Below, piece after piece: positions 1 through 45,135 of a stretch of DNA of 45,135 bases (position 1 is its first letter; the number at the start of each line of letters is the position of its first letter). The position numbers and the translations under genes are program-made. The notes under the pieces are model-generated. The model had not been told where the DNA came from and searched no databases. It worked only from the letters and a program-made list of their open reading frames with translations. Source of the DNA: Gemmobacter megaterium (GTDB lineage: Bacteria; Pseudomonadota; Alphaproteobacteria; Rhodobacterales; Rhodobacteraceae); the NCBI RefSeq assembly GCF_900156815.1, contig NZ_FTOT01000015.1, positions 1 through 45,135 of the forward strand, read 5' to 3'.

Positions 1-95
1 TCCACCGAGAATGACGACGGTCCACCCCATGACTTCGGGTGGATCAATCATGCGCATGCCACCTTCGTAGATCAGGTAGAAGCCGATCACGATCA
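1..95. repeat. Terminal direct repeat, copy 1 (circular overlap)
   Basis: Bases 1-95 are identical to 45041-45135. The CDF reading frame passes through both copies in the same frame, so overlapping them gives one intact gene. This is the mark of a circular molecule written with a short overlap, not a biological long terminal repeat. The implied circle is 45,040 bp. Confidence 0.93.
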
Positions 96-381
96 GGGTG
101 GTGTAGTTGATCAGGGCAGCGACGATTTCGACCCGGCCATAGCCGAAAGTCATGCGCTCATCGGCCGGGCGGCGCGCGATCTTGCGCGCGGCGAAGGCAA
201 TGACAAGCGAGGCCATATCGGAAAAGTTGTGCAGCGCATCGGCGATAAGTGCTAGACTGCCCGACAATATGCCCCCGACGATTTGCGCAACAGTAAGTAG
301 CCCATTCGCCCAGATCGCGATCGCAACCCGTCGATCCCCAGAATTCGGATCGATATTCGCGTGCCCGTGATCATGCGGCAT
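1..381 (-). CDS. CDF family cation efflux protein, N-terminal part (continues at 45040)
   Basis: This is the first 127 codons of a cation diffusion facilitator, a membrane antiporter that exports divalent cations such as Zn, Cd or Co in exchange for protons. The ATG at 381-379 opens a His-rich start (MPHDHGHAN). Transmembrane helix 2 carries HNFSD, the metal-site HxxxD of the family. The frame leaves the window at base 1 and continues into the 44504-45135 piece, giving 305 residues in all. The start overlaps the end of the transglutaminase-like gene by 11 bp, which suggests translational coupling. The metal cannot be told from sequence alone. Confidence 0.9.
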   Translation of the reverse strand, partial: MPHDHGHANIDPNSGDRRVAIAIWANGLLTVAQIVGGILSGSLALIADALHNFSDMASLVIAFAARKIARRPADERMTFGYGRVEIVAALINYTTLIVIGFYLIYEGGMRMIDPPEVMGWTVVILGG

Positions 382-1132
382 TGGCAGGCTCCTCATGCGC
401 GTGTGTCGCGCGTCGGTCAGTCTTCAGGCGGCCGCTGCGGAAACCACGTACGCGCGCATTCATCCAGTGGCGTATTATATGACGGTAAAGGGCACCACGC
501 AGCCTTCCAAAGGATTGCTCATGGGACAAATAGAAGGCGTCGGGCGTATCGTACACGCCGAAATCTTGCACGATGCCGGTTTTCTGAATGTAGGTATCTT
601 CTCCGTTCCAGGCGACGGGAGGTGCGCCAAGGCAATCTGTGCCCGCGCCATAACCGCAGAGACTGTCCGTGTCCGAGAACGATCTTTGCAGGACTTCGAA
701 GAAAGCGTCATCCAGGATGAAGCCTTCAAGGTTGATCCAGGCCCCTTGAAATTCGATCTCTACCCACGAATGGAGAATTTCCTCTGGAGCAAGCGGATAC
801 ACCAACTCTGGGACAACACCGCGCTGCAAGCCTTTGTGGATCGTAAACCCATGCAACCGGCAACGAACGCCAACACCACGCAGCAGCGCCATTAAGAGCG
901 TGCCTTTCGTATTGCACTGCCCGTAGCCGTCGGAAAGTACCTCGGATGCGGGGATGTCGTCAGCTCGATTGTATCCGAACGAGATTTCATTTCGAACGAA
1001 ATCATAGGCAGCTCCGATCCGATCGTATTCGGATAAGTCGCGCCAGCTGCGGCTCTCTATTAGATGCGCAAGAGGCGCGGCATCAAAATCCAGTAGTTTG
1101 GTGGGTGCAAGTAGGGGGTTGGTTATCTGCAA
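371..1132 (-). CDS. Transglutaminase-like domain protein
   Basis: A 253-residue protein with the papain-like triad pattern of the transglutaminase-like superfamily: Cys in GQCNTKGTL, His in ILHSWVEI, and an acidic residue shortly after in the LEGFILDD stretch. Such proteins can be proteases, peptide ligases or degenerate folds, so activity is unknown. I see no signal peptide, which suggests a cytoplasmic protein. The TTG start is chosen because AGGAG lies about 8 bases upstream. It follows its own MerR-type promoter and overlaps the downstream CDF gene by 11 bp, so it is probably co-expressed with metal export. The substrate cannot be named. Confidence 0.8.
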   Translation of the reverse strand: MQITNPLLAPTKLLDFDAAPLAHLIESRSWRDLSEYDRIGAAYDFVRNEISFGYNRADDIPASEVLSDGYGQCNTKGTLLMALLRGVGVRCRLHGFTIHKGLQRGVVPELVYPLAPEEILHSWVEIEFQGAWINLEGFILDDAFFEVLQRSFSDTDSLCGYGAGTDCLGAPPVAWNGEDTYIQKTGIVQDFGVYDTPDAFYLSHEQSFGRLRGALYRHIIRHWMNARVRGFRSGRLKTDRRATHAHEEPANAA

Positions 1133-1161
1133 CGGAGTCGCTCCTCGAATCGTCTTGGAAC

Positions 1162-1192
1162 AGACTAGTCTCTATAGTTACTGCAGCTTCAA
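1162..1192 (-). promoter_or_regulatory. MerR-type promoter/operator for the transglutaminase-CDF unit
   Basis: Read on the minus strand: TTGAAG (-35, 1192-1187), a 19-bp spacer, then TAGTCT (-10, 1167-1162). The spacer holds an imperfect dyad, CTGCAGT/ACTATAG. An overlong 19-bp spacer with a dyad is characteristic of promoters that MerR-family activators untwist. It reads into the gene that starts at 1132. Confidence 0.65.
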
Positions 1193-1221
1193 CCCCTTCT
1201 TTTAGAAACGATCTCTCGCAA

Positions 1222-1830
1222 CTACTTGTCCGTGTGAACTGCTTTGTGGTGTTCACCGTGTGCGTCGCGTAGGATATTGACGCCGCCCCAGGCCGCGATC
1301 CCGGCGATAATCACACCGACGACTAGGTCGGGCCAGTTCGTTCCCAGCCAGGCAACGAGGCCACCTGCGACCACGATTCCGAGGTTTGCCGCAAAGTCGT
1401 TCCAGCTGAAAGTATTGGCCGCGCGGATGTTGACGTCCGGATCTTTGAGCCGAGCGAGCAACCAGACACAAACTGAGTTGATGGCCGCCGCGCTCAGCGC
1501 CATGACGATCATAACGGTGCCAAGGGGATCCGACCCACCGACATAGCGGCGCCAAGCATCATAAAGGATCCCGATGGCGAACACGATCAGCAAGCAGCCC
1601 GAGACATTCGCCGCACCACGTTTCCATTTCGCAGACCGCGACAATGCAAACAGACTGATTGCGTAGACCAAGCTGTCTGAAAGGTTGTCGAGCCCGTTTG
1701 CGATCAGGGCACTGGAATCCCCGAAGGCCCCGGTCGCAAAAAAGGCCATGGCAAGACCCACGTTTAGACCGAGAACAATCCAAAGGGTGCGTCTTTCGCT
1801 TGCTCCTTTTCCTGCAGTCATACTTCCCAT
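1222..1830 (-). CDS. Short CDF-family cation transporter (membrane domain only)
   Basis: About 202 residues with five or six hydrophobic segments matching the CDF membrane domain, and no cytoplasmic C-terminal dimerisation domain. The usual HxxxD metal site is altered: helix 2 has DNLSD and helix 5 has NDFAAN, so the expected second His-Asp pair is absent. It may move a different cation or work differently from a classic zinc exporter. A TTG at 1857 is possible, but the ATG at 1830 has a purine-rich AAGCGGA in front and a further ATG at 1821 is also plausible. It lies between ynfA and the MerR-type promoter of the transglutaminase-like gene. Substrate unknown. Confidence 0.78.
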   Translation of the reverse strand: MGSMTAGKGASERRTLWIVLGLNVGLAMAFFATGAFGDSSALIANGLDNLSDSLVYAISLFALSRSAKWKRGAANVSGCLLIVFAIGILYDAWRRYVGGSDPLGTVMIVMALSAAAINSVCVWLLARLKDPDVNIRAANTFSWNDFAANLGIVVAGGLVAWLGTNWPDLVVGVIIAGIAAWGGVNILRDAHGEHHKAVHTDK

Positions 1831-2028
1831 TCCGCTTGGTCGACTATGATCCTTCAACCTCTCGGGCAGATCAGAGTTCCGGATTGATTAATAATGGTCA
1901 GTTCCATTTACGACCGCCGGGAGCTGTCAGTCAGGCGTCTCAACCAAAGTAGAGTATAGCCCTTTTTATGGGGCGATGAGATCGCGATTTGAGACGGTTT
2001 CAAGTTCAAACCATAAAGTTCAATTGGT

Positions 2029-2346
2029 TCATGGCGCGGCCAGTATTATAGCTGCGCCGAGCAAGCAAACGGCTGTGCCAAGCGTATCCCACCTGTCCGG
2101 TCTGTGACCCTCTGCAAGCCACATCCACAGTATCGAAGCCGCAATGTAGACTCCGCCATAGGCGGCAAACGCGCGGCCCGCAGCAACCGTTTCGACTTGC
2201 GCCAGAAGCCACCCGAATACCACCAAGGCTACAATACCGGGTACGAGCCAGGCCGCGGATGCGCCGAGGCGCCACCAACTCCAGATCGCGAAACACCCGG
2301 CGATCTCGGCCAAGGCCGCAAGCGGATAGGCAAGCGCGGCAGGCAT
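2029..2346 (-). CDS. ynfA: YnfA/UPF0060 family small membrane protein
   Basis: About 105 residues with four transmembrane helices and the family signatures [10 protein letters not shown] near the N-terminus and [12 protein letters not shown] in the middle. UPF0060 proteins resemble half of a drug/metabolite transporter and are related in fold to small multidrug-resistance pumps; their substrate is uncertain. The gene sits directly after merR, separated or overlapping by a few bases depending on the start (ATG 2346, or GTG 2355). This tight spacing implies co-transcription and links it to the metal regulon. Confidence 0.85.
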
Positions 2347-2347
2347 C

Positions 2348-2776
2348 TCAGGCACCGATCTCGTCGTGTTCGGTCAAACATTCGGAATGATCCCGCAACA
2401 CCTCAAGCACCTTGCAATCGGCGGTACGTCCACCGCTGCATTCGTGAACCATGCGTTTCAGTTCGGTGCGCAGCGCCTTCAGACGGGCCATGCGCTGCTC
2501 CACCTGCTTTAGCTGGCGACGCGCAATCGCGTCGACTTCTTCGCAGGGCCGATTGGGCTGGTCGCTGAGGTCGAGCAGCTCGCGGATCGCATCAAGCGAG
2601 AAGCCGAGTTGTCGCGAATGGCGGATGAAGGACAGTCGGTCGAGCTGTGCATTGTCATAGCGCCTCTGTCCGCCTTCAGTCCGGCCAGGTTCGGGCATGA
2701 GCCCGATCTGCTCGTAGTACCGAATGGTCTGCACCTTTGTGCCGGTCTTCTTTGACAGAGTGCCGATCGTGAGCAT
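2348..2776 (-). CDS. MerR family metal-responsive transcription regulator
   Basis: A 142-residue MerR protein. The N-terminal winged helix contains [14 protein letters not shown] and GGQRRYD, followed by a long dimerisation helix and a Cys-rich C-terminus. Cys78 sits where divalent-metal sensors (ZntR, CadR, PbrR) have Cys and copper sensors have Ser. Cys113, Cys121 and Cys133 lie in the metal loop or tail. A Zn/Cd/Pb-type signal is therefore more likely than Cu(I). The ATG at 2776 is preferred over 2788 because GGAGG lies at the right distance before it. It faces the SCO operon across a MerR-type operator and probably also controls the other three similar sites. Confidence 0.92.
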
Positions 2777-2880
2777 CTTCGCCTCCATGAAAAGTTACAG
2801 TCTGTGTAGGTTTTGCCGCCTCAATAGACAAGTGCCGGATTCACAGACGCGTGAGTTTAAGCCACAACGTGATTTCGCGC

Positions 2881-2911
2881 TTGAACCTCTAGTAGCTAGA
2901 GGATGTAAACG
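2881..2911 (+). promoter_or_regulatory. MerR-type promoter/operator for the SCO-Lnt operon
   Basis: TTGAAC (2881-2886), a 19-bp spacer, then TAAACG (2906-2911). The spacer contains the perfect 7-bp dyad CCTCTAG-TAG-CTAGAGG (2886-2902), the classic binding site shape for a MerR dimer. It lies between the divergent merR gene and the first gene of the long plus-strand operon. Confidence 0.82.
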
Positions 2912-2947
2912 CGACAATAATCAAGAATCAAAATCAGGCGCGCAGGT

Positions 2948-3550
2948 TTGTCCCTTACATCGGCACAGAAATTTCTTTGGGTTTTGGCAGGCGTCGCGTC
3001 GCTTGCCTTCGTATGGCTTTTGCTCTGGTCGGACTATCGCGCTGACCGCGCCCGAACCGACAACGATCCAGCGTTTGTCGCTGCATTCGAATTGACGGAC
3101 CACCAAGGTGTGGTTCGCACGGAAGAAGACTTTTCGGGGCGTTGGATGTTGGTATTTTTCGGCTTCAGCAACTGCCCCGATGTCTGCCCGACGACACTGT
3201 CTGAGGTCGCGGCGGTGATGGACGGTCTGGGCGACAATGCCGCGAGGGTCCAGCCGATTTTCATAACCATCGACCCCGAACGGGACACGCCCATGGCACT
3301 CGCCGAATTCGTTCCGCTGTTCGATGCGAACATCATCGGGCTGACAGGTACGCCCGAACAGATCGCCGCTACATCCGAAACGTTTCCGATCTTCTTTGAA
3401 CGCATCGAAGAGGCTACAGCTCCGGATGGCTACACAATGGGCCACACGTCACATCTGTTTCTATTCGATCCCGAGGCAGGCTTTGCAGACTCATGGCCCT
3501 ATGGCACGTCCGCTGAAGAGATTCTCGCCGATCTGGAAGAGAGGATCTGA
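2948..3550 (+). CDS. SCO1/SenC family copper chaperone / thiol-disulfide protein (1)
   Basis: A 200-residue, membrane-anchored SCO protein with one N-terminal helix (about residues 9-27) and a thioredoxin-like periplasmic domain. The CxxxC copper site is C76PDVC80, and the third ligand is probably His166 in YTMGHTSH. The usual Asp before that His is replaced by Gly. SCO proteins deliver copper to the CuA site of cytochrome oxidase or protect thiols under metal stress. The TTG start has only a weak ribosome site, but a stop lies in frame a little upstream at 2918. First gene of the operon behind a MerR-type promoter. Confidence 0.88.
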   Translation: MSLTSAQKFLWVLAGVASLAFVWLLLWSDYRADRARTDNDPAFVAAFELTDHQGVVRTEEDFSGRWMLVFFGFSNCPDVCPTTLSEVAAVMDGLGDNAARVQPIFITIDPERDTPMALAEFVPLFDANIIGLTGTPEQIAATSETFPIFFERIEEATAPDGYTMGHTSHLFLFDPEAGFADSWPYGTSAEEILADLEERI

Positions 3551-3555
3551 CCGAC

Positions 3556-3978
3556 ATGAACCGCGTACCCGCAGAAACCGCCCTCGGGCTGGCATGGATC
3601 GTTGCCCTCGTCGCCTCGCTTGCTGTACTTTTCATCGGCGAAGTGATGGGGCAGACACCCTGCGTGCTGTGCTGGTTCCAGCGCGCCTTCATGTTCCCGC
3701 TCGCGATCATTCTCGGCCTCGGCCTTTGGTGGCGAGACGGCAGCGTCGGGCGCTATGGCATCGCTCTGGCGCTTGGTGGTGGCGTGGTCGCCCTGTGGCA
3801 CATGGGCCTCTACGCGGGCCTGATCCCCGAACGCATCCAGCCCTGCACGGCCACCGGCCCCTCTTGCACCGATGATAACCAATTGGTCTTCGGCATTCCG
3901 ATCCCGCTGATGGCGCTGGTCGCCTTCGCACTGATCGGGTTCCTGTCGGCACTTTCATTGAAGGAAACACAAACATGA
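3556..3978 (+). CDS. dsbB: Disulfide bond formation protein B (DsbB)
   Basis: A 140-residue inner-membrane protein with four helices. Cys36 and Cys39 form the CVLC quinone-linked pair, and Cys97 and Cys104 form the second periplasmic pair that reoxidises DsbA. The gene begins 5 bp after the first SCO gene and overlaps the DsbA-like gene by 4 bp, so the pair is co-translated. In this context it probably supplies oxidising power for periplasmic metal-binding proteins. Confidence 0.92.
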   Translation: MNRVPAETALGLAWIVALVASLAVLFIGEVMGQTPCVLCWFQRAFMFPLAIILGLGLWWRDGSVGRYGIALALGGGVVALWHMGLYAGLIPERIQPCTATGPSCTDDNQLVFGIPIPLMALVAFALIGFLSALSLKETQT

Positions 3979-4634
3979 ATCGACGCGGCTTAATCCTGTC
4001 CGTTCTCGCCCTCGGCGTTGCCGGTTTCGGCGGAGCCACTTGGTACGCGACTCGCCCCGGCCCCGCGGCCGAAGCAAAAACCGTTGCGCCGGAACTCGCG
4101 GACGCGATGATCCGCTCTTACTCGCCCATCCTCGGACCTGCCGACGCGCCCGTCACGATTGTCGAATTCTTTGACCCGGCCTGCGAGGCTTGCCGCGCCT
4201 TCCATCCGATCGTGAAGGACATCATGGCACAGCATGGAGATGCCGTCCGCGTCGTTGTCCGCTACACCGCGTTTCATGGCGAGGCATCCGAGGAAGCGAT
4301 CCGCGTGCTCGAGGCAGCACGCATGCAAGGCGTTTACGAGCCGGTGCTCGAAGCCGTTCTGCGGGATCAGCCGAGATGGGCGTCGCACGGCGCGCCTGAG
4401 CCCGGTCTGATCCTCCAGATCGCCGCCACTGCCGGACTCGATGCAGAGGCCGCGCGCACGCAAATGCTGGCACCGGATGTCGTTGCGATCCTGAATCAGG
4501 ATCGTGCGGACGTCGAAACCGTGGGAGTTCGCCAGACTCCTACTTTCTTTGTAAACGGCAAGTCGCTCGATCCATTCGGGGAGGCAGAACTGCGTCGATT
4601 AGTGGCCGCGGAAGTTGCCGCCGTGCAAAGCTGA
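3975..4634 (+). CDS. DsbA-family thioredoxin-like oxidoreductase
   Basis: A 219-residue exported thiol oxidoreductase. An N-terminal hydrophobic segment (residues 5-23) precedes a thioredoxin fold with active site C70EAC73 and the cis-proline loop VRQTPTFFVNG near residue 190. The length and the disposition of helices fit DsbA/Com1-like (DSBA_5 type) proteins, which form disulfides in the periplasm. The overlap with dsbB indicates it is the partner reoxidised by DsbB. Position between two SCO genes suggests a role in keeping metal-binding cysteines in the right state. Confidence 0.9.
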   Translation: MNRRGLILSVLALGVAGFGGATWYATRPGPAAEAKTVAPELADAMIRSYSPILGPADAPVTIVEFFDPACEACRAFHPIVKDIMAQHGDAVRVVVRYTAFHGEASEEAIRVLEAARMQGVYEPVLEAVLRDQPRWASHGAPEPGLILQIAATAGLDAEAARTQMLAPDVVAILNQDRADVETVGVRQTPTFFVNGKSLDPFGEAELRRLVAAEVAAVQS

Positions 4635-4657
4635 ATGGAAAAGGCAGGACCAAAACG

Positions 4658-5125
4658 ATGAAAAAGATTATTATGACGGGCACACTGGCCGCGCTCTTGA
4701 CCTTTGGAGGGCTCTCAGTACCCGCACTAGCCGGACCCGTGGATGTCGTCGTCGAAAGCGCCTGGTCCCGCGCCTCCATAGGGATGAACCGCCCCGGGGC
4801 CGTCTACATGACGATCCGCAACACTGGCGACGAGCCGGTGACGCTGATTGGTCTTTCAACACCCCTCGCGATGATGCCCGAGATCCACGAGACGAAGACC
4901 AATGCCGAAGGTGTGAGTTCCATGAGCGCGGCAGGTGAGATCGCGATCGCCCCGGGCGAGAGCGTCGCGCTTGAGCCGGGCGGCCTCCACGCGATGTTGA
5001 TGCGGCTACAACAACCCATGACGGAAGGGGAAACCTTTCCGCTGACCCTACTTTTTGTCGACGGGGGCGAGGTGACAGTCGAGGTGCCGATCCTTGGCAT
5101 CGCCGCACGCGGACCGGAAGACTAA
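4658..5125 (+). CDS. PCu(A)C family periplasmic copper chaperone
   Basis: A 155-residue protein with a cleavable signal peptide (cleavage near ALA-G at residues 24-26). It has the PCuAC Cu(I) motif: His77, Met89, His111 and Met113, spaced as H-x11-M-x21-H-x-M. PCuAC proteins hand copper to SCO proteins or directly to cytochrome oxidase in the periplasm. Its TAA overlaps the ATG of the second SCO gene (TAATG), a tight coupling that supports a functional pair. Confidence 0.93.
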   Translation: MKKIIMTGTLAALLTFGGLSVPALAGPVDVVVESAWSRASIGMNRPGAVYMTIRNTGDEPVTLIGLSTPLAMMPEIHETKTNAEGVSSMSAAGEIAIAPGESVALEPGGLHAMLMRLQQPMTEGETFPLTLLFVDGGEVTVEVPILGIAARGPED

Positions 5126-5751
5126 TGCGACGAAGGACGATCGCAGGATACGGCGCGGCCGGTGCCGGTGCAATTGCCTTGACGCTCTTCGTCGGTTGGT
5201 GGCGGGTCGACGGACCCGGTGCGCCCGAACCTATTGAGCAGCGGCCTATGGCTCTGACCGAGATGGATTTCCGCCTGACTGACCATGAAGGCAACGAGGT
5301 CGGGCCGGAAACCCTGATCGGGCGACCGACGATGGCGTTCTTCGGTTTCACTTACTGCCCCGATGTCTGCCCGACCACGCTCTCGGACATTTCAGGTTGG
5401 CTCGACGATTTAGGAGACGAAGCCAAACAGCTGAACGTGGTTTTCATCACGGTCGATCCCGAGCGCGATACCGTCGAGGCGATGGCAGAATATGTCAGTT
5501 ATTTCCACCCAGCGATCCGCGGCTGGACGGGACCGGAGGGGCAGATTGCGCGCATCGCGGACGGCTTCCGCGCTGCCTACGAGCGGGTGCCCACGGAAGG
5601 CGGCGACTACACGATGAACCACACGGCCAGCGTCTTCCTGTTCGGTGCCGCTGGACGGTTCGTCACCATGATTGACTATCATGAACCGAGGGAATTCGCG
5701 GTACCGAAGATCCGCCGCGCGTTGGAAGAAGAAACGGAGGGAGCGACATGA
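5125..5751 (+). CDS. SCO1/SenC family copper chaperone (2)
   Basis: A 208-residue second SCO protein with an N-terminal membrane helix (residues 7-26). C78PDVC82 and His166 in YTMNHTAS form the metal site. It is clearly related to the SCO protein at 2948 but diverged throughout, so this is not a recent duplication. Translation is coupled to PCuAC upstream and to the M23 peptidase downstream (4-bp overlap). Two SCO proteins in one operon may serve different partners, for instance copper delivery and thiol reduction. Confidence 0.91.
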   Translation: MRRRTIAGYGAAGAGAIALTLFVGWWRVDGPGAPEPIEQRPMALTEMDFRLTDHEGNEVGPETLIGRPTMAFFGFTYCPDVCPTTLSDISGWLDDLGDEAKQLNVVFITVDPERDTVEAMAEYVSYFHPAIRGWTGPEGQIARIADGFRAAYERVPTEGGDYTMNHTASVFLFGAAGRFVTMIDYHEPREFAVPKIRRALEEETEGAT

Positions 5752-7121
5752 GGCTCAGAACTTTTGCGGCAGGTGTCGCGCTTGCGGGGACCGTTTCGGG
5801 GGCGGCTATCGCATTCTTCGATGTTCTGTCGAAAGAACCCGTGCCGCCAGAACTTGCCCAGGCAGGTAGCTGGATGCCCCAGCGTCCTGAAGCTCCCCGG
5901 AGCCTGGATATTCCGTTGTCGCTGCCAGCTACGGCGTGGGCGGAAGATACACCCCGCCTCGGCCCCTTGCCCCTGCTGCAGGCCGCTGTTGTTGACAGGC
6001 CGATGCAGGCGATCGAACCGCCCCTGTTGACTTGGTCTCGCGACATATCTTCTGGTGAAACGCTCGACTCCTTGCTTTCCGAAGCCGGTCTTGCGGGAGC
6101 CGACCGGGCGGAAGTCGCCCTTGCGCTTGGCGCGGAATACGATCTGCGACGGTTGCGGCCGGGGAATTCGGTCACTGTTGTTTCGACTATGGATGGCAGC
6201 CCCCGCACCGTCTCGCTCGCCGTCGAGGACGGGGTGCGGATCGAGGTGCTTTTTGGCGAGCAGGTGTCCACGCAGGTCGTGGCGCCGGATCCGGAGATCG
6301 TAACCCTTGCTGGGGAGGCCGTGATCGACACCTCGATCTTCGCGGCACTCGACAATGCCGGCATCCCCGCCCGATTTGCCGTGGACCTTGCGCAAATGCT
6401 GGGTGGAACCGTGGATTTCCGCCGTGAGATGGCTGGAGGCGAGACACTAAGGCTTCTCTGGCGCGAGACGCGCGTCGGCGATGACAAGATCGGACAGCCG
6501 GACCTCGCCTTCGCCGCACTGGAAATCGGCGATTCGCTTTACGAGATCGTTTGGCCGGACGACGGCAGCGGTCAGGCGACGATCTACGTCGATGGCGAGG
6601 TGCTTCGCGTCTTTGCACAGCCGGTCGAGGGCGCGCGCCTCAGCTCGGTGTTCGGGCGCCGCACACATCCGGTCTACGGAAACGTCCGGATGCACACCGG
6701 CGTCGATTTTGCCGCGGCAAGCGGGACGCCGGTACGGACGACGGCACCGGGCCGGGTCAGCTTCATCGGCTGGCGAGGCGGCTATGGACGCGTGGTCGAA
6801 ATCTCCCACGGCTCCGAGACCATGACGCGCTACGCGCATCTCAGCGCCGTGCCGGAGGGCCTATCACAGGGCCAACGCGTGGCGGCGGGAGATGTGATCG
6901 GCCGCGTTGGCGCAACCGGCACAGCGACAGGTCCCAACCTGCACTACGAAGTCCTCGTAGATGGGCGTCCGACTGACCCTCTCTCTGACGACCGGCTCGC
7001 AGAAGCCGCAGAGAAAGAGGTGGATGATACCGCCGCGCTGTTGCGTCTGACCGAGGCGCGCGCGCTTCTGACTGAAAACCTTGACAGCGAAATTGCCCAG
7101 ACGACAACCGAAAGGCTCTGA
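5748..7121 (+). CDS. M23 family peptidoglycan metallopeptidase
   Basis: A 457-residue exported protein. An N-terminal hydrophobic signal is followed by a long region with LysM/OapA-like character (about residues 95-210) and a C-terminal M23 (LytM) zinc peptidase domain. The zinc site is visible as His316 and Asp320 in HTGVDF and His399 in LHYEV. M23 enzymes cut peptide cross-links in peptidoglycan or activate amidases. It overlaps the SCO gene by 4 bp. Such an enzyme in a metal operon suggests wall remodelling as part of the response, but that is inference. Confidence 0.9.
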   Translation: MRLRTFAAGVALAGTVSGAAIAFFDVLSKEPVPPELAQAGSWMPQRPEAPRSLDIPLSLPATAWAEDTPRLGPLPLLQAAVVDRPMQAIEPPLLTWSRDISSGETLDSLLSEAGLAGADRAEVALALGAEYDLRRLRPGNSVTVVSTMDGSPRTVSLAVEDGVRIEVLFGEQVSTQVVAPDPEIVTLAGEAVIDTSIFAALDNAGIPARFAVDLAQMLGGTVDFRREMAGGETLRLLWRETRVGDDKIGQPDLAFAALEIGDSLYEIVWPDDGSGQATIYVDGEVLRVFAQPVEGARLSSVFGRRTHPVYGNVRMHTGVDFAAASGTPVRTTAPGRVSFIGWRGGYGRVVEISHGSETMTRYAHLSAVPEGLSQGQRVAAGDVIGRVGATGTATGPNLHYEVLVDGRPTDPLSDDRLAEAAEKEVDDTAALLRLTEARALLTENLDSEIAQTTTERL

Positions 7122-7124
7122 CCC

Positions 7125-7580
7125 ATGAAACGCATGACCCAAGCTCTGACCATCGCGCTCGCCCTGTTCCCGGCGGCCCAGGCCCTCGCAGAGGCAACAG
7201 CGATAGACGTCCGCAAGACCAACGGATGCGGCTGCTGCCTGTCCTGGATGAACCATCTCGAGGAAAACGGATTCGCGCCGACGGGCGAGAACATGTTTGG
7301 CGGGTCGCTGGTTCGTTTCAAGCTCGACAACGGCGTGCCGCAGCGCATGGTCTCCTGCCATACCGCGCTCATAGAGGGCTACGTGATTGAAGGCCATGTC
7401 CCGGCCGCTGATATCCGCCGCCTTCTTGAGGAACGCCCGGACGCCGTCGGCCTCGCCGTTCCGGGAATGCCCTATGGCTCGCCCGGCATGGGGCCGGAAG
7501 AAAACCGTGAAGCTTATGATGTCTTCCTCATCCGCGAGGACGGGTCGACCGAAGTCTTTTCAAGCTACGCCGAAGGATAA
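7125..7580 (+). CDS. DUF411 family periplasmic metal-binding protein
   Basis: A 151-residue exported protein: signal peptide to about residue 22, then the DUF411 signature KTNGCGCC (Cys35, Cys37, Cys38) and a later VSCHTALIEGYVIEGHVP stretch. DUF411 proteins are found with copper and silver resistance genes and are thought to bind metal in the periplasm. It begins 3 bp after the M23 gene and is followed closely by the ZIP gene, so it belongs to the same operon. Confidence 0.9.
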   Translation: MKRMTQALTIALALFPAAQALAEATAIDVRKTNGCGCCLSWMNHLEENGFAPTGENMFGGSLVRFKLDNGVPQRMVSCHTALIEGYVIEGHVPAADIRRLLEERPDAVGLAVPGMPYGSPGMGPEENREAYDVFLIREDGSTEVFSSYAEG

Positions 7581-7592
7581 TCTGGCCCGCTT

Positions 7593-8375
7593 ATGGAAAA
7601 CCTGTCTCCGATAATGCTCGGCTTTCTCGGAAGCCTTGCCGCCGGATCGCTCACGGCAGTCGGAGCAATTCCCGTGCTGTTCGGGCGCATCCCGTCGCGG
7701 GCGACGCGCGATCTGTCGCTCGGCTTCGCTGCCGGCGTCATGCTCTCAGCCTCGTTCTTTTCTCTGATCATCCCGGCATTGGATGCGGCGGAGCCGATGT
7801 TCGAAAACGGCGCGATGCCTGCGGCCATCGTTTGCGTCTCGATCCTTTTGGGCATGGGGGCCGTTGCATTGATGAATGAAAGGCTGCCGCACGAGCATTT
7901 CAGAACGGGACGCGAAGGGCCCGAAGCGGCGTCCTTACGGCGGGTCTGGCTGTTCATCATCGCGATCACGATCCACAACTTCCCCGAAGGCCTCGCGGTC
8001 GGAGTTGGCTTCGGTTCCGGAGGTATGGAGGGCGGTCTGCCACTCGCTATCGGCATCGGACTTCAGAATGCGCCTGAAGGGCTGGCCGTCGCGGTATCCC
8101 TGTTGGGCGAAGGATATCCGAAGCTGCGCGCATGGGGCATCGCCGCGCTAACGGGCATGGTCGAGCCGATTGGCGGTTTGCTCGGGGCGGGCATCATCAC
8201 ACTGTCGGAACCGCTGCTGCCATGGGGCTTGGCCTTTGCCGCAGGCGCCATGCTCTATGTCATCAGCCACGAAATCATCCCCGAAACCCATCGCAGCGGC
8301 CATCAGAACAAGGCAACGCTCGGCTTGGCCGTCGGGCTCGTTTTGATGCTTTTTCTCGATGTTTGGTTGGGGTGA
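7593..8375 (+). CDS. ZIP family divalent metal transporter
   Basis: A 260-residue membrane protein of about eight helices. It has the ZIP metal-path signatures HNFPEG in helix 4 and a matching QNAPEG in helix 5. The family imports Zn, Fe, Mn or Cd along the gradient; bacterial members include ZupT and GufA-like proteins. An importer inside a metal-defence operon is unusual. It may retrieve an essential metal or be used in another direction. The substrate is not predictable. Confidence 0.9.
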   Translation: MENLSPIMLGFLGSLAAGSLTAVGAIPVLFGRIPSRATRDLSLGFAAGVMLSASFFSLIIPALDAAEPMFENGAMPAAIVCVSILLGMGAVALMNERLPHEHFRTGREGPEAASLRRVWLFIIAITIHNFPEGLAVGVGFGSGGMEGGLPLAIGIGLQNAPEGLAVAVSLLGEGYPKLRAWGIAALTGMVEPIGGLLGAGIITLSEPLLPWGLAFAAGAMLYVISHEIIPETHRSGHQNKATLGLAVGLVLMLFLDVWLG

Positions 8376-8379
8376 CGCA

Positions 8380-8862
8380 ATGCCAGTGCATAAACTATCT
8401 CCGGTGATCGGTATTTTTGCGGCGCTTACCGCTTTCGTAATCGATCAGATCACAAAAGCCATTGTTGTGGCGAATGCGGCCTCCTTAAGCACTGGAATCG
8501 CCGTGTTTCCAGGTTTTAACCTTGTCTTTTATCGCAATGATGGCGTCACTTTCGGACTACTTGGCGGCGCACCATGGTGGAGCCTCATAGCTCTCGCTCT
8601 TGCCATCTGCGGCTGGCTGGGGGTTATGCTGTTTCGCGCCGAAAATGCGGTTGAAACGCTCGCTTACGGAGCGATCATCGGTGGGGCCTTGGGCAATGTC
8701 TTTGATCGTGTGCGGTATCGGGCTGTAACGGACTTCCTGGATTTCTACATCAACTCAACGCATTGGCCTGCCTTCAACATGGCCGATGTGTTTGTCGTCA
8801 GTGGCGTGGGGCTCTTGCTCGCCGCACCCTGGATCAGTGCGCGGCGTCCGATCAAGTCGTGA
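8380..8862 (+). CDS. lspA: Lipoprotein signal peptidase (signal peptidase II)
   Basis: A 160-residue inner-membrane aspartic peptidase with four helices. The two catalytic Asp motifs are present, GNVFDRVRYRAVTDFLDF and FNMADVFVV. It removes signal peptides from diacylglyceryl-modified prolipoproteins. The ATG at 8380 is 4 bp after the ZIP stop. It overlaps the lnt gene by 4 bp (GTGA). Signal peptidase II genes are known in mobile lead and cadmium resistance loci. Two lipoprotein candidates lie nearby (10417-10929 and 13530-13814). Confidence 0.93.
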   Translation: MPVHKLSPVIGIFAALTAFVIDQITKAIVVANAASLSTGIAVFPGFNLVFYRNDGVTFGLLGGAPWWSLIALALAICGWLGVMLFRAENAVETLAYGAIIGGALGNVFDRVRYRAVTDFLDFYINSTHWPAFNMADVFVVSGVGLLLAAPWISARRPIKS

Positions 8863-10436
8863 AGCCGGTAATTCTGAACTGCTTCGCTCTGCGCAAACGT
8901 CTGCTCTCGCGGATGACGCTTGGTTTCGCCGCCGGGGCGCTGACCGTTCTAACCTTCCCGCCTTTCTCGATTCTCCTGCTTGTTCCCGTTGCCTATTCTG
9001 CGTTGTTTGTCGGTCTTCGCGACCTCTCCTTCGGGCGTGCTTTTCTCGTCGGCTGGGCGTTTGGTCTCGGCCAGTTCGGTTTCGGGATTTCGTGGATCGC
9101 GGAAAGTTTCTACGTCGAGGCCGAGCGTTTCGGGGCGCTGGCGATCCCGGCCGTCGCGGGATTGTCCGCAGGTCTCGCGATTTTCCCGGCCATTGCCGCC
9201 GTGCTCTTCGTCGAAATCGCGCGGCGCGGAGCCATGGGCAGTCTCCTGGCCTGCCTCCTGTTCGCGACCTCATGGACCGCGGCCGAGTGGTTGCGCGGTC
9301 ACGTTCTGACAGGTTTTCCGTGGAACCTCGCCGGCTACGCTCTTGTTGATTACGCCGCCCTTCGCCAGCCCGCCGCCTGGGTGGGAAGTTATGGGCTAAG
9401 CTTTCTCACCGTGTTCGTAGCGGCACTCCCCGGCGCGGCTCTCATGGCGGTCGGGCGACAACGATTGATCATCTCGCTCATGCCGCTGGCCGGCATCGTA
9501 ACGATGTGGGCCATCGGCACGCTTCGCCTCCAGTCGGATGCACCACAGCCACCGGATGTCGACCTGCGCATCGTTCAGGGCAACGTACCCCAAGAGGAGA
9601 AATGGGCGCCCGAGAACCGCGAGGCGACCTTCGCGCGCTATATCGAGCTTTCAACCCAGCCCGGCGATTTCGACGTTCTTCTCTGGCCGGAAACTGCCTT
9701 TCCCGGTTTCCTCGATGAGGATGCCCAGGCGCGATCCCGTATCGCGGCTGCGCTTCCGGACGGCAGCGTGCTGCTCACCGGAGTGCCGGACCGTGTACCG
9801 AGTGAGGATGGCACCCGATATTTCAACACCGTCCAGGCTTTTGACGATAACAGTGAGATCCTGACCGGATACGCGAAACACCATCTCGTGCCCTTTGGCG
9901 AATACACTCCATTCCGCGGCTGGTTGCCGATCGAGCGGCTGACAGCGGGGCTGGGCGATTTTACGCCTGGACCGGGCCTGCGAACGCTTGCGCTTCCGGG
10001 TGTGCCGCTGGTCGCCGTGGCGATCTGCTATGAGATCATCTTCCCAGGCCATGTGGTCGACGACCTGTTCCGACCCGACTGGATTTTTAACGCGACAAAC
10101 GATGCCTGGTTTGGAACCAGCATCGGACCCGAGCAGCATCTGGCTTCCGCACGTATGCGCGCCGTAGAGGAAGGCCTTCCTGTCATCCGAGCCGCGAATA
10201 CGGGCATCTCTGCCGTCATCGACGCGAACGGAGAGATCGTTGCGCGGCTCGATACCGGGGAAAGGGGCATAGTCGACGCTGATCTTCCCTCTGCGCGGCC
10301 GCCTACGCCATATGCGCTTTTTGGGGACTGGATGTTGCTGGCGCTCATCTTGGCTTCGTGGAGCTGGGCTCTGGCGGCCAATGCGACGGCTAACTACCGC
10401 CGCATGAGAAAGACCGTCATGCATAGATGTGGATAG
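8859..10436 (+). CDS. lnt: Apolipoprotein N-acyltransferase
   Basis: A 525-residue membrane enzyme that adds the third acyl chain to lipoproteins after LspA cleavage. The N-terminal half has several helices with the LRGHVLTGFPWNLAGYA motif. The C-terminal nitrilase domain has its catalytic triad: Glu278 in WPETAFPG, Lys340 in YAKHHLVPFGEY, and Cys390 in AICYEIIFP. The GTG at 8859 is chosen because it overlaps the lspA stop as GTGA; an upstream extension would run through lspA. Its 3' end overlaps the convergent L,D-transpeptidase gene by 20 bp. An lspA-lnt pair on a plasmid beside metal genes is notable. Confidence 0.93.
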   Translation: MKPVILNCFALRKRLLSRMTLGFAAGALTVLTFPPFSILLLVPVAYSALFVGLRDLSFGRAFLVGWAFGLGQFGFGISWIAESFYVEAERFGALAIPAVAGLSAGLAIFPAIAAVLFVEIARRGAMGSLLACLLFATSWTAAEWLRGHVLTGFPWNLAGYALVDYAALRQPAAWVGSYGLSFLTVFVAALPGAALMAVGRQRLIISLMPLAGIVTMWAIGTLRLQSDAPQPPDVDLRIVQGNVPQEEKWAPENREATFARYIELSTQPGDFDVLLWPETAFPGFLDEDAQARSRIAAALPDGSVLLTGVPDRVPSEDGTRYFNTVQAFDDNSEILTGYAKHHLVPFGEYTPFRGWLPIERLTAGLGDFTPGPGLRTLALPGVPLVAVAICYEIIFPGHVVDDLFRPDWIFNATNDAWFGTSIGPEQHLASARMRAVEEGLPVIRAANTGISAVIDANGEIVARLDTGERGIVDADLPSARPPTPYALFGDWMLLALILASWSWALAANATANYRRMRKTVMHRCG

Positions 10437-10929
10437 GCGTTCCGTCCTTCACCATTGCATAGATGTCCTCGATCTGCCGATCTGTGACCGCGATGCAGCC
10501 AGCTGTCCAGTCGCGGATGTCCGTCGGGTCGATGCCGGGGCGTGGACCACCATGGATGAAGATGTCGCCGCCGGGGGAAAGGCCCTGCGCTTCGGCAAAG
10601 GCGATGTCGGCCTCATTCGGATAAGAGATGCCAACTGAAAGATGATACGTACTTTCAGGGTTGCGCTTATCGACTATGTAGGTGCCCTCCGGGGTCCGAC
10701 CGTCTCCCTCGAATTGCTTGTGACCCTGAGGAGCGAAGCCCAGCCCGATCGGATAGGTTTGCAGCACGCGATCGGATCCGTCGAGAACAAGCAAACGCTG
10801 TCCCTTGTAGAGCCGAAGTCGCGTCACTTCGGGTCCGTCATAGCTGCGGAACTTGCCGGCACAGCCCGACAAAAAGGCCGCTAAGCCACCCAACAGGACG
10901 GCGCGGCGGGGAAATCGGATGGTTTTCAC
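10417..10929 (-). CDS. L,D-transpeptidase (YkuD) lipoprotein
   Basis: A 170-residue protein with a lipobox ending at Cys23 (AFLSGC), so it is probably lipid-anchored. The YkuD catalytic region is complete: His126 in IHGGPRPG and nucleophile Cys145 in WTAGCIAV. These enzymes make 3-3 peptidoglycan cross-links or attach proteins to the wall. It follows the P-type ATPase gene on the same strand with a 63-bp gap and is probably co-transcribed. As a lipoprotein it would be a substrate for the LspA/Lnt pair encoded next door. Confidence 0.9.
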   Translation of the reverse strand: MKTIRFPRRAVLLGGLAAFLSGCAGKFRSYDGPEVTRLRLYKGQRLLVLDGSDRVLQTYPIGLGFAPQGHKQFEGDGRTPEGTYIVDKRNPESTYHLSVGISYPNEADIAFAEAQGLSPGGDIFIHGGPRPGIDPTDIRDWTAGCIAVTDRQIEDIYAMVKDGTPIHIYA

Positions 10930-10992
10930 TGCTCGATGCCTCTTTCGTGAGGTCTGATATGGAAATAATGTTACCTTGCAAATGCCGCGTGA

Positions 10993-13347
10993 TCAATGTC
11001 CGTGGGCAAGCGCGGCCTTTGCGATCTGTGGCCCAACCTGCTCGCCACCGGACGGCGGTGCCTTGGCCTCTTGGCTGTTGAGCAGGCGCAGGGCGTTCGC
11101 CACCACCAGCAATGACACACCCACGTCGGCTGCAATAGCGCCCCACATCGATGCCATTCCGAACGCGGTAGCGACAACGAAAACTCCCTTGGTCGCCAAG
11201 GAAATACCGATGTTCTGATGGATAATCGACATTGTCCGGCGCGAATGACCGATCAGCCAAGGCACCTTGCCGAGGTCGTCGGTCATAAGGGCAATGTCCG
11301 CCGTCTCGATTGCCGCGTCAGAACCAACCGCACCCATCGCGATGGCATAATGCGCGCGCGCCATTGCGGGTGCATCGTTCACCCCGTCGCCGATCATGGC
11401 AACCATGTCGTGAGTTTTGACCAGGTCTTCGATGGCTGTCACCTTGTCTTCGGGCAGAAGCTCAGCGCGCACCTCGTCGATACCGACCTCGGCGGCAACG
11501 GCGCGCGCTGTTCGCTCGTTGTCACCGGTCAGCATGACGATGGTCTTCACGCCCTGCGCGTGAAGTTGCGCCACGATGCCCTTGGCATCAGGGCGGATGC
11601 GATCGCGCAGTTCAAGAATGCCCGTCACACCGGATTCATCGCCGACAGCGACAAGGGTGCTGCCGGCGCCTTCGATCCGCTCCCGCAGATCCTTCGGAAT
11701 GGCGTCGCCGAAACCCTTCTCCTCGGCAAACCGGTCCGACCCCAGCCAGATCGACCGTCCGTCAGTGCGTCCTTCAAGTCCCCTGCCGGGAATGGTGCGG
11801 GTATCCTCTGCGGCGGACACCTTGACGCCGTCGGCCTCCGCCCGCGCGAGAATGGCACGCGCCAAAGGGTGCGACGAACGTGCCTCCAGTCCTGCGGCGA
11901 GGGTCATCAGATCTTGCGCTGAAGCCCCGCCCAGCGGGTGCACCGCCGCCACTTCCGGCTGGCCCATGGTGATTGTGCCGGTCTTGTCCATGGCCAGCGC
12001 CGTCGTCCTGCCCGGCGCCTCTACATAGGCACCGCCCTTGATGAGGACGCCCGCCCGCGCCGAAGCGGTGAGCGCTGCGACGATGGAGACAGGGGTCGAG
12101 ATGACCAGAGCACATGGGCAAGCGATCACCAGCAGCACGAGGGCATTGTAGAACCAGTAATCCCAGGCTCCGCCGAAGATAAGCGGCGGCAGTAGCGCAA
12201 TTGCGACGGCGAGAGCCATGACGATAGGCGTGTAGATGCGGGCGAACTTTGCCACCCACTGTTCCACGGGCGCGCGGCGGGCATGAGCGTCGCCGACCAT
12301 GCGGATGATCTTGGCCAAGACGGTATCCGAGGCGGCCTTCGTGGCGCGCACCGTTAGTGTACCTTCGCCGTTGATCGTGCCCGCATAGACCTCGTCTCCG
12401 GTCTCTTTGGGTATCAAAGCACTTTCGCCGGTGATCGGCGCCTGGTCGACCGCGCCCGCGCCACCCGTCACCAGGCCGTCGAGCGGGATACGGTCGCCAC
12501 CGCGTACAATAAAGCTTGAGCCTACGGCGACTTGCGCCGCCGGCATGTCGGTCTCGCTTCCGTCATCGCGGATCACGCGCGCGGTGGGTGGCGCAAGATC
12601 CAGGAGCGCCGACACCGCGTTCCGCGCGCGCCCAACGCTCCAGCTTTCGAGAAAGAGGGACAGCGAAAAGAAAAAAGCCACTGTCGCTGCCTCGAAGAAT
12701 TCACCGAGCCCGATGGCTCCGGCGACTGCGACAACCATCAGCAGGTTCATGTCGGGCGACAGCCGACGTGCGGACGACCATGCCTTCGGTGCCACAAGCC
12801 AAACGCCGAATAGGATAGCAACTGCAAAAAGCCCTGCCTCGGCCAGCGGCATCGGCGCTTCGCCGTGCCCCGCGAAGAGGCCGAGCGCCCCGCCCATACC
12901 TGTCTCGACGATGTGCCAGAGAAAACCCGCCGCCCAGAAGCCGCCGCTGAGAGCCGTAAACAGCCGCTGTCGTGCAAGATGGGCCGCTTGGTCGACCGAC
13001 GCGTTCTCGGCATTCCACGGCTTCGCGGTCATGCCGGTGCTCGCGACAAGTTCCGCAACTTCGTCGTCCGATACACTCTTTGCGCTGTCGAGAATGGTCA
13101 TCCTCCCGTTGATCACATCGAACGCGAGATGCTCGGCCCCGCCGATCTGCGGGCCGATTACCTTATTCAAGATCGCGACCTCCTCGGCGCAATCGAGGCC
13201 GGACACCTGAAAACTGCGCCCGCCGGTTGGGGCGGGCGTCGTCGGTGCGATGTCGCCGCACGTTCCGGCGCTACCACAGCAACTGCCGCCGCTTGCCTGG
13301 GCATCTTCGGCGTGATCGTGATCGTGGCGGTGGGTGTCGGACGGCAT
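10993..13347 (-). CDS. Heavy-metal P1B-type ATPase (ZntA/CadA-like)
   Basis: A 784-residue ATP-driven exporter of soft divalent cations (Zn, Cd, Pb). The N-terminus is rich in His (6, 8, 10, 12) and Cys (CC at 23-24, Cys30). It is followed by an HMA-like domain with GLDCAEEV, which has one Cys instead of CxxC. Then come the A-domain ITGES, the membrane C410PC412 motif, the phosphorylation motif D454KTGT, the SSHP motif, and GDGVNDAPA. Its promoter is a MerR-type site at 13380-13410. The full length and all catalytic motifs show an intact gene. Confidence 0.95.
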   Translation of the reverse strand: MPSDTHRHDHDHAEDAQASGGSCCGSAGTCGDIAPTTPAPTGGRSFQVSGLDCAEEVAILNKVIGPQIGGAEHLAFDVINGRMTILDSAKSVSDDEVAELVASTGMTAKPWNAENASVDQAAHLARQRLFTALSGGFWAAGFLWHIVETGMGGALGLFAGHGEAPMPLAEAGLFAVAILFGVWLVAPKAWSSARRLSPDMNLLMVVAVAGAIGLGEFFEAATVAFFFSLSLFLESWSVGRARNAVSALLDLAPPTARVIRDDGSETDMPAAQVAVGSSFIVRGGDRIPLDGLVTGGAGAVDQAPITGESALIPKETGDEVYAGTINGEGTLTVRATKAASDTVLAKIIRMVGDAHARRAPVEQWVAKFARIYTPIVMALAVAIALLPPLIFGGAWDYWFYNALVLLVIACPCALVISTPVSIVAALTASARAGVLIKGGAYVEAPGRTTALAMDKTGTITMGQPEVAAVHPLGGASAQDLMTLAAGLEARSSHPLARAILARAEADGVKVSAAEDTRTIPGRGLEGRTDGRSIWLGSDRFAEEKGFGDAIPKDLRERIEGAGSTLVAVGDESGVTGILELRDRIRPDAKGIVAQLHAQGVKTIVMLTGDNERTARAVAAEVGIDEVRAELLPEDKVTAIEDLVKTHDMVAMIGDGVNDAPAMARAHYAIAMGAVGSDAAIETADIALMTDDLGKVPWLIGHSRRTMSIIHQNIGISLATKGVFVVATAFGMASMWGAIAADVGVSLLVVANALRLLNSQEAKAPPSGGEQVGPQIAKAALAHGH

Positions 13348-13379
13348 GAACGGACCTCTGGATTCGGGTGCTTTGTCAT

Positions 13380-13410
13380 GACATAGCCCCTACAGTAGCT
13401 AGAGCTTCAA
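13380..13410 (-). promoter_or_regulatory. MerR-type promoter/operator for the P1B ATPase
   Basis: Minus strand: TTGAAG (13410-13405), a 19-bp spacer, TATGTC (13385-13380). The spacer carries the dyad CTCTAG/CTGTAG around CTA. Spacing and half-sites match the promoter at 2881-2911. It lies 33 bp before the ATPase start. Confidence 0.75.
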
Positions 13411-13529
13411 GAGAAAAGTTCGGTGGTATTTCCGTTTGTTTTCTTGCTAGACGGTCCGACGACAGCCTCAATCACGGCGTGAGGCATAAAGGGCCGATAC
13501 TAAGAAAAACAGAAAGGAAAGGAAACTCG

Positions 13530-13814
13530 ATGCAGGTTTTGATGCTGAAGCAAAAAATGATGGTTGCGGTGGCGCTTTTGCTCACGACAGGATGCGCCAT
13601 CCAGCCGACAGGGCCGAACGACACGGCAGACCAGACGGGCAACGTTCCCGAAGCTGTGGTTGCGATGGCTGCTCCGGATCAGGATGTTGCAACCGCGCGC
13701 CTCGTGCCGGAAGACGGCTGCTATTGGTACGAACATAGCGGGCCGGTCGAAACGACGCTGCTGCCGTTGCGCACGGCGAACGGTAATCCGATCTGCGTGG
13801 CACGCGAAGCTTGA
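13530..13814 (+). CDS. Small putative lipoprotein
   Basis: A 94-residue protein with a signal sequence ending in LLTTGC, so Cys22 is the likely lipidation site. After it comes a Pro/Thr/Asp-rich linker and a C-terminal part with two Cys (GCYWYEHSG and NPICVA). The start has a strong AAGGAAAGGAA ribosome site. I do not recognise a family. Position between the ATPase and the second L,D-transpeptidase suggests an envelope role in the metal island. Confidence 0.7.
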   Translation: MQVLMLKQKMMVAVALLLTTGCAIQPTGPNDTADQTGNVPEAVVAMAAPDQDVATARLVPEDGCYWYEHSGPVETTLLPLRTANGNPICVAREA

Positions 13815-13862
13815 GGACGCGCCACACGTTGGATCAACGCGCCTCAGACCTACGCACCACAC

Positions 13863-14525
13863 TCAACTTCGCGCGGTGACACTGTCCTCCGCCGAGTACA
13901 AATGTGCCGTCGATTCGATCTCAACGTTGGGATAAAGTTCGTTAATGTGAGCCATGACCATCCGCACGCAACCCGAACTGGCTCGACCGCCGATACTTCT
14001 CGGATAGGGCGTGCCGTGTATTCGAAGATAAGTGTCGCGGTCTCCGACGTACAGATAGATGGCTCGTGATCCCAAAGCGTTTTCGGGGCCGGGTTCCATC
14101 CCGTCGGCCCATCGTGCGTTTTCCGGATCCCGCTCGATCATGTTCTGGGTCGGTGTCCAATGCGGCCACCTCACCTTGCGTTTGATCGTGTAGACCCCAG
14201 GCTCATATAGGTTGCCCCGGGCAATGGCCACACCGTAGCGCATTGCGGTCCCGCTCTCCTCGATATGATAGAGATACCGCGCGACCGCATCGACATGGAT
14301 GTCTCCTGGCACGAGTCCGGGTTTCGCGACCACGCGCTGGGGCAAAAAGCGCGGGTGTAGGCCCCAAGGGTTTGACGTGGCCGGATCGAATCCGGGCGGC
14401 GTGACTTGCGCGTCCCATTCAGCCTTCTGTGCCTCGGCGGGCCAGGTATCGGCCAACAGGGGGCTGGAAACAGACGCGGAGAATAGCGCCGTTGTTGTTT
14501 GAATGAAGTGTCGTCTTGTCAGCAT
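13863..14525 (-). CDS. L,D-transpeptidase (YkuD), exported
   Basis: A 220-residue protein with a TRRHFIQTT start that resembles a Tat-type signal, and cleavage around LLA-D. The YkuD motif is complete: His170 in IHGTPYPRSIGG and Cys186 in ASSGCVRM. It would form or edit 3-3 peptidoglycan cross-links in the periplasm. It is preceded by a MerR-type promoter with a good -10, which is unusual for a wall enzyme. Convergent with the small lipoprotein gene; the 3' ends are 48 bp apart. Confidence 0.91.
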   Translation of the reverse strand: MLTRRHFIQTTTALFSASVSSPLLADTWPAEAQKAEWDAQVTPPGFDPATSNPWGLHPRFLPQRVVAKPGLVPGDIHVDAVARYLYHIEESGTAMRYGVAIARGNLYEPGVYTIKRKVRWPHWTPTQNMIERDPENARWADGMEPGPENALGSRAIYLYVGDRDTYLRIHGTPYPRSIGGRASSGCVRMVMAHINELYPNVEIESTAHLYSAEDSVTARS

Positions 14526-14585
14526 GTCTTACCCTTTCGGTTCCCACCAGAATCTATGGCAAGAACGGTATCTGTTCACTTTGAT

Positions 14586-14616
14586 TAGATAGGACTTCTA
14601 GTGGCTAGAGGTTCAA
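14586..14616 (-). promoter_or_regulatory. MerR-type promoter/operator for the L,D-transpeptidase
   Basis: Minus strand: TTGAAC (14616-14611), 19-bp spacer, TATCTA (14591-14586). The spacer holds CTCTAG-CCA-CTAGAAG, nearly the same dyad as at 2886-2902. It lies 61 bp before the L,D-transpeptidase and next to a divergent merR remnant. Confidence 0.8.
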
Positions 14617-14628
14617 GGACATATTTTC

Positions 14629-14823
14629 GTGAAAACACACGATCCTTGTGATCCGCAATTTACCATCCGCTACTACGAAAAGATCGGCGCGCCGCCCAGC
14701 CTGACCCGGCCTGTTCCCGAGACCACGGTTGCTGCAGAGTCAGATCCTGTCGAAGCTGGCTATGGAGGAAGGCCATATCGCCCGCTTCGCCTGAGCAGCG
14801 AACGGCAGTGTGGTGAACTTTGA
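14629..14823 (+). pseudogene. Remnant of a second merR-type regulator gene
   Basis: A GTG-started frame of 64 codons contains FTIRYYEKIGAPPSLTRP, which is the middle of a MerR DNA-binding domain. In an intact protein FTI is followed by about 15 residues of the first helix-turn-helix before a second TI and RYYEKIG. Here the two TI segments are fused, so the recognition helices look deleted. After TRP the frame loses all similarity. It stands divergent from the operator at 14586-14616, the usual place of a merR gene. Probably non-functional. Confidence 0.6.
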
Positions 14824-15103
14824 CTTGCACGGTGACGGGGGCAGGCAAAGCAGCAACGACAAACAGGGCCGCGCAGTGTCCAAAATACCGGGCGTCTTGC
14901 TCGCCGCCTTCACCAGTCATCATAGATGGTGAAGGCACAACCGCACGGAAGCGCCGGCCACAGCGGCCTTGCGCACTGGCGAGGAGTATCTCCAAATTCG
15001 AGCACCTTGATTGCCAAGGTTCCGGCGGGCTTTGCCTCCTCCTACCGGAACTTTGGCCGACTGGCACGCACCCGTCAGGATACCGAGCGATGACGCTCAT
15101 CTC
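14824..15103. other. Intergenic stretch without a recognised gene
   Basis: Together with the end of the merR remnant, about 380 bases here hold no gene I can support. Short frames occur on both strands. The minus-strand one (about 14660-15100) has a hydrophobic run, FVVAALPAPVTV, but no recognisable family and no good start. It may be decayed DNA at the border between the metal island and the plasmid backbone. Confidence 0.4.
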
Positions 15104-16183
15104 TTAGGTCGTGGTGCGCCACATCCGGAACCGGCCCTGCCCGGTCACTTCGCAGATCAAACCCCGCGCTTCCATCCAGACGAGGTTGCGCTGGACGGCG
15201 GCGCGGCTGGCACCGGTCAGGGTCTCGGCCATTGGGGCGGAGACGAGGGGCCATTCGGCCAGCACGGCGCGCAATGCTGGTGGTGTCTTGCCAGAGAGCG
15301 GGGCCATCATGGTTTCCGCCCGAGCTGACCATGCCTGGATATCGTCGAGGTGTCGCATTGCTGTCAGGCATGCTGTTTCCATTCCCTCGAGCCAACGCTC
15401 TAAGCGCTCAGCCGATGGGCCACTGGCGCGCAGCCCCCCTGCCCCGCGTGTAGCCAGAGGCGCAAAGATGGCCCCCCCATTCGAACTCGGGCCTTCGCTG
15501 GCGGCAATGCGTGCGGCGGTAACCGCCGCTTCCATCCGGTCGCCCTGTTGCCCGAGGCCCGCAAGGCTCCAGAGGTGAAACCCCATGCAGGCGCGTGTGA
15601 TCGGGTGCAGGTCGGCGGCTTGCGCCATCAGGTCAAGCCAACCGCCCGCGCGATCCGCAAAGGGCTCGGCTTCATCCGCCATGTTTTCGGGGTCACGGCG
15701 ATCGAGGAAAGCGGACAGGTCCACCCCTGGGCCGGGACCGCCTGTCAGACGCCGCACTGCCCATCCGACACGCGCGAGCGCTGCGGTGTCGTCCTGCACG
15801 CCGGACAAGCGCATGGATATCCAGAGCGCCAGCCGATCCGGGCCAATTCGGTCGCCTGCAAACCAGCTGAGGTCTGCCGCCTCCATCAGCGCGAGCCTGT
15901 GCCGCCAGCCCTCCGGACCACGGTGCAGACGGTCATCCAGTGCGCCAATCCGGCCAGCCACACGGGCGAGATGGGCGGCATTGCCTGCCTCTGCCTTCCG
16001 CCAATCGTCGAGGACTGCGGTTTCACGCAGCTCTGCCCTCGGTCCGGGCGGCAGATATTCCGGCTCCACTTCCATCGGACCGGGCAGGAACCACAGGTCG
16101 TCCTCAGACGCCTCTTCGAGCCCCTCCGCATCCACTAGAGGGTCGTCAAAAATATCATACTGCGTGGAAACTTGAGGCTTCAT
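15104..16183 (-). CDS. DUF1612 / RHE_PE00001-like HTH protein
   Basis: About 359 residues. The acidic N-terminus (DIFDDPLVDAEG and DDLWFLPGP), the Arg/Ala-rich middle, and the C-terminal winged-helix-like end (LTGASRAAVQRNLVWMEARGLICEVTGQGRFR) match a family of predicted DNA-binding proteins common on alphaproteobacterial repABC plasmids. The function is unknown. Start: ATG 16183 is chosen; a GTG at 16201 is possible. A perfect inverted repeat, TGCAAAA-N8-TTTTGCA, covers the start and may be its own operator. Divergent from the serine recombinase. Confidence 0.7.
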   Translation of the reverse strand: MKPQVSTQYDIFDDPLVDAEGLEEASEDDLWFLPGPMEVEPEYLPPGPRAELRETAVLDDWRKAEAGNAAHLARVAGRIGALDDRLHRGPEGWRHRLALMEAADLSWFAGDRIGPDRLALWISMRLSGVQDDTAALARVGWAVRRLTGGPGPGVDLSAFLDRRDPENMADEAEPFADRAGGWLDLMAQAADLHPITRACMGFHLWSLAGLGQQGDRMEAAVTAARIAASEGPSSNGGAIFAPLATRGAGGLRASGPSAERLERWLEGMETACLTAMRHLDDIQAWSARAETMMAPLSGKTPPALRAVLAEWPLVSAPMAETLTGASRAAVQRNLVWMEARGLICEVTGQGRFRMWRTTT

Positions 16184-16186
16184 ATG

Positions 16187-16208
16187 TGCAAAATACGGCA
16201 CTTTTGCA
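16187..16208. promoter_or_regulatory. Inverted repeat over the start of the DUF1612-like gene
   Basis: TGCAAAA (16187-16193), 8 bases, TTTTGCA (16202-16208). The arms are perfect. The position at the 5' end of a predicted DNA-binding protein suggests autoregulation, or control of the divergent recombinase. Confidence 0.45.
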
Positions 16209-16354
16209 TTTTACCAAAGTGTTTTGTCAGAGTGCGCCTGCATACCTTATATAGCACGCGCGCTCGGTGGTCTGCGAGATTTCTCTGATCGCGCTCAGCG
16301 TATGGAATCCAAGGGGTTTTTGATGAGCAGCACCACAGAGAGAGCGGTTGCATT

Positions 16355-16373
16355 CGTTTACAAACGGTCGTTT
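16355..16373. promoter_or_regulatory. Overlapping small dyads upstream of the recombinase (possible res part)
   Basis: CGTTT-AC-AAACG (16355-16366) and AAACG-GT-CGTTT (16362-16373) overlap, giving alternating half-sites just before the serine recombinase gene at 16410. Resolvases usually bind a multi-part res site in this place. It could equally be an operator. Confidence 0.35.
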
Positions 16374-16409
16374 ATTGGCGCTATATGAAACTGCAAAAAG
16401 ACTGTTTTG

Positions 16410-17294
16410 ATGCCATTGATAGGCTATGCGCGCGTATCCACAGAGGATCAAACCCCCCTGCCCCAGTCGCAGGCCCTGAAATCTGCGGGTTGCGCCGAAA
16501 TCTATGAAGAGCACGCCTCAGGCGGCAATCGCGCGCGGCCGGTGCTTGGGCGTGTGCTCGAACGCATCCAGAGTGACGATACGCTGGTCGTCGTGAGGAT
16601 CGACCGGCTTGCGCGGTCTCTGTCGCATCTGCTGGAAGTGATCGAGCGGCTGGAGGCCAGGGGTGCGTTCTTTCGCTCGATCCAGGACCCGATCGACACT
16701 GGATCCCCGCAGGGCAAGTTCACGCTGCAGGTCTTGGGCGCTGCGGCCGAGTTCGAGCGCGCCCTGATCCGGGAGCGCACCAAGGCCGGCCTCGCCAGTG
16801 CGCGCACAAAGGGCCGCGTGGGCGGAAACCCTGGACTGCGGGCCAAAGACCCTGCCGCTCTTCGCAAGGTGCGGCTAGCGCGACAGGACGGCTACATGGA
16901 GCGTCTGAACGAAACGGCACAAGATTGGGTGCCCCATGTGCGCCGGTTGCGCCCCGACTTGGCCTGGGAAGACGTGGTGCGCATCATCAACGGCCCCTTG
17001 CCCGAGGCGCGTCGCTGGACCCAAAGCCGTCTCTTGCGCGCCGTGAAGGCCTATGTCCGCGACGGCTTCCTGCCCGAGACAGTTTTGGCCCGCGCCGGCC
17101 GCCGCGAAACCGACGACCGCCTGCCCGCCATCGTCGCCGCCATCAAGGGCGCGGATCCCGGCATTACGCTCCAGGCGATCTGTGAACGGCTGGAATCTAT
17201 GCGCGAACGCACACCACGTGGCCGAACGAGATGGCAGCCGTCGTCAGTCAAGATGCTGTTGGAGCGGGCGGAGAGGCTGGGGCTGCTTGAGTAG
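16410..17294 (+). CDS. Serine recombinase (resolvase/invertase family)
   Basis: A 294-residue site-specific recombinase. The catalytic domain starts IGYARVSTEDQ with nucleophile Ser10, then RIDRLARS, and a long E helix with FERALIRERTKAGLASA. The usual resolvase is about 185 residues; this one has about 110 extra C-terminal residues without a recombinase zinc-ribbon domain. It contains two helix-rich blocks (around RRWTQSRLLRAV and RTRWQPSSVKMLLERA) that look like repeated DNA-binding segments. On a plasmid it probably resolves multimers. ATG 16410 is chosen over TTG 16407. Confidence 0.88.
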   Translation: MPLIGYARVSTEDQTPLPQSQALKSAGCAEIYEEHASGGNRARPVLGRVLERIQSDDTLVVVRIDRLARSLSHLLEVIERLEARGAFFRSIQDPIDTGSPQGKFTLQVLGAAAEFERALIRERTKAGLASARTKGRVGGNPGLRAKDPAALRKVRLARQDGYMERLNETAQDWVPHVRRLRPDLAWEDVVRIINGPLPEARRWTQSRLLRAVKAYVRDGFLPETVLARAGRRETDDRLPAIVAAIKGADPGITLQAICERLESMRERTPRGRTRWQPSSVKMLLERAERLGLLE

Positions 17295-17298
17295 CCTA

Positions 17299-17343
17299 AC
17301 AACCTTGCAAATCCTCCACTACAGGGAAGGATTACAAGGTTGT
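17299..17343 (+). terminator. Large inverted repeat after the recombinase gene
   Basis: ACAACCTTG (17299-17307) pairs perfectly with CAAGGTTGT (17335-17343), and an inner AATCCT/AGGATT pair extends the stem. It begins 4 bp after the recombinase stop and lies between two convergent genes. No clear U-run follows, so it may be a terminator-like hairpin or a recombinase site. Confidence 0.45.
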
Positions 17344-17372
17344 GGTCAGTTTCAGGCACAGAAGCCGTCCGC

Positions 17373-17768
17373 TCATGCAAAGGGGTTGACGATGCGAAGC
17401 TGGCCTTCCACCAGCAGGCCATCTTGCATGTCCTCGCTCCACAGCGTGGTACACCCCGCAACCAAAGCGCTGGCCACGATCATCGCGTCGTAGATCGAGA
17501 AGCCGTAGCGTTCCGCCAAAGCGCGGCCGACGTCATGGGTCTGCACGGAGAGATCTTCGACGGGACACAAGGCGCGCACGCCTTCGAGAAAGGCCGCTGC
17601 TTCCTCCCAACCGAGGCCAGCTTTGCGGCGGCAGTTCACCAGTGACTCGTTTAGAACCTGAACGCTGATCCGGGGCCCCTGCCCCAGGATGACCTCGGCG
17701 CGATCGGCCTTTGGGCCATCGTCGAGCAGGTAAAGAACGACATTCGTGTCCGCGAACTCAGCGCTCAT
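17373..17768 (-). CDS. PIN-domain toxin (VapC-like)
   Basis: A 131-residue PIN-fold ribonuclease. The acidic residues of the active site are visible: Asp7 in FADTNV, Glu40 in LNESLVN, Asp94 in SIYDAMIVASA, and a distal acid in LWSEDMQDG. VapC toxins cut tRNA or rRNA when not held by the antitoxin. It overlaps the antitoxin gene by 11 bp. The pair probably stabilises the plasmid. Confidence 0.9.
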   Translation of the reverse strand: MSAEFADTNVVLYLLDDGPKADRAEVILGQGPRISVQVLNESLVNCRRKAGLGWEEAAAFLEGVRALCPVEDLSVQTHDVGRALAERYGFSIYDAMIVASALVAGCTTLWSEDMQDGLLVEGQLRIVNPFA

Positions 17769-17985
17769 GTGCGTCGTCGCGGCTCAGACGTTCTGCTGCG
17801 GACAACTTGCCCCGGAAGCGGCGCAGGCCGGTAAGTACCTCATCCGCACGAGCAAGGCGACGGACTCTGACCCGACCGTCGTCCTTGACCAGGTCGATCT
17901 GATCACCCTCCTTGAGACCAAGCTCTCGGACGAGCTCCGCGGGCAAACGGACGGCCAGCGAGTTACCCCATTTTGCGACCTGCAT
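17758..17985 (-). CDS. AbrB/MazE-type antitoxin (VapB-like)
   Basis: A 75-residue antitoxin with the swapped-hairpin DNA-binding motif VAKWGNSLAVRLPAELVRELGLKEGDQIDL cut here as WGNSLAVRLP and LGLKEGDQI. The C-terminal half would wrap and block the PIN toxin. The ATG at 17985 follows a 9-bp perfect inverted repeat that is its likely operator. Confidence 0.9.
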   Translation of the reverse strand: MQVAKWGNSLAVRLPAELVRELGLKEGDQIDLVKDDGRVRVRRLARADEVLTGLRRFRGKLSAAERLSRDDAHER

Positions 17986-17999
17986 CGTGACCTCCCATG

Positions 18000-18027
18000 C
18001 GGATATACGTCTTGTAATGTATATCCG
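18000..18027. promoter_or_regulatory. Operator-like inverted repeat of the toxin-antitoxin pair
   Basis: CGGATATAC (18000-18008), 10 bases, GTATATCCG (18019-18027). Perfect 9-bp arms located 15 bp before the antitoxin start. AbrB-type antitoxins bind such palindromes to repress their own operon. Confidence 0.65.
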
Positions 18028-18193
18028 AAAGGTTCCTAAGACAAGCCTGCCGCAAACCCTAGCTACTCTTGTGCATGACGCAGCGACTGACACCAAATCT
18101 AGAAAGAGCTTGCACGAATCTGATAGCTCGGGCAATAGTCTCGATAAATAACGCGCGATCACATAAAAAACGCGCCCACGAATCGAGGCAGAG

Positions 18194-19387
18194 ATGAGCG
18201 AAGCTGAGCAGGACCTGGACATTGCCATCGGGCACTACGCAGAGCTTCTTGCGTCCAATCTTCATGCGCAACGTGCTGCCCACTTCCCTCCCGACGCCAA
18301 AAAAGTCATGCGCAGCCTGACCAGCGGCGAGGCGGCCGAGTTGCTTGGCGTCGATCATACCTACCTTCGCAAGCTTCATCGAGAAGGAAAGATCGCTGAC
18401 GTCGAAACCACTGCGGGCAGCCACCGGCGATATACCCTCGATGATATCTGGGAGATTCGCCACGCTCTTGAGGCAAACGCGAAGAAGCCTGGAACCTACG
18501 TTCCGGGGCGTCGTGCCGGTGACGAGCTTCAGATTGTTTCTGTTGTGAACTTCAAAGGCGGGTCCGGGAAAACGACAACATCCGCTCACCTTGCACAGCG
18601 CTTGGCTCTCAAGGGATATCGTGTCCTTGCGATCGATCTGGACCCCCAGGCATCCCTTTCCGCGCTGCATGGCATCCAGCCTGAGCTGGACCTGATGGAG
18701 GGTGGCACGCTGTATGATGCGGTTCGCTACGATGAACCGGTCCCGATCTCGGACGTGATCCGCAAGACCTACATCCGTGGTCTTGACCTGATTCCCGGGA
18801 ACCTCGAGCTCATGGAATTCGAACATGAGACACCGGCAGCCATTCAGCGTGGCGGCGCCCGCGCATTCTTTGCCCGTGTGCGCGACGCGCTCGACAGTGT
18901 CGAAGCGGACTATGACGTCGTCGTCATCGACTGTCCGCCGCAGCTTGGTTTTTTAACCATGTCCGCCCTTTCAGCATCTTCAGGGGTGCTTGTTACCGTT
19001 CACCCCCAAATGCTCGATCTGATGTCCATGTCGCAGTTTCTGCGAATGACCGCTGATCTGCTTGGCGTCATCCGGGATGCTGGCGCAAACCTTCGCTTCG
19101 ACTGGCTGCGCTTTCTGCCGACCCGCTACAAGGTGGGTGATGCCCCGCAGACCGAGGTCATTGCTTTCATCCGGGGTCTGTTCGGCAGGTCAGTCCTGAC
19201 CAACCACATGGTTGAGTCTACTGCGATCTCTGATGCAGGGCTGACGAAGCAGACGCTCTACGAGGCCGACAAGAAGGACTTCACGCGTCAGACTTTCGAT
19301 CGTGCAATCGAATCCATGAACGCCGTCAACGACGAGATCGCGGCGATCATCCAGAACACGTGGGGACGCAATGGCAAGAAAGCCTAA
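18194..19387 (+). CDS. repA: Plasmid partition ATPase RepA (ParA type)
   Basis: A 397-residue ParA-type ATPase. The N-terminal HTH-like region (EAAELLGVDHTYLRKLHREGKI) recognises the operator. The deviant Walker A box is FKGGSGKTTT with Lys126, and the A' and B boxes follow (IDLDPQASLS, VVIDCPPQLG). With RepB it segregates plasmid copies and represses the repABC operon. It overlaps repB by 17 bp. First gene of the operon, as always in repABC plasmids. Confidence 0.95.
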   Translation: MSEAEQDLDIAIGHYAELLASNLHAQRAAHFPPDAKKVMRSLTSGEAAELLGVDHTYLRKLHREGKIADVETTAGSHRRYTLDDIWEIRHALEANAKKPGTYVPGRRAGDELQIVSVVNFKGGSGKTTTSAHLAQRLALKGYRVLAIDLDPQASLSALHGIQPELDLMEGGTLYDAVRYDEPVPISDVIRKTYIRGLDLIPGNLELMEFEHETPAAIQRGGARAFFARVRDALDSVEADYDVVVIDCPPQLGFLTMSALSASSGVLVTVHPQMLDLMSMSQFLRMTADLLGVIRDAGANLRFDWLRFLPTRYKVGDAPQTEVIAFIRGLFGRSVLTNHMVESTAISDAGLTKQTLYEADKKDFTRQTFDRAIESMNAVNDEIAAIIQNTWGRNGKKA

Positions 19388-20303
19388 ACTGGGACTGCCA
19401 CTGCAGACCCTGCGCAACGCGCCCGACGCTCTTGAAGGGCGCAGGCTGCGCGGCGGCGTTTTCGAAATCGAGCCTGACCAAATCGAAATCACAGGTCGGC
19501 TCGATGACAGGCTGCAGATTGAGACTGCGGGCCTCAAGGCGTCAATTTCCAAGAACGGACAGCGAGTACCAATCCTCGTCCGGCCGCTTGATGGTGATCG
19601 CTACAGCCTGATCTATGGCCGTCGTCGACTGGAAGCTTGCAGAGAACTTGGGATCAAGGTCCGCGCCATTGTCACAGAGATGGAGGGCGATCAGGCACTT
19701 CGTGATCAGCTGTTAGAGAACCAAGAGCGGCGGGATCTAAGCTTCATCGAACGAGCGCTTGTTGCCGCAGCCTTGCTCGACGGTGACCATCTGAGCGCAT
19801 CCGAACGCACTAACAAGGGTGTCGCCGAGGTTCTCAATCTGACCGAGGCAGGAGTGTCGCAGCTGTTAAGCGTGGTCCGCACCGTTGGGGAGGACCTGGT
19901 CCTCGCCATCGGTGCCGCTCCGGGCATTGGTCGGCCCAGGTGGGAAGAGCTCAAGAAGTTGCTGGGGGCTACGGATGCCGATCGCGAACTGCTTGCAGCT
20001 TTGGCGGGTGAGGCCAAAACATCCTACCAAGGCGGTATTGACGAGAAATCCGATCATGCATTTTTGGCCGTCCTCTCTGCTGCAGGGAAGCCCGAACAGA
20101 CCACATCCTCGTCTCGCCCTCGCGGGCGGCCCGGCACGGTGATTCCGGGGGTCGGTGCCGCCACTGTCACGACCGGACGTCGTGGAAAGCAACTCAAGCT
20201 CGAGTTGAAGGCCGAGGAGAGCGATTTTGTCAGCTGGCTTGAGGGCAACGCCCCGCAGCTGATCGCCGAGCTTCACGAGCGCTGGAAGCGTTCGGAAGAC
20301 TGA
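19371..20303 (+). CDS. repB: Plasmid partition protein RepB (ParB type)
   Basis: A 310-residue centromere-binding protein. It has the ParB nuclease-like fold with IYGRRRLEACRELG (from about residue 82) and ENQERRDLSFIERALVAAALL, followed by the HTH (VAEVLNLTEAGVSQLLSV). It binds the parS palindromes at 21724 and 21770. Translation is coupled to repA. Confidence 0.95.
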   Translation: MARKPKLGLPLQTLRNAPDALEGRRLRGGVFEIEPDQIEITGRLDDRLQIETAGLKASISKNGQRVPILVRPLDGDRYSLIYGRRRLEACRELGIKVRAIVTEMEGDQALRDQLLENQERRDLSFIERALVAAALLDGDHLSASERTNKGVAEVLNLTEAGVSQLLSVVRTVGEDLVLAIGAAPGIGRPRWEELKKLLGATDADRELLAALAGEAKTSYQGGIDEKSDHAFLAVLSAAGKPEQTTSSSRPRGRPGTVIPGVGAATVTTGRRGKQLKLELKAEESDFVSWLEGNAPQLIAELHERWKRSED

Positions 20304-20345
20304 GGAAGAGCAACAATCAAAAAGGAGGCACGAGACAGGCAGAAA

Positions 20346-20431
20346 AGAAAAAGGCCCCGAGAAGCAAGCTTCACGAGACCTTTCTTAGGTTTCGCACGGG
20401 ACCAGCCCGCTACAAAACTTCAGTTTTCGCA
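20346..20431 (-). ncRNA. Counter-transcribed RNA (incA) controlling RepC
   Basis: On the minus strand a promoter is visible: TTGCGG (20466-20461), 17-bp spacer, TACATT (20443-20438). The predicted transcript has a hairpin with AAAACT/AGTTTT arms and ends in a strong stem, AGGTCTCGTGAAGC/GCTTCTCGGGGCCT, followed by TTTTT. Position between repB and repC, antisense to the repC leader, is exactly that of the repABC ctRNA that limits RepC synthesis and sets incompatibility. The exact 5' end is estimated. Confidence 0.8.
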
Positions 20432-20504
20432 CCTCTGAATGTAGCGATCTGGCCCCTTTCCCGCAAGCGCAAAGCGATTCGCGGGCCAGGGAAATTTTGC
20501 CTTC

Positions 20505-21728
20505 GTGAATGACATCATGGATTACACACCGATTTCGCCGTTTATGCGGCCGATATCGCACGCCCATCTGCGCGTGGTCGAGCGTCCTGAGGCGTCTGTT
20601 CCCGGCAGGCCCGTCAACAAGTGGGAGCTCCTCCGCGAGCTGTCCAAGGCACAGGCGGCCTTTGGGGTTTCCGAGCGCGATCTGACCGTTCTTCAGGGGC
20701 TTCTCAGCTTCTTTCCGGACGATGCGCTTGGCGGGAACACCGAAATGGTCGTCTTCCCATCCAACAAGGCGATCTGCGAGCGGCTGAACGGCATGCCTTG
20801 CTCGACGATGCGCCGTCACCTCGCCCGGTTGGTAGAGGCACGCTTGCTCATGCGGCGCGATAGCCCCAATGGGAAGCGGTATGTGCGCAAGCGTGGCGAA
20901 GATCGGGTGGCCTTCGGCTTTGATCTCTCCCCGCTCTATTGCCGGGCCGAGGATATTGCACGGGCTGCAGAGGCTGTGCGTGAGGCCGAGGACCGTGTGC
21001 GGCGACTGAGGGAGGTAGTGAGCCTTATGCGTCGCGACTTGGCCGCTCTGGCGGAGTTCGGCGAGGAGATCCAGCCCGGGCTTGGCCTGTGGGACCAGCT
21101 CCGCGACAAGGCAGCCCTCACCGCCCGCGCTCTTCGCCGCAAACTCTCGCTTGAGGATCTGTCGGCATTTCGGACTGAACTGGAGACCCTTCTTGACCAG
21201 GCGCGTAATGTGATTGACGGTCCTGAAACAGAAGAAATGAACACCAATGATGCCCAATGTGAGCGTCACCATCATAATTCAAATAAAGAATCTATAGATC
21301 TTGAACCTGCCTTAGAAAAAGGCGGGGCGGCGGGACGCGCGCCTGATGATGATACGGGTGAGCCCGTGGCTGACCTTGAAGAGCCTGACACGAGGCGGGT
21401 GCCGAAAATCCCTCTCCACCTGGTAATCGCCGGCTGTCCCTCGCTCAAGACTTTCTATCAGGGCGACATTCGACACTGGCACCAACTTTTCGACGCGGCT
21501 TGTCATGTAAGGCCGGCCATGGGGATCAGTGTTTCTGCGTGGGAAGAAGCGCAACGCTGCATGGGACCAGAGCAAGCCTCGATCGTCGTCGTGGCCATGC
21601 TGGAACGTTTCTCTGACATCAGATCACCGGGTGGATACTTGCGGGCGCTGACGTCCAAGGCCGCGGCGGGCGAATTCTCTTGCGGTCCGATGGTCATGGC
21701 TTTGATCGGTCGGCGAAGTGCGGCTTAA
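20505..21728 (+). CDS. repC: Replication initiator RepC
   Basis: A 407-residue initiator. The N-terminal winged-helix region includes LTVLQGLLSFFP, VVFPSNKAICERLNGMP and STMRRHLARLVEARLL. A long helical middle, an acidic linker (about residues 245-300), and a C-terminal domain follow (SAWEEAQRCMGPEQASIVVVAMLER). The origin of repABC plasmids lies in the AT-rich part of repC; here AT-rich sequence occurs near 21240-21300, which encodes the linker. Start: GTG 20505, or ATG 20517. The stop is inside the first parS. Confidence 0.94.
   Translation: MNDIMDYTPISPFMRPISHAHLRVVERPEASVPGRPVNKWELLRELSKAQAAFGVSERDLTVLQGLLSFFPDDALGGNTEMVVFPSNKAICERLNGMPCSTMRRHLARLVEARLLMRRDSPNGKRYVRKRGEDRVAFGFDLSPLYCRAEDIARAAEAVREAEDRVRRLREVVSLMRRDLAALAEFGEEIQPGLGLWDQLRDKAALTARALRRKLSLEDLSAFRTELETLLDQARNVIDGPETEEMNTNDAQCERHHHNSNKESIDLEPALEKGGAAGRAPDDDTGEPVADLEEPDTRRVPKIPLHLVIAGCPSLKTFYQGDIRHWHQLFDAACHVRPAMGISVSAWEEAQRCMGPEQASIVVVAMLERFSDIRSPGGYLRALTSKAAAGEFSCGPMVMALIGRRSAA
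21240..21300. other. AT-rich stretch inside repC (candidate origin)
   Basis: This part of repC is clearly richer in A and T than its GC-rich surroundings and encodes the variable linker. In studied repABC plasmids the origin of replication lies within repC in such an AT-rich region, so this is the most likely place of the origin. Confidence 0.4.
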
Positions 21729-21739
21729 CAGCTGTTAAG
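21724..21739. promoter_or_regulatory. parS palindrome 1
   Basis: CTTAACAGCTGTTAAG, a perfect 16-bp palindrome of the repABC parS type with the GC centre. It overlaps the repC stop codon (21726-21728). Confidence 0.85.
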
Positions 21740-21769
21740 TTTCAACGCCGCGGTGCTCAGTTGGCATGA

Positions 21770-21785
21770 CTTAACAGCTGTTAAG
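21770..21785. promoter_or_regulatory. parS palindrome 2
   Basis: A second exact copy of CTTAACAGCTGTTAAG, 46 bp after the first. Two identical sites spaced by about four helical turns suit cooperative RepB loading. Confidence 0.85.
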
Positions 21786-21897
21786 TCGCCTCTTGGCAAC
21801 CATACGATCATCGAGAGGCAAAGGAGTGTTGGTTTGAGGGTGACGGGAAATGAGATCGGGAGAGTGGCTTCCGGCGCCCGTCGTGGAGAAGATCTGA

Positions 21898-23546
21898 TGA
21901 CGAAAGCTGTCCAGAAAATCACCCTGTCCCCGTCCCGGGATATCCCTTTTGACAAACTGGTGTTGAGTCAGTCCAACGTGCGGCGCATCAAGGCTGGCGT
22001 GTCCGTCAAGGAACTGGCCGAAGACAGCGCCCGCCGCGGCCTCTTGCAGAGCCTGAGCGTGCGGCCCGTGTTGGCTGACGATGGCACCGAGACCGGCAAG
22101 TCGAGATCCCGGCCGGTGGCCGTCGGTTCCAAGCATTGTCCCTGCTGGTGAAGCATAAGTGTTTGGCAAAGACCACGCCCATTCCCTGCATCGTGCGCGA
22201 TGCTGCGTCCGACATCCTGGCCGAGGATGATTCCCTTGCAGAAAACATGCATCGCGTCGCCCTGCACCCGCTCGACCAGTTCCGCGCGTTTGTGGCGCTG
22301 CGGGATAAGGGCCAGAGCGATGCAGAGATTGCTGCCGCCTTCACCGTGAACCCCGATCACGCGCGTCAGGTTCAGGTCTGGGATGTGATCCATTCATCCT
22401 GGAACAAGGAGCCATTCCAGATCCGGCGCATGCTGACCGAGACCTCGGTCCGAGCGTCCGACCGGCGCGCGGTCTTTGTGGGTGTTGAGGCCTACGAAGA
22501 GGCGGGCGGCACGATGCTGCATGACCTCTTTCAGGGCGATGACGATGGCTGGCTCGAGGACCCTGCCCTGCTCGATCGGCTGGTGACGGAAAAACTCCAG
22601 GCCGAGGCTGAGACGGTTGCGGTTGAGGGCTGGAAGTGGATCGAAGTCGCGCTTGACCTGCCCTACGGCTACAGCTACAGGCTGCGGTCCCTATCCGGCG
22701 ATCCGGCACCGATGACGGATGAGGAAGGTGCGGCCCATGCCAAGCTGCTCGCCGAGTATCGGGCGCTGGAAGAGGAATACGCGGGTCAGGATGAGATCCC
22801 CGACAAGGTCGACACGCGGCTTGGCGTATTGGAAGCGGAGATGGAAAGGATCGAGACCCGGCCGTTGATCTTCGACGCGGAGGAGATCGGGCGGGCAGGG
22901 GCGTTCGTCACGCTCGACCGCTACGGCGCGCTGGCCGTCTATCGCGGCTATGTGCGGTCAGAGGATGAGCCTGTTGAGGAGGCAGCGGTCCAGGATGATA
23001 CTGATCCTGCGGTGGCGGGGCAGGGTGCTGATCGTGATCTCACCGATGGCCATGGCAGTGCCGCTCCTGGCGGAACCATCATTATGTCGGGTGGCCAGCC
23101 TATCGGAGCTGACTTCCCGGAGGATGAGGATGACGGAGCGCTGAAGCCACTGCCCGAGCGGCTCGTAATCGAGTTGACGGCACACCGGACGCTGGCGCTG
23201 CGTGAAGCGATCGGGCGCTCGCCCGACGTGGCGTTGATTCTGCTGCTGCTGAAGATTGTGACGGACACCTTCCGCACTTCCTCTGCTTCGGGAAGCTGTC
23301 TCGAAGCCTCAGTGCGTCACATCTACATGCCGGCGCAGGCGAGCGATCTGAAGGACAGCGTGGTGGCAAAGCTGGTCGACGAGCGTCATGCGCCGGAACG
23401 ATCTCGTGGCGCTGGACGATGAGGACCATGCCGAAGGGCAGGGGGCGGATGCCGAAGCGGCTGACAGCGTCAGTGAAGCTGACCTTCCTGCATTTCTGAC
23501 GGATGACCTGCCTGCTGAAGGCGCGTCGATGCTGGCCTCGGAATAA
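21898..23546 (+). pseudogene. Decayed ParB/RepB/Spo0J-like gene
   Basis: A large plasmid ParB-like gene with three lesions. The frame is lost near 22100, where one T seems missing (TGK then frame shift; restoring it gives TGKFEIPAGGRRFQAL). The HTH region is missing: EIAAAF joins directly to TVNPDHARQ, where the intact relative at 37678 has about 35 residues in between. Near 23390 the frame breaks again and the normal acidic tail (LPAFLTDDLPAEG, ending at 23546) follows in another frame after an apparent deletion. It cannot make a normal protein. It lies just after repC and parS. Confidence 0.82.
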
Positions 23547-23558
23547 CGTGATCCAGCG

Positions 23559-23579
23559 GGGGGCGGAGATTCCGCCCCC
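23559..23579 (+). terminator. GC-rich hairpin after the decayed ParB-like gene
   Basis: GGGGGCGGA-GAT-TCCGCCCCC, perfect 9-bp arms, 12 bp after the last in-frame stop. No U-run follows, so it may be a pause or stability hairpin instead of a true terminator. Confidence 0.45.
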
Positions 23580-23645
23580 AATCACCCTATAGTGTAATAA
23601 TATCAATGGGATGAGTGCGATTACTCGCATTCAGAATGAAGAATC

Positions 23646-23702
23646 ATGTCTACAACAACCATCATCGACACCGCACCCCTCGGGGCGCTGCGACGTGAGA
23701 CT
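23646..23702 (+). pseudogene. 5' stub of a plasmid accessory gene
   Basis: ATG at 23646 opens MSTTTIIDTAPLGAL, which looks like the start of a small conserved plasmid protein that often follows the large ParB-like gene. After about 15 codons the expected sequence is lost and the end of the oppositely oriented histidine kinase gene begins at 23703. This marks a junction between plasmid backbone and the second island. Identification of the stub rests on memory of the family only. Confidence 0.45.
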
Positions 23703-25070
23703 TCAAGGCCAATGCTCCCGATCTTTCACATGGGCATTTGGAGCATCCGTTGGCAATCTGACGGATGCCTGAAATCCAGAAGTTTCACCGGGACGTGGTG
23801 ACTGGAGCAAGAGAGAGGTTTCGATCCGTTCTGCGATGGCTGAGACGATAGCGAGGCCAAGCCCGCTACCATCAGTTTTTGCATCTGCCCTCTCGAAGCG
23901 CCCTGTCAGGCGTTCGAGTGTTTGGGTTGCTACCGCGGGGCCCTCGTTCGCCACGATCAACTGCCCGTCGCTCGTGAGTGTAACCTCGACTGGGGCATTC
24001 TGCGCCCCGTGGCGTAGGGCGTTTTCCACCAGATTCCGGCACAGAATTCCCAATGCGTCGGGGTCGATATCAGACAAGACAGGCGTGTCCGGCAAGTTCA
24101 ACATAAGGCGCCCGTTCTCTGTGCTGCGCGCAATATCTTCCACCACGACCCGAGTGATGGTTCTGACATCAGCGCTCTGGTCCATCCGAAGTCTACCGCC
24201 TTCCGCCCGCGCAAGCTGCAGGAGACGTTCGGACAGCCGAGCGAGACGCTTGAGCGTCGCCTCGATCTCGGCGGCGCGCGCGTCGATGGTCGGATCTTTG
24301 GTCTCTGACCGCAGTCGCTGCGCCTGGGCGATAGCGCCCGCCAATGGTGTCCTTAGTTCATGAGCCGCATTGGCTGCAAAACTTCGCTCAGCCTCGAACG
24401 CGTCGCGCAACCGAGCCAAAAGGCTGTTCAAGGTTGCAGCCAGCGGGCCGATTTCCGTCGGCAGGTCGGCCGCGGGTACTTCTGACAGGTCGCGCACGCC
24501 GCGCGCTTCAAGCCGCGTACGGAACCGATGGAGAGGGGCGAGGCTAAAGCGCACAGCGAGAATAATCGACGCGAGCGCCAACGGCAGCACAACCAGCAGC
24601 GGCAGGCCAAGGCTCATCTGGATTTCCCGAGCAACCGAAGCGCGATGCGCCAACGGTTCGGCCACGGTGATGCTGATCGTCCCCTGGAGCGCCGCGTCGC
24701 TGTAGAGGCGATGTGTGGCGTTCTGCCCAAATCCCGGACCATCGTATGGAGGAAACACGGCAGGGTCCGCCGCATGGGATTGCAGCAAAATGCGTCCCTC
24801 GGCATCGCGTACGATGTAGGTGAAGAACTCGTCATGCTCCCGGATCGGCGCGAGGCGCTGCGTCACACCCTGATCTTCTCGCCCGACGATGTCGGTCACG
24901 GCCAGCGGCAGGATGCGCTCGGCGGTTTCGCGTAGGGCGCTGTCGAAGACCTCATCCATCTCGCCCCGAACGATCACCGCGGTAACCGTGGCGGCGGCGA
25001 GCCAGAGGATCGTCAGCACAAGGCCGAGTGACAAGCCGAGCCGTACCTGAAGGCTGGATGGCCACATCAT
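23703..25070 (-). CDS. Sensor histidine kinase (two-component system)
   Basis: A 455-residue inner-membrane kinase. Helices at about 10-34 and 153-174 flank a periplasmic sensor domain. A HAMP-like linker follows, then the H-box FAANAAHELRTPL with His237, the N-box NLVENALRHG, and the G-box DGSGLGLAIV. It resembles QseC/TctE-type kinases. The ATG at 25070 overlaps the response-regulator stop (ATGA), so a longer frame beginning near 25265 is rejected. It probably senses an envelope or metal signal for the reductase island. Confidence 0.92.
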   Translation of the reverse strand: MMWPSSLQVRLGLSLGLVLTILWLAAATVTAVIVRGEMDEVFDSALRETAERILPLAVTDIVGREDQGVTQRLAPIREHDEFFTYIVRDAEGRILLQSHAADPAVFPPYDGPGFGQNATHRLYSDAALQGTISITVAEPLAHRASVAREIQMSLGLPLLVVLPLALASIILAVRFSLAPLHRFRTRLEARGVRDLSEVPAADLPTEIGPLAATLNSLLARLRDAFEAERSFAANAAHELRTPLAGAIAQAQRLRSETKDPTIDARAAEIEATLKRLARLSERLLQLARAEGGRLRMDQSADVRTITRVVVEDIARSTENGRLMLNLPDTPVLSDIDPDALGILCRNLVENALRHGAQNAPVEVTLTSDGQLIVANEGPAVATQTLERLTGRFERADAKTDGSGLGLAIVSAIAERIETSLLLQSPRPGETSGFQASVRLPTDAPNAHVKDREHWP

Positions 25071-25726
25071 GGCTTGCCCAGCCGGTAACCCATGCCGCGC
25101 TCGGTCTCGATGATGGCGCTCCCCAGTTTCTTGCGCAGGCGGCTCACGTGCACCTCGATGGTGTTGCTCTCGACTTCGGCGTCGAAAGCGTAGAGCTTCT
25201 CCTCCAACTGCGCCTTGGACAGGAGCTGCCCGGGACGCGCCAGGAAGGCCTCGAAGAGCGCCCATTCCCGCGCCGTCAGCGGCACATGTCTGCCATCCCG
25301 ATGGACGCTGCGCGCGGCAAGGTCGATGTCGAGCGGTCCGTGGGTCAGGATCGGGTTGGGGTTGCCGCTGTAGCGCCGCGCGACCGATCCGATCCGTGCC
25401 GACAGTTCCGACAGGTCGAAGGGCTTCACAAGATAGTCGTCAGCGCCCGCATTGAGGCCTTCGATCCTATCGGACACCTGGTCGAGCGCCGTCAGGATGA
25501 TGACCGGCGTCACGTCTCCACGCGTCCTGAGGCCCTTGAGGAACCCGATACCACGTCCGTCTGGCAGCATGAGGTCGAGCAGGAGCAGGTCGTAGGAGGT
25601 TGCGCTCATCGCGTCTGCCGCCGCGTCTAGCCGCGTGACCCAGTCTACTGACTGGCCATCAGCTGCGATCTGGTCGCGCACGGCAGCGCCAAGAGTCGTG
25701 TCGTCCTCGATCAGCAATATGCGCAT
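25067..25726 (-). CDS. OmpR/PhoB-family response regulator
   Basis: A 219-residue regulator. The receiver domain has the acidic pocket EDD (residues 7-9), phosphoacceptor Asp51 in LLLLDLMLPDG, and Lys in YLVKPFDL. The C-terminal winged helix contains LTAREWALFEAFL and NTIEVHVSRLRKKLG. Start ATG 25726 (MRILLIEDD) is the family start; upstream codons are ignored. Its own promoter region and that of the second PepSY gene contain CTGA-N7-CTGA boxes, which fit the tandem half-sites this family binds. Confidence 0.94.
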   Translation of the reverse strand: MRILLIEDDTTLGAAVRDQIAADGQSVDWVTRLDAAADAMSATSYDLLLLDLMLPDGRGIGFLKGLRTRGDVTPVIILTALDQVSDRIEGLNAGADDYLVKPFDLSELSARIGSVARRYSGNPNPILTHGPLDIDLAARSVHRDGRHVPLTAREWALFEAFLARPGQLLSKAQLEEKLYAFDAEVESNTIEVHVSRLRKKLGSAIIETERGMGYRLGKP

Positions 25727-25770
25727 GGTCGTACCCGTCCTTTCCTGATGTCCCTCCATGATCCGTCTGG

Positions 25771-25820
25771 CTGACACGAAGCTGAAGCTTGTGGGTCGAG
25801 CCCCTTCAGGCTGCCGTCAG
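25771..25820. promoter_or_regulatory. Divergent control region with inverted pair of CTGA-N7-CTGA boxes
   Basis: Plus-strand box CTGACACGAAGCTGAAGC (25771-25788) and minus-strand box CTGACGGCAGCCTGAAGG (25820-25803). Each has CTGA half-sites 11 bp apart, as expected for an OmpR/PhoB-type dimer. One box faces the PepSY gene and one faces the two-component operon. A 9-bp inverted repeat, CGAAGCTGA/TCAGCTTCG, spans both. Confidence 0.65.
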
Positions 25821-25871
25821 CTTCGCGGCGCATGAATGGCATCAAGAGGCGAGCCACTAGGAGTGTGCCCC

Positions 25872-26189
25872 ATGAAGAAGACATTGACAATTATCGGCTT
25901 TCTCGCGGTCTTTCCGGTCGGCGCGGCGCTGGCTGACGACGATTGCTTCGTGCCGATGGCCGACTGGCAGCCGCGCGATGCTGTTGCCATGCTGGCTGAG
26001 GAAAATGGTTGGACGGTGCGCCGGATCAAGATCGATGACGGCTGCTACGAGATCGATGGGAGGGATGCCGAGGGGCGTGCGATCGAGGTGACTGTCCACC
26101 CGGCCACGCTGGAGATAATCGAGTTCGAATACGAGGACGACGAGGATGATCGCCGCGAGCGGGATCACGAGAGACGCGACGATGACTGA
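25872..26189 (+). CDS. PepSY-domain periplasmic protein (1)
   Basis: A 105-residue exported protein. The signal peptide ends near ALA-DDD at residue 21. One PepSY-like domain follows (NGWTVRRIKIDDGCYEIDG and IEVTVHPATLEIIEF), then a highly acidic and basic tail (EDDEDDRRERDHERR). Cys pair: DDDC and DDGC. Small PepSY proteins of this type accompany two-component systems and may modulate signal or bind cations. It overlaps the ferric reductase-like gene by 8 bp. It is closely related to the protein at 27714. Confidence 0.85.
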   Translation: MKKTLTIIGFLAVFPVGAALADDDCFVPMADWQPRDAVAMLAEENGWTVRRIKIDDGCYEIDGRDAEGRAIEVTVHPATLEIIEFEYEDDEDDRRERDHERRDDD

Positions 26190-27531
26190 TGCAGCGCGTC
26201 GCGACGGTAATGTCCCGGTGCCGGGCCTGCCGCCACTCTCCCGGCTTTCCCTAAACTCTCCTCTAGCTCTGACGGGCCCGGTGCTGGTTGCGTTGCCATG
26301 CCTGCTGGCGGCACTGATCGGGTTCAACACCTATGCGCCCTATGGCGCGGATGCAGCACTTGGCATTGCCGTCGGGGCCGCGGCAGTTGTCGCGATGGCA
26401 CAGACCCTGATCCTCGCCGCACGGCCGCCGCTGGTGGAACCATTGTTCGGCGGTCTCGATCGCATGTACCGTTTCCACAAGTGGCTTGGTATTTCCGCAA
26501 TGCTCCTGATGATCCTGCACCAGCAGATCGAGCCGGATTTCGAGCGTTTGGTGCGTGAAACCTCTCTTGGTGAACTTGGTGAAGAGGCGGGCGAACTTGC
26601 CTTCAACGCGCTTCTCGCCCTGGTTGCTGTCAGCTGGTTCCGGAGATTGCCCTTCACCCCACTGGAAATCCCCTATCAGATCTGGCGGTTCAGCCATCGT
26701 TTCATGGGGGCCCTTTTTGCAATCGTGGTCTTTCACCAGTTCTTCGTCGACCTGCCGACAGAGGTAGATCCATCGCTCTCGGTGCTTCTAAACACATTTG
26801 GCATCGCGGGAGTGATCGCGTGGATATTCACCGAGCTGGTCGCCCCGTACCTGCGGCGTAGAGAATTCACCGTCACAGAGATCAGCCAGACCAAGGACAC
26901 CACCACGCTAACCCTCCGCCCCGAGGGGCGGGCAATGCGGTGGCGGCCGGGGCAATTCGCCTTCTTCCGCGCGCCAGAGGCAGGACTGTCCGAGCCGCAC
27001 CCCTTCACGATCGCCAGCGCCCCGCGCCCTGACGGCACCCTGACGTTCTCCATCCGGGGCTTGGGTGGCTGGACACGAAGCCTGCTCGCCATCTTGCGGA
27101 CCGGAACGCGCGTGCAGGTCGAAGGGCCATATGGACGGTTCAATTTCCGCAAGGGCGGTGCGCGCCAGATATGGCTGGCGGGCGGCATCGGTATCACGCC
27201 GTTCCTCGCCTGGGCCGAAAGCCTGAGCGAAGCGGATAGCCGCGACATTCACCTCATCCACTGCGTTCGGACACAAGAGGAGGCGATTGGGGTAGAGACG
27301 CTGCGCGCTGCGGCTGCCCGCAACCCGAGGTTCAGTTTCGAGGTGGTCGTTACGACGCGCGATGGCAGGCTCACGGCCGAGCGCCTGATTGGCGCGGTCC
27401 CTTTCGCGATCCGGCAAGCCGATTTGTGGTTCTGCGGCCCAACCGGTCTGAAGGACGGGATTCTCAAGGGCTTGAAAGCACAAGGCCAAACGCCTCGCCG
27501 TGTCCGCTTCGAGCAGTTCGAATTCACCTGA
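26182..27531 (+). CDS. Ferric reductase-like transmembrane / FNR fusion protein
   Basis: A 449-residue membrane oxidoreductase. About six helices with two pairs of heme-ligand His (99 and 113; 172 and 185) match the bis-heme FRE/NOX membrane domain. The C-terminal FNR module has the FAD motif HPFTIAS, the nucleotide motif GGIGITPFLAW, and FCGPTGLKDGI. Electrons from cytoplasmic NAD(P)H would cross the membrane through FAD and the two hemes to an acceptor outside, such as Fe(III), Cu(II) or oxygen. Start ATG 26182 overlaps the PepSY gene end. Confidence 0.9.
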   Translation: MTDAARRDGNVPVPGLPPLSRLSLNSPLALTGPVLVALPCLLAALIGFNTYAPYGADAALGIAVGAAAVVAMAQTLILAARPPLVEPLFGGLDRMYRFHKWLGISAMLLMILHQQIEPDFERLVRETSLGELGEEAGELAFNALLALVAVSWFRRLPFTPLEIPYQIWRFSHRFMGALFAIVVFHQFFVDLPTEVDPSLSVLLNTFGIAGVIAWIFTELVAPYLRRREFTVTEISQTKDTTTLTLRPEGRAMRWRPGQFAFFRAPEAGLSEPHPFTIASAPRPDGTLTFSIRGLGGWTRSLLAILRTGTRVQVEGPYGRFNFRKGGARQIWLAGGIGITPFLAWAESLSEADSRDIHLIHCVRTQEEAIGVETLRAAAARNPRFSFEVVVTTRDGRLTAERLIGAVPFAIRQADLWFCGPTGLKDGILKGLKAQGQTPRRVRFEQFEFT

Positions 27532-27588
27532 ACGCGGGGCAGGGCGCATAGCCATGCCAGCCCTGTAGCCTGCGCTCGCATCTTTTTT

Positions 27589-27614
27589 TGGCCCCGCCCT
27601 CATCGGCGGGGCCA
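27589..27614 (+). terminator. Rho-independent terminator-like hairpin after the reductase gene
   Basis: TGGCCCCGCC-CTCATC-GGCGGGGCCA, perfect 10-bp arms, followed by TTTTCC. It lies 57 bp after the reductase stop and before the next promoter region, so it probably separates two transcription units. Confidence 0.75.
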
Positions 27615-27619
27615 TTTTC

Positions 27620-27668
27620 CTGACGGCAAGCTGAAGCAGGAATCGCTGGGGCGTCAGGATGCCCTCAG
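27620..27668. promoter_or_regulatory. Second control region with inverted pair of CTGA-N7-CTGA boxes
   Basis: Plus box CTGACGGCAAGCTGAAGC (27620-27637) matches the box at 25771 at 15 of 18 bases. A minus-strand CTGA-N7-CTGA (27668-27654) follows. The gap between the two boxes is 19 nt, against 20 nt at the first region. The start of the second PepSY gene is 77 bp further on, against 84 bp at the first. Confidence 0.65.
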
Positions 27669-27713
27669 GTCGGGGTGCCAGATTGGTCTCATCAAACGAA
27701 AGGACTCCTTGCC

Positions 27714-28094
27714 ATGAAAAAGACCCTGACCGCCCTTGCCCTGATCGCACTTTTGCCCGCCGGCGCTGCGCTGGCCGACGACGATGATTGCAATGCGCCC
27801 CGTGACCAGTGGCAGCCGCGCGAGGCCGCCATGCAGATGGCCGAACAGAACGGTTGGACGGTGCGCGACTTCGAGATCGACGACGGCTGCTACGAAATCG
27901 AAGGCCGAGACCAGGATGGTCGCGAGATCGAGGTGAAGCTCGATCCGGCGACGCTGCAGATCGTCGAGATGGACTACGAGGATGATGACGACGACCGCGG
28001 TGGCGCCCGCAATCCCGCGCCCGCTGGAACGGTCGCTCCTCCGCAGAACGGCCTCTTCGGAAACGGCGCCCCTCCGCAGGTTCAGGTGAACTGA
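27714..28094 (+). CDS. PepSY-domain periplasmic protein (2)
   Basis: A 126-residue exported protein with signal peptide (cleavage near ALA-DDD), one PepSY-like domain (NGWTVRDFEIDDGCYEIEG, VKLDPATLQIVEMDYEDD) and a Pro/Gly/Asn-rich tail. It is very similar to the protein at 25872 over the first 95 residues, so the two arose by duplication; the tails differ. A good AAAGGAC ribosome site precedes ATG 27714. First gene of the DUF2271-ApbE-ATPase operon. Confidence 0.87.
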   Translation: MKKTLTALALIALLPAGAALADDDDCNAPRDQWQPREAAMQMAEQNGWTVRDFEIDDGCYEIEGRDQDGREIEVKLDPATLQIVEMDYEDDDDDRGGARNPAPAGTVAPPQNGLFGNGAPPQVQVN

Positions 28095-28129
28095 ACAGCT
28101 CCGAAGCACCCTGAACAAGGATCATTCCC

Positions 28130-28600
28130 ATGAAATCACTTCTCGCAACGCTCGCGCTTACCACCGCACTCACGCTTCCCGGCCTCGCTATGGCACGGCC
28201 CGTGACGCTCACAACCACCCTTAACAACTATGGCGGCGACGGCGCTTACCTCGCGCTTTACGTAACCGACGCCTCGGGCGCCTATGTCGGCAGTCTCTGG
28301 ATGGCCGGCGACAAGTCCAAGTACTACGAGCATCTTAGCGACTGGTACCGTGCCACGGGCGGCGATACCGCGGAGGTAAACGGCATCACCGGCGCCAGCG
28401 TCGGCGCGGGCCGCAGTCTCGAAATCACGCTTGATCTGGCCGATGCGCTGTTCGATGCGGGCTACACGCTGCACATCGACGCGGCGGTCGAGGATATGCG
28501 CGACAGCCCGAACGAGGTGGCCGTGCCGCTGACGACGGCGGGCGCGGGCACTCCGGTGACCGGGCGGCGCTACATCGCCAACTTCTCCTACGACATGTGA
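28130..28600 (+). CDS. DUF2271 periplasmic protein, possible flavinylated carrier
   Basis: A 156-residue exported protein, signal peptide cleaved near AMA-R (residue 22). The body resembles DUF2271 proteins, with LALYVTDASGAYVGSLWMAG. It contains NGITGAS (residues 84-90), close to the D-x-x-S/T-G-A-S/T motif at which ApbE attaches FMN; the first Asp is Asn here, and Ser90 would carry the flavin. An ApbE gene lies two genes downstream. If flavinylated, it could shuttle electrons in the periplasm. This role is inference. Confidence 0.78.
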   Translation: MKSLLATLALTTALTLPGLAMARPVTLTTTLNNYGGDGAYLALYVTDASGAYVGSLWMAGDKSKYYEHLSDWYRATGGDTAEVNGITGASVGAGRSLEITLDLADALFDAGYTLHIDAAVEDMRDSPNEVAVPLTTAGAGTPVTGRRYIANFSYDM

Positions 28601-28611
28601 GGGGCAGGGCC

Positions 28612-30819
28612 ATGATCCGTATACTCCATCGCTGGCCGGGTCTTCTGGCACTCGCGCTCGTCACGATCCTGAGCCTGAGCGGCGCTGCGCTCTCGGTCTT
28701 TCCGGCAGTCGAGCGCATCACCGCGCCGCAGGTGGAGACTGGCCTGACAGTCGCCACCCTCGCGGACCGCATCCAGGTCGTCTATCCGGGCGTCGAGCAG
28801 ATCCGGCGGTCGCCCTCCGGTCGGATCACCGCCTATTGGTTCGATCAGGGCGCGCCGGGTGCTGCCGTGATCGACCCGGCGACGGGCGCGGGCGTGGCCT
28901 CGGCCGACCCGAACCAGGCCCTTCGCTGGCTCACCAACTTTCATCGCTCGCTCTTCCTCGGAGATGGCGGGCGTATCGCCATGGCCGCCGGGGCCGCGGC
29001 GATGCTGGTCCTCTCGCTCTCGGGTGCTATGCTGGTCGCGCGACGGGCGGGCGGATGGCGGCACTGGTTCGCGTCCTTGCGCGGTCCGTTCGCGGGCAGG
29101 CTGCATGTCGAGATCGCCCGGATCGCCGTCATCGGCCTCGTTCTGTCCTCCACCACCGCCCTCTGGATGACAGCCTCCACCTTCGATCTTCTGCCGGACG
29201 GTAGCGTCCTGCCGGCTGATCCCACCGAAGTGAGCGGAGAAATTGGGTTCGCTCTCGATCAGATGGCCACGCTGCTGCAGGCCCCCGTCGCCGAGCTGCG
29301 CGAACTGAGCTTTCCCTATCCCGGCGACGCGACGGACGTGTTCACACTGAAGACCGACCGGGGCACCGGCTATCTTGACCAGGGAACCGGCGCGCTCGTG
29401 GCATGGGCCGACCTGACCGGGTGGGAGCGCGTCTCGGAAACCATTTACATGCTGCACACGGGGCAGGGGGCCGCGACGCTCGGCCTTGTGCTCGGGATGA
29501 TGGCGCTCGGAGTGCCGGCGATGGGCGTGACCGGCGTCTTGATCTGGCTTGCCGGGCGGCGCGGGCGGCCGCGCATCCGGGGCAACCAGCCCGCGGGCCG
29601 TGCCGAGACGATCATTCTTGTCGGCAGCGAGGGTGGCAGCACCTGGGGCTTCGCCGCGACCCTGCATGCCGCGCTGACGGCAGCGGGGCAGGGCGTCCAT
29701 GTTGGCCCGATGTCGGGCTTCGCGCCAGAGCGCTACGCCCGTGCCGAGCGCATCATCCTGCTCGCCGCGACCTATGGCGATGGTGCCGCTCCGTCCTCGG
29801 CGAAGGGCTTTCTCGACCGGCTGAACGCGTCGGCCCCTGTGCCTGATATCCAGATGGCCGTGCTCGGCTTCGGCGACCGCAGCTTTCCGGCCTATTGCGC
29901 CTTCGCCAACGCCGTTGCGGCAGCGGCGCAGGCGAAGGGCTGGGCCGAACTCATGCCGCTGGACACGATCGACCGCCAATCGCCACAGGATTTCGCGCGC
30001 TGGGGCCGCGCTCTTGGCGAGGCGCTTAGCATCTCTCTCGAGCTTTTTCACCAGCCCGTCTCGCCGCGCACCGAAACATTGACCCTCGTCTCGCGGCGCA
30101 ACTACGGGGCCGAGATGCAGGCGGGGGCCGCGATCCTGCGCTTCGCCCTGCCGCGCGCAACGCCGTGGCAGCGGCTGACGGGCACGGGCTTCGCACGGTT
30201 CCAGGCGGGCGACCTGATCGGCGTCCTGCCGCAGGGCAGCCCGGTGCCGCGCCTCTATTCGCTGGCCTCGGGCCGGCGCGACGGGTTCGTCGAGATCGTG
30301 GTGCGCAAGCATCCGGGCGGTCTGGCCTCGGGCCAGCTGACCGCGCTGGAACCGGGCGATACGGTCCGGGCCTTTCTGCGGCGCAATCCCGGCTTTCACG
30401 CCGGTCGCGGTCGCACCCCGCTGATCCTGATCGGGGCGGGCACCGGCATCGGGCCGCTGGCGGGCTTCATCCGCGGCAATGCGCGGCACAGGCCCGTGCA
30501 CCTGTTCTTCGGCATGCGGCATGCGGACAGCGATTTCTTCTATGGCGAGGAGATGGCCGGCTGGCAGGCAGAGGGGCGGTTGACCCGGCTTGTCACGGCC
30601 GTCTCGCGCGGGACGCTTCCGCATTACGTGCAGGACGCGCTGCGTGGAGAGGCCACCGAAGTTGCGCGTTTGCTTCGCAACGGGGCCCGCGTGATGGTCT
30701 GCGGCGGGCGCGACATGGCCATGGGTGTGACCGATGCGCTGGCCGAAATTCTCTCACCATTCGGGTTGACGCCCGCAGTTCTGAAGGCGGAGGGGCGGTA
30801 TGTCGAAGATGTCTACTGA
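28612..30819 (+). CDS. PepSY-TM / flavodoxin / FNR fusion reductase
   Basis: A 735-residue three-part protein. The N-terminal PepSY-TM membrane module (about residues 1-330) has four helices and His in FHRSLFLG and MLHTGQG. A flavodoxin-like domain follows (about 335-480; EGGSTWGFA, ATYGDG, GFGDRSFPAYCAF). The C-terminal FAD/NADPH reductase part has RLYSLAS, GAGTGIGPLAGF and a cytochrome P450-reductase-like end (GRYVEDVY). It should carry electrons from NADPH through FAD and FMN to the membrane part and outward. It starts 12 bp after DUF2271 and overlaps apbE by 20 bp. Confidence 0.92.
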   Translation: MIRILHRWPGLLALALVTILSLSGAALSVFPAVERITAPQVETGLTVATLADRIQVVYPGVEQIRRSPSGRITAYWFDQGAPGAAVIDPATGAGVASADPNQALRWLTNFHRSLFLGDGGRIAMAAGAAAMLVLSLSGAMLVARRAGGWRHWFASLRGPFAGRLHVEIARIAVIGLVLSSTTALWMTASTFDLLPDGSVLPADPTEVSGEIGFALDQMATLLQAPVAELRELSFPYPGDATDVFTLKTDRGTGYLDQGTGALVAWADLTGWERVSETIYMLHTGQGAATLGLVLGMMALGVPAMGVTGVLIWLAGRRGRPRIRGNQPAGRAETIILVGSEGGSTWGFAATLHAALTAAGQGVHVGPMSGFAPERYARAERIILLAATYGDGAAPSSAKGFLDRLNASAPVPDIQMAVLGFGDRSFPAYCAFANAVAAAAQAKGWAELMPLDTIDRQSPQDFARWGRALGEALSISLELFHQPVSPRTETLTLVSRRNYGAEMQAGAAILRFALPRATPWQRLTGTGFARFQAGDLIGVLPQGSPVPRLYSLASGRRDGFVEIVVRKHPGGLASGQLTALEPGDTVRAFLRRNPGFHAGRGRTPLILIGAGTGIGPLAGFIRGNARHRPVHLFFGMRHADSDFFYGEEMAGWQAEGRLTRLVTAVSRGTLPHYVQDALRGEATEVARLLRNGARVMVCGGRDMAMGVTDALAEILSPFGLTPAVLKAEGRYVEDVY

Positions 30820-31780
30820 GCGCGCGCGCATCGTCCTGAACGGCCCCACCATGGGCACGCGCTGGTCGGCCCTGTTCTTCGCGGATCGGGGCCGCGACAC
30901 GGATGCAATCCGTGCCGCCCTTCAGGCGGTTGTCGACGAGGTGGACACGCAGATGTCGACGTGGAACGCGGAGAGCGCGCTCATGCGGATCAACGCGGCG
31001 CCGGTGGGCGATTGGGTGGTGGTGCCGGAGCAACTGCGGGCGGTCCTGCGCCTCGGGCTCGAGATCGGGCGCGCCTCGGGCGGGGCCTTCGATATCGGAA
31101 TGGGCGATGCGGTGACGGCCTGGGGCTTCGGGCCCGGGGCCGCCGCGCCCGAGGGTATCCGCGCCGCGATGGACGCCCCCCGCCGCCCGGCGCAGGAGGT
31201 GCTGGAGATCGAGGGGATGCAGTTGCGCAAGACCGCGCCCATTGCGCTGGATCTGAACGGCATCGCCAAGGGCTATGGCGTCGACCAGCTCGCCGAGACC
31301 TTGCGCGATCATGGGATTGCCGACGCCCTTGTCGGCATCGACGGTGAGATGCGTGCCATGGGCCTGCGCCCCGATGGCGAGGCATGGATCATCGCGGTAG
31401 AAGCGCCGGACCCTGATCGCCGGACGCCGCAATCGGTTCTGGCGCTGCAGGACGCCGCCGTCGCGACATCCGGTGACTACCGCCATTGGGTGGAGGTTCA
31501 GGGGTGCCGCCTGTCGCATACCATGGATCCGAGACGTGGCGCGCCGCTGATCGCGCCGCCCGCCTCCGTCACCGTCGTGGCCCGCACCTGTGCCGAGGCC
31601 GATGCTTGGGCGACGGCGCTGATGGTGCTCGGTGCGGAGAGGGGTGCGGACCTCGCAAGACAACGTGGACTCGACGCCCTGTTTCTTCTGTGCGATGATG
31701 AAGGCAATGCAATGGGCGTGGGAGTCGGGCGTCTTTTTTCCGAAGAACCAGCGGCAATCGCCTCAGCCGGGGGAAGATGA
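30800..31780 (+). CDS. apbE: FAD:protein FMN transferase (ApbE)
   Basis: A 326-residue ApbE-family enzyme that moves FMN from FAD to Ser/Thr of a target protein. Family motifs: GPTMGTRWSA at the start, the ALDLNGIAKGYGVDQ flavin-binding stretch, ATSGDYRHWVE, and SHTMDPRRGAPL with the metal-site region DAWATALMVLG. No signal peptide or lipobox is seen, so it may act in the cytoplasm, or the start may be misjudged. Overlaps of 20 bp upstream and 4 bp downstream show strong coupling with the reductase and the ATPase. Confidence 0.93.
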   Translation: MSKMSTERARIVLNGPTMGTRWSALFFADRGRDTDAIRAALQAVVDEVDTQMSTWNAESALMRINAAPVGDWVVVPEQLRAVLRLGLEIGRASGGAFDIGMGDAVTAWGFGPGAAAPEGIRAAMDAPRRPAQEVLEIEGMQLRKTAPIALDLNGIAKGYGVDQLAETLRDHGIADALVGIDGEMRAMGLRPDGEAWIIAVEAPDPDRRTPQSVLALQDAAVATSGDYRHWVEVQGCRLSHTMDPRRGAPLIAPPASVTVVARTCAEADAWATALMVLGAERGADLARQRGLDALFLLCDDEGNAMGVGVGRLFSEEPAAIASAGGR

Positions 31781-33693
31781 GCCGCATGGAACAGACCCGT
31801 ACCGATCGCTTCAAGACCGCACTCCTGCTGATGGCCGCAACCGGGCTGATCGTGGGACTCGCATTCTACCTTGCGGGCCAACCAGAGATCGCGACCCTGA
31901 TCTGGATTGCAGGAGTTGTTCCCGCGCTGGCAGCGCTTGTGGTCGAAATCGTCCGGAGCATTGGGCGCGGCGAGGTGGGCCTCGATATCGTTGCCGCGCT
32001 GTCGATGTCGGCGGCGCTTGTCTTCGGCGAGACCTTGGCTGCGGCTGTCGTCGCAGTCATGTATTCTGGAGGCACTTTCCTCGAAGCCTTCGCTGAGGGC
32101 CGTGCACGTCGTTCGATGAAGGATCTTTTATCCCGCGTACCCCGGACCGCGACGCGGCACCGGAACGGCGGTCTTGAGGATGTGCCTCTCGAGGAGATCG
32201 CACCGGGCGATCGCCTGCTGATCCGGCAGGGTGATGTCGTTCCCGTGGACGGCACGGTGGCGTCCGACACCGCCTTCCTCGACACCGCGGCGCTGACGGG
32301 TGAGTCCCTGCCAGTCCGGCTGGCGCGCGGGGCCGACGCCATGAGCGGATCGACCAACGCGGGCGAGGCCTTCGACCTGACGGCGACGCGCGAGGCCAAG
32401 GACAGCACCTATGCCGGGATCGTTCGTCTAGTGGAGGAAGCGCAGGCGTCCAAAGCGCCGATGTCCCGGCTGGCCGACCGCTGGTCGCTGGGCTTTCTGG
32501 TCGTCACCGTCAGTATCGCCTTCGCGGCCTGGTGGTTCACAGGCGATCCGATCCGCGCGGTCGCCGTGCTGGTGGTCGCCACGCCCTGTCCGCTGATCCT
32601 TGCCGTGCCGGTCGCACTGGTCGCGGGTCTCTCGCGTGCGGCGCATTTTGGCGTTTTGATCAAGGGCGCAGGGCCGCTCGAGACAATGGCGCGCATCCGT
32701 ACGCTGATCCTCGACAAGACGGGGACGCTGACAGATGGCCGTCCGCAGATCATCTCGATCGACAGCCACGATGGCATGACCGAGGACGACATCCTCCGCC
32801 TTGCCGCCGCGCTCGATCAGGCATCGAAACACCCTGTGGCGCAGGCCATCGTCGCTGCCGCAAAGGCGCGGGCCTTCACACTGCCCGTTCCGACAGAAGT
32901 GGCTGAGATCCCGGGCGAAGGGGTCTTGGGTCGTGTGGAGGACCGCGAGGTGATCGTCGGCGGCGACGGCTTCGTGGCGTCCCGTGTCGGGCGGATGGTG
33001 GGCGATCACCCCGCCAAGGGCGCCGGATCGGTCCTTGTCGCAGTGGCAGTTGACGGTCACATGGCCGGGCACCTCGTCATGTCCGACCCGCTGCGCGAGG
33101 GAGCGGGTGCCATGCTGGACGGTCTGCGCCGTCAAGGGATCGCGCGCATCCTTCTGGCTACTGGCGACCGCGCGGACGTGGCCGAGCGCGTGACCGAGGG
33201 GCTGGGCCTCGACGGGCTGCGGGCCGGTCTGACGCCGGATCAAAAGGTGTTACTGGTGCTTTCCGAGCATAAACACGGGCCGGTGATGATGGTGGGTGAT
33301 GGTGTCAACGACGCGCCCGCCCTGGCCGCAGCCGATGTAGGCGTGGCAATGGGGGCACGGGGCGCCGCGGCCTCGGCCGAGGCCGCCGACGTGGTGCTGC
33401 TCGTCGACCGGATCGACCGGCTGGGGCCCGGCATCGAGATCGCGCGGGCCTCGCGGCGGATAGCGGTCGAAAGCGTTGTCGCCGGGATCGGCCTGTCTGT
33501 CATGGGCATGATCGCGGCCGCTTTCGGCTACCTCACGCCGGTCCAGGGCGCGCTCCTGCAAGAAGTGATCGACGTTGCCGTGATCCTGAACGCCCTGCGC
33601 GCGCTGCGCATCGCGCCGCAGGAGCCAGCTACGGGCAAACCACAGGCCATCACGTCAGAGCAAGGTGACATCGTTCAAGGAGCCACGCCATGA
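31777..33693 (+). CDS. P1B-type metal ATPase with TPC motif, no HMA domain
   Basis: A 638-residue ATP-driven cation pump. A-domain TGES (in AALTGESLP), membrane motif T269PC271P, phosphorylation motif D313KTGT, His352 in SKHPVAQA, and GDGVNDAPALA. It lacks any N-terminal metal-binding domain. TPC-type members form a minor P1B group apart from the Cu (CPC) and Co (SPC) pumps, and some are linked to iron or nickel; the metal here is not known. Coupled to apbE (4 bp) and to the VIT1 gene (4 bp). Pairing with a Fe/Mn transporter suggests iron or manganese efflux. Confidence 0.92.
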   Translation: MSRMEQTRTDRFKTALLLMAATGLIVGLAFYLAGQPEIATLIWIAGVVPALAALVVEIVRSIGRGEVGLDIVAALSMSAALVFGETLAAAVVAVMYSGGTFLEAFAEGRARRSMKDLLSRVPRTATRHRNGGLEDVPLEEIAPGDRLLIRQGDVVPVDGTVASDTAFLDTAALTGESLPVRLARGADAMSGSTNAGEAFDLTATREAKDSTYAGIVRLVEEAQASKAPMSRLADRWSLGFLVVTVSIAFAAWWFTGDPIRAVAVLVVATPCPLILAVPVALVAGLSRAAHFGVLIKGAGPLETMARIRTLILDKTGTLTDGRPQIISIDSHDGMTEDDILRLAAALDQASKHPVAQAIVAAAKARAFTLPVPTEVAEIPGEGVLGRVEDREVIVGGDGFVASRVGRMVGDHPAKGAGSVLVAVAVDGHMAGHLVMSDPLREGAGAMLDGLRRQGIARILLATGDRADVAERVTEGLGLDGLRAGLTPDQKVLLVLSEHKHGPVMMVGDGVNDAPALAAADVGVAMGARGAAASAEAADVVLLVDRIDRLGPGIEIARASRRIAVESVVAGIGLSVMGMIAAAFGYLTPVQGALLQEVIDVAVILNALRALRIAPQEPATGKPQAITSEQGDIVQGATP

Positions 33694-34391
33694 GCCGTCT
33701 ATCACATTCTGAAATCCATATGGTGCATCGCATCGGCTGGTTGCGGGCCGCCGTTCTCGGAGCCAACGATGGTCTTGTCTCGACCGCGAGCCTCGTCGTC
33801 GGCGTCGCGGCCGCAGGCTCCGGCAAGCCCGAGGTCATGATCGCCGGGCTGGCCGGGCTTATGGCTGGTGCGATGTCGATGGCGGCGGGGGAGTATGTCT
33901 CGGTCAGCTCGCAAACTGACGCCGAACAGGCGGACCTCGCCCGAGAGAGCCGTGAACTCGAGGAAACGCCCGAGGCCGAGCTCGAGGAACTAACCCTGAT
34001 TTATGTTGAAAGGGGGCTGGACCGCGACCTGGCGAAAAAGGTTGCCGTGCAACTGACTGAACGCGACGCGCTCGGATCGCATGCGCGCGACGAGCTCGGC
34101 ATTTCGGAAACCTTTACCGCCCGCCCTATCCAGGCGGCTCTGGTGTCCGCACTGACCTTCGCCGTTGGGGCGGTGCTGCCCCTGATCGTCGTGCTGCTGG
34201 TCTCGGAGGCGCAGATCGCTCCCCTGGTGGCGGGATCGACGATCCTTGGCCTTGCGGTTCTTGGCGGATTGGGCGCTTCGGCCGGCGGCGCAGGCGTCGT
34301 CCGTGGGGCCACGCGGGTCACGCTATGGGGAGCGCTTGCAATGGCGGCGACAGCCGGGGTCGGTGCGCTGTTCGGGGTCGCCGTAGGCTAG
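33690..34391 (+). CDS. VIT1/CCC1 family Fe/Mn transporter
   Basis: A 233-residue membrane protein of about five helices. Signatures: VLGANDGLVSTASLVVGVAAAG in helix 1 (split as LGANDGLVS and VVGVAAAG), GAMSMAAGEYVSVSSQ, and a cytoplasmic acidic metal-binding loop (EETPEAELEELTLIY). VIT1 proteins move Fe(II) or Mn(II) out of the cytosol. It is the last gene of the island and overlaps the ATPase by 4 bp. Confidence 0.93.
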   Translation: MSRLSHSEIHMVHRIGWLRAAVLGANDGLVSTASLVVGVAAAGSGKPEVMIAGLAGLMAGAMSMAAGEYVSVSSQTDAEQADLARESRELEETPEAELEELTLIYVERGLDRDLAKKVAVQLTERDALGSHARDELGISETFTARPIQAALVSALTFAVGAVLPLIVVLLVSEAQIAPLVAGSTILGLAVLGGLGASAGGAGVVRGATRVTLWGALAMAATAGVGALFGVAVG

Positions 34392-34396
34392 AGTCA

Positions 34397-34687
34397 ATGG
34401 GGTGTACCCGAACCCCGCTCCGGCTGCTTGTTGCGGCAACGCTCGTCAACATCGTGCTGATCATCGAGGTGCCACAGATCGAGTCGCAGCGCGTGGGGTC
34501 AGAAACCCATGTCCGCAAATGGGTCATGCTGGACGAGATCAACACCGATATTCTGGAGCGGTCCTATGTCTGGGAGGACCGCACGCCCATCGGCACGTTC
34601 AGTTCCGTCTTCACATCCAAAATCCAGTCCAGCCTGATCGCGCTTGCCAGGTCGGGCGGGGCATCGATTGTTGATCGGCTTAAGTAG
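34397..34687 (+). CDS. Hypothetical protein with one hydrophobic segment
   Basis: A 96-codon frame starting at ATG 34397, 5 bp after the VIT1 stop. A hydrophobic run (LLVAATLVNIVLIIEV) could be a membrane anchor. The rest has no recognised motif. No strong ribosome site. It may be a real small gene of the island or chance coding at its border. Confidence 0.35.
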   Translation: MGCTRTPLRLLVAATLVNIVLIIEVPQIESQRVGSETHVRKWVMLDEINTDILERSYVWEDRTPIGTFSSVFTSKIQSSLIALARSGGASIVDRLK

Positions 34688-34715
34688 TCTCAATCACCGC
34701 AGGGGCTACCCAGCT

Positions 34716-35009
34716 TCATTTGTTCCCATCGATCCATTTTGACATCAGCCCCTTGTCGCGGAAACACTCATCCGGGACGGCGCGGCGTTTGATCCGGGCG
34801 AGACGCTCGGCGAAGGCGACCTGCTTCGATGTCGGGCGGCTGTCCTGCGCGCCCGGGTTCAACTTGGCTTGTGCGTCGATCCAGGCGCTCAGGGACCGCC
34901 GATCTTGCTGAACCTCCCACGGCAAAAGCGTCTGGGTGCGCAAGGCCAGCGCGCGCGCATAGGCGATCTGCTTGGGCGTCGCGGGCAGGGCGTAAGTGGT
35001 GCTTTCCAT
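34716..35009 (-). CDS. Small plasmid protein with two internal repeats
   Basis: A 97-residue protein made of two related units of about 37 residues. TPKQIAYARALA pairs with TSKQVAFAERLA, and DRRSLSAWID pairs with DKGLMSKWID. The pattern resembles DUF3072-like helical repeats seen in small actinobacterial and alphaproteobacterial proteins. Function unknown; possibly nucleic-acid binding. GGGAGAT precedes the start. Confidence 0.65.
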   Translation of the reverse strand: MESTTYALPATPKQIAYARALALRTQTLLPWEVQQDRRSLSAWIDAQAKLNPGAQDSRPTSKQVAFAERLARIKRRAVPDECFRDKGLMSKWIDGNK

Positions 35010-35361
35010 CGGGGATCTCCCTTCTTAGCGTGGTCCTTAAAATAGAACATAACAGGAACAAAATCAAGCCACCTGCGGAAATCATGGGGTTTGAGAGGAA
35101 GAGGAGGGCCGGGGGAGGTCAGGCCTGAGGATGCCCGAAAGAGGGTGCCCGGGCCTGATCCTGTTCCTCATTGGGGTCTGATGCCGGAAAGTGCAGGATT
35201 CTGCGTTCTCATGAGCTTCGCATTTAACAATCTCCGGCATCAGATCCCTAAAGAGTGAAAGTGTCCTTCGGGTTTTGTGACTGATGGATGAGGGCCTTCG
35301 GGGTCCCTCAGATGGGTCCGGGCCGGGTTCCGGTCTGCCGTTCCTGATGAAGGGCATTCCC

Positions 35362-35832
35362 ATGCAAACAGGTGTCTTGCGCGTGTTGCGCGCGACCGCC
35401 GCCTCCTGGTGGCGGCATAGAGATCTGCGCCGAACTGGCCAGACGTTGCTGGCACAGCGGCTCGAACGCCAGACCGTCCTGCGTGATCTCGGCTATCTCA
35501 GGCAGGCGGCGAAGCTGCCGAATGCCCATGTGATCTGCGGAGAGGGCGGGACATTCATCCACCTCGGCTTGACCACCGTGTCGAGTTTCGCACCGATCGA
35601 GCGCTTTCCCTTGGCCGCTTTTGCGGTCGCACGTGGCACGCCGTTCATCGATATCCGACCCGTCACCGATGTCATCGCCTTCGCGAACCTGCCGCGGGTT
35701 GCGCGGAACGGATCGGTCGACCCTGACTCTTCGGGTCCCGGCAAGTCCGTGTCGCTGACCACCTACATCCACATGGTCGAAGCCCTCGGTGCCAGGATCG
35801 CCAACGATCCGCGCCCCTGTCGGTCAACCTAG
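35362..35832 (+). CDS. Hypothetical plasmid protein
   Basis: A 156-residue protein. N-terminus rich in Arg (RATAASWWRHRDLRRTGQ and LLAQRLERQTVLRDLG), then a mixed region. ATG 35362 is preferred, with AGGG a few bases before; ATG 35347 is an alternative. I do not recognise a family. It lies 41 bp before ardC on the same strand and may share its transcript. Confidence 0.5.
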   Translation: MQTGVLRVLRATAASWWRHRDLRRTGQTLLAQRLERQTVLRDLGYLRQAAKLPNAHVICGEGGTFIHLGLTTVSSFAPIERFPLAAFAVARGTPFIDIRPVTDVIAFANLPRVARNGSVDPDSSGPGKSVSLTTYIHMVEALGARIANDPRPCRST

Positions 35833-35873
35833 TCACCACTCCCTCTCACCAAAACTCGAAAAGGAGGCCAACC

Positions 35874-36812
35874 ATGGCCCGATCCCGTACGCCCAAATTC
35901 GATGCCTCAGAGGTCATCACAAACGAAATCATCCGCATCATCGAGCGCGGCGTCCTGCCGTGGCGCAAGCCCTGGACCGCAGGTGGCAGCTCTCGTCCCC
36001 TGCGCGTGGGCGGAGAACCCTACCAGGGAGTGAACAACTTCCTGCTGACGATGCGGACCGTGATGGCGGGCCACAGCTCTCCCTTCTGGATGACGCTGCC
36101 GCAGGCCAATGCGTTGGACGCAAAGGTCCGCAAGGGCGAGAAGTCCTCTGTCGTCGTTTACTACGGTCAAAGCCGGAGAGACGCCGGCGATGAGCATGTT
36201 CACAGCGACGGGGATGATCACTCCGAGGAAGCCCGTATCTTCCGCTTCCAGAAATCCTACCGTGTGTTCAATGCCTGCCAGATCGAGGGCTTGCCCGACA
36301 GCTTCTACCCTGACCCGGAGCCCGTGCCCGAGCATCCGCAGTCCGAGCCCATCCCGCACATGCAAGCGTTTTTCGATGCCATCGACATCACAACCGTCTT
36401 CACGGGCACGGAGGCGTACTATTTGCCCCCCGTGGACAAGGTCTACATGCCATCCATCACGCGGTTTCAGGACCCGCGCAATTTCTACGGGGTCTGGGCC
36501 CATGAGCTGGCCCATGCCACAAAAGCCCCCCATCGGCTGAACCGCGATTTCGGGTTCTCGAAGTTTGGCAACACGTCCTATGCGCGCGAGGAGATCGTCG
36601 CAGAATTGACCTCGGTGTTCCTGGGTCAGACGCTCGGCTTCACGGCGCATACGCTCGAGATGAATGCCGCCTACCTCCACAATTGGTTGCGCGTTCTTCG
36701 GTCGGACAAGGGTGCGATCTTCAAGCACGCCGCAGATGCACAGCGCGCTTGCGACTACTTGATCGCCAGATCGGAGGCGGGCAGGGCAGGGCGCAGCGCC
36801 AAAGCGGCCTGA
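35874..36812 (+). CDS. ardC: ArdC-type antirestriction protein with zincin domain
   Basis: A 312-residue protein. The N-terminal ssDNA-binding domain (DUF1738-like) includes IERGVLPWRKPW and YQGVNNFLL. The C-terminal metallopeptidase-like domain has the zinc motif H210ELAH214. ArdC proteins bind single-stranded DNA and protect an incoming plasmid from restriction. The ribosome site AAAAGGAGG is strong. It is one of few hints that this plasmid moves between hosts. Confidence 0.9.
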   Translation: MARSRTPKFDASEVITNEIIRIIERGVLPWRKPWTAGGSSRPLRVGGEPYQGVNNFLLTMRTVMAGHSSPFWMTLPQANALDAKVRKGEKSSVVVYYGQSRRDAGDEHVHSDGDDHSEEARIFRFQKSYRVFNACQIEGLPDSFYPDPEPVPEHPQSEPIPHMQAFFDAIDITTVFTGTEAYYLPPVDKVYMPSITRFQDPRNFYGVWAHELAHATKAPHRLNRDFGFSKFGNTSYAREEIVAELTSVFLGQTLGFTAHTLEMNAAYLHNWLRVLRSDKGAIFKHAADAQRACDYLIARSEAGRAGRSAKAA

Positions 36813-36835
36813 CCACACGGAGAACGGAGACTTCC

Positions 36836-37045
36836 ATGTCATGCAAGGAACCCAAGACGCTGCGGGTGGCCTGCTTCAAAGATGGCCGCCGCAAGATCAT
36901 CACCTTCAAACGCGGCGCCTATTGGTGGAGCTCGTCCGAGGGCGCGTATCCGCTTTCGGCAGCGCTCGAGGCCATCACGGACCAAGGCGGCTGGGTCGAG
37001 ACCATCCCGAACCCGAATTACAGACCCAAGGGAATGTTCGGGTAG
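36836..37045 (+). CDS. Small hypothetical plasmid protein
   Basis: A 69-residue protein starting at ATG 36836, 23 bp after ardC, with GGAG upstream. It is basic, with RRKIITFKRGAYWW and a C-terminal NPNYRPKGMFG. No family recognised. The compact, well-formed frame and position among accessory genes support a real gene. Confidence 0.6.
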   Translation: MSCKEPKTLRVACFKDGRRKIITFKRGAYWWSSSEGAYPLSAALEAITDQGGWVETIPNPNYRPKGMFG

Positions 37046-37093
37046 GGCACCTTCTCCTTCGGTCCTGCCGCCAAGCAGAAAAGAAAAAGCGGG

Positions 37094-37123
37094 CTTTGAG
37101 AAGGGTGTTTCAACTTCTCAAAG
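37094..37123 (+). promoter_or_regulatory. Hairpin touching the ribosome site of the DUF3768 gene
   Basis: CTTTGAGAAG (37094-37103), loop of 10, CTTCTCAAAG (37114-37123). The right arm includes the first bases of the AAGGAG ribosome site (37121-37126) of the gene at 37133. It could limit translation or be a processing signal. Confidence 0.5.
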
Positions 37124-37132
37124 GAGATCCCC

Positions 37133-37522
37133 ATGTCCATGACCGTTCAACCCCTGCCAGACCGTCCGAATCCGACCGTGATCGCGGCGCAGAACGACGC
37201 GTTTCGCAAGCTCGCATGCCTCGGAGTGCCGCCCGCGCAGCCCATCCAGGGCCGGATGCATGTCACCCGCGCGCTTATGGAGGCCGCCGATGGCTTCATG
37301 GCCGAGGCGGTGAAGGCGACCGGTGAGTTTGCCACATTTGAGCCTGAGAATGATCCCGAGGGATGGCACGACTTCGGGGCAGTCGAGATCCGGGGCGAGA
37401 CCGTGTTCTGGAAAATCGATCTCTATGAGGCGGATTCGGACTTCCGCTACGGGGCTGAGACCCCGGACAATCCTGCCACCACCATGCGCGTGCTGACCAT
37501 CATGCTGGCGCGCGACTGGTAG
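37133..37522 (+). CDS. DUF3768 protein
   Basis: A 129-residue protein with the DUF3768 pattern: IAAQNDAFRKLACLG near the start and, in the C-terminal half, DPEGWHDFGAVEI, VFWKIDLYEADSDFRYGAETP and TTMRVLTIMLARDW. Function unknown; the family is common on alphaproteobacterial plasmids and genomic islands next to ParB-like and ArdC genes. A perfect terminator-like hairpin follows. Confidence 0.85.
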   Translation: MSMTVQPLPDRPNPTVIAAQNDAFRKLACLGVPPAQPIQGRMHVTRALMEAADGFMAEAVKATGEFATFEPENDPEGWHDFGAVEIRGETVFWKIDLYEADSDFRYGAETPDNPATTMRVLTIMLARDW

Positions 37523-37558
37523 GGCAGGGGACTCCTCCCCCTGACATCTGAGACGATG

Positions 37559-37596
37559 AAGGCCCGCTGACCCCTCAAAGGGAAAGTGGGCCTTTT
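37559..37596 (+). terminator. Terminator-like hairpin after the DUF3768 gene
   Basis: AAGGCCC (37559-37565) and GGGCCTT (37588-37594) form a stem with a large loop that has inner CCCT/AGGG pairing; TTTT follows. Positioned 36 bp after the DUF3768 stop. Confidence 0.65.
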
Positions 37597-37677
37597 GTCG
37601 TGATGATCCCTGAAGCCGGGGATTGGTCACGCGCGTGAGCGCGCGGGCCACACCTCACCCTCCTGGAAGGATATCCC

Positions 37678-39660
37678 ATGACCACAAGCTTTGCTCCTCT
37701 CACCGTCGCCATCGGCGATCTGGTCCCGCATCCTGCCAATGTGCGCAGCAACGCGCCGGAAACCTATGATCCCGAGAACATCGCGCATCTGAAGGCCAGC
37801 ATCGCTGTGCTGGGCCTGCTCCAGCCGCTCTTGGTCCAGAAGCTTGACGGCAAATATGCTGTCCTCGCCGGTGGCCGACGCCATGCTGCGCTGAAGGAGC
37901 TGGTCGCCGACAAGGCCACCAAGGGGTTCACAGCGAAGACCAAGGTGGACTGCCGCCTCGTGCCGGAAAATTGCGATGTCACCACGGCGTTGTCTCTTGC
38001 CGAGAACATCACCCAGGCACCGATGAACGCAATCGACGAGTTTGAGGCTTTCGCGCGGATGATGGAGGTCGACGGCCAGACGCCCGAGACCATCGCAAAG
38101 ACCTTCGGTACCACGGTGGCCGCCGTGAAAGGCCGGTTGCGCTATGGCCTTATCCACCCCGACATCCGCGCCGCGGCCCGGGGTAAGGTGATCACGCTCG
38201 ACACGATGAAGGCCTTTGCCGAGCACCCGAGCCAGAAGGCGCAGCGCGAGGTCTTCGAGGCGCTCACGAAGGACGGCGGCTATCTGCAGGCCTATACCGT
38301 CCGTCAGGCCCTCAAATCCCGCGGCGTGCAGGTCAGTGACGATATCGGGGCTTTCGTGCGCGTGGACTACGAGGCGCGTGGCGGCGCCGTCGCGGCTGAC
38401 CTTCTTGAAGAGCATTCCGTGCTTGAGGATGCGGCGCTGGTCGAGACCATCTTGCTCGAAAAGCTCGGTGCCGCTGCCGAAGAGGCCCGTATGAGGCTGG
38501 GGTTTGCCTGGGCCGATGCGATGGTGCGCTATGATTACGCGACCATGGCCGACTATGGCCGCGTCTATCCCGGCCCGATCGAGCCGGATGAGGCTGCCCA
38601 GAAGCGCATCGATGAGATCACCGCTGAGCTTGAGAAACTGCAGTTCGAGATGGAGGATGAGGGGCTCGAGGACGGTGCCTACAATGCCCTTTACGAGCGC
38701 GTGGACGCCTTGGAAGAGGAAGCCCGCGACCTGCAGGAGGCCTACAGCGCCGAGGACCTCGCGCGGTCTGGGGTGATAGCGTCGTGGCAGGGTGGGCAGG
38801 TGACCCTCCATGTGGGCCTCGTCCGCCCGGAAGACACCGTGAAAGTGGAAGGCGCGCGCGGCTCGTCGGCTGACCCGACGGGGGAGGAGGCCCCGGACCC
38901 GGGTGAAATCACTTATCCAGCCTCGCTGGCAGAGGACCTCAAGACCGAGCGAGCCATGGCGCTTGGGGCCGCGATGGCGCTGCATCCGGAAGCCACGCTC
39001 GATCTGACGCTCTTCAAGCTGGTCAGTGACGTTCTGGCCAGCGGCATGAGTGTCACGCAGGCGATCAAGATCGATGCCCGCAAGGAATACCGCAACCACG
39101 CCAAGATGGACGAGATCGACGAGACCTCGCTCGAGCAGGTGGCGGCGGCGCATGATGCGCTTGATTTGTCCTGGCTCGATGACAGCCGCGCGCCCGCCGA
39201 TCAGTTTGCGGCGTTTCGCGCGCTGAAGGCCGGCGAGAAGGCCAAGCTCGTCGCCTATGCCACCGCCAGCACCACGCAGTCCTGCTTCGCGCGGGATCGA
39301 TCGCGCGACAGCCTGATGCATGCGTTCGAGATCGAGATCATGCCCGATATCCGCGCCCACTGGACGCCGAACGCGGCGCTCTTCAACCGCTTCAAGAAGG
39401 CCTGGCTCCTGAAGATCCTCGGCGAAGATCTGGGTCTTGCCCAGGAGGCGGTGACGCTCGCCTCATCGAGCAAGAAGGAGATCGTCGCCTTCTGCGACAA
39501 GCTCTTTGCTGAACCCTTCGCCACACTGACGGACGCGCAGCGCGCTGCCGTCGCCGCCTGGTGCCCGCCGATGATGCAGACCGCCGGTATCGCCTGTGAT
39601 GAGGCGGAGCCCACTGCTGAAACCCCCGAGCCTGACAGCGAGGTCGCGCAAGCGGCCTGA
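37678..39660 (+). CDS. Large ParB/RepB/Spo0J-domain plasmid protein (intact)
   Basis: A 660-residue protein. The N-terminal ParB nuclease-like domain has LAGGRRHAALKEL from about residue 63 and SLAENITQAPMNAIDEFEAF. An HTH follows (IAKTFGTTVAAVKGRLRYGLIHPDI, cut here to IAKTFGTTVAAVKGRL). The middle is a long Glu-rich coiled-coil-like region, and the C-terminus is acidic. Such proteins are far larger than partition ParB and probably have another plasmid role, perhaps in DNA handling or transfer defence. It is an intact relative of the decayed gene at 21898. Followed by a GC-rich hairpin. Confidence 0.88.
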   Translation: MTTSFAPLTVAIGDLVPHPANVRSNAPETYDPENIAHLKASIAVLGLLQPLLVQKLDGKYAVLAGGRRHAALKELVADKATKGFTAKTKVDCRLVPENCDVTTALSLAENITQAPMNAIDEFEAFARMMEVDGQTPETIAKTFGTTVAAVKGRLRYGLIHPDIRAAARGKVITLDTMKAFAEHPSQKAQREVFEALTKDGGYLQAYTVRQALKSRGVQVSDDIGAFVRVDYEARGGAVAADLLEEHSVLEDAALVETILLEKLGAAAEEARMRLGFAWADAMVRYDYATMADYGRVYPGPIEPDEAAQKRIDEITAELEKLQFEMEDEGLEDGAYNALYERVDALEEEARDLQEAYSAEDLARSGVIASWQGGQVTLHVGLVRPEDTVKVEGARGSSADPTGEEAPDPGEITYPASLAEDLKTERAMALGAAMALHPEATLDLTLFKLVSDVLASGMSVTQAIKIDARKEYRNHAKMDEIDETSLEQVAAAHDALDLSWLDDSRAPADQFAAFRALKAGEKAKLVAYATASTTQSCFARDRSRDSLMHAFEIEIMPDIRAHWTPNAALFNRFKKAWLLKILGEDLGLAQEAVTLASSSKKEIVAFCDKLFAEPFATLTDAQRAAVAAWCPPMMQTAGIACDEAEPTAETPEPDSEVAQAA

Positions 39661-39670
39661 GCCATCACGC

Positions 39671-39703
39671 GACCCGCGCGTGGATCTTGCACCCGCGCGG
39701 GTC
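39671..39703 (+). terminator. GC-rich hairpin after the ParB-like gene
   Basis: GACCCGCGCG (39671-39680) and CGCGCGGGTC (39694-39703), perfect 10-bp arms, 10 bp after the stop. There is no U-run, so it may act as a pause or as a stabiliser of the transcript. Confidence 0.5.
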
Positions 39704-39735
39704 GACCCTTCCAAACCGAACAGAAAGACATCCCC

Positions 39736-40329
39736 ATGGCTATTCTCAAGTTCTCTGCCTCCGCTGTTGCGGCGCAGATCGCCCATGCACGCGCCTGCAA
39801 AACCTTCTTGCCCAACTGGAACGGGCCCGTGGACAGGCCCGCCCTGATCCTCATCGTCGGCAATGGTGTGCATCTGCGCTCGAACGGCATCGATGGCACG
39901 ACCACCCGTATCGTCACCACCGAGCAGGCCGATCCGTCCTTTGCCTTCGCCGACGGCATGAACCCGTTTCGGGATACCGACTGGATGGCGCAGCGCCGCA
40001 TGGCGTTTCGCGATCTGACCGGCCAGTTCTATACCGACATCCTGGATGACGTGCAGGTGCTCATCGACCGGGGGCGGGGGGCGATCCGGCTCGCCACCGA
40101 TGGCCACAGCATCCGCGTCTTCGTGCGCCGGGCCTCGGATTATCTCATCGGCGGGACCTACGAGGTGCCGTCAGGCCTCGGCGGCACCTTCCGGGTCATC
40201 CTCAAGGATGCCTGCGACACCTTCGCGATCGTGCAGAACTGCGGCAATTGCGAGGATTTCGACGCCATGCAGCCCTACCGCGTGCCGCTCGATGCCCTAA
40301 TGGAAATCGATGACCGGAGGGCGGCGTGA
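39736..40329 (+). CDS. Hypothetical plasmid protein
   Basis: A 197-residue protein without a recognised domain. Notable stretches: ALILIVGNGVHLRSNGIDGTT and FAIVQNCGNCEDFDAMQPY with a CGNC pair. No signal peptide or membrane helix. It is coupled to the next gene, whose ATG at 40329 overlaps its stop. The pair is found among accessory plasmid genes behind the large ParB-like gene. Confidence 0.65.
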   Translation: MAILKFSASAVAAQIAHARACKTFLPNWNGPVDRPALILIVGNGVHLRSNGIDGTTTRIVTTEQADPSFAFADGMNPFRDTDWMAQRRMAFRDLTGQFYTDILDDVQVLIDRGRGAIRLATDGHSIRVFVRRASDYLIGGTYEVPSGLGGTFRVILKDACDTFAIVQNCGNCEDFDAMQPYRVPLDALMEIDDRRAA

Positions 40330-40985
40330 TGGGTTGGCTCTTCTATACCGACGGCCGCGTCCAGACCTACGCGGATGAGAAAGCGGAAATCGCCCGGCTC
40401 TGCACCTCTCATGGCGACACGCGCAAGACGGAACTGGTCAAGGCCTGCAAGGTGGGCTCCACCTGGTATGCGGCGGCAAAGGTCACCAATCTCGACGGCA
40501 CCCCTGTCGAAGACACGACCTATGTCACCGATGCGGATGGCTCCATCACTTTCGGGGCTGTCTTCCTCACCCGATACGATGACGGCTGCTGGGGCTACAA
40601 GGACATGGAGGAAAGTGCTGGCCCGAACGAATCTCGTGCTCCGCTTGGGCTGATCGAGCTTCTCTCCGACCTGAAAGACCCGGACAGCTACGCCCAGGAC
40701 TGGCGTCAGCGCTGCCGGAATTGGGCTGCGATCCCGGACTACGAGGAAGGCGACAAGATCAGGCTCGCCACGCCCGTGACGCTCACCGATGGCAGTACAT
40801 GCCGGATCGTCACCGCGACGCACTACAGGCGTGGGCGGCAAAAACGCCGCTGCTACCGCATCGAGGAAACCGGTGGGCTCGTACGCCTGTCGAAGGCCTC
40901 GCTTGCGGGCTCGGAGCTGCTCAGCTCCGCAAAAGGCGAGGCCAGTCCTGTGCTGGCGGAGTTCCTGGCGGGGCAGGGTGGCTGA
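40329..40985 (+). CDS. Conserved plasmid protein (DUF6927-like)
   Basis: A 218-residue protein with MGWLFYTDGRVQTYADEKAE at the start and VGSTWYAA and FLTRYDDGCWGYKDMEE in the middle. I recall this pattern from a conserved family of unknown function on alphaproteobacterial plasmids. The C-terminal third is basic. ATG 40329 is used; a GTG lies one codon upstream. Function unknown. Confidence 0.65.
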   Translation: MGWLFYTDGRVQTYADEKAEIARLCTSHGDTRKTELVKACKVGSTWYAAAKVTNLDGTPVEDTTYVTDADGSITFGAVFLTRYDDGCWGYKDMEESAGPNESRAPLGLIELLSDLKDPDSYAQDWRQRCRNWAAIPDYEEGDKIRLATPVTLTDGSTCRIVTATHYRRGRQKRRCYRIEETGGLVRLSKASLAGSELLSSAKGEASPVLAEFLAGQGG

Positions 40986-41043
40986 GTTTCCCGCTGAGAC
41001 AACACCACGGGACCACGCGCGCACATATTGCCGACTTGAAAAC

Positions 41044-41061
41044 GTATCTCAAATGAGATAC
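41044..41061. promoter_or_regulatory. Operator-like palindrome before the RelB-type gene
   Basis: GTATCTCA-AA-TGAGATAC, perfect 8-bp arms, 28 bp before the antitoxin start. Toxin-antitoxin operons of the RelB/DinJ type are autoregulated at such palindromes. Confidence 0.65.
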
Positions 41062-41089
41062 ATCATTCCCATCAACTGGAGGACCATCC

Positions 41090-41389
41090 ATGCCTGCCCA
41101 AACATCCATGCTTCATGTCCGTGTTGACGATCAGCTGAAAGCACAGGCTTCGGACGCACTTGCGGGCGTCGGTCTGACGCTCTCCGACGCGGTGCGTATT
41201 CTTTTGACCCGCGTGGCCGCAGAAGGCGGCTTGCCTGCCGGATTGACCGCTGACCCGGATGCCTATGACGCCTGGTTCCGGGCGAAGGTACAGGAAGCGC
41301 TGGACGATCCAAGGCCCACAACGCCCCATGCCAAGGCGATGCAAGACGCCCAGGCATTGATTGACGGGAAGCGCCTTGCCAAATCTTGA
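41090..41389 (+). CDS. RelB/DinJ family antitoxin
   Basis: A 99-residue antitoxin. The N-terminal ribbon-helix-helix has MLHVRVDDQLKAQASDAL and GLTLSDAVRILLTRVAAEGGLP. The C-terminal part (AWFRAKVQEALDD) would bind the toxin. An autoregulatory palindrome precedes it. Its partner toxin gene overlaps its end by 14 bp but is cut after 34 codons by an insertion sequence, so the antitoxin is now alone. Confidence 0.9.
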   Translation: MPAQTSMLHVRVDDQLKAQASDALAGVGLTLSDAVRILLTRVAAEGGLPAGLTADPDAYDAWFRAKVQEALDDPRPTTPHAKAMQDAQALIDGKRLAKS

Positions 41390-41476
41390 ATGGAAAGCCA
41401 CGGCCATAACCGACTTGCTGGCAATCATTGACTACATCTCTGACGACAATCCGGATGCCGCCCAAGTTCTCAAAGA
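41376..41476 (+). pseudogene. RelE/ParE-type toxin gene, truncated by ISL3
   Basis: TTG at 41376 opens LEWKATAITDLLAIIDYISDDNPDAAQVL, shown here as LEWKATAITDLLAI and YISDDNPDAAQ, the start of a RelE/ParE-fold ribonuclease or gyrase toxin. After 34 codons the frame runs into the left end of the insertion sequence at 41477 and stops at 41585. All catalytic residues of the C-terminal part are missing, so the toxin is dead. Confidence 0.85.
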
Positions 41477-43184
41477 GGCTCTGCCTCACTTTGTGTGGCG
41501 GAACGGTAGCATTCTCGCCCGCAACAATTCTGGACCGGCTCGGCCGTACATGGCGCGCTTGAGGGTCTTCAGACGATTGATCTGACCTTCGGCCTGGCCG
41601 TTGCTCCAGGGCATCTCGATGGCGTTTTTGACCGCATCGAGGTCCCGATTCAAGGTGCGGGCAAAGCGCACGATTGGCGCCAAGTCGGTTTCAATCGCGT
41701 CGTCAATCCATGCAGGGAGCGGGTCTGCCACGCGACCTCGCAGGATGCCATTGAACCGCATGGCGAGGCTGCGCATCGTTGCGAAGGCCGGAGAGCCGGT
41801 CTTGAGCGCGTCGACTTTCCGCGCCTGATCCGCGGTGAGCTTGCCGCGAGGTTTGATGCACAGCGCGGCCGCAATGACCGGGGAGATCGCGTGCCCAGTT
41901 TCGGGGTCCCGGACTGGCTTAAGGATTTCGTGCTCTACCTTGGGGTCGCTCGCTTGCTGTTCGGCTCTGCGCCAACCCGCCAGCAGCCGCTGCAAATGCG
42001 ACTGACTCCCCTCGTAACCACGCTCTTGGATCATACGGAACAGGGCGCTGCCAGTTCGAATGCCCTCCTTCCAGCTTTGGCTCAGGAACCCTTCAAAGTA
42101 CCACGGCGAAGTCGGTTTCAAAGCTGCCCGCTTGCGGTCCGGTGGTGTCTCGAACTGCAGCCATTTCGCGATGCTGCGACGCGGGAACCCTGTTCGCCGC
42201 CCGATCTCGCTGCAGGAAAGCCCCTGATTTCGGAGCGCATGGATGGTGGTGAAAATCTCTTCCCGAGACGTCCTGTGCGCAAGGCGGGACTTCAGAAGGC
42301 TTCCGGCTGCGGTAATGTTGTCAGCGTCGGACAACAGCGCTCTGCCGGTCGCACGGCCGTGAAGGTTCATTTGCTCCTCGATGGCCTGCCGCAGGTTCTG
42401 CACGATATGGAACCGATCAGCGACCTGCTTCGCCTGCGGTGCCCCTTGCCGTGCAGCCTGGGCGTAGAGGCCGCACCGATCTCTGCTGATCACTTCCACA
42501 TCGGGGTGTCGCTTCAGCCAGTTGGTGCAAGTGACGACATCTCGATCCTCGAGAACATCGATGACCACGCGACGCTCCAGGTCCACAATGATCGTGCCGT
42601 AGGTTTGCGACTTCCGCCAGCTCCAGTCGTCGATCCCGATGACTGTTGGCGGCTCGGCGGTGCCTTGAGCACGCTTCTTCAGATGCCTGAGCACCGTGTC
42701 ATCGCTGACCCCAAGTCCCAATCGGTGCAAGAGCCGCTCGGCAGGTCGCCCGCCTGCCGCATGCCCAAGATGGCTGACAATCTCCCCGACACGCGACGTA
42801 CGACGTGCAAAAGGACGCGCAATCCATGCGATCTGGTCCGAGAAAGTCCGACGTGGGCAAGCGGGTGCCTGACATCGCCAACGGCAAACCGCGAGATCAA
42901 CCGTTACCTCGTCTCCATGGGCGGGATAATCCTGCAGCCGCCGACGCCGCCAACCGTGACGACGTCGCGAATGCAATCCACAGTCTGGGCAGATGCCGCT
43001 TGGTGTCAGACTGCCCGATACAATCCACCCGCCGGATTCACTTCGATCAACGCTTTGAACGGCAACATCGCTCCCGGGCGACCAGTGCTTCTTCGAAATC
43101 ACAACTATCCCTCCTGAATTTTCCAGTTTCAGGATAGTTCCGCCACACAAAGTGAGGCAGAGCCCAATTAAGGGCTACGCGACA
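41477..43184. mobile_element. ISL3-family insertion sequence
   Basis: The element carries one transposase gene. The left end starts GGCTCTGCCTCACTTTGTG and the right end has the inverted copy around 43133-43163. On the right, similarity to the remnant at 44343-44388 continues about 20 bp further, to 43184 (TTAAGGGCTACGCGACA), so the true terminus is probably there and the left end seems trimmed. No 8-bp target duplication is seen between the flanks. Confidence 0.8.
41486..43150 (-). CDS. ISL3-family transposase
   Basis: Up to 554 codons; the real start is probably an internal GTG or TTG near 43100, because the first 17 codons lie in the inverted repeat. The N-terminal zinc finger has ICPDCG and CRWRCQAPACPRRTF. 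The DDE domain shows VIGIDDWSWRKSQTYGTI, VISRDRCGLYAQAA and ADRFHIVQNLR, and the C-terminus has WSNGQAEGQINRLKTLKRAMYGR with the catalytic Glu. The gene looks intact. Confidence 0.92.
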   Translation of the reverse strand: MCGGTILKLENSGGIVVISKKHWSPGSDVAVQSVDRSESGGWIVSGSLTPSGICPDCGLHSRRRHGWRRRRLQDYPAHGDEVTVDLAVCRWRCQAPACPRRTFSDQIAWIARPFARRTSRVGEIVSHLGHAAGGRPAERLLHRLGLGVSDDTVLRHLKKRAQGTAEPPTVIGIDDWSWRKSQTYGTIIVDLERRVVIDVLEDRDVVTCTNWLKRHPDVEVISRDRCGLYAQAARQGAPQAKQVADRFHIVQNLRQAIEEQMNLHGRATGRALLSDADNITAAGSLLKSRLAHRTSREEIFTTIHALRNQGLSCSEIGRRTGFPRRSIAKWLQFETPPDRKRAALKPTSPWYFEGFLSQSWKEGIRTGSALFRMIQERGYEGSQSHLQRLLAGWRRAEQQASDPKVEHEILKPVRDPETGHAISPVIAAALCIKPRGKLTADQARKVDALKTGSPAFATMRSLAMRFNGILRGRVADPLPAWIDDAIETDLAPIVRFARTLNRDLDAVKNAIEMPWSNGQAEGQINRLKTLKRAMYGRAGPELLRARMLPFRHTK

Positions 43185-43442
43185 CCTCGTGGCCGTCCGC
43201 CGTTCCCGAGGTGGGCGTTTTTGATCCTGCTCGAAGAGCTCTTGAAGCCGCGTGTCAAATCCATCGCACAGCTTATGCCGGGCCGGTGGCGCTTGCCGCT
43301 GATAGCTTGGCGGGCTCGCATCCTTCAGATACTTCTTGATCGTGTTCCGCGACAAACCGGTTGCCCGCGCCACAGATCGGATACTGCGACCTTCAACCAA
43401 AATCCAACGACGGATCTTCGATACACTTTCCATCAATATCAC
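43185..43442 (-). pseudogene. IS21 transposase IstA, N-terminal fragment
   Basis: About 85 codons with the IstA N-terminal HTH: IRRWILVEGRSIRSVARATG and LSRNTIKKYLKDASPPSYQR, then LFEQDQKRPPRERRTA. It ends at the ISL3 junction, where RRTA is followed by IS sequence. No DDE domain remains. Confidence 0.85.
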
Positions 43443-43537
43443 CTGCTCATTCCTCCGCGCTATTCGGCGCGGATGCTAACGTCGCAGGTGGGTCAATTTT
43501 ACTCGCTCATAACCCACCTAAGTGGATCAATTTTGCA
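43185..43537. mobile_element. IS21-family fragment (left end with start of istA)
   Basis: The fragment holds an IS21-type end with repeated motifs GGGTCAATTTT (about 43490) and TGGATCAATTTTGCA (to 43537), plus the first part of istA. It is cut at 43185 by the ISL3 element, and the rest is missing. Confidence 0.72.
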
Positions 43538-44388
43538 TGCTGATTCACATTCTGAAGTCCCGCCTCGCGCACAGGACGTCTCGGGACGAGATTTTCACCA
43601 CCATCCATGCGCTCCGAAATCAGGGGCTTACCCTGCAGCGAGATCGGGCAGCGAACAGGGTTCCCGCGTCGCAGCATCGCGAAATTGCTGCAGTTTGAGA
43701 CGCCGCCCGACCGCAGGCGGGCAGCTTTGAAACCGACTTCGCCGTGGTACTTTGAAGAGTTCCTGAGCCAAAGTTGGAAGGACGGCATTCGAACTGGAAG
43801 CGCCCTTTTCCGTCTCAGCCAAGAGCGTGGTTACGACGGGAGCCTGACGCATTTACAGCGGCTGCTGGCGGGCTGGCGCCGAGCCGAACAGCAAACGAAG
43901 GCCCCCTCCTCGGAGCACCAGATCTTGAAGCCGGATAGGGACCCGGAAACCGCGCACGCGATCTCCCCGGTCATCGCGGCCGCGCTTTGTATCAAACCCC
44001 GCGGAAAGCTCACCTCGGATCAGGCCCGGAAAGTCGACACTCTCAAGGCCGGCTCTCCCGCCTTCACAACGATGCGCAGCCTCACCATGCGGTTCAACGG
44101 TATCATGCGTGGCCGCCAAGCAGACCCGCTCCCTGCATGGATCGACGACGCGATCGAAACCGACCTGGCGCCCATCGTGTGCTTTGCCCGTACCTTGAAC
44201 CGGGACTACAATGCCGTCAAAAACGCAATCGTGTCTTGGAGCAACGGCCAGGCGGAAGGTCAGATCAACCGCCTGAAAACCCTCAAACGCGCAATGTAAG
44301 GCCGGGCTGGTCCCTAATTGTTGCGGGCGAGAATGCTACCCTTCCGCCACACAAGGTGAGGCAGAGCCCATTTAAGGGCTACGCGACA
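43538..44388 (+). pseudogene. ISL3-family remnant, opposite orientation
   Basis: The last 60% of a transposase gene closely related to the intact one. Its 5' part was removed at the IS21 junction (43537). A frameshift occurs near 43630 (ACCCTGCAG where the intact copy has TTCCTGCAG with one base less). A TAC-to-TAA change ends the frame at 44299 (KRAM then stop). The element end follows to 44388. It is non-functional but could serve for recombination with the intact copy. Confidence 0.85.
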
Positions 44389-44507
44389 TATCTGTTTGGA
44401 GGCCAGATGCACTTGGACGGGCGGGCGATCGACCAAAAGAGCGCACCAATCAAAACCAGACCGGACAGCAGGCCTACGACCACTAGTATGCCTTGGGCAA
44501 TCGTCAT
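44379..44507 (-). pseudogene. Truncated membrane protein gene (methyltransferase-like?)
   Basis: ATG 44507 overlaps the CDF stop (ATGA) and opens TIAQGILVVVGLLSGLVLIG, a hydrophobic helix, then ALFWSIARPSKCIWPPNRY. The start resembles membrane proteins of the isoprenylcysteine methyltransferase-like group, which accompany CDF genes; this is a weak match. The coding sequence runs into the ISL3 remnant end at about 44388 and stops at 44379 after 42 codons. Confidence 0.55.
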
Positions 44508-45135
44508 GAGCGGTGTCCGAACACCTGCGCCTCCTGATGCGCATTGTCGGTCGCTTCGAATTCAAGCGTGGAATGCTCGATTGAGAAACGTTCATGCAGC
44601 ACCGATTTGACGTTTTCTTTAATTTTGTCGGCCTCACCCATCCGGTCGCGTTCGACAACAATATGGCAGTCCAATGCCGCAGTGTTCTCCTGCATTTGCC
44701 ACAGGTGGACATGATGCACGTTCACAACGCCATCGACACTCTGGATCGCTCTGACCACGTCATTTCCATCAATATCTGGTGGGCTCCCAAGCATCAGGGT
44801 TCGAATTGGGCCCCCTATTTCGGTGAAGGACAGATACAGGATGTAGAGCGCGATGCCGATGGTGATGGCCGGATCCACCCAACGCATATCATAAAGTATA
44901 ATGAGCGTCCCGCCGACTATGACGGCCACTGAAGCCAACGCGTCCGAAAGGTTGTGGAGAAACAGCGCGCGGATGTTCACGCTCCCCTTCTGCATCGAAT
45001 AGGTCAGCATTGCGGTCAGCGTGTCGACCACAAGCGCAATTCCACCGAGAATGACGACGGTCCACCCCATGACTTCGGGTGGATCAATCATGCGCATGCC
45101 ACCTTCGTAGATCAGGTAGAAGCCGATCACGATCA
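44504..45135 (-). CDS. CDF family cation efflux protein, C-terminal part (starts at 381)
   Basis: This is the rest of the gene that begins at 381 and crosses the window edge. It has helices 3-6 with the second metal site HNLSD (in ALFLHNLSDALAS) and a cytoplasmic ZT-dimer domain with VVNVHHVHLWQM and DCHIVVERD. With the first part the protein is 305 residues and complete. Both HxxxD sites are present, as in zinc/cadmium exporters. Its stop overlaps the truncated membrane gene by 4 bp. Confidence 0.92.
   Translation of the reverse strand, partial: IVIGFYLIYEGGMRMIDPPEVMGWTVVILGGIALVVDTLTAMLTYSMQKGSVNIRALFLHNLSDALASVAVIVGGTLIILYDMRWVDPAITIGIALYILYLSFTEIGGPIRTLMLGSPPDIDGNDVVRAIQSVDGVVNVHHVHLWQMQENTAALDCHIVVERDRMGEADKIKENVKSVLHERFSIEHSTLEFEATDNAHQEAQVFGHRS
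45041..45135. repeat. Terminal direct repeat, copy 2 (circular overlap)
   Basis: Identical to bases 1-95. See the entry for copy 1. Confidence 0.93.

Follow-up and report, generated by a model that had tools for sequence, protein, structure and literature searches.

Why should two membrane electron-transfer proteins, a flavoprotein and two metal transporters lie side by side under the control of a two-component system? The question is raised by a ten-gene island at positions 23703..34391 of the window, the whole stretch of 45,135 nucleotides of Gemmobacter megaterium DNA analysed here, in which nearly all genes of the island overlap or are closely spaced. The explanation that we favour, to which we give slightly less than an even chance, is that the island is a mobile unit against Fe(II) stress, which regulates itself and combines efflux with reduction in the periplasm.

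Gene content and setting of the island

A Pfam profile search found named domains in all ten island proteins (Table 1), and the same ten-gene set is annotated, at 99.9% identity, in Roseovarius indicus pRIdsm_03; the gene calls of the first-pass annotation were thus borne out. Comparison with the annotated pRIdsm_03 copy moved the start of the kinase gene from 25265 to about 25070. The whole window probably represents an entire RepABC plasmid of 45 kb, and a copper/zinc/cadmium module lies on the same replicon as the island. A search for the gene order in other genomes, proposed as a check in that annotation, found it kept in 80 loci.

Table 1. Features of the island and their positions in the window
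Feature	Position	Strand	Remarks
Sensor histidine kinase	23703..25070	-	HAMP, HisKA, HATPase; periplasmic domain
OmpR/PmrA-type response regulator (RR)	25067..25726	-	Response_reg/Trans_reg_C
Operator box 1, GCTGACACGAAGCTGAAG	25770..25787	+	in divergent promoter
Operator box 2, GCTGACGGCAGCCTGAAG	25804..25821	-	facing box 1
PepSY1, small periplasmic PepSY_2 protein, acidic tail	25872..26189	+	Pfam
FRE, bis-heme ferric-reductase/NOX-type protein	26146..27531	+	Ferric_reduct + FAD_binding_8 + NAD_binding_1
Terminator-like hairpin between FRE and PepSY2	27589..27614	+	10 pairs then TTTT; consensus match only
Operator box 3, CCTGACGGCAAGCTGAAG	27619..27636	+	upstream of PepSY2
PepSY2, small periplasmic PepSY_2 protein, acidic tail	27714..28094	+	Pfam
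DUF2271 protein, leader peptide, motif GITGAS	28130..28600	+	DUF2271 (E 3.4e-35)
PFF, PepSY-TM/flavodoxin/FNR fusion	28612..30819	+	PepSY_TM + Flavodoxin_1 + NAD_binding_1
ApbE flavin transferase without signal peptide	30800..31780	+	ApbE (E 3.8e-77)
P1B-type ATPase, TPCP + QExxD	31786..33693	+	E1-E2_ATPase + Hydrolase
VIT1-family transporter	33690..34391	+	VIT1 PF01988 (E 1.4e-65)

Regulatory genes and a conserved putative operator

The kinase, the regulator and both PepSY genes were kept in 71 of the 73 loci with enough upstream sequence, and the best solved relative of the regulator is BasR (E 2.3e-41). A conserved putative operator, CTGAC-N6-CTGAA, is present in three copies in the island, two of which face each other between the divergent RR and PepSY1 genes. 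All 17 distant promoters that were tested contain the pattern, against 0.25 expected. With one mismatch allowed, a scan of the genome was unspecific (70 matches versus 23 for the reversed control); these loose matches, together with a single exact match outside the island (C43:17169), make further operator targets possible.

This arrangement resembles that of DbfQRS/BqsRS as described in PMC12714742 and PMC12666569, where a small secreted PepSY protein likewise lies beside a kinase/regulator pair and the BqsRS operator likewise consists of two pentamers separated by six nucleotides. The pentamers differ, being CTGAC/CTGAA in the island and TTAAG for BqsR, as do the small proteins, which are PepSY_2 in Pfam in the island and PepSY in the described systems. 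The island kinase also has the RExxE motif of DbfQRS/BqsRS in its periplasmic domain, but this motif is absent from its distant relatives: it occurs in 45 of 73 kinases, namely in 45/56 close and 0/17 distant ones. The periplasmic part of the island kinase contains ExxE at residues 35-38, 46-49 and 76-79 (numbered from the W of MMWPSS), and E35xxE38 is found in 64 of 73 kinases. Conserved ExxE in this domain is a mark of iron-sensing kinases of the BqsS and BasS type. We rejected it as proof of iron sensing here; the distant kinases lack RExxE, and shuffling the acidic domain yields at least two ExxE in 16% of cases.

Electron-transfer proteins and flavinylation

FRE combines FAD and NAD domains with two membrane His pairs, as do members of the NOX/ferric reductase superfamily. 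The heme-ligand pattern, H-X13-H and H-X12-H, is conserved in all 35 FRE homologues that were examined, in agreement with the earlier description of FRE as a bis-heme protein. In 27 of 73 loci FRE is replaced by a b561-type cytochrome, and the two never occur together.

The predicted structure of PFF joins a FoxB-like PepSY-TM bis-heme module to a cytochrome-P450-reductase (CPR)-like FMN/FAD/NADPH module. Since reductase matches hid the PepSY-TM half, its structure was predicted alone and then compared, and FoxB was its top fold match after VIA-align re-ranking. PFF has a PepSY-TM fold with two His-ligated hemes, as in the FoxB type, and differs from the siderophore reductase FoxB (PDB 7abw) by its fused cytosolic CPR-like NADPH/FAD/FMN module. 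The domains, motifs and folds of the island proteins support two NAD(P)H-fed electron routes across the membrane, as had been proposed from the first reading of the sequence, and also a flavin carrier outside the cytoplasm as the likely target of both.

The candidate carrier is the DUF2271 protein. What had been noted there as a flavinylation-like motif proved to be general, with [ST]GA[ST] in 86 of 86 DUF2271 homologues, and ApbE, whose presumed substrate is DUF2271, was kept in all 68 loci with enough downstream sequence. Judged by hydropathy and leader pattern only, rather than by SignalP, a signal peptide is present on DUF2271 in 85 of 86 loci and on ApbE in 0 of 84; there is no room for one on the island ApbE in 84 of 84 loci. 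There is also a second apbE, which is nos-linked. An ApbE devoid of an export signal beside an exported substrate puts the site of flavinylation in question. DUF2271 might receive its FMN in the cytoplasm and be exported afterwards, with no need to export FAD. It would then belong to a mobile reductive-efflux unit in which Fe(II) sensed in the periplasm would induce the Fe(II) exporters together with NADPH-driven electron transfer to the secreted flavoprotein, a combined proposal that we hold to be doubtful.

The core of the island (PepSY-TM reductase, DUF2271, ApbE and sometimes VIT1) is the PepSY-like flavinylation class already described in PMC8238504. The initial view that no system with this exact set had been described was not supported. 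That study reports 3220 PepSY-like flavinylation clusters, 2833 of them with DUF2271, 167 with VIT1 and 108 with an MsrQ-like (PF01794) gene, as well as 1077 PepSY-like genes with a NAD-binding domain. Two marks of the class there are a PF03929 or PF16357 protein no more than five genes away from ApbE or DUF2271 and a signal peptide on ApbE or its substrate; the island has such a protein at that distance and carries the signal peptide on DUF2271. It shares with the clusters of PMC8238504 the PepSY_TM protein with a NAD-binding domain, DUF2271 with [S/T]GA[S/T], and ApbE, and with part of them the VIT1 and PF01794 members. To the clusters as presented in that paper, it adds the P1B-5-type ATPase, a dedicated two-component system with conserved operators, the PepSY_2 proteins, the FRE/b561 exchange, an ApbE without signal peptide, and plasmid carriage; the main text of the paper has 0 occurrences of P-type ATPase. 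What looks new relative to the known class is that the electron module is combined with two probable exporters behind a single conserved DNA switch. A search of the openly accessible literature found no paper on the island or on the P1B-5/VIT/DUF2271 set. A link to ferrosomes (FezC and FezB, PMC11334425) was also considered: DUF2271 and PF03929 are present, but DUF4405 was not among the Pfam matches of the island.

Two transporters linked to the electron module

The island ATPase falls together with Nia (Fe2+/Ni2+), the P1B-5 pump of S. meliloti, and shares 53% identity over 626 residues with this pSymA ORF. Both have TPCP, at residue 269 in the island protein, and QExxD, the class mark of P1B-5 ATPases; TPCP is found in 50/50 and QExxD in 49/50 full-length homologues. 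Its TPC motif and Nia-like sequence are those of a P1B-5 ATPase. Unlike Nia, it sits in a redox operon and has no C-terminal hemerythrin domain: Pfam gave no Hemerythrin match, and the ORF, 638 aa long, stops after the final membrane helix. This domain is present in some P1B-5 members and is not required of all (PMC9388753). At 4 of 80 loci, an SPC pump occupies the ATPase slot.

The same architecture could serve another metal (Ni, Co, Mn, Zn or Cu), for instance if Cu(II) or Mn(III/IV) were reduced and divalent ions exported. Nia also moves Ni2+, NCBIfam assigns the ATPase to a cadmium/heavy-metal family, the plasmid bears the copper/zinc/cadmium module, and CrpH, another PepSY_TM protein, has been tied to copper (PMC13038864). 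However, the ATPase contains neither CPC, the motif of Cu and Zn pumps, nor a CxxC, and Fe2+ is a common substrate of VIT and the P1B-4/P1B-5 alternatives. We judge another metal improbable, the metal handled by the island being one that we infer.

The VIT transporter has the VIT1 domain and shares with EgVIT1 most metal residues, at conserved D, M and Glu positions (D43, M80, E102, E105, E113, E116 and E153); E72, M149 and M150 are not kept, H-A replacing the M149-M150 pair. It differs from the MbfA exporters of alphaproteobacteria described in PMC7762939 by having no ferritin-like domain. Because the characterised bacterial members of both transporter families export iron (PMC4932525, PMC7762939), clearing the cytoplasm of Fe(II) or a similar ion is a likelier role for the two transporters than importing what the reductase produces. 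Of the earlier proposal, the linkage to Fe/Mn-type transporters is supported; the direction of transport had been left open there.

The export of iron by these relatives also argues against reductive iron acquisition, which PMC8238504 proposes for the class as a whole and by which Fe(III) or ferric siderophores would be reduced in the periplasm and Fe(II) taken up, with VIT1 as the importer. That paper ties PepSY-like clusters to VIT1, TonB receptors and Fur repression in Shewanella and Caulobacter, and the top fold match of PFF is a siderophore reductase. Yet neither a TonB receptor nor FeoB appears in the annotation of the ten genes or of the neighbours covered in the pRIdsm_03 copy, and control is by a dedicated two-component system on a replicon with copper/zinc/cadmium genes. 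Acquisition is, in our estimate, unlikely.

In a survey of 198 genomes of the host family, 18 of the 44 places with DUF2271 have VIT no more than 8 kb away, whereas about 0.15 would be expected for uniform placement in 4 Mb. Together with the order kept in 80 loci, this led us to reject chance gene adjacency. Neither transporter is within 8 kb at 26 of the 44 DUF2271 places, indicating that the redox core can work without them and that the transporters are accessory. The core might then be a general periplasmic redox or oxidative-stress system, made of a NOX-like FRE and a flavin carrier, and the transporters passengers on metal-resistance plasmids. FRE is closest to 8qt6, which we take to be a bacterial NOX, and at 3 of 33 ATPase places the ATPase-VIT pair has no DUF2271 gene nearby, although two of these places lie near the beginning of a contig. 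We nevertheless find this quite unlikely: the ATPase and VIT genes follow ApbE in the same gene string, both are retained in 22 of the 44 clusters formed at 95% identity, and VIT is linked in different orientations in the distant relatives L138, L143 and L145.

A model for the island

In the Fe(II)-stress unit that we favour, the two-component system would sense a periplasmic metal, probably Fe2+, aided by the secreted PepSY proteins, and the regulator would bind the three CTGAC-N6-CTGAA boxes, thereby activating the island that encodes it. Two proteins, the P1B-5-type ATPase and the VIT-type antiporter, would drive Fe2+ or a related ion out of the cytoplasm. In parallel, through PFF, electrons would pass from NADPH to FAD, FMN and two hemes, across the membrane and on to DUF2271-bound FMN; FRE, or b561 where it takes this slot, would provide a second membrane cytochrome. 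Reducing conditions would thereby be maintained in the periplasm, so that exported iron would stay soluble as Fe2+ and leave without Fe(III) precipitation. What the sequences show directly are the genes and their order, the operator boxes, the linkage, the folds and the conserved motifs. The electron path, the flavinylation and the direction of export are those predicted from the protein families; iron as the signal and the purpose of reduction are what we purely infer, and we found no precedent explaining the need for reduction beside efflux.

The three conserved operator boxes offer a compact handle on the island for reporter work. If the model is right, periplasmic reduction would belong with metal efflux on mobile plasmids, and not only with iron uptake. 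In the PepSY/DUF2271 class, the VIT1 partner has so far been read as an importer, and the two probable exporters of the island predict the opposite.

Gene content and replicon

The domains named in the first-pass annotation were present, as Pfam matches, in all ten proteins of the island. Roseovarius indicus pRIdsm_03 carries an annotated copy with every one of these genes, at 99.9% identity. The window is the entire contig C36 of a 45-contig draft and encodes RepA and RepC. The two contig ends overlap by 95 bases, and a single CDF reading frame becomes intact when they are joined. The contig therefore probably represents a whole circular RepABC plasmid of ~45,040 bp, although the overlap may instead be a terminal repeat. 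The window also contains a second metal module, encoding CDF, a MerR-type (CueR/ZntR-like) regulator, SCO1, DsbA-like, PCuAC, DUF411, ZIP and Lnt proteins and a ZntA-like ATPase.

Features of the window (gene positions from the pRIdsm_03 annotation)
Feature	Position	Direction	Remark
Second metal module	1222-13347		
Kinase	23703-25070	leftward	
Regulator	25067-25726	leftward	
Box 1, GCTGACACGAAGCTGAAG	25770-25787		operator candidate, divergent promoter
Box 2, GCTGACGGCAGCCTGAAG	25804-25821		operator candidate, facing partner of box 1
PepSY1	25872-26189	rightward	
FRE	26146-27531	rightward	
Terminator-like hairpin	27589-27614		5′ of box 3
Box 3, CCTGACGGCAAGCTGAAG	27619-27636		operator candidate, directly 3′ of hairpin
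PepSY2	27714-28094	rightward	
DUF2271	28130-28600	rightward	
PFF	28612-30819	rightward	
ApbE	30800-31780	rightward	
P1B ATPase	31786-33693	rightward	
VIT	33690-34391	rightward	

Conservation and mobility

The gene-order comparison suggested by the first-pass annotation drew on plasmid records and on a protein search with PFF, the FoxB-like PepSY-TM bis-heme module fused to a cytochrome-P450-reductase-like module; the arrangement recurs in both. Of the 143 PFF relatives, the best 80 were kept. These 80 span 39 named genera, as counted from record titles. One genus enters through an island copy on a contig recorded under the actinobacterium Enemella evansiae (L040), which is probably a stray or contaminating contig. 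The island matched 66 plasmid records, 47 of them with at least 80% of it in one place, and 52 carried conjugative typing; the record count is largely clonal, since 38 of the 66 are Pseudosulfitobacter. The PFF protein is identical across four genera (L010-L013), which points to recent transfer. Beyond the 80-locus set, DUF2271 relatives occur in 40 of 198 family genomes and 14 of 398 phylum genomes (E 1e-8).

Where at least 5.2 kb lay upstream (73 loci), DUF2271 was always retained, and the kinase, regulator, PepSY1 and PepSY2 were all retained, by our thresholds, in 71. FRE, a bis-heme ferric-reductase/NOX-type protein, was found in 37 of the 73 and a b561-type cytochrome in its slot in 27, with both in none and neither in 9. 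Where at least 4 kb lay downstream (68 loci), ApbE was retained without exception, accompanied by the P1B-5 pump in 50, VIT in 49 and both in 46. When PFF was clustered at 95% identity, the counts for pump, VIT and both were 26, 25 and 22 of 44 clusters, with FRE in 16 and b561 in 24 of 48. In four of the 80 loci (L048, L050, L067 and L083), a different pump with an SPC motif lies 3′ of ApbE. Those of L067 and L083 also carry HEGGT, which is absent from the L048 ORF (570 aa). Among solved structures, the L067 pump is best matched by 7qbz, a P1B-4 Co/Zn pump.

In twenty more distant loci the DUF2271-PFF-ApbE core occurs without the P1B-5 pump; three encode VIT (L138, L143, L145), and L138, L139 and L143 encode other P-type ATPases. 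The analysed stretches of distant loci L134 and L137, both with DUF2271, gave no ApbE match, and that of L137 no PFF match; in these two, a FRE-type protein (212 and 428 aa, respectively) adjoins DUF2271. A secreted protein of ~200 aa recurs in seven loci (L002, L043, L048, L060, L070, L079, L083); its L048 copy (L048:8322-8921), between b561 and PepSY2, had no Pfam match. The kinase of the copy on a Defluviimonas plasmid adjoins a gene for a multiheme cytochrome c (L002:6605-7705).

Linkage of the transporters to DUF2271

The 198 family genomes contained 44 DUF2271, 33 P1B-5-like (E 1e-180) and 52 VIT (E 1e-40) places. Of the 44 DUF2271 places, 18 had VIT no more than 8 kb away, with ~0.15 expected for random VIT placement in 4 Mb, and 10 had the P1B-5 pump at that distance, all of them together with VIT. 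By genome, VIT occurred in 27 of the 40 that have DUF2271 versus 18 of the 158 that lack it (Fisher p 3e-12), and P1B-5 in 14 of 40 versus 16 of 158 (p 3e-4), p values that serve as guides because the genomes share ancestry. P1B-5 was apart from DUF2271 at 23 of its 33 places, three of them P1B-5/VIT pairs (G410, and G522 and G524 near a contig start), which argues against tight dependence.

A shared operator candidate

In an alignment of the 80 divergent promoters (50 distinct, including that of the window), CTGAC is invariant and has a repeat facing it. With two mismatches allowed, the box pattern matched 11 times in the window against 2.92 in shuffles, none of 100 reaching 11. Of 71 distinct regions, 67 contain box 3 with no more than a single mismatch, versus none of 71 single shuffles, and a box at the same stringency is present in all 17 promoters of distant relatives (the twenty loci minus three without a regulator match), where 0.25 would be expected. 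From their position and co-conservation, we infer that the island's own regulator binds the predicted boxes. Their pentamer-N6-pentamer layout equals that of the BqsR operator, TTAAG-N6-TTAAG, but the pentamer differs (PMC4682146, excerpt).

In the host genome, SCTGACNNNNASCTGAAG occurs twice, both times within the island; box 2 falls outside that pattern. A looser pattern matched exactly at two sites in the island and one elsewhere (C43:17169), and with one mismatch at 70 sites versus 23 for a reversed control. Given the outside match and this background, the scan allows, but does not decide for, a possible wider regulon.

Sensing and direction of transport

The regulator is PmrA/QseB-like, with BasR as best solved relative and the CarR receiver likewise among the matches. 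BqsS binds Fe2+ via R44-E45xxE48-N49 (PMC12666569, excerpt); R45-E46-T-A-E49 and E35-M-D-E38 are present in the window kinase (numbering starts at the W of MMWPSS). Across 73 distinct kinases D41 is invariant, E35xxE38 is retained in 64 and RExxE in 45, while H77, E79, H97 and H140 are retained in all 56 close ones. As RExxE occurs in 45 of the 56 close and none of the 17 distant kinases, and two or more ExxE arise in 16% of shuffles of the periplasmic domain, iron sensing is plausible at most. For small PepSY proteins next to such kinases, excerpted precedents are DbfQ, a direct regulator (PMC12714742), and UipA, a uranium/iron binder (PMC8963506).

VIT matches EgVIT1 (6iu3, E 5e-18) and retains seven of ten checked positions. 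The island ATPase shares 53% identity, across 626 residues, with a pSymA ORF of Sinorhizobium meliloti 2011 that carries a hemerythrin domain and that, from replicon and architecture rather than annotation, we take to be Nia. Both Fe2+ and Ni2+ induce Nia, and nickel and iron build up in the nia mutant (PMC4932525, excerpt). Among iron exporters, PMC7762939 (excerpt) names P-type ATPases as well as MbfA, which has a VIT1-like membrane part. For these reasons we favour efflux rather than uptake, the direction put forward in PMC8238504 (excerpt).

Flavinylation

By pattern and hydropathy, 85 of 86 loci encode a DUF2271 protein with a leader, and the TGAS motif is present in all 86. Across 84 loci, ApbE starts 22 residues ahead of the GTRW end, the sole exception being L042 with 34, and none of the 84 shows a hydrophobic stretch. 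The distant ApbE proteins inspected look alike, although no start codon was obtained for two, and in a few the reading frame extends further without resembling a signal peptide. The one other ApbE of the host (L096, C9:480-1193) has an RR leader and adjoins nosY/nosL-like genes. Since DUF2271 has a leader, the island ApbE none and the second ApbE an RR leader, either flavin would be attached to DUF2271 before export, or the exported host ApbE may serve it, or localisation was judged wrongly by these methods.

Iron as the metal, with reduction aiding efflux, is a best guess that falls just short of even likelihood. The island is a real, conserved and mobile unit whose redox core belongs to a known class; new are the exporters added to that core, the operator held in common and the unusual ApbE.
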